Below, piece after piece: positions 1 through 64,000 of a stretch of 64,000 bases of DNA. Both the position numbers and the translations under genes were made by a program. Each line of letters starts with the position of its first letter. Position 1 is the first letter of the stretch. This DNA is from Cristatella mucedo (Eukaryota > Bryozoa > Phylactolaemata > Cristatellidae), in NCBI GenBank assembly GCA_009760855.2, contig WPIO01000048.1, forward strand, positions 2,880,001 through 2,944,000. Reading direction: 5' to 3'. The notes beneath the pieces were generated by a model that saw only the letters and a list, made by a program, of their open reading frames with translations, was not told the DNA's origin and made no database searches.

Positions 1-469
1 CAGATCTACTCCCCCACCAGGCCAAGCATCGTACCACCTGCTTTTCGGAATCCAACAGTCTACCAATACCTCGTACAAACCTCAAATCTTTTGGAGACCA
101 TGCATTCAGTTCGTATACTCCCAAAGCCTGGAACTCCCTCCCGACTTGTCTCAGAACATCCCCTGACTTGACCACATTTAAAAAGAACTTAAAAACACAC
201 CTATTTAGGACAGCATTTAGTGGGTCACTGTGATTCGTCCTTGATGTTCTTATGCGTGCCGACACTGTGCATGCTGCCACTAACCACATTTGCATGCTGA
301 CCCTGTGCATGTCACCCCTAGCCATGTTATTCATATTGCTTAATTAGCATGATATTACTCACCATTCAATCGTGTTTCCCTTTGCAGCAAATGTAAAGCG
401 CCTAGAAAGAGATTGAGTTCTCCGAGGGCGCTTTATCAAGTGTATTATTATTATTATTAGTATTATAGC
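1..469 (+). mobile_element. LINE-A 3' end, continues past left edge
   Basis: Plus-strand end of a LINE-A copy: coding remnant 'ccaggccaagcatcgtacc' to 'gtgattcgtcc', then the 3' UTR (agaaagagattgagttctcc) and an ATT run at about 445-465. It ends about 45 bases before kinase exon 1. Confidence 0.85.
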
Positions 470-512
470 GATGCTGGCTGCCATTTCGAATTACGACTGC
501 GCATGCTTGCAG

Positions 513-704
513 GCAGTGACATTGCTGCTGTCATACGGGGCAGATCCAACTCTGAGGAATTACGACGGGCAGACGGCGTTGGAAGTGGCCTCACCGGCGA
601 TCAAGCAGGCCTTGCTGGACTCACTGGAACGTGACGGGTCGGCTCAGCAGCGCCTGCTACAGGCCGCTTGGCAGGGCAATGTCGAGGTTGTGCGAGCGCT
701 ACTG
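513..704 (+). CDS. Kinase gene exon 1 of window: ankyrin repeats
   Basis: Acceptor after tgcttgcag, donor CTG|gtaggc, phase 0 at both ends, 64 residues. The protein reads [20 protein letters not shown] and then a helical [18 protein letters not shown], the LLL..GADP..R/N..G.TAL pattern of an ankyrin repeat followed by the start of the next. It looks tankyrase-like in spacing. The exon begins inside a repeat, so earlier ankyrin exons should lie left of the window. Confidence 0.85.
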
Positions 705-3700
705 GTAGGCATGGTGTGCAGGCATGCGGTTTGCAAGAGAGCTAGCTTGCTGATACTTTTACCCAGCGACCCAATGCATAAAAAAGAATTCTAGCGATAT
801 CGTTTGCTGTCGATTTACTGCCTGGTCGACATGCAACAATGGTCGTGATCAACAGCTCGACGATATCTTGATAGGCTTTTTAGAATGAAGGATTGGCAAA
901 AGATATGCTCAACTCTGTGCAGCACTTGCACATTGATTGACGAGAACGATTGGTAAAGCTGCCGATGGCTTTGATAGAATCGCACTTGTCCAATCGTGAC
1001 CATTCAATGTCATATGGTTGCCAAGTCTCATCCAGCAGACCAGCCACCTGTGGATTCCATAATGAGCCTCTCGGAAATGATACTGGCCCATGCTATTGGC
1101 TGTTACTCCTATGCTGACGATACCTAGCCGTTCTTGTCATTTTAACCATCGGAGTAAGCTTCAGCGACTGGCAAACTGAACTTATGCATTGCAGAATTCG
1201 ATCCTGGATCATCGCCAGTTTTCTTAAGCTTAAAGATAAAAAAGAACTCACAGGACAACCTAAACGGCTGGACTAAGAGATTTTGCTCTTCCAATTGGCG
1301 TTGCAATAGTGTGTCCGTCATTGCGCTCATAGCTGATGAGTTCTTTTTGACGACTGCTTGAATTTTAGAAGTTTCATTCGGTAGACCACTTCCATGATTA
1401 GTGTCATGTGTGATCCATGTCCAAGATTAGGGTCTGCTTACCGAAATGGCTGGTTAAATATCTTACTAGAACCCTGATTCTGTCTAGACTGGACTAGTGC
1501 AATTCAGTTTTGGCTAGGCTACCGAAAAGCCATATAGCTGATGTTTGAAATGGCTGTAACGTTGGTCAATAAATCCAAGAGACACTGTGCCTCTTTGCTG
1601 ACCCACAAGACCCGCTAATGCTGGGCTCCTTCATATCTAGCTAAACTGCTGTATCAGTTTCAGCCTTACCGTGCTCTCAGGTCCTCTATGGACAATAAAT
1701 CAGCGGTTCTAATCTTTTGCCTTAAGAATGCTGGAAACAGACGCTTTTGCTTTGAGGGTCCTAGACTGTGGAACTCACTCCCGCAATCTTATACAATGAC
1801 ATCCACTCTCCTGCTGCCAACTGTGGCATATCCTTTCCAGCCGTCCTGATCTGCAACTTACGTGCTAGTCACGACCTCGGCTCCATTCCTGAATCAGCTA
1901 TGCTTCTCACTTTCTCTTTGTTGCTTGAAACGGAGTCTGTTGGCTACCATATGTGCACTGAAAGCCGCTTAGGGTTTGAGTATTCAATTGAATAAATGCT
2001 GACGTCAGACAACACCCTGCTATTCATGCTGCTTAGTTCGAGACTAGCTATCCTAATGATTGCTTTATGGTTTACCCAAACATCACCGAGGCAACGACCA
2101 AAAATTATGGATGCCTTAAACTCCACTTTTTACGAGGTGTCATTACAAATATACAGATTGGGCAACCTACTATTAAAAAATGCACACAAGTGCTGTACAA
2201 ATATTTTCCTCATTAAATTAAAATATCGAGAAATGCCTCGAACATATTTCTGGCCACTGCTACGGAATGGTTTCAAGCTGTGTGTGGGCAGCTGTTCCCA
2301 GAAGCCTTGCCAGCTGCACGTGATTGCATTTTCGAAAACAAGGGCAACTGCAGTGCAAGCCAACTAGCATATTTGTACTCACGAAGGTGCAGCTGACATT
2401 CGGTCGTGCCGTGTCGCGCTTCGGCTCGGTGAGTGGCATGCCTCGCACCGGCTCGGCAGTCACTCTCCGATGCCTTGCAGGCAGGCAGCAAGGCAGTTAG
2501 CATCGACTTCCGCAACTCGGACGGCTTCACGGCTCTGCTGCTCGCGGCGCGTGACGTGTTTCTCTTCGAGAAGCTTGGACCGCAGCTGGTCGCCGCCTAC
2601 AATCCTCGGGCCGTCGTCACCGAGCTGCTGCACCACCGCGCGTAAGCTTGGCTCCCCCATCAGTGCTGCAGCTCCAGTCCCTGCTGCTGTGCCGACTGTC
2701 TGTAGCCGCTGTTCACTGCCGCATCAAAGGTATTCAAACAGAATGTGTCGAGCTGTGGAAACCGAATCGCTTTTACTGCTGCTGCGATCGACCATTTTGC
2801 ACATGCAATCACCTGCACCAATGTATGGCCACCGTCTCTGTGTTTTGTTTCTTATAAAGGACCGTAAGCTTTGTGAGCTGTACTTGCACTCCTGTCTCTG
2901 CACAGCGGTGTGCCGTCGGTCGAGGAGGGGGTTTATTCGCAATCTCTCATTTAGCAACATGTCTGATGAGACAATGTTTAGCTATGCAGGTTGGTAACAA
3001 AAGCGATCAAAGAGATACTCAAGCATGCAGCACAACAAGGTATTTAAAATCCCTCCGATCATTGACCTAGCTGCATTCATTGTCGTCAGTCGCATCCGAT
3101 AATTGCAGCTGTCTATTGTGCCACGAATTGTGCATGTCACATCGATCGATGCCAACACATCGTGTAGACACTATCCTGTATAACTGTGACTGAAGAACTA
3201 GGCTATGCTTTCTCAAGGCCATATTCAGAAGACCGAGTTTGTGTTGTCTGATTGTGTGTGCATACAGCACAAGCTGTTGCCTGCTTAAGCATTACGGGTA
3301 TCCTTATAATCTTAAGAGATGAATCCGAAGATTATTATTCGTTCCTGCTTAGATAAGAGCTTGCATTTGTATGTCTCAGAATTTTGACGAATGGTTGCTA
3401 GTTTTCTTTTGTGATGGTGAAATGATGGGTCTCCATAAACTCCTTAATCCGAAAACTTGGTCTTTGGGTCTTCTTTTTCGGCCTGCTTGCTACTTGCTGC
3501 TAAGTCTAACTAGACAGAGGTTCCACCAACCACATTCAGCCACCCTGGACGATGCTCGTTTTTAAATTCGGGCACGTGAGCAAGGGGTTTTCTGATGTTA
3601 AAACAGTTGTGGCCAGTAGATTTTGTATTTATTTCATGATTTCAGAAAACTTTAAATCTCGAACTCAATTTCGTTCGGAGCTTTATGCCAATCTTATAAT

Positions 3701-6700
3701 CTCTTAGTATTGGACCATTTTTGCATGTGCTTTAGTTGCCTTCTATGTCAGCTTGTGATTATACTCTGCCTATTGTCCTACGTGGTTTCGCATCATGCGG
3801 CAAGTTCTGCACCGATTACAGGCTGATGGTACTGACACATGAGCACGACAACCTCTCTCGTTCGCCAAGTTTGCTCAAGAGGGCTACTTGTGGCAATAGG
3901 GATCCCGAGAGAGATGCTCAGCTATGTAGTTAGCTTTCCGATGCAAGTCAATAGTTGAAATGGAGATCTGTGAAATAACGTATAATTTTTATTAACTTTA
4001 TCCCTATAACTCATGGCCAGCCAGCAGACGATGTCGAGTTCCCATATTCGGTTTGGAAATCTTGCTAGCAGCTCAGTGCAAATAATGCCACTCAAAATGA
4101 TATTTGAAAGAATGTATTATAGAATCCGTCTTGATGATGTCGTCGTTTATCAGCACGCTCCCAGCCTCAAAATTAGAAAGCTGGCAAAGTGAGCACTGCC
4201 GGTTCCGGTTGTAGGGACGTCAATATATGTGACTTCGAGGGGAAGACTCCACTGCATCATGTTGCTGCTTGCAAGTCATCTCTGGCTGCCTCGCTTGTTT
4301 CGTGCCTTGTCAGTGCAGAAAACCTAGGTAAGGTGGTTGCTTTGTGTGTGCTATGTGCTGTAAGTCTGGCAACGATCCCTCACAAAATTTGCTCACCCAG
4401 CAGCACCTCAATAGCCTCCGCATGGAATCTGGATGTCCTGTTCTAAAACGACCCATCGATATATGACCGCATTAGCTCCACCGTAAAGCAAAAGGGCAGC
4501 TGATTTAACAGCTACATTGTATGGTGACAGAGCACCGCTTTCATCCACTTACAGCAGGCAGTAACTGATGTCTGCGGCAAGGCTCATACTAACGATCAGG
4601 GTCGAAAAGTGTTAGCTATGACTATGACGGGTTTAAACACAGCGAAGTCTGCCTACTTTCAGCTATGTTATATTGCAGGGATTCAGGCTGCTTAAATAAG
4701 GGCACCGCAGAAAATTTAGGGAATGATAATAATAATAATAATACTAGTAATGCACTTGATAAAGCGTCCTCAGAGAACTCAATCTCTTTCAAGGCGCTTC
4801 ACATTTGCTGCAAAGGGAAGTGCAATTGAATGGCGAGTAATATCATGCTTGATAAACATGAATAGCATGGTTAGGGTTGTATTCGTGACATCCCATTTGA
4901 CTCGTGTAACTATCTTCTTGCAGGTCAGCCTGCCTATGCAATCAGATGCAAGACTGAGCCGCTAGGCTAGTCTGTCATGAGCGGTGTAGCTTCGGCAGCA
5001 AACCACTTCTTTCCGTGTCCACATCAAGCAGCGAATCGATTTAAACGTCCTACTGCTTACTTATAGGTACCTCCATTCTTTGGCACCGCCGGCTTACCTG
5101 TCTGCAATTTGTACTCCTCAGGTTCCCCTTACACCTGCCACCCACTACTTGGAGACTCTAATCGGTTAGCTATGCCTGTAACCAACATCTAATCCTTCAG
5201 AAACCGTGCTTAAGCAGTTCCAACGCACCTAAAACCTATAAATCATTTCTGACTGACATCATGACATTTCAAGCCAAGCTAAAAGCTAACCACTTTCGCA
5301 TAGCAAAATGCCAAGCTGGTTTGGTCCAGTGGTTAAGTTGCTCGCCCCGACCAAGGTCTGGCTGAGGTCGTGGGCTCGAGCCCGTAGGCATATGTGAAGC
5401 ACCTGAATAGAGATTAGGTTCTCTTGGGGCGCTATACAAATGAATTATATATATATATGTCCATATGAGTCTCTTTATGTGCTAGTGCCTGGTGCACTTG
5501 TACATATTATTATTAATAAAAAAATTAAAATTGAAAAGGTTTCTGACTGAACAGCCTTATTTATCTAGCGGCAGAAGAGCCTTAAAGGCTATCACCACTG
5601 CTAGCAGTCGGCAGTAAAGGATTGCTCACTGCAGGATTTGAATCCACGACCTGGGTCGTAAAGAGCAAGCACCTTACCCCCTGGGCAAAGGCCCAGGGGC
5701 TCAGTGACATGTTTATTTTCTAACCAATGTTTAATAGTCTGAAGGAGATTTAGATTTTAGGGTGCTTTACGAACTCATTTTATTATTATTGTTGCTTTTA
5801 TTTGGCCATAATCAGATGTGATCATCATTTCTAACCGTGAGCCAGTGCAGACGTGATCATCATTTCTAACAGTGAGCCAGTGCAGATACGATCATCGTCA
5901 TTCTAGCAGCAAACCAGTGCAGATATGATCGTCGTCATTTCTACCGGTGAGCCAGTGAGTTGCTTGTCGTTGTAGAGAGGCCTGACAAGCGCTGCTTTGT
6001 GCCGATCCACTGCGCTTGTCAGTCTGGCAATGCTGACGTGCTTGGCGCCCTGCTTGCAGCAGGTTCTGATGTCAACTGCCGAGGCTTTGGTGGTGCCACA
6101 CCTCTACATGTTTCGGTGAGTTTCTCAGGTTCTAAAGTGTATTTTCAGCTGACTCTTTCTGCGTGATGTTGAGCTTTTTGTTGCATAGAGCTACTTCATT
6201 GTGTTGCATATACCTTGCGCAGCAGCAGCAGCCAAACGTATTGCCATCGAAATCTGCTTTTTAATTCCATGCGCTGGCAGAAATGTATCATAACTGCGTC
6301 TCCGATTCGTCAGCATCTTGATATGGTGTAGCATTACTTTTAGGATTTAGATCATCGGGTAGTCTTCATTTGGCTCAGGTATGACTAAACGATGCAGAAT
6401 CATGCCCGGTGTGCTCCAACACTAAGTGCTGGCTAAGAACACCTATAATTGCAAGTGTATTGTGCAACTGCCTAATAGAAATACTGCTCATGCAAGTAGC
6501 CAAGTGAACGAGTTATCTTCTTGGTAAGCTGTTCAATCCAACTGTCTAAACTCTGGCGATCGATGGGAATGGCATAATGTAAACGGGCCTTGGGCTCATT
6601 TACAGAGCAGCGTTCTTGCCAAGATTTTATCTTGAGCCGAAAGTTATCTTGTTACCAAGTGGTCACTTACCTGGTATCTGATCATTGTCGCTTAGGTCCG

Positions 6701-9700
6701 GTGATAGGCAGACAGGTTTGCACATCAGTTAGTTAGGTCAACTGTGAGTTGGGTAACAAAAGTAAACTCTGTGTTGTCAGTAAGAATAAAATATGGTAAT
6801 TCTGGAGGCACGATCAATTCTGCTCAAATGGCAGCTGGTAGCACTTCACCAATTGGTAGCTTTGCAAAGTGCCCTGAATATGAGTTACCTTACTAGATTT
6901 GAAATGACACACTCATATGACACACACAGAGTCAGGGCATCACAAATGGTAGGCTTGCCATTTGTAATATTTGAGTTGGACTGCTGTGCATCAAGTGTCT
7001 TCTTGTCTGTGCTCGGTTATATGAAATATATATATGTATATGTATATATAATTAGTTAATTTGTATAGCACTCTAAGAAAACCTAATCTCTATTCAGGGG
7101 GTTCACATATGCCACGGGGCTCGAGCCCTCGACCTCTGCCAGACCGTGGTCGGGGTACTGGGCACGGTCGGTATTGATGTTGTCAGCAGGCAACATAGCT
7201 GGCCTATTGGATGCTTTGCCAGCATTACCAGTTATGCTTTTTTCTAATTGGCTAACTCAAGTGTTAACCTGAAGCCACCTTCAAGTAGTTTAAATTAACC
7301 TTTAGGGACGGACATTGCATGACGAAATGACTGGAGGGTGAATCTATTAATCATCCTTCATAGAATGTTTCAATATTAATCATCCTTCATAGAATGCTTC
7401 TACTTGCTATCCAGTGACCCTGTACCTACTTTGTGAAGTGAGACTAGACTCATACTTTAGCACAAAGCTGTCTCTGCAAGTACCTAGAACCTAAAGTCAT
7501 TCATAGGAATTTAAACTCTCGTCCCATGAATGCTGTCTTGTGAGTGGTTTGGAGCATCCTGGTATGGTTCACTAACCATCTCTGTTAATTAAATAAATAA
7601 TAAATAAGTACTAGTTGATTTAAAAGTCTCTTGTATAGCAGCAGAAGAGCCTTAAAGGCTATCATCACTCCTTGCAGCGGCAATAAAGAATCGCCCACCA
7701 CAGGATTCGAAACCACGACATTGGCACCTTGGTCGTGAAGAGCTACCACCTTACCTAGTGCGCCATCACGGCCCACCAGTTACCGTTTTCACCACGAATG
7801 ATGCTCTCTAGTCACCGATATCATGGCTTGCTGCAAGCATTTGCTAGAAATTCCAACTTTTAAGTGATATATTTCCATGGCAAAGGTGGAAACCAGGCAT
7901 CCAACCGTGATGGATACTCTTTGTTATCAGCTCCAAGTGCACGAGGAAAGAATGTCCTGCCGACCACTTCAACGATCATCTGCAGGTGGTGCACAATAAT
8001 AATGACAATATTAATAATAAACGTTTGTGCAGCACCCATAGAGAACTTAATCTCTTTCTAGGCACTTTATATGTAATGTAAAGGAAGCAATGTCAGCAGC
8101 CGTGGAGATTGCAGCATCCATAACCGGGCAATCAATCATTTCACCAATAATTATATAAATGCATGCTGATGCAATTATGCCAAGTTGTGGGCAAACTAGC
8201 TAATAGAGCAGTTTCTTACACTTACTTACCTTAGACTCACTGTATAACCTGCCTAACTGTATCACCTAAAGAGCCGCTCAGCCAGTGTTTATGACTGCAG
8301 TATTTATGACAGTCCCGACCCTCGAACACGAGCTTACGAGACGTGTCTTAACAGTAAGAGGCTCTTTTCTTGGTTTGATGCTGCTCTTGCACATGCCGTC
8401 CGATCGATTATTTGAAACTCTAGCCACAATAATCCGAATAGCCATGTTTTGTGTATGCATCTCCATAGGAAAGTACCTAGCAATCTTTCTGTGCATGCCA
8501 TACTTGTGGATGCCGATGCATGTGTAACCTATGTACCAGCATAAACTGCACTTCTAGTTTGAAATACGCTGAGTCTGATGGTGGGTTTGTCACAAAAACT
8601 TTGTGAGTCGCACTAGTGCTTTAACCAGGTGTCTCTTAATTGGCAGTTGGCTGAAGTAACCGTTTGCCTAATGCCCAAACTGAGGTAGATGATGTATGCT
8701 GTACATTTTTATATGATCTAGGCCTAACCGCTGTGCTGTTAATATCAGCAGTGTCGTGTTTGGTACTCGAAATTCCTTACTGGTCAAGCCTCTGAACACG
8801 ATGTTTTCTTGCATTGGGCTGACTGAGAAAGCAGGTTTGCGTTTTAAAAGTGACTTTATTCTAATGCCCAGCACCGCTTAGCTCCATCACGTCCAACCAG
8901 TTGTACAGAAGTAGCACTGATACTGCCTCTGCACCACTGACCTCTCCTCCTCATGCCTCCGGGTCCTCCCAGAACCATTAAGCTGCTCCTATGAAAAAGT
9001 ATAATTCATTTTTATAGCGCCCTTAGTCTCTATTCAGGCGCTTCACATGTGCCATGGGGCTCGAGCCCACGATCTCGGTCAGCAAATACATTCACTTTGA
9101 CCTTGGTCATTAAAGGCGAGCACATTAACCACCTGGGCACACCAACTCCTATGCTCCTATGCTTTTTCATTTGGTTCAGAGCTATTGGTGACAGATGGCT
9201 GAGCTGAGCTGGTCTCAAACTTTGGTTCTATGAACATTTAGCAGTTCTAGCACAATATAATAATAATAGTAATTCATTTGATAAAGCTTTCTCAGAGAAC
9301 TCAATCTCTTTCTTGACACTTTACAATTGCAGCAAAGGAAGCACGATCGAATGGTTAGTGGCAGCATGCTCAATAAACAACAAGAATAACATGATTAGAG
9401 GTGACATGCCAGGGTCAGCATGCAAGTATGGTTTGTGGCAGGTTGAAGCTGACTTGCGAATGCTGCTGCAGATTCCAGCACGTTGCTTCCGGTCAGTTGC
9501 TTCTGCTTTGCTATTCACATCATTGATTAGTACAGCTGTCTTCATTGTGCGAAATGTATGTTGCTGGCCACGATTAGAAGTGGAAAGCTGCTCAGAATTA
9601 TTGGTCCCATGCTTCCTGTAACTCACTGCACTCATGTCTTCCGGCTTGTGCAATAAGGCGCTTACAGTTGCTGCAAACTATGCAGCAGCTAAGCTTGTCA

Positions 9701-10359
9701 GTCGTGAAAGTCACAGTTCCCACATTCCACCACTTCTCACCGACCTGGACTGGCTTCTCGTCAAGCATCGTATCGTTTTCAAGGGTTTTTTGCTCATTCT
9801 TAGGTCCCTTCACTCTCTTTCTTCAGCTTCCCTATCCGAACTACTTTCCAATCAGGATGGCATCGTACCACCTGCTCTTTGTAATCAAGTCCTTCAGCTG
9901 TACCTCTAGCCATCCTCAAATCCTTCGGTGATCGTGCCTTTAGTTCTTATGCTCCCAAAGCCTAGAGTCTCTCCCGACTGACGTCATGACCACACCCGTG
10001 GCCACATTTAGAAAGAACGATTCCACATCCGGTTTTAGGGTGATCTCTTGCGAGATTGACAATGCGGCTCTTTACGTGCTCTTTAGAACCTGTCTTTACT
10101 TTTGCCAGGCCTACAACAATCACGACCAGGTGGCCTTTACGCTGCTGGCTCACGGTGCCGACGTAAGTCTTGTGGACGACGCTGGCCTGGCGCCAGCGGA
10201 CGTGGCTCGAAGCAGCCGCATCAAGAAGGCGCTCAAGGAGGCACGCTCAGCTGCCGCTCTGCGCGCCGGCCTCCGGCTGGCCCCAGTGAAAGTGCCCGGA
10301 CTACGAGGCAGCGGCAACGGCACGCCTGGCCTGGCCAACGATGTGGACTCGCAGATACT

Positions 10360-10435
<76 letters not shown>

Positions 10436-13400
10436 CGTGTACGAACGCCATTCCCCAGCAGAAGTCGTCTCTCCGAGTGGCCTTGAGCCGTGCTTTAGCT
10501 AGCTAGCTAGCTGCTGCTGCTGTGCTAACTAGTACGAATTTCTCTTGTTTTTTTGTGGAGCCAGTGGCTGGACGGCGAGACCAGTCAGAGACTCAATGCA
10601 GCCTCTGCTAAGCTGGAAGACGGTCACTTACTAGCGACAGCATCTGCTTCTGCCCAGGATGCTGGCAATTGCGAGTACGTAGCTGCCTTCGTGCGAGCCT
10701 CTGTTGCTAGTGATTGTGGAGCTCTCTACTTTCATGCCCGTCGTGTAGATTGGGTGGCAACGACCCAGTGCGAAAGCTGGGAGCCACCAGAGGTCAGCAA
10801 CAGCGGCCTCTTACTACCAGGGGCCCGAGTGGCCGGGACGTTGTGACCTTGTCTGTAAACATAAGGACTGCCGGTCACCCCGTGCAGCTTGCTCCACCCA
10901 GTGGCGATCCGCTGACTGCCAGGAGCAGCATCGGCAGCAGCGGCGGCAGCAGCAGCAGCACTGCCTTGTCCAGTCTGCCTCTGGAAAGACGTCCGGGCGG
11001 CGGCTGCAGAGGTGAGAGCTGCTTGACTGGAGCCTGCAGCAAGAAGAAGCTGCTAGCCGCTTGCTTGCACTGGCCTCGCGGGTCAGCGTAGGATTCTGGC
11101 CGCTCTTCTTCGACTTCTCCCGTCGCGAGTAGCATGGTACTCGGATGCATGGGCAGGTGAGGGACGTAACGAAACCCATGCTTTGCCCATGACTTGCCCT
11201 TCGCATCGGCGATGAGCTTGCCAAGGCGGTTTGTCACCTCGACTTGACGCCTGGTTATTTGCTGTGGATCATGCATGTATGCTTTGTCCAGAATCAATCT
11301 GCCACTCGAAACGTGCGCTGGAGGAGTGTGATGTGTTGAAACATGCAGTTGTTACGTTGACCTCAGCCTTGGTCTTCGTCCCATGAGAAGATTTTTTCTG
11401 CTTCCCACCCTGCTCCTTCCCTCCCCAATCCACTCCATCCTAACTCAGCTCCATTGCCGGCAGCTGGTGTGTTCGCGGCAACAGATTAGCCACCCCTTTC
11501 CTTTGCTTACCGTGGAACTTACTTCCCAAATTCTCATGCAGCGATCTTGTCTACTACTACCGTTCTTGGCACTTACCTTTCGGCCATCGGTTGCTGCTAT
11601 GTTAAAGCTGTGCACTTCCTCGATTGCCCTCCTGACTCAGCTTTGCTTGTACATTTTCTTACTTGCACTAGATTTAAGTGCGAGACTTTAAGCTACTTCG
11701 TGCATACCACAATCAGTGCAGGCTTTGAGCATGCTTTAAAAATGCTCTCCAATGCAACAATGCTGGTTTGCTTCGGCGAACACGAATCGTTAGGTTCTAT
11801 GTCAATAAGTAGAACAGCCATAGAGAACAAAAAAGGGCAGATCACGCTTTTTTTATTATTAAAACAAGCCAAGTCATACGTGTGTATGTAGCATTTGCAG
11901 GCAATTTTCAATTGCCTGAAACACGGTCAGATATGCTTTTTTAGAACCAGTGTACCATATGTACTATAGAGTCCTTGGACACCAAGGCAGCAAAGCAGCT
12001 CCACACCACCACATTAAGTTGTTGCCAGCATTGGACTGTCTTTGAAGAGTTTTGTCCACTTGTGCTTTGTTGTGAAGATGGAAAGCATAACGACATCGTC
12101 GGCGCTGTGGAGCACGCAGAAACTGCTCTTCCCGGACAAAGCTTGCTCTCCAGTCTCTCGTATCTTTCATCTGTTGCGTCTGTCAGTGCCTTAAGTCAAC
12201 CCGAGATCATTGGTAGGGTCAATGTAACTAGCGCCTCTATCTAGGAATGCTCACAGGTCGCCCCCCCCCCGACGGAGTCCAAAGCGTTCGGTTTCCAGGC
12301 ATTCTGCTGTACCAGCAGCATGGTGGGCTAGCCGTGATACGTGGTAGAGCAGTCCACCAGAGGTTCAGCTCTGCCACGTATGATGGACCGGCCCGGTTGC
12401 TTCGGCTGCGCCAAACATTGGAAATTAAGACGTCTTTACAAGCTGGATTTTAGCTGCACCTTCGCGAGAGTTTAGCGATACGTGGCATTTTGCTTCGAGG
12501 ATTAATTGCTCGAGAATAGCGGCCAATGACTGTATAGCTGGCAGAGTAACACCTCCTTTCGGTGCCCTTCCTTCGAAGGCCCAAGCAGCCACAGTCTTAT
12601 CTGTATTTAGTTGCCATATAGCTGCCGATTTTCGGGATGCCCTTGCAAGGACCGTAAGCATCGAATGGTTCTACTGTCAGATACCTGTGGAGTGTACTGC
12701 TCTACTGGCATCGATCGCCTTTGCTGAACTGACTCTGTATGCCAAACGAAAGACAACACTTTCTGATCATCTTTGCCAGCCCAGCCACTTCTTGGATAGC
12801 CCGAAACGAGTGCTTGTTATCCTTCTTTGTGCACGGCACTTCTTTGTTTTAGCCGTGGCTAGACCTTTTTCCGGGTGCAGTGAGCTCAGAAGAAAATGCT
12901 GTGGGCGATGTGCGCAGCTGACTCATGTTCCGCTAAAAGCACAGGGTGCACGTGCAGCATGCGACCGCTCGGCGACTGGCCTTCTGGACGTGCTGGCTTG
13001 CGATTTCCGGAATGACAAAAGGCAGCCGTGACTGGTTGCGCGAGGGAGGCTGAACACTTGCTATGTAAGCGTGATGCAGGTGCTCTGAATTTTGTGTCCG
13101 GGTCACGTGACGATTTGCCGTTGCAGAAGACAGCACCTTGAGTGTTGCGTCAGACGCCGGCAGCGTGACGGCGCCGCACATTCTGCCTCGCAGCAACCAC
13201 CATACAATCCTGCCCCTGCAGCAGAAGCCGAGGCATCCGCTGGCAACGCCTCTCTATCCGCTGGCTTCGGTGCACGACGTGGCAGCGGCCTGTGACACCA
13301 TCATTGTGAAAGGTCAAGGTCTTTGAATTTTGCTTTGCAAGCAGCCGATCGGCTCGATTGGCATTAGCAAAGAGTGGACGCATGACAGAAGAGGGTTCCT

Positions 13401-16400
13401 GAAAAGGGGACCTATTGGTTGCTCTCTGGTGCTGAGCCTGTAGGGCACAAAGTTATGGGTGGGATGGGTTGAAGGGGGTTGAGGTGAAGGGGGTGGGGGG
13501 GAGGCTCGGCCCCCCCACTGGTGATCACGGCTGTCGTACACTGTGGCTGTGGCCTCAGCGTGTCAGCCAATGTTGGAGGATTTGAGGATCAAGCGCTGCT
13601 CCGGTAGTGATGAGTAGTCCGGCACTGATTCGTGTAACAGGCCGATCGCCCGCCGCCCTTTCGAGGATCGCCGACGCTGAGGCCGTGGATGAGGCACCTA
13701 ACTATCGTAAGCCTGACCGGGCCAAGTCTCTGACGCCCCTCAGCAGTGTCGCTGATTGGGGCAAGCTGTCGGCCCTCGGTGCTCTGCCGGAAGACGACGA
13801 CGACGCGTCAAGTACGCTGCAAAGCCGCTGGGCGCAGGTGGCACGATGCAGAGCGTCATCGTCCTGCTGTAGCTGCGGCCGCTGCCGCATCTGACCCGCG
13901 CGCTTCCTACTCGTCCTTGCAGGCTCACCAGAGCTGACCTCGGCATCGCCTTGCTTCACGCGGGCAGCAGCTGGCGCAATTGCCGAAGGTCGGGCAGGCA
14001 CGAAGCTGACGTTTTATTCCATTGGAGAAGAATCTGTAAGCAATAATAGCAATAATAATACCTGTAATATTAACAATAAGTCTGCTGTATAGCACCCTAA
14101 GAGAACCAAATCTCTGTCCAGGTGCCTTACGTCTCGATGCAAGTGAAGCAACGAACCTGAATTCATTGCAAGCGAGGTGTCTTACTTAGACAAGCATGCA
14201 AAAGTACACAAGTGTCATGCCTAGACAAACAAGTAAAAGAAAAACACACAAGAATACACTCAGGACAATGTTTAGTAGGACCCTCGGTTAGTAAAGTACG
14301 CAATCGTTAGCAGATTAGCATGCAGAGCACACAAATGAGCGGCAAAAGACAAGTTTGCTGGGGAGCAGGGAAAGATGAGCAGAGCAGATTCACATTTAGC
14401 TGAGATTGAAATGATGCAAAGTTCATGCAGATGGTGACAGACGACATAAGCAAGTTCCAGGCTTTCAGCGCATGCGAACTAAAGGCCCGATCTATGAAAA
14501 TACTTTCATTTATCGCATGGAACAGCTAGACGACTGGAAACCGTGTAGTGGGTGGCCGTGTAGTGGGTGGTTGGTATGAGAGCACAGCACGTGAGGAGGA
14601 GCAAAGACGTCGGATTGGTAGGCTCACTCATGCAAGCAAGCTTAGAGACCACTGTGGGCCAGACAGAGGATGTTGAAGTCAATGCTCGATAAGGAGCTAA
14701 TGAATACCAGACAAGAGGGATGTGATGGAGCAGCTACATGATTGATGACAGATCGGTCGAGCGATTGAGTTTTCCATTAGTTACAGGCAACTAATGACAC
14801 ATGCCAGGAGTCCTGAATAAAAAGAATTGCAATACTGTTGACACGATGTCACAAATGCGTAAACTAGTTTGGCAGTCATACTCTTACATTAAAGCAGGCT
14901 CTGATTTTTGGCAATATTCATCAGCCGAAAGTAGGCCGACTAGACAGCTCATCTGATGGCAAGTCATTTTGGAATCCCACAGCCCACGGGCAGAGTGAGA
15001 CTAGATCAATCAATCTTAATGGTGAGATCTTCCAGCTCGACAAATGAGGCTAGGCTTTCCCATAATTATTAGTTTGGTCTTATCATCATTCAGCTGTAGG
15101 ACGTTAGTGGCTATCCAAGTGTGAATGCCATCGGTACAGGCGGCAAGGGAGGTAATTGAGTCGAATGCTGAGCCAGATCAAGAAGGGTCAAATGATAGGT
15201 GGAGCTGAGTGCCATCGACCTGGAAACAAAAACCAGGTTTGTGTTTGGCGATGGCACCCACAAAAAGGAGAGTGTAGAGATAGTGAAAAGAAGGGGACCT
15301 ACAACCAAAACCCGAGGCACTCCACACCTGATGGGCTCTCCAGATGACCGACTGCCCTTTGCATCCATGCCCTGACATCTCTTACTGATACTTGCAAGTA
15401 ACACACGATACAGCAGAACTCGTAATGAATCCACAGTTCATGGCTGAACTCAGGGACGCTGTACTCTAACAGCATAGTGCGCTAGTTAGAGTGGCACATT
15501 CCGGAGGTACTATTGTTATATGCCACTGGATTGCTTCCAATAGGCGCCTTTTATTTAAGAAGGTCGGATCTCCACGGTGTCTTAAGAGAGAGAAGGCACA
15601 GCGTCGGCATAGGCCAATGGACAGGCAGAAAGTCAATTGTGTACAAGGGGGGGGTCAAATGAGTGGTGCTGGTTGGCGAGTACGTCTAGGGCGGTAAGTC
15701 CGCTGAGTCAGTAAGTGAGCGCTTGCAAGGGACTAGGCCAACATATGTAATGGATGGCCAAGCAGCGACAAGTTTGTTATCAGATGCTCCTAATCTTTCC
15801 CTCTTTGTCTACTGCCAACAATTTTGCAGTTTTATTCTAGAAGGTGGCTTCATGGGCCATTCCACGAGCCACACTTGCTATCTCCGAAGCATTAGAAACT
15901 ACTTACCACGATAGCCAGCTAACATTCTTGTTATCTCCCCGATTCTCTCAGGCTAGACTATTGTAACTCTTGTTGTTGGGTCCCTAAAATATGCCACTAA
16001 GCCTTATTTGGGCTAGATATGCCTACTAGTTTGCTCTAGATATGCCTCTTAGTTTGGGCTAAATATGCCTATTAGTTTGGGCTAAATAAGCATTGGACTA
16101 AATATGCATGCAAGTTTGGACTAAATGTGCCTTGACAAATCTAATGTCCCCCCCCCCCCCCCCCCCCCCCGTCAAGTCTCCATCACTCGCTGGCAGTGTA
16201 GCTGCATGTTGCTTGTTCTGTAGCTAGTCATTTCACCCGGTTCATTGCTGGCAGCAGCATTGCTGCTACTCTTTCTTCTTTTCCTGCCAGGACGTCACTC
16301 CTCGCGTGAGCAACAAAAGCCCAAGCGGGACCGACAGTCGGCTGCTGCTGGACAGCACGCTGTCTTCGAGTCACTTCTACATCGAGCGGAGCCGCACGGC

Positions 16401-19400
16401 CGAGCACCGCGACAGTGCTGTTGCCGGCGCCAACACGTGCCAAGTGAGTGGTGCAGATGTCGGTGCGCAGAGCGCGCCTGCTACTTCGGATGGAGCACTG
16501 GGCGGTGGTAGTAGCATCCATGCTTTGCTCGGCCCGGACGGGGAATCCAAATTCCAGAGGACCAGGACCGCAGCTGTGGCTGCACACGACGACGCTTCCG
16601 CTGCGCTGCAGGCTTTTGCCAGAAGCAGCACTGGCAACAGTGGCATTCCAGGCGCAGCCTCAGACTCTTTGCGGCTTCCGATGCTGCTCTCCGGGAGTGC
16701 CTCATCGTCGTCTGCCACGAGTTCGGAGAGGCCCGCCGGCAGAGCTTTGGCCGCAGTGGCAGGCAAAGCCAGTGCATCGTCGTCGTCGCAGACTCAGCAG
16801 CCCGGTGGCATTGCCATGGACCCTGTATCACCGCAAAAGAGCTCTGCCGGCTCTCGAGTCACTGCATCAGCCACGCGCTCAGCTGAGACGGCTCACTCGG
16901 ACGAGTCAGCAGCTCACCGAGATGCCGCCGAGTCCCCGACTGGCAGACGTGCTTCCACGCCCACGTCGTCGTCGGCCACGGCGTCAGGCGACAATGAGGC
17001 GAACGCTGCTGCTGCTGAGTCAGGTGGTGCCGCGCAACTCGGAGGTGGCGGCGGCAGCAGCAGCAGCGGGCCTCTTACCCACTACGTCAGCAGGACTGAG
17101 CCGAGAGATTACGTCGTCGCTGCAAGCAAGAAGCTCTACCAGCCGATGTCATCGCTCATCTTGGCCCGTCTACCTGGTGGAGGCGAGTTACCTTGTCCGG
17201 ATGCCGGCGATCCACCTGTGGCACGCCCGAGCCTGTCTGCCGGGGCACCTGTGCACGCTGCTGCCAGCAAGGCAGCGCACGAGCCACACATGTCGTCATC
17301 GACTGCCGGCGAGGATGTGCACGAGACAGGAAGGAAACAGTCGTCCTCAAAAACGGTACGCACCATCTCGCACCACGTGCAGAGTCTCACCGTGTGGTTT
17401 TTCTTAGGTCCACCTTAAGGCTTGCTGTCGTCTTCACCCTTGACATGACAGCAGTTGACACTCAAGCAGTGATAGCCATCGTGGGAGTGCTTAGTGGCAG
17501 TTCGGGTATTGCTACAAATTCTTTCCGATGCTACCGTGATGACAGCTGATTTGAGATTTTTCTGCTTTCACATCAAAGACAGTTCTTTTCCCACTTGCCA
17601 TTCCCCTTTGGTATCCCCACGCCGAGTTTGAGATGGGATATGCAATACGTGCAGCGCCTTTTGGATTGTATCTTTTGGGCTGGAGCAAGTCCGTGCAAAC
17701 TTGGCCGTTGCTCAAACCGGCCATTATAGTTTTCGACCTTATTGACCGACAGGAAGACAGAGTACTTGACTGCCAGATGTAATGATTATATCACTGACTC
17801 ACTCCGTGTTCAATGCTATGAGGTGCCGTTACATGTTTCTGAATTACAGACCTGCTAGCCTTCACTAATCCACCTCCTGATGTGGCAGGTGGTGATCGCG
17901 TTTTCCAGTAGACAAAGAGAAGGCTGGCAATGGGGTCTTGGTTCGACTCCTGGTGCTCGGTCTTTTTCTGCTCATGCCGTGACTGATAAGCACTGCCTGC
18001 ACATATTTTGGAGAACCGTGCTTTGTTAGTCAACAAAGAATTACAAGCAGCATGCACCGGTTAGCTTGCTTAGCTTGAATTAGATCCTGCTCTCGATCAA
18101 AGATCAATAATGCTTTCTCTAATCTCTTGCCAAAAAGGTGGGTGGGGCAGATATCGAAAGGTGCTATCAAAGATGTGACATGGTCAATGCTCATTCATGA
18201 ATTTGGTGTCATCCACTAGAGCTTCCAGCATCTCGATGATATCTTAAAAAGCTACAAGACATCCTCGCATGGCTGTGTCAGTTCAATCTGTTTGGCATCA
18301 ATATATGCTTTTGTGCATTTCAAACAATGGAGCTGCAGCAGGCGACAACTTGCTGCTAAAGATTTACGATTTATGAGTTGAGTGACTAACCTTTGTAAAA
18401 TAATACAAGCAAACTTGACGAGTGCTATTTTTGTGGTCTTTACTTTTTTTAAATGATAATCTTTTTTATTCACGACCTTACCAGAACCAACAGTAATGTG
18501 CTTGCACTCTACAGCTCAGGTCTTGGCTTTGAACCAGTCAGCAGGCAATTCGTCACTGCCCTCTGCCAACAGGATGAAAACCACTAAGGCTCGACTGCTG
18601 CTATGCAAATCTGGCTGTTAAACCTAGCAACCTTTACTGTTTTTATTATATGTAAATGGCCTCTCTTAGAAATCTCTCATGTAAACAAAGGAAGCATGCT
18701 GATCTCCCGATATAAGGTATAAGGAAATCTATTCCCATTCATTTATTTCATTTTTCATTGGCTAATAGTATATATAAGCATATATAATAATATAAGCAGA
18801 GGTTGGTCATAGCTAAGAACCGCATAAACTAAGATAATACTTACATGTACCAGCACATATTGCAGTTAAAATCAATTTAAAAATATAAGATGCTCAAGAT
18901 ACTCTAATGACATTTTTTTCGAGTATTCCTGCAAACATATTTAAAGAATAAGGATGCTCTACTGAGAGATAACCTCCATAGCGTTTGCGTATTTGCACTC
19001 AACTTTCCTGATTAGTCTCATAATATGCTTGGTCATTCTTCTGCTTATAGCTCCAGCCAAGAAGGCTGTACATGCAAAACCTATGCAGTTTGGAGCAGTT
19101 TTATATGAAAAACGGGAGCAATATTTCAGTGAATGGTCACATGACTTCGTAGTGCTATATACATTACGACTGTCCGAGCAAGTCACTCTTCAAAATTATG
19201 CATGCAAGGAGGATGCCCACAGCAAGGTTTTTCTCAATGTCTTTTTCTGGTTCCGTTATGCACTGATAGGTGTGCATAGACTCCCTGAACAACAATGAAT
19301 CATTAACTCGTGGTTCTGTACGATGTACTCTCTAGGCCCTTCTATGAAGATGACATACATCTTTACCTATATTTGGATCTCCCCCAGCCTTCCAGCACAT

Positions 19401-22400
19401 ACAATTCTCTCAACTCTCTTGCTACATGGAGTGGTGACATCTGCACATAGACTGCAGCAAACATTCTCAAATTGAGTGATGATAAAACCAACTTACTAAT
19501 TACAGGCAAACCAAGTTTCACTCAGAAATTGAAAGGTAAACACTCAAAATCAGCTGTACCAGCATATCTCCTGTAGCATCTGCACGAAATCTAGGTTTCC
19601 TGTTCCAAAGTGACCTCTAACTAGACGACCAAATCAGCTTCACAGTCAAGTGTGCCTACTTTCAGCTGTGTAACATCGCAAAATTCAGGCTTGCTTAGAC
19701 AGGGATACTACATTCAAATGGATCCGTACATTTTTGACATCCAGTCTTGATTTCTGTAACTCACTGCTTGCTGGTATACCGGCCTGCACAATAAGGGGCT
19801 TACAGTTGGTCCAAAACACCAGCTAGGTGTCTGCCGTAAGATTCGCAGTTGCCACATCACACCACTGCCGACCGGCACTGGCTCCAAATCAAGCAGCGTA
19901 TCGACTTTAAGGTTCTGCTCCACAGTCAAATCTGCCTATTTTCAGCTTCATAACATTACCAAAATTCGGGCTTGTTTAGATAAGGATACCACATACTAGT
20001 TATGGGCAAACCTAGTGTTATTCAGAAATTGGAAAGGCTGACTTTCAAAATTGGCTCTGCCAGCATATCTCCAGTTGCATCAGCTCGAAATCTAGGTGTC
20101 ATATTCCAAAGCGACCTCTCGTTAGACGACCACATCAGCTCCACAGTCAAATCTGCCTATTTTCAGCTTCATAACATTGCTAAAATTAGGGCTTGTTTAG
20201 ATAAGGATACCACGTCCAAGTTGGTCCATGCATTCGTGACATCTCGTCTCGACTTCTGCAACTCACTGCTTACTGGCCTACCAGCATGTGCGATCAGGCG
20301 ATTGCAGCTGGTGCAAAACTCTGCAGCTAGGCTTGTCTGCCGTGAGCGTCGCAGTTGCCACATTACTCCACTTCTCGCCGACCTGCACTGGTTACCAGTC
20401 AAGCAACGGATTGACTTCAAGGTTTTGTCGCTCACTTTTAGGTCTCTTCATTCTATGGCTCCAGCCTATCTTTCAGAGATACTACCCCATCAGGCAAAGC
20501 ATCGTACCACTCGCTTTTCGGAATCCAACAGTCTAGAAATACCTCGTACAAACCTTAAATCCTTTTGGAGACCGTGCATTTAGCTCGTATGCTCCCACAG
20601 CCTGGAACTCCCTCCCGACCTGCATCAGAACATCCCCTGACCTGACCACATTTAAAAGAAACTTAAAAACATACCTATTTAGGACAGCATTTAGTGGGTC
20701 CTTGTGATTCGTCCTCGATGTGCTTATGCGTGCTGACACTGTTCATGCTGCCACTAACCACATTTGCATGCTGACCCAGTGCATGTAACCCCTAACCATG
20801 TTATTCATTTTGTTTGTTTTTCAAGCATGATTTTACTTACTATTCTATTGCGTATCACTTTGCAGCAAATGTAAAGCGCCTAGAAAGAGATTAAGTTCTC
20901 TGAGGGCGCTTTATCAAGTGCAATATTATTATTATTATTATTATTATGCAAGTTGGTCCATGCATTCGTGACATCCCATCTCGACTTCTGCAACTCACTG
21001 CTTACTGGCCTACCAGCATGTGCGATCAGGCGATTGCAGCTGGTGCAAAACTCGGCAGCTAGGCTTGTCTGTCGTGAGCATCGCAGTTGCCACATTACTC
21101 CGCTTCTCGCCGACCTGCACTGGCTACCAGTCAAGCAACGGATTGACTTCAAGGTTTTGTCGCTCACTTTTAGGTCCCTTCATTCTATGTCTCCAGCCTA
21201 TCTGTCAGATATACTACCCCATCAGGCCAAGCATCGTACCACCCGCTTTTCGGAATCCAACAGTCTACAAATACCTCGTACAAACCTTAAATCCTTTGGA
21301 GACCGTGCATTTAGCTCGTATGCTCCCACAGCCTGGAACTCCCTCCCGACCTGCATCAGAACATCCCCTGACCTGACCACATTTAAAAGAAACTTAAAAA
21401 CATACCTATTTAGGACAGCATTTAGTGGGTCCCTGTGATTCGTCCTTCACGTGCTTATGCGTGCTGACACTGTGCATGCTGCCACTAACCACTTTTGTAT
21501 GCTGACCCTGTGCATGTCAACCCTAACCATATTATTCACTTTATTTGTTTTTCAAGCATGATTTTACTTACCATTCAATTGCATTTCACTTTGCAGCAAA
21601 TGTAAAGTGCCTAGAAAGAGATTAAGTTCTCTGAGGGGGCTTTATCAAGTGCATTATTATTATTATTATTATTATTGTCACGCCCATTTAGGTCCCTTAA
21701 TTTTTTTGGCTCCAGACTACATATAAACGAGAACTACTCCTCGACCAGGTTAGGCATCGCACCATTTGCTTTTCTGACTCATTTCGTTTAGCTCTACCTC
21801 GTATGAACCTCAATTCCTTTGGAAGCCGTGCGCTTAGTTCATATGCTCCCAAAGCGTGGAACTCATTCCCGACTGATGTCACGGCATCACCTGACTGGAC
21901 GACATTTAAAAAGAAGCTAAAATGCACCCATTCCTCACAGCGTTTAGTAGGTCCATGCGATTTGACTTTTGTGTGCTGACACTGCATGCTACAACTAGCC
22001 ATAGGAACATGTTGACAATGTACGTGATACCTCTAACCATATTATGCTAGTTAACATTGGGCAAGTTACCTCTAACAATTCGACCATGCTTCCTTTACAG
22101 CACACGTAAAAAGTTCTCTTAGGGTGGTATACACATGTATTATTATCATTATTATTATTATTAATTTTATTACTCCAGAACTGTATTTTGGTTCACAGAT
22201 GTCATAGTGACATTGCAATTGCCGACCTCATGAAGTGGTCTTTGCTGCTATTGGCTGAACAGATTGGCCAATATATGGGAAGTGCTTCCAGCTGTCACCA
22301 CTGAACCGCAGCTGCTTTTCTGGCTGTTGGGTCGAAGTAAATGTCTCCGGCTGCTCGAAGGCACCGCGTGCGTGCACTTCTTCTTTTACTAGCCACGTCG

Positions 22401-25400
22401 GAGGAGCAGGAGCAGATCGTCCGGGAGCGGCTGCTCACTGTCAGGACGCGAGGCTGTGAGCAAGGAGGGCCTACGGAAAGATGCTGCCGTGACGATAAGC
22501 TTTGGTCGCCACGACGGCCCGGTAATAGAGGACGTCTTCGAAAGCTATCCTAGGAACGCGTACGAGACTCCTTCCACGACCGCATGGACAAAGCCGACCG
22601 GCAGCTCCTCAGCCGAGGCAGGAGGCCGGAAGAAGGGTAAAGCGAAGGCGGCAAAAGTCGGTGGCAGGAAGAAGGCATCCTCCAAGGCGCGAGGCACTGG
22701 GGGTGCTGCTGAGGTGGGCAGCGGTGAGCAGGCAAGCGGGCCGTCGGGCAAGCAGCGGTCGTCGAAGCAGAAAAGCACGGCAGCAGTCGCTGCGGATGCT
22801 GCTGAAGCAACAGCTCAGGGCAGCAGGAGGACCCGTTCGGGGCGGCGGCGAGGACAGAAGAAGGCCGGCACCCGACCCGATGGCGACGTCAGGGGTGCCG
22901 GCTCACCTGTCAACCAGGCCCGCGAGTCGCCATCGTCGACGGCTCTCATTTCAGGTAACCGACTCATGTGTCATGGCCCAGGCGTAAGATGCTCGCTTTT
23001 TCTGTCGACAAAGGGTCGGCAGAAAAAGCGACCACCCCCTTTTTTTTACCCAGGTCGTCGGTTCGAGTCGTGCAGCAGGCTGCAATACTTTGTCGTCCGC
23101 TTCAAGCCGAGTTGTAGTCTCTTCTGCCGCTATGCAAATAAGTCTGTTTGATCAGCCCAACTGAGCTCCTTGTATTTAGCAGCTAGATACAAGGAGCTCT
23201 TCTTTATCCACCGGCTGTATGTATGTATGTATGTATGTATGTAGCCCCCAATTATGGCTCCACTACTAGAGTTGCCATATAGTGAAAGATGCTCGATCTC
23301 GGTAGTATGGTCTGCTTGTTAGCTGCAACTCATTTGCAGGTATGAAAAATTTGCCCTGTGAACGTGGAAACCTGCTGCAGGTATATCTATTGCTGCAAGC
23401 GTGGCAATTGAAAAAGGATAGATTGAGGTGGCCCTGGCCTGCATGTCTCTGGTCGACCCATACTGTAGCAGCTGATTGATCTTTCCTTGGTGAAATTAAA
23501 GCTTTCAGAAGCTCCTTGCAGACCAGCGGATTTCAACAGGCTACGGTGTCACTGGTGTACAGCCGAGATGTGAGAGTCCTGCCAGTTATTTTTCAGACTT
23601 TATAGCATGAGGGGCTTATATTTCATAATGACAATTTTCTGCCACTCTGATAGGGCTTTATGTCCAATCACTTCTTTTGTGTCTGATCTCTGTAGCAAAT
23701 CGAAGGGACTGGGCCAAAAGCAATGCGGGTCCCTGAATGATGCGGTTGCCTGTAGCTCACATCTCCTGCATCAAGATCACATGGTCCTCAAAACAAAATG
23801 GGCATCACTGCAGTAATGCAAATAAAAAATCATGAAACAGAACCGTATATAATCTGAAAAGAGAGAAGACACCACATGGACCTGCCAATAATTAAGTCAT
23901 CCAATAAGTAAAGCTAAAAATGCTGGGCGCTGTCTACAAAGCTGGAAGATCCGGTTAGTTGTTGTTTATTTTAGTCTGCTATTAATGGCTTCACTATTAG
24001 AGTTGCCTTGCAGTCTCAACTTTAAAGTCGAAAGATGATTGATCTCGGTTGAATGGTCTGTCAGTGAACTGCAGAGCATATGCAGGTACGACGAATTTGA
24101 AAATACTTAACCAGCAAAGGCTTTGATATAGGGCTGCTTGACTATTTGTCATCGATTCTTCTGCCTGTTGTTATTTGGGCTAGTGCTCTAGCGATTGTGC
24201 TATCGAGATCATCACTCCACTGCACTCAACATAGGGCTCACAGAATTGGCTTTGCATTTCCATGTATGTGTTCGGGAAGAACCTCGATTACTAACTGCCT
24301 CGTGCAAATCTCGGTGCCTTTAGTTCCTATGCTCCCAAAGCCTGGAGCTCACTCCTGACTTGCGGTACATCTCCCGACTTGTCCACATTTAAAAAGAAAT
24401 TAAAAATGCATCTATTTATCAGAGCATTTAGTAAGTCCCTGTGACTCGTCCTTTATGTACTTATGCATGCTGACACTGTGCATGCTGCCACTAACTATAC
24501 TTGCACGCTGACCCTGTGAACGTCATCCCTAACCATGTTATTCTTAATAATAATAATAATAATAATAATTCACTTGATAAAGCACCCTCAGAGAACTCAA
24601 TCTCTCTCTAAGCGCTTTACATTTGTTGTAAAGTGAAATGCAATTGGATGGTAAGTAAAATCATGCTTGAAAAACAAACGAAATGAATAATATGGTTAGG
24701 GGTGACATGCACAGGGTCAGCATGCAAATGTGGTTAGTGGCAGCATGCACAGTGTCAGCACGCATAAGCACATCAAGGATGAATCACAGGGACCCACTAA
24801 ATGCTGTCCTAAATAGGTGTGTTTTTAGGTTCCTTTTAAATGTGGTCAGGTCAGGGGATGTTCTGACGCAGGTCGGGAGGGAGTTCCAGGCTTTGGGAGC
24901 ATATGAACTAAATGCACGGTCTCCAAAGGATTTAAGGTTTGTACGAGGTATTTCTAGACTGTTGGATTCCGAAAAGCAGGTGGTACGATGCTTGGCCTGA
25001 TGGGGTAGTATATCTGAGAGATAGTCTGGAGCCATAGAATGAAGGGACCTAAAAGTGAGCGACAAAACCTTGAAGTCAATCCGTTGCTTGACTGGTAGCC
25101 AGTGCAGGTCGGCGAGAAGCGGAGTAATGTGGCAACTGCGATGCTCACGGCAGACAAGTCTAGCTGCCGAATTTTGTACCAGCTGCAATCGCCTGATCGC
25201 ACATGCTGGTAGGCCAGTAAGCAGTGAGTTGCAGAAGTCGAGACGGGATGTCCCGAATGCATGGACCAACTTGGACGTGGTATCTTTATCTAAACAAGCC
25301 CGAATTTTAGCAATGTTATGAAGCTGAAAATAGGCGGATTTGACTGTGGAGCTGATATGGTCGTCTAACGAGAGGTCGCTTTGGAATACGACACCTACAT

Positions 25401-28400
25401 TTCGAGCTGATTCAACTGGAGATGTGCTGGCAGAGCCAATTTTGAGAGTCAGCCTGTCCAATCTCTGGATCACACTGGGTTTGCCCATAACTAGTAAGTT
25501 AGTTTTATCATCCTAAGTTTTAGAAAATTTGCTGCCATCCATGTGCAGATGTCATCAATGCATGCAGCAAGTGAGTTTAGAGAATATGAGGTGCTCGAAG
25601 GCTGGGAGGGATCAAAGCAAAGGTACAACTGAGTGTCACCCGCATAGAAGTGAAAGCCTAGATTGTGCTTGGCAATCACATCAGCAAGAGGGAGAGTATA
25701 AACCGTGAACAGAACCGGACCTAGCAAGGAGCCCTGAGGTACTCCATATTTCAGAGGTACTTCAGATGATCTTTGTCCATTCACGTCAACACTCTGGAGT
25801 CTCCCACTGAGATAGGACCTGAACCACTGCAGAGCAGTGCCAGTGATGCCCAGGCGAGATGGGAGGCGCTCTAGAAGAACTTTGTGATCGATGGTATCAA
25901 AAGCTGCCGAAAGATCAAGCAAAACAAGCAGAGACACTCTACCCATGTCTGCATTCCTAAGTAGGTCGTTGTATACCCGAAGCAATGCTGACTCTGTGGA
26001 GTGATTAGCTCTAAAGCCAGACTGGAACTTACTAGCAAGGTGTGAGGTTTCGATATATGAGTTCAGCTGGTCTGCCACGACCCGTTCGAGTGTCTTTGAT
26101 AGGAATGGTAGAAGGGAAACTGGGTGGTAGTTGCTCAAGTTCTCTTGGTCTAGTGTAGCTTTCTTGAGAAGTGGCCTGACTACAGCTTTTTTGAAAGGTG
26201 CTGGGACCTGAGGCTAATGACATATTAATGATGTTGGTTATGCATGGCAGCAGCAGATCAATGCAACGTAGGAGCACGACAGTGGGAATAGGGTCCAGTG
26301 GACTTGTTGTCTTCTTTGATTGAGATACGAGCTTTAGGACTACATCACTAGTGACCTGTTTAAATGCAGACATTGAGGCGCAGCCAGGAACCGAGGAACA
26401 GCATTCTAGTGGGGAGATTTTCATCGCAGGGATGGATTCCCTGATCTTGTCTATCTTCTGCACAAAGAATTGAGAGAAGCGATCGGCTAGATCATCATTA
26501 GGATCATCAGGTAAGGAGCTAATCTGGGAACGGTTGAGGAGATGGTTTATTGTCGACATCAGCATTTTTGGATTGTGCATCTGTGATTCAACAATGTTTT
26601 TATAAAAGCTAGACTTGGCCTTTGCTAGGATCGATTGGTACGACCTACAGTAGTCTTCATATGCCTGTCGATGGACAGTTAGTCCGGATCTTTTGTATGC
26701 TTTTTCAAGCTTTCGTTTAGTAGACTTGGCTAGTTTAATGTCTGTGGTAAACCTTAGGCCGTCTGGGCGGGGGCGCACAGTGCGCTTTGTCAGAGGGGCA
26801 AACTCGTCTAGCGTGTCAGCTAGTGTCGTGTTGAAGCTATCTACTAATGATAACAGATCGGAGGGAGGACTGAGCAGCAGAGGTGAAGCAGATATTCTTG
26901 CACGGACAGCATCGAAGTCAAGGGTCTTGAGGTTTCGCGATTCACAGGTTATTTTAGAGAAGGAGGTGGGCACACACTGTAGATTGAATGAGATGTGCAT
27001 GTGGTCAGATAAGCAGGATTTGGTAATAATTGGTGATGACAAAGTGCAGTTGTATGAGAAGATCTGGTCGAGTGTGTGACCCTTGATGTGGGTAGGGCCA
27101 TGCACATGAGCCACAAGAGACAATGAGTCAGTCAATGCACGAAATTCGGTGCTGAAAGCGTCAGATAAGTTATCAAAGTGAACGTTGAAATCACCCATTA
27201 CGAGGAAGGATCGATTTCTTGCACACAGAATCGAAATGAGATCGGAGAAATCTGAGATAAAGGAGGATTTGGTACCTGGTGGGCGATATACTACTGCCAC
27301 TATCGGTAGCTTGTTTTCGGGTGAGACCAAGACAATTGATTCCAAAGACTGCTTCGAGGGTACCGCAAATGGCTTGAAGTTGAATTTCGAGCGCACGACA
27401 ATAGCAACTCCACCTCCAGTTTTGATTGATCTAGGGGTGTGAAAGAACGAGAAACCAGATGGAGTTGTGTCTTTAATTGTCGGACAGTTTATTGATTTCA
27501 GCCAAGTTTCAGTTAGGGCGAGCAGGTCGCTACCATTTTCAGAAGTAAGGTCGCTTATTACTAGAGGTTTATTGCACATTGAGCGAGGATTCCAAAGGCA
27601 AGCGTTAAGTCTGGCCGATGGGGTTACAACAGGCTTGATGACCACTAAGTGGAATTTTAGAATTTTAGTTGAGGAATTTACAGTGACGCATGTGGGGGAG
27701 CATGCTGAGCGGTTCGAGACAATGCTAGGAATACCGAACGAGCGGGTACTCAGCTTGCAGGTTCCGCCCAACGAGCAGCGTCTGAGCTGGCGGTTCCGGC
27801 CACCGGGGTGCTTTTCTTTTGTTAATGCATAGTTCATGAATCTTAGCAACAACATTAATATCTAGGAATGCATTTGATATGCGATGACAAAGCGATAACA
27901 GCTGCTGACGATCATAACTAACAAGCAGGTTACTAGCCGCCGGCAAAGCTAAGGCAGCCGCCGGCGTGGGAGACCCAGCAGCCCGAAGCGATAAGCATTT
28001 AGATGTCCATAGGCACGTAATTTCTTACGTGCTACGGTCAAATAACAATCAGAATAACTTTAAACAGGTCTTAGCTGTATCGTTCTTGCTGCTTATTGAG
28101 CATGTAATGCAATGTATCTTCGTCTGTAACTCCACAAAGCCATAAAGACTATGTGGGTGTTACACTGGAGAGTTTTTTATAGCTCACTCACAGCCTAAGT
28201 GGCTTTCGGTACGCATTCGGTAGCCAACAGACTTTGTCTCACGCAACAAAGAGAAAGTGGGAAGCATAGCAGAGTCTGGAGAGCAGTTGAGATAGTGAGC
28301 AGTATGGAAGTAGCAGCTCAGGACTGCTAAAAAGGAGGAGTCATTGTCGGCAGCAGGAGAGTAGTTGTCGGTGCGTAAGAGATGTGGAAGTGAGTTCCAC

Positions 28401-31400
28401 AGTCTAGGACCTGCAGAGCTAAATCTTCTGTCATCAACGGTCTTTAAGCAGAGGAATGGAACAGCCAATTTATTGTCCACACAGGACCTGAAAGCGCGAA
28501 GAGGCTGAAACTGGTGCAGCAGTTCAGCTAGGTATGGAGGAGCCAAGCCGTGGCGGGCCTTGTGGGTAAGGGTAAGAACTTTGCTCTGTATCCGTTGCTC
28601 AACCGGCATCTATCCTAGCTCTTTTAGCAAAGGAGACACGTGGTCAAACCTCTGCGACTTGAAGACTAGCCTTGCAGCTATATTCAAAGTCAGCTGCAGT
28701 GGCCTAGTTGCTTTCTTTGGTAGCCCAGCCAAAAGGGAATTACAATAATCAAGCCGAGACAGAACTTTGGAGCTAGTAAAATTGTTTGCAAGCCACTGTG
28801 GAAGACAGCTCCTAATCTTGGATAGGGATCAGACGTGATGGCTAGCTGTAGAAGCAGTCTTCTGACTGACGCTTTTAAAATTGAGGCAGCTGTCGGAAAC
28901 GACACCTAAATTTCGAGCACGTGATGATGGTCTCACAACAGCATCACCTATTAGAAGAGCAAAGCCATTTGATCAAGCCACATGCTTAGGGTGTCCTATG
29001 AGCAGCAGTTCGGTTTTATCGTCATTTAGTTTCAAGAAGTTTTCCGACATCCAGGCTCGAATGTTGGCAAGGCAGGCATTCAGTTTATCAGTGGCTGCAG
29101 CAGATACCGACGATTTGAATGACAAATACAGCTGAGTATCGTCCACATACAAGTGATATCCTATTCCATGAGCCTTAATCACTTTTCTCAGATGTTGAGT
29201 ATAAATGGAGAACAGCATGGGACCGAGTGGAGACCCTTGAGGGACTCCACAGGTGACCCGTCTCGTGTGTAAGACCTGACCCCCACACGACACAGATTGA
29301 ACACGATCAGACAAGTACGATTTAACCACCCCAGTGCCGCATCTAGCAGAACGATCGTTGTTCTCAATCGTTCAAGCAGAATATCGTGATCAATGGTGTC
29401 GAAGGCAGCTGGCAGATCTAGCAGAGCTAGGGCAGTGATATTTCTGTCATCGTTGACATGTAGAATGTCATTGTTAACACGGAGGAGCATGCTGCCACTA
29501 ACCATTCGATCGTGCTTCCTTTGCAGCCAAAGGAAAACTGACTAGAAGAGATTGAGTTGTCTGAACATGTACAAAGGAGCAAAAACTCGCATGTTTCTCA
29601 CGATAATGGTTTCATCCATTTTGATGTGCTTCCTTTTCAGCATGTGCAAAGAAGTGGACAGAAAAAGACTTTTTTTTAGCTCTCCAAAGGTGCTATGCAA
29701 ATTACTTATTATTATTATTGCAATTGGGCACCAAACGGCAACAATTACAGTGACTGTGGTCAACGAGCAGAGACAGTATGATCTGTTTGACGTAGCAACA
29801 AGTAATAGTATGCTATAGCTCCCAAAAGGAGGTCAGAAGGCTGTCTAGTGCAACGATATTCTATAAGGAGCACTGAATTGCAAGTAAAGGAGAAATGCAG
29901 GCATATCAGGCACAAGCACATGTGCACACGGTCTAATATTATTGCCACTTTGTGTGCTTTAATAATTGACGTGCCTATCTACCGACAATTAGGCGATGAA
30001 ATTTGAAAAAATGCTACTTTCAATAAGACCAGCCAACAGCAGCTCGTCGGAGTGCTTCTTGTGGTAGATACTTTTGTATTCTTTATTATTTGTGGTTTAA
30101 GGTTAGCTGATTTGACTGCCTCATTTGTATAGCAGCAGAAGAGCAATGACGGCTATCACCACCTCTTGCAGTGGGCAATATAGGATCGCCCACTTCAGTG
30201 GGCAATTCTTTATTGCCCACTGCAAGACGTTGTGCTAGCCGTTACAAACCTAGGTCGTGAAGAGCAAGCATCTTACTTTCTGGGCTTTGGACCCAGGGGT
30301 TTGGATTCTAGTGGGTGTGTGAGATATTGCTGCCTGACAAGTAGCCCATATTTTCACCAGTTTTACCTGCTTCACCTCTCTCTTTCTTTCCCCTTTCTGG
30401 CTACTTCTTTTCCTTCTCATTACACCCGTGTTTTTTATCTTTTTTTATTTTTATATTCTTCTCGCTATTCATTCTTTTCAATCTTACTCACCAAAGGGGA
30501 ATAACAGCAGCTTTGAAAGCTCGGTTGCCGTGGTGACCACGACTGGTCGTGCAAAGCGACTCCGAGGAAGCGGCTGGCTGCCGGCTGCTGGCTATCGTTC
30601 GCACATACGCATCTCGTGACCCGAGATTTTTCTGACACGAGCGATTATTCGGCTACTCTTTGCAGGCGTCGGCTGGCAGCTGGCAACTAAGATGAATATC
30701 ATTGAAGTCGACCCAGAGCATTACCAGTCTCCAGTGCACGTCACTAGCATCCCTGATGCTGGCGCCGTCAGCGCGCGCTCTTTCAGCTTTCACGAGATGT
30801 CGCCGCTGCAAAAGCGCGAGGAGCTGAAGCGTCTGCTTTTGGCCATGCGCGACTCGACGTCAAATTCGGCCCCTGGTGTGGCGGTGACAGCAAATGCGTC
30901 TAGTTTCATTCCGGAAACGATGAGGGCGATACACGAGTTTGCCCAGACCGTCCCAGACCTGGACGAGCAGCACGAATGGGATGCTCTGTTCGGGTTGCAC
31001 GCGAAAGATGCACTGCTCGCTGTACCGAAGTTGGCTGCGGTGGCGCTAGAGGAGCATCGTGCGAGTCATCGTGCGGATGCTGCTGATACGCTTGATCGCC
31101 GACACGGCGGCTTTGCTGCTCCCGATGCAGATGCACTGCAGCCGCGTGAGACGAGGACGCTAGCAGCGCCAGCGCAGCAGCCCGATGCATCGTCACCAGC
31201 TGCAGCGCTCTGGGTAATGCAAGAGGAGAGTGACTTGGCGCAGGCCGAAGGCCCGGATAGCAGTGGCGGCGCCATCGTTGAGCTGCGCCAGCCGCCGGTG
31301 CCGGCTCATCAACCGGATGCACTCTCTGGTGGCTCTGATGGGCTGCGACGCGGTGATGACGGCAGCCTTGTGCGGGATCGACTTCATTCGATGATCATCG

Positions 31401-34400
31401 CAGGGGCAGAGCCCACTGCAGCCACCGCTGCCACACTGGGTCGCCTCAGCATCGACAGCATGGCAGCAGCGATCGACGATATCTTGGCTTCTCCGCCGCT
31501 CACCCCAAGGAGACGCCTGTCGAAGACTCTTCTGGCCGAGATTCACAGCTCCTGGGAGGAGATCGTAGGCAGCAATAGCAGCAACAGCAGCAGCAGCAAT
31601 GCAAGCCAGAGCAACAGTCCGAGCAGCAACGGCTGGAGAGTAATGCTCGAAGCCACAGCCGATGATCTGCACCAATCGTCAAGACCACCCATGCATTCGG
31701 GTGCCATGGATGCTGAACGAGGAGAGAGAGCTGCCAACAGCGACATGACCCTGGACTTTTCTTATTGGGATGATGGGGCTAATGCGATCGACCTTCTGCT
31801 TAAACCTGACGACGATGGCAGTTCAGCAGCCGAGACAGCAGGCCACAGCAGGCCGCTCTTGCCTCGATGTCCACTGGAGTTCGTGCCCAGCAAGTCCAAG
31901 CCACCGGCTTCGAGCGGGCCTCGCACTAGCGCTCACAGCCCAAAGATGGCGGCCGCACATCCCACGACGAGGGTGAGCTTGCGACCCACGAGACACCGGC
32001 CGAGTTCTGACCCGGCTGGAGTGCACAGAGCCGACCCTGCGGGACAGGAGATCGATGAGGACCTGCAGAACCGAGTAGGTCAAGGCCATTGCTTTGTTGC
32101 CTGCATTGCTGCAGTCGCTGGTTTTGCTCAGCGATTGGCCAATGGGAGCAGCTGCTCTTATCGGATATTAGCACTGCTCCAGCAGACAGCTTGAGGCGGT
32201 CACGATGTTAGTTTAGATGCCATTGCTTAAGTTTTTTGATCGTCCGAAAAACAATAATAATAGCGATGGTTTTTATCAGCCACCAAAAAAGTAAATCTGT
32301 TTTGAGTCACTGTGCGCAGGATGGGTTGGGAGTATGTAAGTTAATCGGGGACAGTGACATGCACACATTTAGTAATTAGGGTTTGCCATTTTTTTATAGA
32401 ATAGGCTGCACGAGTTTTATGTATGCATATATTTGTACATCGCCCGAAGTAGGATCGTGAAAGAGCCTTTAGACTTATTGCCCTAAATAGTGAGACTGGG
32501 ATCAGATCAGGATAAAATGCCTAAAAGCGGAATTGAATTCAGTACCCAATTTTGACAGCACCGGAACACCGACCTTGTCTAACTATTTTTAATGCTTGCA
32601 TTGGGAATAATGTCGCATTAGTTCTTGAAAAATTTGATTTAATTAACACAGTGAGACTCAGACATGCTCCAGCTTTAGGGTGGTTTCCTCTACTAAAAGT
32701 TTAAAAAAGATCGATAGAATGCCTCTTTAATATTGCACCATTTGCACATTTTGCAGCACATTTGCACACATAATATTGCACATTTGGCAGCATAAGTCTA
32801 CGTGTAAAGTATTGCTTAAATCAGATATTCTGCAAGTAGCCGTTTGCAATATAAGTTTTGGGATATGAGTGGGTTAATTATGGCCGCTATCTTTGCAAGA
32901 ACCGATGCCTTCTTCGTGTGCTGTGCAATTAGAAGTGTGTCCTCTTCGTTCTGTTTGCTGTAAAAGTATTTGATCAACCGGTCAAAACTCAGCTGTATGA
33001 TTTTTTTGTATGCTTGTTGGATGTACTCCACCCCGGTCTTCCCGTTAGTAATCCGAAACATCCTAGCCGGGAAGCACAATCAATGGCAGCAGCTATTTTT
33101 TGAAGCATGCACTTTGACTTGCCACCGATGGTCACTTATCGAGAGTCGAAGCACTTCTGGCCAATGAAGTCCGTGCTGCATGCTGCAATGTGACCGAGGG
33201 TCTCCCAGACTGGCACGTGTCCCCAGTTTTCATCATATTCTATCGACATTTAATGTAAGCAAAATCTTATACGTGATTCGTGACCATTAACAAATAGTGC
33301 ATTTCTGTAGTACCACAGCAGTCCAGGTGAAGTATAGGTATTGTGGCTTCTGAAGAGTAACAAGTAATACATTTCTGTAGTGCCACGATGGCCAGCGTGC
33401 AATGTGCTTGCTGATGTAATGCAAAAAGGTTAAGTGATCAAAACTTGAACTAGCCGAGTTTTTGTTATCACTTCTGCTTCATTATCAATACCCATGGAGT
33501 TATTGACCCGCATGGGATCAAGCATGCTCAAGCATGCAAAAGCAGACTAGCATTACACTTAGGCCAGCATGCTAAAGCAAAAAGGAAGACACTTATGGCT
33601 ACCGGTCAGTAAGACTTCTGGCTATTAACATGCAAGTAATGCATGCCGGTAAGCAAGAACACAGAAGGATCACATTATACAAGGAGCAGGAGAAAACGCC
33701 CAAGATTGAGATTAAATAGGGAATATAATTCTCACAGATCTGGCATCCTAGCCATGTGCAAACATTGCTCATGCTTGCAGGCTGAGTAATTTAATTTTGA
33801 GAGAGTGAATAGTAGGCTCTATTTCGAACATGCAGTGGGACTGAGGCATGCTGCTGCATTAGTGTGGTTCCATATATCAAAAGCTTAAAAACTGAAAGAA
33901 CACCCTCTAATAGTGTTCCGTTTAGTCACATTATTCTATGAATACAATATTGCTTTAATAGGGTAATTCTATGAACGGCACTTTTCAGTCAAAGTTTTGA
34001 TATATGGGAGGGCTTAGATACGGCTGCTTTCTTTGCCAGAGACGATGACTTCTTCCTGTGACACTATACGGTCGGAAGCATGCCCTGTTGGTTCTGTGCA
34101 CTATAAGTTAGGCACATACTAAACTAGTTCATAAGAATAGAGCCGTGCTCAGCTAGGTAATCAATTACTCGAATGAAGTCCACATGGCTTTAGCCTAGAC
34201 GTGCTTGCTGCTTGCAGGCCGATAGCTGGGATCTGACGGTAAAAACGCCAGAGGAAGCCCATGATCTGAAAATACACGGGGCACTGGCTGGGATTCTGGT
34301 ATGCTTTCAGAAAGCTGGGTCAAGAGGACATTTTTTTTAATGGCCTCCAACTCTCAGACACACAGGTGTGCACGATAGTGAAGTAGTGATTTTAAAATGT

Positions 34401-37139
34401 CTCCCTGTGAAGTGAGCTTCTAGCACTGAGCCCTGCCCAGGTGCTCATGCCCGATAGCCCTATACTTTCGTTTTGGACCTGCTCTCTGCCATCGATTCCT
34501 CTGAAACTGTGAGGGAGACACATGCGAATGAATGTAAGCACATACATTTTGCAGCCCTCTTGTGTCACGAGAGCGGATGGCTTCACAGCTTTGCTCTTTA
34601 CGAGCTTGGCTCAATGCTCATCGTCCATGTCCTCTAACTTGAGTGCTCGGCGAAATGACGATATACTAATTTGTTTAAAAATAAGAGGGCCAGCAGTGGG
34701 CTGAAACACATTTGAGCGTCTTTCTGAGAAGTTGCTCTTTTGAGTAAGCCCACTTTTCTTACCAATCATAAAGAGCAACGTAAGTTGTTGTAAGAGCTAA
34801 TCCGTGCTTGGTCCAAAGCACGTATACCAAAAGAGATCCGGGGTCCTGTAGCAACGACAGTACTAGTACTAGTACTAGTCTCAGTAGCAACGACAGCACT
34901 AGGCCGGTTGCCACTGTGTTGTGTATACCTGTTGTTGTTATTATCATGAAATTAAATTTCTAGGATTAAACTGAGCCTTACAGATTTTCAAATGTGTGGC
35001 CAGAAAGGGACCAGAAAGCGTTGTGTCACTACACTATCATGTGGCTGTGTCCAACTACCCATCAGACAACCAATTTTTTAGCCTGTAGTGCTGATTGCGA
35101 AAAGCTAAAAGTCTCCCTGTGCAAAGCGCAATGTCACTGTAAGCTGAAGCAGTTGCACAATTTTTTTCTGAGATTCACCTTGCTTCTTGAGCCTTCAGTT
35201 CAAATCCGACGATGGACCACCTTAATCGGCATGTCATAATTCTATACCTTCTTAATGGCCACACGAACTAGAAAGGTTTGGTGAGAGAGACCGGATATGC
35301 ATGATATAGCTTATCTGCTTAACTAAATCGAACTAAGCTTTTTAACAAAGAATGATCAGTTCGGTCACGTTAATGTACCCGAGTTCTGTACTACATTTGA
35401 GTGAGGGCTATGCATTTCTGGAAGTTCTGCCGATGGTTTCAATACGTGCCAGGCGTGTTACCGTAATGTTCACGTGACCCAGTTTGTACCAGTTTAGGTA
35501 CCTTTGGGGATCAACACTGTCTGTCTGGTTTATGGAGTTAAAAATAGCCCCGTCAAAACCGTGGCCATTTGAATCTTTTTTCTTGTTCCTGCTGCCACGA
35601 AACCTTTTGCCACACCTCCCTATTGCACGGAAATCTCTCGTCTTTGGGATGATGGTTTAACTAATCTACCTATTATTTGTGAAGCAGTGCACATTTCTGG
35701 GCGCGGCAGAACAATTTTCAGCAAAGCGATTACCTTTCAGACACCTTCTCACATAATTTTGAGGGATTCTTCTAATCATACTGTTATACTAGGATGTACA
35801 CGTTTTCTTTTTTTTTCTAGGAGGCATTTCTCAGCGAAGCAAACTTGTCGACGCCCGAGCCCTCTATTCACACTGCACACGAGAGTGCTGGAGTTGCCCT
35901 CATGCATTCAATGGCAGAGGAAATACTCTCTCGACCTAGCAGTCGCGTACGTTTTACGATCGTCTGCAATTATTCCAGAATTCTTGTGTGGGCGCTGTAA
36001 TACAGCTCACCAGTCGCTCAAGATGTTGTCATTGTCTGTGTTTTGCTATTTTCTCAAGACCTACACAAGCCGCCTCGGCAGCAGACGATCGGCTCGGTCA
36101 CCGAGGTCGCAGGTCGCGAGGTCGCAGAGCGCTTCCACCGAGGACTCGCAGCTGAAAACCGTGACATCGGCAGCGGAAGCTGGCGGAGAGATACTCAAGT
36201 GGAAAAGGGGCAACGTCCTCGGCAAAGGTGCATTTGCCACGGTGAGTCCACGCTGCCATGACCGGCATGTAACATCTTTTCGGCATCGGTCAGGAGACTA
36301 TTGATGGTTTTTATGCTGCAGTACTTTGTCTGTAAGCTAAAAACATACTCGCTGCTGTGGTCGTGGTGGCGAGAGGAAGTGTGCAGATGCAAAAGAATAG
36401 CTACCTGCTGTCCAGGCACTCCATCTTAGCGTGCTTAGCGGCTTTAGAGAGCCACTAGGGCCTGTCTTCAGCTCCGTGCGTGGGTTGCAGGTCTATTGTG
36501 GCTTGACGAGCGATGGTCAGCTCATCGCCGTCAAGCAGATCGAGCTGAACACTGACGACTGGGATAAAGCCGAAAGAGAGTACGAGAGCGTACAGGAAGA
36601 GGTGGACTTGCTCAAGGCGCTAAAGCATCGCAACATCGTCGGGTATGGATGCGTGCAGCTTGTGCCAACTGCTGCTGCTGCTGCCATTGATGCCGAGACG
36701 GTTGCTGATCCGATTTTTGTGCAATGGCACTCGATAGATCTGTTCCTCTTTAAGGTTTCTTGGTACCAGTCTCGAGGACCACGTCGTGAACATATTCATG
36801 CAGTTCATACCCGGTGGTACTCTTTCATCTCTGCTCAGTCGCTTCGGCGCCTTCGAAGAGCAGATCTTCTGTCGGTACACCCGCCAGATCGTCGACGGTA
36901 TTAGCTATCTGCATTCGAATAATGTGATACACAGGTGAATACTACTAACCATATCTGCCGGCCATGACGTACTGCTGATCGCAAGAGAAATGCATTGCTA
37001 TTTGGAGGGTCCGACTTATTCGGGTTGCTTCGTGTAAGGTATCGTTAACTAGGTGTCACAGCATTTGTGCTTTCAGTCAGATATAAAATGTGAGTGTTTG
37101 CTCACCTCTGTGAGTGTGCTTGCTTGTCTTGTATTTTTG

Positions 37140-37175
<36 letters not shown>

Positions 37176-40100
37176 CTCTTGCATATTTGCATGTGAGTGC
37201 ATATGTGTGCATGTGTGTCCATGCATGCATGCTCGAGTCTGTTGGTGTGTGTGCATGCACATGCCTATGTTTAGAAAATAATTTTCACTAGACGACCACA
37301 CCAGCTCTACAGTTAAGTCTGTCTACTTTCAGCTATGTAATATTGAAAACGTTTGGGCAGGCTTAGACAGGGATACTGAATCAAAGTGGGTCAGTGCATT
37401 TGCAAAACCCTGTATCAAATTTTTCATGAATTGCCAGATCGAGCAGGCGTTCCGTGAATGGAGATCCAGGAGTGGGCAAACGTAGGCCTATGTAGCTAGG
37501 AGTTTTTCCAGGGAATATCAAACCTGGACCACGAGCCAAGGCCGCTAAGGAGCAGTCTGGGAAGGGGAGGGGGGCCAAAGTCCTCCCTGACTATGGGCCA
37601 AGGGCTGGGGCCAAGGGCTGCCCCAATCAAAGCTGTAGCCTTTGAGCTCTCTGCTCACAGAATTCTCCACCTAGCTCGTCCTGGTGGTAGCCAGATAGCA
37701 CCTTCCAGATGGCTACCAGGCTTAGGCTTCTCGGGAAGGGTTAGCAGACTTTGCAATGACTCCCGAGGCTTGTCGGTCAGCACACCCCGATTTGCGCCTT
37801 CAAGTTGAGCTACAAAGGGAAAGTAGACATTTCAGATAAGGCTGAAAACAAACTGCTCGAATTATGCCTTTGATATGCACGACCAGGATCGATTTTCTGA
37901 GGGTGATACCATTCTTTTAAGGTGGGATCGTATCTATAGTTTCTAAAAATAAAGTAATTCTTGTTAGACAGGTTCAAAGAAGCTTGCCGAATGGTTCTCC
38001 AAAAGTGTACAGCTTTGTTCTTCAAATGGGCATACCAATCTCTCTTAAATGGATGCATGATAAAGAGGCCCCCGGATGGATGGTCCATGGATCTTCAGCC
38101 TCCCAAAATGTGAAGCAACATGCTTTTAAGAGGGGGCTGAAGAGCTGTTTCGGCTGCACACATCCGATGTGCAGAATCCGAGTTCAGGAGTCCAGGAGTG
38201 GTTACCTAATCCTTTTAAAATTAAGAAGCCATCCATATTTATTATGAGGGGGCTGAAGAGGCATGGGTGCAGATGGTGTATGCTTGATGAGAATCTCCAC
38301 GATCAGTGCTGCGGGGGGGGGGGCGGCGGCGCCAGCAGGCCGAGAGAGGAATGCTGAGAAGAGAAGACACATTCTGGGAGGCACTACGTGACTGCTCTAG
38401 TTCCGAGTAGCTATGTTTAGATGGATGCCAAAGGCTTGCAAAACCCACAGGCTTAAGAGTTTTTGTATAGCGATAGCTTCTAATCAGCTGTGTTGACTGC
38501 TTAGCAGAGGCAACCAACAGGGACTAAGTGTTTCCAGCTCCATAGCAAACATAAGTGAGTGTATCGACAGCCAGGTAGACTGTATGCAGAAGCACTGCAG
38601 CATGCATTGGATATAGTGCATATACCTGTGCAACAGCCCTATGGGATGTCGAAGCATGCGTTTAGACTGTGTCTGGTAGGCCTGAGATGCTGACCCCACG
38701 ACATTCGATGCTGGAGTTCAAGGTCGACATCGGCTGCTCTCCAGTTTCGACTGAACACTGGTTATGGGCATAGATAGGCTGGCCTATCGAGCTGGTCGAT
38801 CCCCCAAAATATACCCTTACTGGAGCAACGATCACTCTCTCTCGGATATTCTAGGCTCCCCTCGGACAATCGAAAATTGCACCGTTAGACATCCCCCTCC
38901 CCGCCTGTGAGGATTGTCCTTAGGGGCACTGTTGTCCGGAGATCCTCATATTCTGGGAGGACAAATGTCGGTTAAGGGGACGGCCTGATAAGGGAACAAA
39001 CACTTGCTGCGATGAGAGCAGGGTTGGGCTACACATGCTATATTTTTTGCTTCTGCTGTAGGCATCAAATGTTAAAAATGTCCAACTAAACGAGAGTGGC
39101 AGATGGCTTTCATTGTGGAACTAAGTTGTTAAGTGTCAATAACGACTAGTAAAGATGAAAAGGAGATGCAACATTTTTGGCTCTACGACTGGTATTCTCA
39201 AGGCATCTGTCCGTTTCAGTGACAGCTTGTTTTTCTTTGTAAGGGACATCAAAGGTGCCAACATAATGCTGATGTCAAACGGTGTCATCAAGCTGATCGA
39301 TTTTGGGTGTGCCAAGCGGCTCTGTGTCAACCTAAGTCTCAGTGCCAGCCAGCTACAACGTTCAATGAAGGGCACGCCATACTGGATGGCACCAGAAGTG
39401 GTGAAAGAGACAGGGCACGGCAAGAAGTCAGACATCTGGAGCATTGGCTGCACGGTCTTTGAGATGGCAACGACGCGGCCACCGTGGTGAGTCTGCTGTC
39501 TACAGGCCTCTGTCTTTCAGTCTCGAGTTTGCAGGCCTCGAAGCCAACCGGCCCCATAACTGAGCAAAGTTGCCGCTGCCTTCACGAGCTGCTCCGAACT
39601 TGCTGTGTTTCACTGAAAAAGCTGCAGATGCCAGGACCCGTGCGCTAGGCTCTGCACGAGTAACTCTTACGCGTCAAACAGTTCTTTATGGAGGCTGCCT
39701 TAGTTACCATAATTGTACCAATTGGATACGCAAGCAGCTAGATTGCTAGGCGTCAGGCAGATGCCACACTCTTGGTGTGGACACGCCGGCTTAGCTGCGC
39801 ACTGTTGCGCTCGCACGACGTCGGCTGCCTCTATTTTTCAGGGCAGAGATGCAGCCTATGGCAGCCATATTTGCAATAGGTTCAGACAGGCCTGTGCCAC
39901 AGCTTCCAGACACTTTCAGCAGCCTTGCAAGAGAGTTTGTGAGTGCCTGCATGACACGGTATGTATGTGACCACAGCCATGCTTTAGTAGAGGAATGCAT
40001 TGCCTGACATGGCTAGCCTCTATTGGAGCTGAATTAGTGTGTGCTAACTCTGCAACAGATAAGGGTGCAGGATGTGTGGCTTGGCCGTGCTAAGTGAGAT

Positions 40101-42702
40101 GCTTTAATTGGCTTGCATTTTTTTGATAGCAGCTCAGGCTAGCAGCCACATAGCCGTCTGGTTACAAAGTCTATTGCTTAATGCCCACTGGGTATGCTGC
40201 TCCTCGCGAAACCCTGAGCGACTGACAGACTCGTATTTCAGTACCGAGAGCAGGGTGCATTCCTTCTGGTGATGGGATTTTGTTAGTGTGACATGCAGCT
40301 AATGACTGGTGACACTAGGCCCTAGACTTAGTCTCGAGAATTTTGGAGCATTGCACGCAGGCATAATCGAAAAATGCTGGATTGGGCGAGCCCGAAGATG
40401 ATGAAGCAAGCTGTTAGTCTGCGATAGCAGAGGTTCTGTCGAGATGCAAATGAGATCACTATTTTTTTCTGGCTGTCTGAAACATGAAAGAACAAGAGGG
40501 GAGGAGTGCAGGGGAGCATGTACTCCATGGCATGCAGTCAGTTTCATTCAGAAGACTGCTTCTACAGCTTGCCAGCACGTCCGATCCCTATCTAAGATTA
40601 GGAGCTGTCTTCCGAGGTGGCTTGCAAACAATTTAACTAGCTCCTTAGTTCTGCCTCGGCTTGATTATTGTAATTCACTTTTGGCCGGGCTTTTGAAAAA
40701 AGCAGCTAGGCCACTGCAGATGGCTATGAATATGGCTGCAAGGCTAGTTTGCAAATCCCAGAGGTTTGACCACGTGTCTCCTTTGCTAAAAGAGCAAGGA
40801 TGACTGTCGGTTGAGCAACAGGCACAGAGCAAATTTCTTAACGCTGACCCACAAGGCCAGCCACGGCTTGGCTCCTCCATACCTAGCTGAACTACTGCAC
40901 CAGTTTCAGTCTCCTCGTGCTCTCAGTTCCTGTAAGGATAATAAATTAGCTGTTCCATTCCTTTGCTTAAGGACCGTTGGCGACAGAAGCTTTTGCTCTG
41001 CAGGTCCTAGACTGTGGAACTAGCTTTCACGGTTCTTATGCAACATCAATTACTATCCTGCTGCCGACTATGGCTCATCCTTTCCAGCGGTCCTGAACTG
41101 CTACTTCCATGCTGCTCATTACCTCAACTGCTCTCCTGACTCTGCTATGCTTTCCACTTTCTCTTTGCTGCCGAATGTGTACCGAAAGCCGCTTAGGCTG
41201 TGAGTGCACTATAGAAAACTCTCCCGTGAAACACCCACATAGTCTTTATGACTTTGTGCATTTACAGACGGAGATACACAGCATTGCATTAATATGGCCT
41301 CTGTCATCACCATTCCCAGTGCATCGTTGAAACTACACTTATTGGTGCTCCAAGTCTTTCACGGTGGTCGGATTTTACCAGCGATCAGTTGAATGAATAC
41401 CTATAGTCTAGCTTGACGCCTCCCCCTGTATGTTTGAACTGCATCCAATCTGAGCTAACAAATGCTGTCAGGGTAAAGAGTACATATAGGGACCGTTTGT
41501 TGATGACTAGCACCGGCTGCGTAACATCAAGTCCGAGCAAAAAATTACTAGCTGATTTAACAGCCTCATTTTGTAAAGCGACAGAGGAGCCTCGTAGGCT
41601 ATCACCACAGCTTGCAGTGGCAATAAAGGATCGCCCACGGCACGATTCGAACCAACGACCTCGGAACAGAGATCCGAGGTCGTGAAGAGCAACAGCCTTA
41701 CCTAGTGTGCCATCACGGCTCGCCGAACATTAAACACGGCTCTTCGCAGTGGATCCTCTCTTTGCAATGAATTCTCTCTCCGAGTTGTCGACCACAGTGA
41801 ACGCAATGATGGCACCCGATTGCAATTAAAATCATCCAGTTCAGGCATTGCCCCGATATTCGGTCTGGGCACGTATGTGGTCATGTGCAGACAACGCTTA
41901 AGCCCCGTGTTTAGAGCACGAGATTCGATATCAAAATATTGATATATCAAAATATTTGATATCGGAGTCTCGATATCGAAAGGCTTTGCTGACCACAGGA
42001 CCGTAAAACCAGAGGCTGTGCTATCGTCACTCACCGGACGTGGCAACAATTTTTTAATCTCTGTGCCACGGCCTTCAGTTGTGTTACATTTTCAAATTAC
42101 TCTTAAAAGACGATATTGGCAACCACAGCTCTTAAAAAGCTTATCGCATGCCATTACACTTACTCGTTTGAGGTGTTACTGATATTCGATTGTGGTTAGA
42201 ATCCTTCTTTATTCTCAATATGTATCAATGTTAGCATAACTATATCTTCCCTTCTAATATTGTAGGATGATTCGCCCAAGTAGTGCTTGTAGATCTTCAT
42301 AAAACTCCACTTAAGTTTGTCATCAATCATAGTAAGCTGTTCACTGCTGTGCAGCTCATACTGCCTTTAGAGGCCGAATGGAGAATGAAAGTAGAATTCC
42401 ATAATCGAATGCTGTGCCACACCCCACACTTGACTTCTGTGCGCTCTCTCACTCACTCCTGCACATTAGTGCTTGCAGCACTGCTAACCCTTGGATGGCC
42501 TAAGATATGGCGCTGGCCTACGCCAGAACTGACGTGGCTTTGCACCTTTTGCATGCTCACCCGGCTGCTCGCCACGAGGCTCTGCTGCAGCATGCCGGGG
42601 CCTCATGCCACGTGGTATTGCAGAGATCAGTCCTCGAGGCTCGACGCAGCCGCATTGCTCGCCCATCCGTTCATCATCACGCACACTTCCGTGAAAAAGT
42701 AG
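513..42702 (+). CDS. Ankyrin-repeat MAP3K19/YSK4-like protein kinase, 20 exons, 5' end outside window
   Basis: Join of 513-704, 2481-2641, 4215-4327, 5976-6115, 10109-10438, 10565-10674, 10821-11011, 13127-13312, 13587-13811, 13923-14035, 16291-17355, 22393-22954, 30666-32074, 35821-35946, 36059-36241, 36491-36642, 36755-36934, 39244-39486, 39842-39958 and 42624-42702. Every junction is AG/GT and every phase matches, giving about 1,958 residues before the TAG stop. Residues 1-250 are about six ankyrin repeats; 289-312 hold polyQ; 313-1640 are low-complexity Ser/Ala/Gly-rich and basic; about 1686-1955 are a complete Ser/Thr kinase. All catalytic motifs are intact (glycine loop, AVK lysine, HRD, DFG, APE). 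The kinase domain resembles human MAP3K19 throughout, including a distinctive [15 protein letters not shown] stretch. MAP3K19-type kinases phosphorylate MAP2Ks in the cytoplasm. Attaching the ankyrin exons to this gene is inference from strand, order and phase; weak links are exons 9 (13587) and the 17355/22393 junction. The initiator codon and promoter are not in the window. Confidence 0.8.
705..2480 (+). other. Intron 1; mostly unrecognised, LINE-B fragment near its 3' half
   Basis: Between two phase-0 ankyrin exons. I recognise a LINE-B 3' fragment at about 1640-2000 and nothing else. The short ORFs here lack any domain signature. Confidence 0.6.
1640..2000 (+). mobile_element. LINE-B fragment
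   Basis: Plus-strand fragment: 'gctaaactgctgtatcag', 'cctagactgtggaactcac', 'ccactctcctgctgccaact', 'gtgcactgaaagccgctta'. Decayed, in intron 1. Confidence 0.7.
2481..2641 (+). CDS. Kinase gene exon 2: ankyrin repeat with long loop
   Basis: Acceptor gatgccttgcag, donor GC|gtaagc, ends in phase 2. It encodes [20 protein letters not shown], then an inserted loop ([18 protein letters not shown]), then [10 protein letters not shown]. The loop interrupts the usual 33-residue repeat, as in the insert-bearing repeats of tankyrase-like proteins. The final Ala codon is split and completed by exon 3. Confidence 0.85.
2642..4214 (+). other. Intron 2; nothing recognised
   Basis: No domain-bearing ORF, RNA gene or repeat family recognised in this stretch. 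Confidence 0.5.
4215..4327 (+). CDS. Kinase gene exon 3: ankyrin repeat
   Basis: Acceptor ggttgtag, donor CTAG|gtaagg, phase 2 in and phase 1 out. Joined to exon 2 it gives [20 protein letters not shown], a textbook ADVN....G.TPLH ankyrin core that spans the splice site, which is strong support for this junction. Confidence 0.88.
4610..5240. mobile_element. Degraded LINE-A fragments
   Basis: About 4620-4690 is a plus-strand fragment matching the LINE-A segment 'tctgcctactttcagct'. About 4735-4925 is a minus-strand LINE-A 3' end (tail, then tandem AAT). About 4985-5240 is a plus-strand degraded 3' coding end. All are decayed and in opposite orientations. Confidence 0.6.
5311..5455 (+). mobile_element. 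SINE-A copy (tRNA-derived)
   Basis: A tRNA-like head has an A-box-like part (ccagtggttaagttgctcg) and a B-box-like gtcgtgggctcgagccc. A body follows, then a tail agagattaggttctc...ggcgctatacaaatgaatt running into (AT)n. The same arrangement recurs at least nine more times in this window. Confidence 0.8.
5540..5705 (-). mobile_element. SINE-B copy (tRNA-derived)
   Basis: On the minus strand it has a tRNA-like head with a B-box-like segment (gtggattcaaatcctgcag), then a 'ggcaat...agcctttaaggctct' body ending near 'taaataaggctgttcag'. It shares this layout with copies at 7608, 30105, 41545 and 52745. Confidence 0.75.
5815..5958 (+). repeat. Four-copy minisatellite just upstream of exon 4
   Basis: About four tandem copies of a 34-42 bp unit built around 'atcatcatttctaac' and 'gtgagccagtgcaga', diverged in the third and fourth copies. 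The array ends 17 bases before the exon 4 acceptor, so the last copy provides part of the polypyrimidine/branch region. Confidence 0.75.
5976..6115 (+). CDS. Kinase gene exon 4: ankyrin repeats
   Basis: Acceptor cgttgtag, donor TCG|gtgagt, phase 1 in and phase 0 out. It encodes [20 protein letters not shown] and then [20 protein letters not shown], one full repeat and the start of the next. The next repeat is completed exactly by exon 5. Confidence 0.9.
7048..7163 (-). mobile_element. SINE-A copy
   Basis: Reverse-oriented copy with tail 'cctaatctctattca' and B-box-like 'gggctcgagccc'. An (AT)n stretch adjoins its 3' end at about 7026-7048. Confidence 0.75.
7608..7785 (-). mobile_element. SINE-B copy
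   Basis: Well-preserved minus-strand copy. The head reads gccgtgatggcgcactagg, then a B-box-like gtttcgaatcctgtg, then the agcctttaaggctcttctg body. The tRNA-like head is clear but it lacks a full cloverleaf, so I do not call a tRNA gene. Confidence 0.78.
9002..9150 (-). mobile_element. SINE-A copy
   Basis: Minus-strand copy: tail next to 'ataattcatttttatagc', B-box-like 'gggctcgagcccac', and an A-box-like part 'aggtggttaatgtgctcgc' at its left end. Confidence 0.75.
9245..10015. mobile_element. LINE-A fragments
   Basis: 9250-9420 is a minus-strand LINE-A 3' tail. 9620-10015 is a plus-strand, degraded RT C-terminal/3' coding fragment related to the cleaner copies at 20000-21670. It ends about 90 bases before exon 5. 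Confidence 0.65.
10109..10438 (+). CDS. Kinase gene exon 5: last ankyrin repeat and polyglutamine tract
   Basis: Acceptor acttttgccag, phase 0. It reads [20 protein letters not shown], which completes the TPLHVS repeat from exon 4, then one more repeat ([15 protein letters not shown]) and a basic helix ([11 protein letters not shown]). An uninterrupted (CAG)24 at 10361-10432 encodes 24 glutamines. The donor is best placed at CATCGT|gtacga, which keeps phase 0 into exon 6; reading on without splicing meets a stop at 10484-10486. Confidence 0.88.
10361..10432 (+). repeat. Pure (CAG)24 trinucleotide repeat in coding sequence
   Basis: Twenty-four consecutive CAG codons with no CAA interruption, in frame in exon 5 and only two codons from the predicted splice donor. 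Pure CAG tracts of this length are usually length-variable. Confidence 0.95.
10565..10674 (+). CDS. Kinase gene exon 6: low complexity
   Basis: Acceptor gtggagccag, donor GCGA|gtacgt, phase 0 in and phase 2 out. It encodes [20 protein letters not shown] and an Ala/Ser-rich end. No domain recognised. Supported by open frame and phase match only. Confidence 0.6.
10821..11011 (+). CDS. Kinase gene exon 7: Ser-rich linker
   Basis: Acceptor cttactaccag, donor CAGAG|gtgaga, phase 2 in and phase 1 out. It encodes [20 protein letters not shown], then a Ser/Gly run and an Arg-rich end. No domain recognised; the phase joins cleanly to exon 8. Confidence 0.62.
11012..13126 (+). other. Intron 7; nothing recognised
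   Basis: About 2.1 kb with only short, domain-free ORFs on both strands. No known repeat family seen. Confidence 0.5.
13127..13312 (+). CDS. Kinase gene exon 8
   Basis: Acceptor gccgttgcag, donor AAAG|gtcaag, phase 1 in and out. It encodes [20 protein letters not shown] and a Pro/His-rich part ending [16 protein letters not shown]. No known domain. Open across 61 codons with matched phases. Confidence 0.68.
13587..13811 (+). CDS. Kinase gene exon 9 (boundaries uncertain)
   Basis: An open frame encodes [20 protein letters not shown] and later a DDDDAS acidic run. The acceptor (ggatttgag) has a poor pyrimidine tract and the donor (TCAA|gtacgc) is one of several choices. I picked them because they keep phase between exons 8 and 10. 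Confidence 0.48.
13923..14035 (+). CDS. Kinase gene exon 10
   Basis: Acceptor actcgtccttgcag is strong; donor GAATCT|gtaagc is strong. Phase 1 in, phase 0 out. It encodes [20 protein letters not shown] and [11 protein letters not shown]. No domain recognised. Confidence 0.62.
14050..15480 (-). mobile_element. Degraded LINE-A copy
   Basis: The minus-strand 3' tail begins next to AAT repeats at about 14043-14075 and decayed coding sequence extends to about 15480. At about 15170-15400 a reading frame keeps an RT-like [13 protein letters not shown] core, a decayed form of the GVPQGS motif. Many stops and indels; a pseudogene-grade insertion inside intron 10. Confidence 0.7.
15950..16170 (+). repeat. 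Minisatellite plus poly-C run
   Basis: About five to six imperfect copies of a roughly 22-27 bp unit (gggctaaatatgcctatta) lie at 16005-16135, followed by 23 consecutive C at 16148-16170. The array sits 120 bases before exon 11. Confidence 0.85.
16291..17355 (+). CDS. Kinase gene exon 11: large Ser/Ala/Gly-rich exon
   Basis: Strong acceptor ttttcctgccag, donor AAAACG|gtacgc, phase 0 at both ends, 355 residues. Composition is dominated by Ser, Ala, Gly, Thr with scattered acidic residues, typical of a disordered linker. A patch near 17115-17170 ([20 protein letters not shown]) looks more structured. A second possible donor, CCAA|gtgagt at about 16443, would truncate the exon. GC-rich compared with the introns. 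Confidence 0.8.
18500..18625 (+). mobile_element. Decayed SINE-B copy
   Basis: B-box-like 'ggctttgaaccagtc' followed by the 'actgc...aaccactaaggctcgactgctgctatgcaaat' layout of SINE-B. Diverged. Confidence 0.55.
19320..19920 (+). mobile_element. Old LINE-A fragment
   Basis: A decayed RT C-terminal region with repeated resemblance to the cleaner copy just downstream (gcaaaccaagtttcactc, ttcagctgtgtaacatcgc). The reading frame is broken. Confidence 0.65.
19921..20945 (+). mobile_element. LINE-A 5'-truncated copy
   Basis: 5'-truncated element carrying the last part of ORF2. The frame 20002-20583 begins [20 protein letters not shown] and is the region after the RT palm. The frame breaks near 20565, where the other copies read on. 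It ends with the 3' UTR and an ATT run at 20925-20945. Confidence 0.85.
20002..20583 (+). pseudogene. LINE-A ORF2 C-terminal remnant, frameshifted
   Basis: 193 codons matching the C-terminal part of the ORF2 at 24784-25488 (minus). It loses frame at about 20565: the sibling copies continue into [17 protein letters not shown], but this one ends in FWRPCI. There is no RT catalytic core, so it cannot work. Confidence 0.85.
20946..21676 (+). mobile_element. LINE-A 5'-truncated copy set head-to-tail
   Basis: A second 5'-truncated copy starts inside the ATT tail of the previous one, at the segment equivalent to 20220. Its frame 20953-21438 (161 codons) is intact to the natural stop after FRTAFSGSL. 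It ends in ATT repeats at about 21655-21676. Confidence 0.85.
21677..22165 (+). mobile_element. Older LINE-A fragment
   Basis: A more diverged 3' fragment (gctcccaaagcgtggaactc and the 3' UTR) that ends in ATT repeats at about 22138-22165. With the two copies upstream this makes three LINE-A 3' ends in a row on one strand. Confidence 0.7.
22393..22954 (+). CDS. Kinase gene exon 12: basic, Arg/Ser- and Lys-rich
   Basis: Strong acceptor cttcttttactag, donor TCAG|gtaacc, phase 0 in and phase 1 out, 187 codons. It opens with [13 protein letters not shown], has a short more ordered part ([20 protein letters not shown]) and then Lys/Ala/Gly repeats such as [19 protein letters not shown]. The last part resembles histone-H1-tail or nuclear-localisation composition, not a named domain. 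The join to exon 11 continues a Ser/Lys-rich context. Confidence 0.75.
22970..23160 (+). mobile_element. SINE-B copy beside a splice donor
   Basis: The head region 'catggcccaggcgtaagatgc', a B-box-like 'gtcggttcgagtcgtgc', and a 3' body 'cttctgccgctatgcaaat' ending near 'gtttgatcagcc'. It begins about 16 bases after the exon 12 donor. Confidence 0.65.
23161..24265 (+). other. Part of intron 12; mostly unrecognised
   Basis: Holds (ATGT)n at about 23217-23243. Two related stretches, near 23260-23345 and 23985-24085, share phrases such as 'cactactagagttgcc' and 'gatctcggt', suggesting an old duplicated repeat. Nothing else seen. Confidence 0.45.
24270..24545 (+). mobile_element. LINE-A 3' fragment, tail-to-tail with the main copy
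   Basis: Plus-strand LINE-A 3' end (tgctcccaaagcctggagct and the 3' UTR up to ctaaccatgttattc). It stops where the AAT tail of the opposite-strand element begins, so the two copies meet tail to tail. Confidence 0.75.
24784..25488 (-). pseudogene. LINE-A ORF2, C-terminal third
   Basis: 234 codons starting at [20 protein letters not shown], the part after the RT palm and thumb, ending FRTAFSGSL. It is interrupted from the RT core frame just upstream by a stop/frameshift near 25489-25505. The same segment is present in the copies at 20002, 20953 and 1-230. Confidence 0.8.
25491..26138 (-). pseudogene. LINE-A reverse transcriptase core with mutated catalytic box
   Basis: 215 codons. Visible motifs in order: [72 protein letters not shown] and [12 protein letters not shown]. 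The last should be FYADDTQLY; the first of the two metal-binding aspartates is Gly here (GGT for GAT), so the enzyme should be inactive. Confidence 0.85.
26032..27855 (-). pseudogene. LINE-A endonuclease and linker ORF
   Basis: 607 codons. About residues 80-290 form an exonuclease-endonuclease-phosphatase domain: [19 protein letters not shown] with the catalytic Glu, MGDFN, and a closing SDHMHISF. A long linker follows to a conserved DPIPT.LL..CID segment. Near residue 560 the frame shifts away from the RT frame. The endonuclease itself looks intact. Confidence 0.85.
28090..29500 (-). mobile_element. LINE-B, 5'-truncated
   Basis: A different RT lineage on the minus strand. 28973-29329 encodes [34 protein letters not shown] and [11 protein letters not shown] with both catalytic aspartates kept. 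28184-28609 encodes its C-terminus ([19 protein letters not shown]). The frames between are broken. The 3' end near 28090-28160 carries 'cacccacatagtc' and 'acagacggagatac' (minus strand), shared with the other LINE-B copies. Confidence 0.8.
28973..29329 (-). pseudogene. LINE-B reverse transcriptase fragment
   Basis: 118 codons covering the RT fingers/palm to just past the catalytic YVDD and the [15 protein letters not shown] motif. The catalytic pair is intact, but the endonuclease and N-terminal RT are missing or out of frame, so it is a remnant. Confidence 0.82.
29510..30100 (+). other. Intron 12 segment; LINE-A tail fragment, otherwise unrecognised
   Basis: 29480-29580 has a decayed LINE-A 3' end on the plus strand (gactagaagagattgagttg). 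The rest is AT-rich with no feature I recognise. Confidence 0.45.
30105..30290 (-). mobile_element. SINE-B copy with internal duplication
   Basis: Minus-strand SINE-B with the 'agccgtcattgctcttctg' body. The 'gggcaat...gatcgcccac' part is present twice in inverted/direct form near 30175-30225, an internal rearrangement. Confidence 0.65.
30666..32074 (+). CDS. Kinase gene exon 13: large linker exon
   Basis: Acceptor ctctttgcag, donor AACCGA|gtaggt, phase 1 in and phase 0 out, about 470 codons. The split Gly codon from exon 12 is restored. The first part looks more ordered ([39 protein letters not shown], a likely amphipathic helix). The rest is Ala/Ser/Asp-rich with an [10 protein letters not shown]-type run at about 31570-31625. 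No named domain. It directly precedes the kinase-domain exons. Confidence 0.83.
32075..35820 (+). other. Intron 13, with a diverged internal duplication
   Basis: No coding signal. 32650-33000 and 33830-34130 are recognisably related. An (ACTAGT)-like run sits at about 34860-34880. Nothing recognised from 34140 to 35800 apart from the T-rich tract leading to the exon 14 acceptor. Confidence 0.55.
32650..34130 (+). repeat. Diverged direct duplication within intron 13
   Basis: Copy 1 (about 32650-33000) and copy 2 (about 33830-34130) share, in order: 'gactcagacatgctcc/gactgaggcatgctgc', 'aaaagtttaaaaa/aaaagcttaaaaa', 'gccgctatctttgc/gctgctttctttgcc' and 'gatgccttcttcgtgtg/gatgacttcttcctgtg'. 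Same strand, offset about 1.1-1.2 kb, well diverged. Confidence 0.7.
35821..35946 (+). CDS. Kinase gene exon 14
   Basis: Very strong acceptor (tttctttttttttctag), donor CGC|gtacgt, phase 0 at both ends, 42 codons: [20 protein letters not shown] then [17 protein letters not shown]. No domain; predicted helical end. Confidence 0.82.
36059..36241 (+). CDS. Kinase gene exon 15: basic linker and start of kinase domain
   Basis: Acceptor tattttctcaag, donor ACG|gtgagt, phase 0. An Arg/Ser-rich stretch ([20 protein letters not shown]) leads into [17 protein letters not shown], the first strand and the glycine-rich loop. The loop finishes in exon 16 as VYCG. Confidence 0.95.
36491..36642 (+). CDS. 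Kinase gene exon 16: N-lobe with AVK lysine and helix C
   Basis: Acceptor ggttgcag, donor GTCGG|gtatgg, phase 0 in, 2 out. [19 protein letters not shown] gives the ATP-anchoring Lys; [15 protein letters not shown] supplies the helix-C Glu that pairs with it. This stretch is almost the same as in human MAP3K19. Confidence 0.97.
36755..36934 (+). CDS. Kinase gene exon 17: hinge to catalytic loop start
   Basis: Acceptor ctctttaag, donor CACAG|gtgaat. It encodes [20 protein letters not shown] (hinge), [20 protein letters not shown] and [12 protein letters not shown], which leads to the HRD motif in exon 18. The frame was chosen by homology; another frame in the same stretch is also open. Confidence 0.97.
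36935..39243 (+). other. Intron 17
   Basis: Has (GT)n at 37142-37173, a small LINE-A fragment at about 37285-37400, and a repeat-like stretch (37440-37810) resembling parts of 61080-61330. A 14-base homopolymer-like G run lies near 38311-38320. No coding signal. Confidence 0.5.
39244..39486 (+). CDS. Kinase gene exon 18: catalytic core and activation segment
   Basis: Acceptor tttctttgtaag, donor CCGTG|gtgagt. The exon completes [12 protein letters not shown] (HRD Asp, Lys, Asn), then [12 protein letters not shown] (DFG), [15 protein letters not shown] (APE) and [20 protein letters not shown] (helix F). All catalytic residues are present, so an active enzyme is expected. Confidence 0.98.
39842..39958 (+). 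CDS. Kinase gene exon 19: C-lobe
   Basis: Acceptor tatttttcag, donor CACG|gtatgt. It restores Trp across the junction and encodes [20 protein letters not shown] and [19 protein letters not shown], the helix G-H region of STE-group kinases. Confidence 0.95.
40560..41290 (+). mobile_element. LINE-B 3' copy, degraded
   Basis: Plus strand. The RT C-terminal region: [56 protein letters not shown]. Stops and frameshifts split it (for example near 40801). The 3' end holds 'aacacccacatagtc' and 'acagacggagatac'. Confidence 0.78.
41545..41725 (-). mobile_element. SINE-B copy
   Basis: Well-preserved minus-strand copy: head 'agccgtgatggcacactag', B-box-like 'ggttcgaatcgtgcc', body 'agcctacgaggctcctctg'. 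Confidence 0.78.
42624..42702 (+). CDS. Kinase gene exon 20 (last): end of kinase domain
   Basis: Acceptor gtggtattgcag. The first base completes Arg from exon 19, giving [21 protein letters not shown] and stop TAG at 42700-42702. RDQ..R..A..LL.HPF is the standard end of a MAP3K domain, so the protein ends right after the kinase domain. Confidence 0.94.
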
Positions 42703-43089
42703 CCGTCGACGACTCGTGGCCGACTGACGTTATGCAACGACGAGACTTTTTTATGTAGCGCCCATATCTATGCAAGACATGTGACAGGCATCTCTGTTGG
42801 CTGCAAGTGCGGCAGTTACCCTAGTAACGTCTTGCCGTGTGGCTGTCGTGCATGCCAGATCCTGCGAGTGCCAAAATTAACCGTGCGGGACTGTGCGGTG
42901 TCAATGCATTACGTGCGAATACACGTGCCCATTTTGGCTTTTTTTGTTTGTGCCAGTTTGATCGCTGAAGCTCCCGCCTAGTTTTCGCGGCCATGTTCGA
43001 CAGCGTTTTTTGAGTAGCTGGCACAGCGGTCGCATGCTACTGACTGCAGCCGTGCCTGTATTTATTGTTGTTGCTCATGCCTCTGCTGC

Positions 43090-43235
<146 letters not shown>

Positions 43236-43449
43236 CTTCCTTTCTGTTTCTGGTGACACACATTGGAACGTGCTTTGCTATTTGTGCTATATTCATCCAG
43301 GTTTTACTGGTTCTGCTTGTTTTGTTTTGTTTTTATTACCAAAGGGGCTTCCTGGGCCTATCTAATACACGATGCCTCACGAGCGTGCACACACGTGTGT
43401 GAGCGTGTGGGTTCATGTACACAGCATTGTGGATGAAGTGGTTGTTACT

Positions 43450-43455
43450 AATAAA
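43450..43455 (+). terminator. Candidate polyadenylation signal for the kinase gene
   Basis: AATAAA about 750 bases after the stop codon. This is the first clean plus-strand hexamer I noticed; a 3' UTR of this length would include the AT microsatellite. Confidence 0.4.
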
Positions 43456-44029
43456 ATTGTTCAGCTATGTCTACGAGTGGAGTTGCTGTTATCCCTGCGA
43501 TGGCTTTAATATTTCTTTCAACAGCGATGAGCAATCATCAACATGTATGATTTAGAAACTCAGTTCCGAGCTCTGCCAGTAGAAGACAGTTTTAGTTTTC
43601 TTACTTTGCTAAATAATTACTAAGCTTGTAAAGGGAGCTTTGTTACACATGCTAGACAGGAAGTAGCTACAGCAAACAGTGTCTTTTTCCGAAACTGAGA
43701 AGCAGATGACCGATGTAGAACGATTCCAGCTCCTTCATCCAGTGCTGCTTTCGGCACTGGCTTGACTCTTGAGTGGTTTCACACTTGCGAGAGTGAAATT
43801 GTTATTCGCTCACATCGTTTTGCTTGCTTTTCATGTATCGGAGAGATGCTGAACGGACTCGCAGGATAACCGAGCCCGTGATTCACGGATACTTTGCGAA
43901 CCGGACAGCTCGCAGCTGTCACAGCGCTGTGACGTTGTCAGTAAGGCTGATGTTATAGAGACTTGTGCAGGCAGTGAGCTGGTCTGCTTCCACACCTCAG
44001 CACCAGGGTGGCCGTCGAAGGGCTGCAAG

Positions 44030-44031
44030 TT

Positions 44032-44064
<33 letters not shown>

Positions 44065-44083
44065 AGGAGAGAGAGAGAGAGAG
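44030..44083. repeat. (CT)n-(GA)n palindrome
   Basis: A run of CT about 30 bases long, a short cgagg centre, then about 16 bases of GA, forming a near-perfect hairpin. It sits between the two convergent genes. Confidence 0.85.
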
Positions 44084-44097
44084 CTTCACAGGCACAG

Positions 44098-44103
44098 TTT
44101 ATT
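44098..44103 (-). terminator. Candidate polyadenylation signal for the ENTPD gene
   Basis: TTTATT on the plus strand reads AATAAA on the minus strand, about 930 bases after the ENTPD stop. The stretch between includes a long (CT/GA) repeat. Confidence 0.35.
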
Positions 44104-44695
44104 TTTCAGAATCTATCCTCTATGCAGCATGAGACAAGCAGCCACAACATAATAAGAATAATAATACTCATAATAATCTAAAGCCACACCGCCCCCGACT
44201 CATTTACTAGCAATGTGCAGCCTTGTGCTGACCGTGTGCTGCGACTGGCCACAGCCGTAAGCCGAGTGCCTGCCTTGCAGGCAAACGGGTTGCTGAACCT
44301 GCAAGCTCCCATACATGCACCTGACCGAGGTCGTCTGTGCATGTGCACAGTTGAGCACACCGGTTGTGCACGCAGAGGCCTATGCGGCAGCAGGATGCTC
44401 GGGCACTAGAAGTACTTCCCTAAATACGACGAAGCTCGTGGACGCTAGCGAAGTGAGATAGGTAGCGAGATATAGCACATCCAAAAGCAGTGATGTATCT
44501 TCGTTGTCACTGCTTTTAGATGCGATCACCGGATGCATCTTTCTTGTCCGTCTGCAGACGATGCGCTCTCGTCTATTCGAAATTTCAATGGCACACTCGA
44601 CTGCAATCGCGTCAAAACAGTAAAAAAAAGCAACACGGCAGTTGGTGCCGCTTGGTTGGCCGATGCCGTGACTGGGTGCACACTGGCAGGCGGCA

Positions 44696-44717
44696 GACTC
44701 TCTCTCTCTCCCCCCCC

Positions 44718-44792
<75 letters not shown>
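44696..44792. repeat. (CT)n microsatellite
   Basis: Nearly pure CT repeat with a few C insertions, about 95 bases, in the presumed ENTPD 3' UTR (GA on that strand). Confidence 0.95.
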
Positions 44793-44795
<3 letters not shown>

Positions 44796-45030
44796 GACAG
44801 CTTCGACAGTGCCCTGCATTTCATCGATGCATTTTCTCCGAATTTCGACGACCCGGCTGCGGCTGTGAGTAGAAGGCGGCAGCAGCAGCAGTAGCAGCAG
44901 GGGGGGCTGCCTCGGCTAGGCACGCCCCCGGTCGAGGCGCTTGGGGAGTGCCTCCTGCCGACGACGGTGACGACGACGACTGGTGCCTTGCCATCGTCTC
45001 GCCTGCTGTGCCGGCTGCCGCCGCTGGCCG

Positions 45031-59368
<14,338 letters not shown>

Positions 59369-59759
59369 CTGTTGACAAGAGATGAGGTAGTGGGGTAGAA
59401 GGCGTTTTGCTTCAGCCAACGAGACGATGCGAGTAGCAGAGCCAAGCAGCAGACAAGCGATCGTAGTGCAAAGGTCGGTGACGCTGTCGGTAGGTAGAGC
59501 ATACATAGCAGCTAGAGGCAGAGGAACATGCAGCCACTCTAGTGCTCAATTATCACGATCGTCTGACTAGGTGCAATAGCTTGAGACACTTCTAACCCAG
59601 AGGCAGTGGGCCAGAAATAATGAAGAATTTATGGGAAGAATGTCGTTGTGCTCAAGGGCACAGGCAGACATTTATCACATGTACACAATCCACAAGTGCT
59701 GAGTCCAAACATACATCCAAGTCAGCACTACAACTAGCAATCCTAGCATTGATCTAGCA
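59369..59759 (-). other. ENTPD intron segment
   Basis: A long open frame runs upstream from the ACR3 exon (to 59502), but it is out of family context and lies before a good acceptor, so I treat it as intron. Nothing else seen. Confidence 0.5.
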
Positions 59760-59946
59760 CGGTGGTTCTCAAACTTCCTAATGCCGCGACCCTGTAATAC
59801 AACTCCTCACTGTGTGGCGATCCCCAACCATAAAATTATTGTGTGAAAAATGTAGAAATGCGTGTTTTTCGATGGTCTTAGGCAACCCACATGAGAGGGT
59901 CGTTCGACCCCCAAAGGGGTCGCGACCCACAGGTTGAGAACCACTG
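59760..59946. mobile_element. SPIN/URR1-like hAT MITE
   Basis: 187 bases with inverted ends: left cggtggttctcaaacttcc, right ggttgagaaccactg. Inside are 'cctaatgccgcgaccctg', 'ccccaaccataaaattatt', 'cgatggtcttaggcaaccc', 'ggtcgttcgacccccaaagg' and 'ggtcgcgacccacagg'. From memory this order matches the non-autonomous SPIN (Space Invaders)/URR1 hAT elements almost throughout. It codes for no protein and would depend on a hAT transposase in trans. It abuts a LINE-B fragment on the right, so it probably inserted in it. The 8-base flanks (atctagca, tcttagac) are not identical. Confidence 0.85.
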
Positions 59947-60245
59947 TCTTAGACTGCGGAACTCGCTTCCACGATTCTTACGCAACGACAACTACTCTCC
60001 TGCTGCCGACTGTGGCTCATCCTTTCCAGCGGTCCTGAGCTGCTACTTTCATGCTACTCACTACCTCAACTGCTCTACTGACTCTGCTATGCTTTCCACT
60101 TTCTCTTTGTTGCATGAGATGAAGTATGTTGGCTACCGAATGCACACCGAAAGCTGTTTAGGCTGTGAGTTCGCTATACAAAACTCTCCTGCGTAACACC
60201 CACATAGTCTTTTTGGCAATGTGGAGTTACAGACGGAGATACAAC
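59947..60245 (+). mobile_element. LINE-B 3' fragment
   Basis: Plus-strand LINE-B: 'cttagactgcggaactcgc', 'caactactctcctgctgcc', 'acacccacatagtc', 'cagacggagatac'. The 5' side is cut off by the SPIN-like element. Confidence 0.78.
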
Positions 60246-60433
60246 CCATGGACATGCCACCCGACTTGAAAATGCTGCCATATGTAAGGCTGTAAATGCT
60301 TGTAAAATGCTTGTAAAGGCTTGTAAATGCTGCCATTTGTATTTGCATTTGTAAGCCATGTCCATGTGTACAGAGGCTAGAGCCTTACACATGGCTGCAG
60401 CCTCCTACCTAAGCTCATGGTAAAGCGACATAC

Positions 60434-60519
60434 ACACACACATATATATATATATATATAAATAAATTAATTTATATACATGCATATATATATATATATA
60501 TATATATATACATGCATGC

Positions 60520-60572
<53 letters not shown>
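60434..60572. repeat. Compound (AT)n/(GA)n microsatellite
   Basis: Two AT runs separated by 'catgcatgcat', followed by about 26 bases of GA. Confidence 0.95.
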
Positions 60573-60577
<5 letters not shown>

Positions 60578-60579
60578 CT

Positions 60580-63340
60580 TGTCGGAATGGGTGTTTTGTG
60601 TATCTGTGTGTGCAGGTGAATCTGTGTGTGCAGATGAGACAGGGTAGAGGTAGCCAGAAAATCAAGAGAACGTCACGAAGAGCACGAGAGCCAAGCACAG
60701 AAGTAGGCACCCAGAGAACAGATAGACTAACAGTAACAACCTATCGCTACTTAAATCTCCACGCAAGTAAAGCAAGGTGTCTGTAGCTTTTAGCCGGAGG
60801 CCCCAGAGGTGTCATGACTATATCAGGTCGTATCACACTTCGATTGTCAGCGCAGCCCGCTTCAGTCAGCGTGAGCAGAAGTCCTCCTACCTGAGTTTAT
60901 CGCCGAGAGCTGGACAGCTGTGCAGCTGATGGCCGCCTACAGCTTGGAGCTTGGAGCTATGGTAGGAGGCCGCAGCCCCCTTTGCGGGCCTGCGGCTCCC
61001 TACCTAAGTGCCTTGTATAGATGGCACCGGTCAGAATCAAGGCTGCTGGGAATGGGGTTGAGAGCTTAGGTAGGAGGGTGTGAGTGTGACAGAAGGGGTT
61101 GAGGCAGGCCCAACCAAAGCTATAGCTGTCCAGTCCCCCATCGCCGAGAACGCTGCTCTCTTTTTTGCCCCTTGAAGCCTGGCAGCCAGTAATAGCAGGT
61201 GGCTGGCGGACTTTCAGACAGGGGCTGCAATTAGGCTTTCAGGCCATATTCTCCAGATTCAAAAGCTGCCCCAGAGACTCGTCGGCTGCTGCTGCTCCGT
61301 GGCCTCCACGCAGCAGCTTTAAGATTTGCATTCCGAAATGAAGCAGCCATCTTTGTCTTTTAGTTTGGTGCAAAGAAGGTATCTTGAGCAGCGAGCCTTC
61401 GGCATGCTAGCCAGGGTCGGTACCTGAGGGGTTTCATATTTTGAGGGGGCTGGATAGCATTTTGGAGTGTAGTAGGTATTGTTAAGGTACTAAATAACGT
61501 TCTTTCTTTTCTTCTTCTTAAACTGGGGCAGCTGCCTAAAGGGGCTTTGACCCCACTGGAATGCAACCCAAGAAGCCGCTGAAACCGCTAGCTTTAAACC
61601 CTCCTAAAATTCAGGTAGCCCCCTACCTGGTGGCCAGCCACCAGGCAGGACCAGGGACATCCGGGCAGGGCCAGGCAGGACAAGGGAGAGTGTTGCTAGA
61701 CTTGCAGAGCAGCTCTCAAGCTCTCTTAATAGGGCAGGCAATCAGCCTTCCAGGCACCGCCATCTTACAGGACCTTCTCAGGAGCCTCTGGGCAGCCAGC
61801 CAGCTTTTGTTGCAGAAATGTCTGGCCAGTGACAGGTTGAAATGTTCCACTCATTTATTTACTGCTATCCACCCATTACCTTCAACTTGTTTGGAGAGGA
61901 GATTTTTCAGGTCCTATTGGTCGCACTGTCCGGCCGAGTGGCACTTATACTCTCAGTGCACTTACTCGACTTTCGAGTCTGTGTCTCTCGGGGAGAAGGA
62001 GCTGTAGTGACTGCCGTGACTCATCTGGTCAAGGAATTGCCTTAATATTTTCTATTCAAAACCAGCTCTGTATGCTAATAAACAGGTTCGATCTGTGACT
62101 ATTTGCCTCCTTAGCCGAATCGCACGAGGATTGTAATATAGAGCAGTACCATTTCTGGCTACTCTACCTCAGGGAATGCAGTGCACTGCTGCAATGCAGT
62201 ACAGCCAAAAGGGCGACCTCTTGTTTATTAGGTGTGCAACCCCTCGCTAGGTGATCACAACTGCACAGCCAGCTCAGCTGCTTGCTTTACATAAACGCTT
62301 GGAGAAAATTTAATGCTGCCAGCTAATGGTATGGGCTGTATCGTACTATCTAATATCTCTCCTAACTTTACCATACCTGTGGTGATGACACTACATCTAA
62401 ACGACCTCTGGCCCTCCAATCACTTAGTTGGTTCAAGTAAAAAGGGCACAGTCGGTGGAAGGAGACAAGCCAGCTCTGGGATTGATGAGCTATTCGCTCG
62501 GCTATTGGTCCACACAATATCACCTCAGACAAATTTCCAGTTATGCCCATTCAATGTCAAGGTGTATTGCACTGATAAAATCTTGGATGTGTGCCGATAT
62601 CCATCCATTCCCACCGGCATAGGCAAAGTGAGTGTGGTTGGATGCAGGAGACCCATTTTGTACAAGTACAAGCCCAGTCAGACAGTAGCAACCGCTGGCT
62701 AACCAATCGCTTGCCAGCTGTGCGGCCAATCCCTCTCTCGAGGTCAGTCAACCCAAACCCACACCAGTCTTGTTTTGGCAGACAAAGGACACTTCCCTTC
62801 TGCCGCTTGGGGCTCAGCAGATGCACCTTTCTCTGCCTGCCATTCGGCCTGATTGGAATCTACTCTCTTTGCCTCTGTCTCTCTTTACATCGGTTGCTGA
62901 ATAAATAGTCATACCCTGACTACCTGTTAACAACCATCAACGAACACAGTCTCCAACAAGACTACCTGGAGTCAGCAAACTGGCAGACTGCCCAGGTTCA
63001 TGATTCCAACCCCCTTGGGATCTGAGTGTTCATACCTATTGTTAGCAGACAGTAAACGCTCCATATGCATCGCTAGTCTGCCAAATGTATACATACTTGA
63101 GCGGTGCCACACTTTCAGCATTTTCTCTAAATGTTGTAGTTGGTGTTTTGCCAATGCATTCGCTTTGCTCATACCATGTATCACTTACCACGTTAGATAT
63201 CATAGTTTGTTTTGATTTCGGAACGATGCATCCCCAAACTAGTCAATTTGTCACATTTCTGATCCTAGGCCATCAAAGCAATGCTGGCAAGCATTGCTTC
63301 CAAAGAAGCGCTTAATTGTCACTTGCCATCCGTAGGCAAA
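60580..63340. other. Stretch without recognised genes
   Basis: On the minus strand this should be ENTPD intron upstream of ACR3. 61080-61330 resembles 37580-37800 (Pro/Gly-like low-copy repeat, for example 'ggctaccaggc'/'ctggcagccag' contexts). 61840-62045 and 62313-62702 have open frames with no domain I recognise. ACR1 (DGGST-like) and ACR2 (GATAG-like) exons were looked for and not found. Confidence 0.4.
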
Positions 63341-63349
63341 TGTCGTCGA

Positions 63350-64000
63350 TGTAATGTATGTATAAATGTATCTCCGTCTGTAACCCCAAAAAGCTACAAA
63401 GACTGTGTGGGTGTTAAGCAGGAGAGTTTTGCATGGCTCACTCACAGCCTAAGCGGCTTTCGGTACGCATTCGGTAGCCGACCGACTCTATCTCATGAAA
63501 CAAAGAGAAAGTGAGAGTCATAGCTGAGCCAGGAGAGCTGTTGAGGTAGTGAGCAGCATGGAAGTAGCAGCTCAAGACTGCTGGAGAGGATGTGCCATAG
63601 TCGGCAGCAGGAGATTAGTTGTCGTTGCATAAGTATTGTGGAAGTGAGTTCCACAGTCTAGGACCTGCAGAACAAAAGCTTCTGTCGCCAAAGGTCTTTA
63701 AGCAGAGGAATGGAATAGCTAATTTATTGTTCATACAGGACCTGAGGGCATGAGGAGGCTGAAACTGGTGCAGCAGTTCAGCTAGGTATGAAAGCCAAGC
63801 CGTGACGGGCCTTGTGGGTCACCATACGAACTTTGCTCAGTATCGGTTGATCAACCGGCAACCATCCAAGCTCTTTCAGCAAAGGAGACACACGGTCAAA
63901 CCTCTGGGATTTGTAAACTAGCTTTGCAGCCATATTCATCACCAGCTGCAGTAGCCTAGTGGCTTTTTTGGTAGCTCTGCCAAAAGGGAATGCCAATAAT
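63350..64000 (-). mobile_element. LINE-B copy, continues past right edge
   Basis: Minus strand. 3' end at about 63360-63425 ('aacacccacacagtc' on the minus strand), then a C-terminal coding region up to the edge ([28 protein letters not shown]). Frames are partly broken. Confidence 0.8.

Follow-up and report, generated by a model that had tools for sequence, protein, structure and literature searches.

The element and its junctions

The window, i.e. the whole 64,000-nucleotide stretch of DNA that was analysed, carries a short element that we describe as a putative SPIN-type non-autonomous hAT element (Table 1). It has the features of a MITE, being 187 bp long, repeated, bounded by paired terminal repeats and devoid of coding capacity, with stops in all six frames of the family consensus and a longest open stretch of about 55 codons. 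The consensus ends are CAGTGGTTCTCAACCT and AGGTTGAGAACCGCTG, and fit the start CAG(T/C)GGTTCTCAA that we take to be typical of SPIN-type terminal inverted repeats. The limits proposed in the first-pass annotation of this DNA (59760-59946) proved right: the consensus of 44 copies aligns with 59762-59946 (168/185 identities, E 1.95e-59), and the terminal inverted repeats pair with each other. Positions 59760-59761 fall outside the consensus alignment, 59761 being a mismatch (CGG for CAG). The single-stranded fold of the window copy was better than that of 200 out of 200 shuffled sequences (z -4.40), as its paired ends would lead one to expect, and an Rfam scan of the window returned nothing at the gathering threshold.

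Table 1. Positions in the window of the element, its parts and the adjoining sequence.
Feature	Position	Strand	Evidence
Putative SPIN-type non-autonomous hAT element (MITE), 187 bp	59760..59946	.	Genome copies, consensus alignment
Left end common to vertebrate sequence, consensus 1-81	59760..59840	+	Protein-level matches Myotis myotis P0122, Gekko kuhli P0125
Interior without vertebrate match, consensus 82-102	59841..59861	+	Residue counts, copy mismatch rates
Right end common to vertebrate sequence, consensus 103-187	59862..59946	-	Myotis myotis P0124, mouse primers
Left terminal inverted repeat	59760..59775	+	14/16 bases pair with right repeat (by eye)
Right terminal inverted repeat	59931..59946	-	Reverse complement identical to consensus 1-16 over 16 bases
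Left flanking 8-mer ATCTAGCA, TA-centred	59752..59759	+	3/8 equal to right 8-mer
Right flanking target 8-mer TCTTAGAC	59947..59954	+	TCCTAGAC in 4 other window copies of the uninterrupted repeat
Host repeat adjoining the element	59947..60243	+	LINE is the first-pass reading
Other copies of the host repeat	28113-28410, 63367-63664, 41004-41278, 1758-1981		Within the window

On its right side the element had been described as joined to a host LINE. It does adjoin a repeat of which four other copies lie in the window, while the name LINE is that of the first reading. In these four copies the repeat runs uninterrupted through TCCTAGAC, and TCTTAGAC stands at the corresponding place beside the element, so that, as far as can be judged from the letters, the right junction looks like that of a normal insertion into the host repeat. 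The left flank is not the repeat found on the right, and the flanking 8-mers ATCTAGCA and TCTTAGAC match at 3/8 positions only, without a clean duplication; the left partner was thus probably lost by later deletion or rearrangement. The element had also been thought to stand out against strongly diverged neighbouring repeats. This holds in weakened form only, since the window copy is itself about 10% from the family consensus (K2P 0.104) and the other host repeat copies share 79.6-86.9% identity with the one beside the element, so that any difference in age is modest. Elsewhere in the window, at 24784-27861 and 19984-21438, long frames were seen that resemble LINE reverse transcriptase by eye, with copies on both strands.

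Copies in the genome, their decay and their target sites

The element is dispersed through the genome. Both exact nine-base terminal cores, at the expected spacing of 145-175 bases, occur at 420 places in the 572-Mb assembly, part of which were inspected, against 1 place for the reversed-pattern control. A similarity search with the window copy, in which 40 of 2135 first-look candidates were scored, gave 41 matches; one is the window copy, to which the other matches are 79-90% identical. The further genomic copies on which the first reading depended thus exist. We estimate their total at about two to three thousand, on the reckoning that, with a divergence of 9-10%, all 18 core bases would be intact in some 15-18% of copies, and this figure is similar in size to the 2135 candidates. 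At one locus (contig C676, 2827749-2828803) a pair of oppositely oriented copies is separated by about 100 bp; their identities to the window copy are 86% and 79%.

The alignment of 44 copies comprised the window copy, 7 similarity loci, 20 fetched stretches, one of which holds two copies, and 15 pattern loci. The sample is non-random: 29 copies, the window copy among them, were chosen for their similarity to the window copy and the other 15 for their intact terminal cores. The leave-one-out mean K2P distance was 0.064 for the former and 0.109 for the latter. Mismatches among copies amounted to 7.3% in consensus 1-81, 7.1% in 82-102 and 7.5% in 103-187; the interior has decayed like the rest of the element. 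The tree of copies is star-like, with internal branches making up 5.0% of tree length and a single internal node supported above 0.9, its branch being 0.005 long. Together with the even divergence, this is the pattern expected after a single burst from one master.

Across the 44 copies, the two flanking 8-mers have on average 6.05 of 8 positions in common, compared with 3.41 when the flanks were paired at random (maximum 4.05 in 2000 shuffles). Agreement reached 7 or 8 positions in 25 copies (all 8 in 13) and was 3/8 or less in 9. The dinucleotide TA occupies positions 4-5 of the flank in 34/44 copies on the left and 35/44 on the right. The Buster group of hAT elements, of which SPIN is a member, has the target consensus nnnTAnnn, with which the TA-centred targets of the family agree. 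The definition of hAT elements includes eight-base duplications (PMC11008031), and target-site duplications of 8 bp are what the family displays in the 25 of 44 copies with 7-8/8 agreement.

Relation to vertebrate sequence and search for a transposase

Two open frames of the consensus were joined into one probe and compared with a set of 5.8 billion predicted proteins. Of 23 candidates, 15 had E <= 0.001, with listed identities of 55-96% over 21-49% of the joined probe; two are named Myotis myotis (P0122, 4.7e-9; P0124, 1.6e-8), one Gekko kuhli (P0125, 2.1e-8, from a record flagged UNVERIFIED_CONTAM), and 12 are without organism name. Residues were counted for 7 of these 15 matches. At the right end, 28/28 residues are identical in M. 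myotis P0124; at the left end the count is 25/27 for M. myotis P0122, 26/27 for the flagged G. kuhli record and 23-25/27 for four unnamed proteins. Six of the seven counted proteins continue past a breakpoint, beyond which 0/5 or 0/8 residues match. The shared ends therefore correspond to consensus 1-81 and 103-186, and the 21 bp between them are without match in those proteins. The likeness to vertebrate sequence thus extends well beyond the terminal 15 bases (25-26/27 and 28/28 residues). The first-pass statement that nearly all of the interior is matched goes a little too far, since the 81-bp and 84-bp ends are matched and the 21 central bases are not.

Mouse primers provide further matches to the right end. 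Two Ate1 primers, R1 (18/19) and R2 (18/20), both reverse primers of one targeting arm (PMC2767504), match the same strand of the element, and a Kcnq1ot1 primer matches at 19/20 (PMC6221546). The segment concerned, consensus 109-132, lies far from the terminus. Ate1 R1 and the Kcnq1ot1 primer were found through 16-base and 14-base family words, and no part of Ate1 R2 had served as a search word. A mouse Il1b primer matches at 17/20, but at 1 of 4 bases only outside the searched word, and for two mouse Bax primers the match is limited to the searched 13-mer and looks like chance. Element patterns were absent from collections of viral contigs (2 patterns), genome contigs (1 pattern), plasmids and phages; as these collections are non-vertebrate, their lack of matches says little.

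Subterminal sequence is thus common to bat, gecko (flagged record) and mouse. Bats, squamates and murids are known host groups of SPIN, and we take the matched bat and mouse sequences to be SPIN/URR1, the matches themselves carrying no SPIN label. The name SPIN as applied to this family is in this sense provisional, as the bat, gecko and mouse sequences on which it is based are unannotated.

The searches for a transposase pointed to other hAT families: none of the candidates scored with PF05699 (150 of 766), with PF18658 (150 of 327) or with a hAT protein as query (74 of 982) proved to be a SPIN transposase. Nor were SPIN ends seen in the hAT loci inspected, i.e. 20 weak PF05699 stretches of 1.5 kb, 3 PF18658 loci, 3 loci from the protein query and 30 loci of a young hAT, many of these stretches being short and possibly not reaching the element ends. 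In the scored sets, 56 places reach 76.8 bits or more with PF05699, at least 145 match PF18658, and most of the 75 matches to the query protein contain stops. The 20 weak PF05699 stretches are mostly Charlie/GTF2IRD2-like by eye, and two more hAT groups were noted in the same way (L097-L099 and L100-L102), one with a PF18658 zinc finger and GTF2IRD2-like, the other different.

The young hAT is ZBED4-like, encodes about 640 aa and was found at 30 loci outside the window (L009-L038). Twenty-seven of the 29 other loci align to locus L020 in one piece, at 98.2-99.8% identity over 2.0-2.2 kb; the alignments of L029 and L035 are fragmented, with 93.2% in one case. This element belongs to a different family from the MITE, and no SPIN ends were found at its 30 loci. 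Among named proteins, one of Hydra vulgaris comes closest, with 73% identity over 86% of the query, and the young hAT may possibly represent another horizontal transfer.

Proposed horizontal entry, its alternatives and known relatives

Clues on the host were obtained from a mitochondrial contig of 21,008 bp (C688) that encodes COX1 (table 5). Among the best 120 of 7999 COX1 matches, identity is 95% for the top match and 78-82% for those with a name, which belong to gastropods, cephalopods, chitons, nemerteans, annelids and a phoronid; molluscs among them reach about 81% at best. A 4.3-kb stretch of the contig has the order cox3, tRNA-Lys, -Ala, -Asn, atp6, cox1, tRNA-Ile, nad3 (protein genes by eye). 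Judged by these genes, the mitochondrial contig is lophotrochozoan and mollusc-like. Outside it, on C166, C83, C549 and C299, lie five further COX1-like stretches, of which three contain TAA or TAG stops; these are probably nuclear copies of mitochondrial DNA.

We hold with high confidence that the element is a SPIN-type MITE which entered horizontally, multiplied in one transposase-driven burst and subsequently decayed. That non-coding DNA should be nearly identical in different phyla speaks for horizontal transfer, and the proposal to this effect in the first-pass annotation is strengthened by the near-identity of both ends to bat and mouse sequence, the hundreds of copies and the non-coding nature of the DNA. 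A SPIN element would have entered the germline of a lophotrochozoan ancestor from another animal lineage, and internal deletion would have produced a form in which the 21-bp interior is framed by SPIN sequence, about 81 bp from the left end and 85 bp from the right. SPIN transposase would then have cut and pasted this form into TA-centred targets in one burst, and the copies, including the window copy at the host repeat, would later have decayed by point mutation. The transposase and the transfer itself, with its direction and date, are what we infer. Several points count against this reading, namely that no SPIN transposase turned up among the candidates scored, that the vertebrate matches are unlabelled and the gecko record is flagged for contamination, that the window copy is without a clean duplication, that 9/44 copies show flank agreement of 3/8 or less, and that the sample of copies is non-random.

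That the copies belong to admixed bat, reptile or rodent DNA is barely credible. All named matches are indeed from vertebrates (3 of the 15 carry an organism name), but contamination does not fit the spread of the places over many contigs, that of the window itself being 3.15 Mb long, nor the junction of the window copy with a repeat of which the window holds four other copies, nor an interior that is absent from the vertebrate proteins compared in copies that form one star-like set, nor a mitochondrial contig that reads as lophotrochozoan. Very improbable, too, is vertical inheritance of an ancient bilaterian hAT kept alike by constraint. hAT elements are ancient and widespread, as such descent would have it, but the ends are non-coding, and unconstrained copies have drifted about 7-11% from a consensus whose ends are still identical to bat sequence at 25/27 and 28/28 residues. 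The family might instead be a different Charlie-type hAT having only the terminal motif CAGTGGTTCTCAA in common with SPIN. This motif is common to several Charlie-type families, e.g. MER5 and MER20, and other Charlie-like hATs are present in the genome (by eye). Against such an assignment, which we regard as highly unlikely, the similarity reaches 81 and 84 bp inward and includes the segment matched by the mouse primers (consensus 109-132).

With horizontal entry of a SPIN-type MITE as the preferred reading, the closest comparison is with SPIN of tetrapods and URR1 of mouse, on the premise that the matched vertebrate sequences are SPIN/URR1. Both ends are near-identical at residue level to M. 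myotis sequence, the right end matches mouse primers, and the 8-bp duplications are TA-centred as in those elements. The present family differs in its lophotrochozoan host and in the 21-bp interior unmatched in the vertebrate proteins compared. SPIN has reportedly also been found in Lymnaea and in a planarian. In the literature surveyed (titles and abstract openings, with subscription journals mostly outside its coverage), no further SPIN-bearing lophotrochozoan was found.

A SPIN-like hAT with significant identity to SPIN and about 1,000 copies has been described in the snail Biomphalaria glabrata, in whose assembly no intact transposase was detected (PMC5440852). The likeness to our family, which includes a lophotrochozoan host, is taken from this description rather than from element sequences. 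In contrast, the host COX1 is about equally distant from gastropods, cephalopods and nemerteans among the best 120 of 7999 matches, which argues that the host is no close relative of B. glabrata. In the insect Rhodnius prolixus, SPIN_NA has been attributed to transfer from vertebrates, and the SPIN copies reported inside piRNA clusters number fewer than 5 (PMC11614815); it is likewise a non-autonomous SPIN of an invertebrate, as judged from its description and not from element sequences, and differs in its insect host. A SPIN-like hAT in a snail is thus already published, and the MITE described here adds a further case. We lean slightly towards the view that SPIN invaded a lophotrochozoan lineage apart from the reported snails, giving rise there to a MITE of its own, and that transfer into Lophotrochozoa took place more than once. 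With this MITE, the network of SPIN transfers gains a lophotrochozoan host that is not close to any named species in the 120 best COX1 matches, and the 21-bp interior may serve as a diagnostic for tracing one versus several SPIN sources in snails, in this lineage and in vertebrates.
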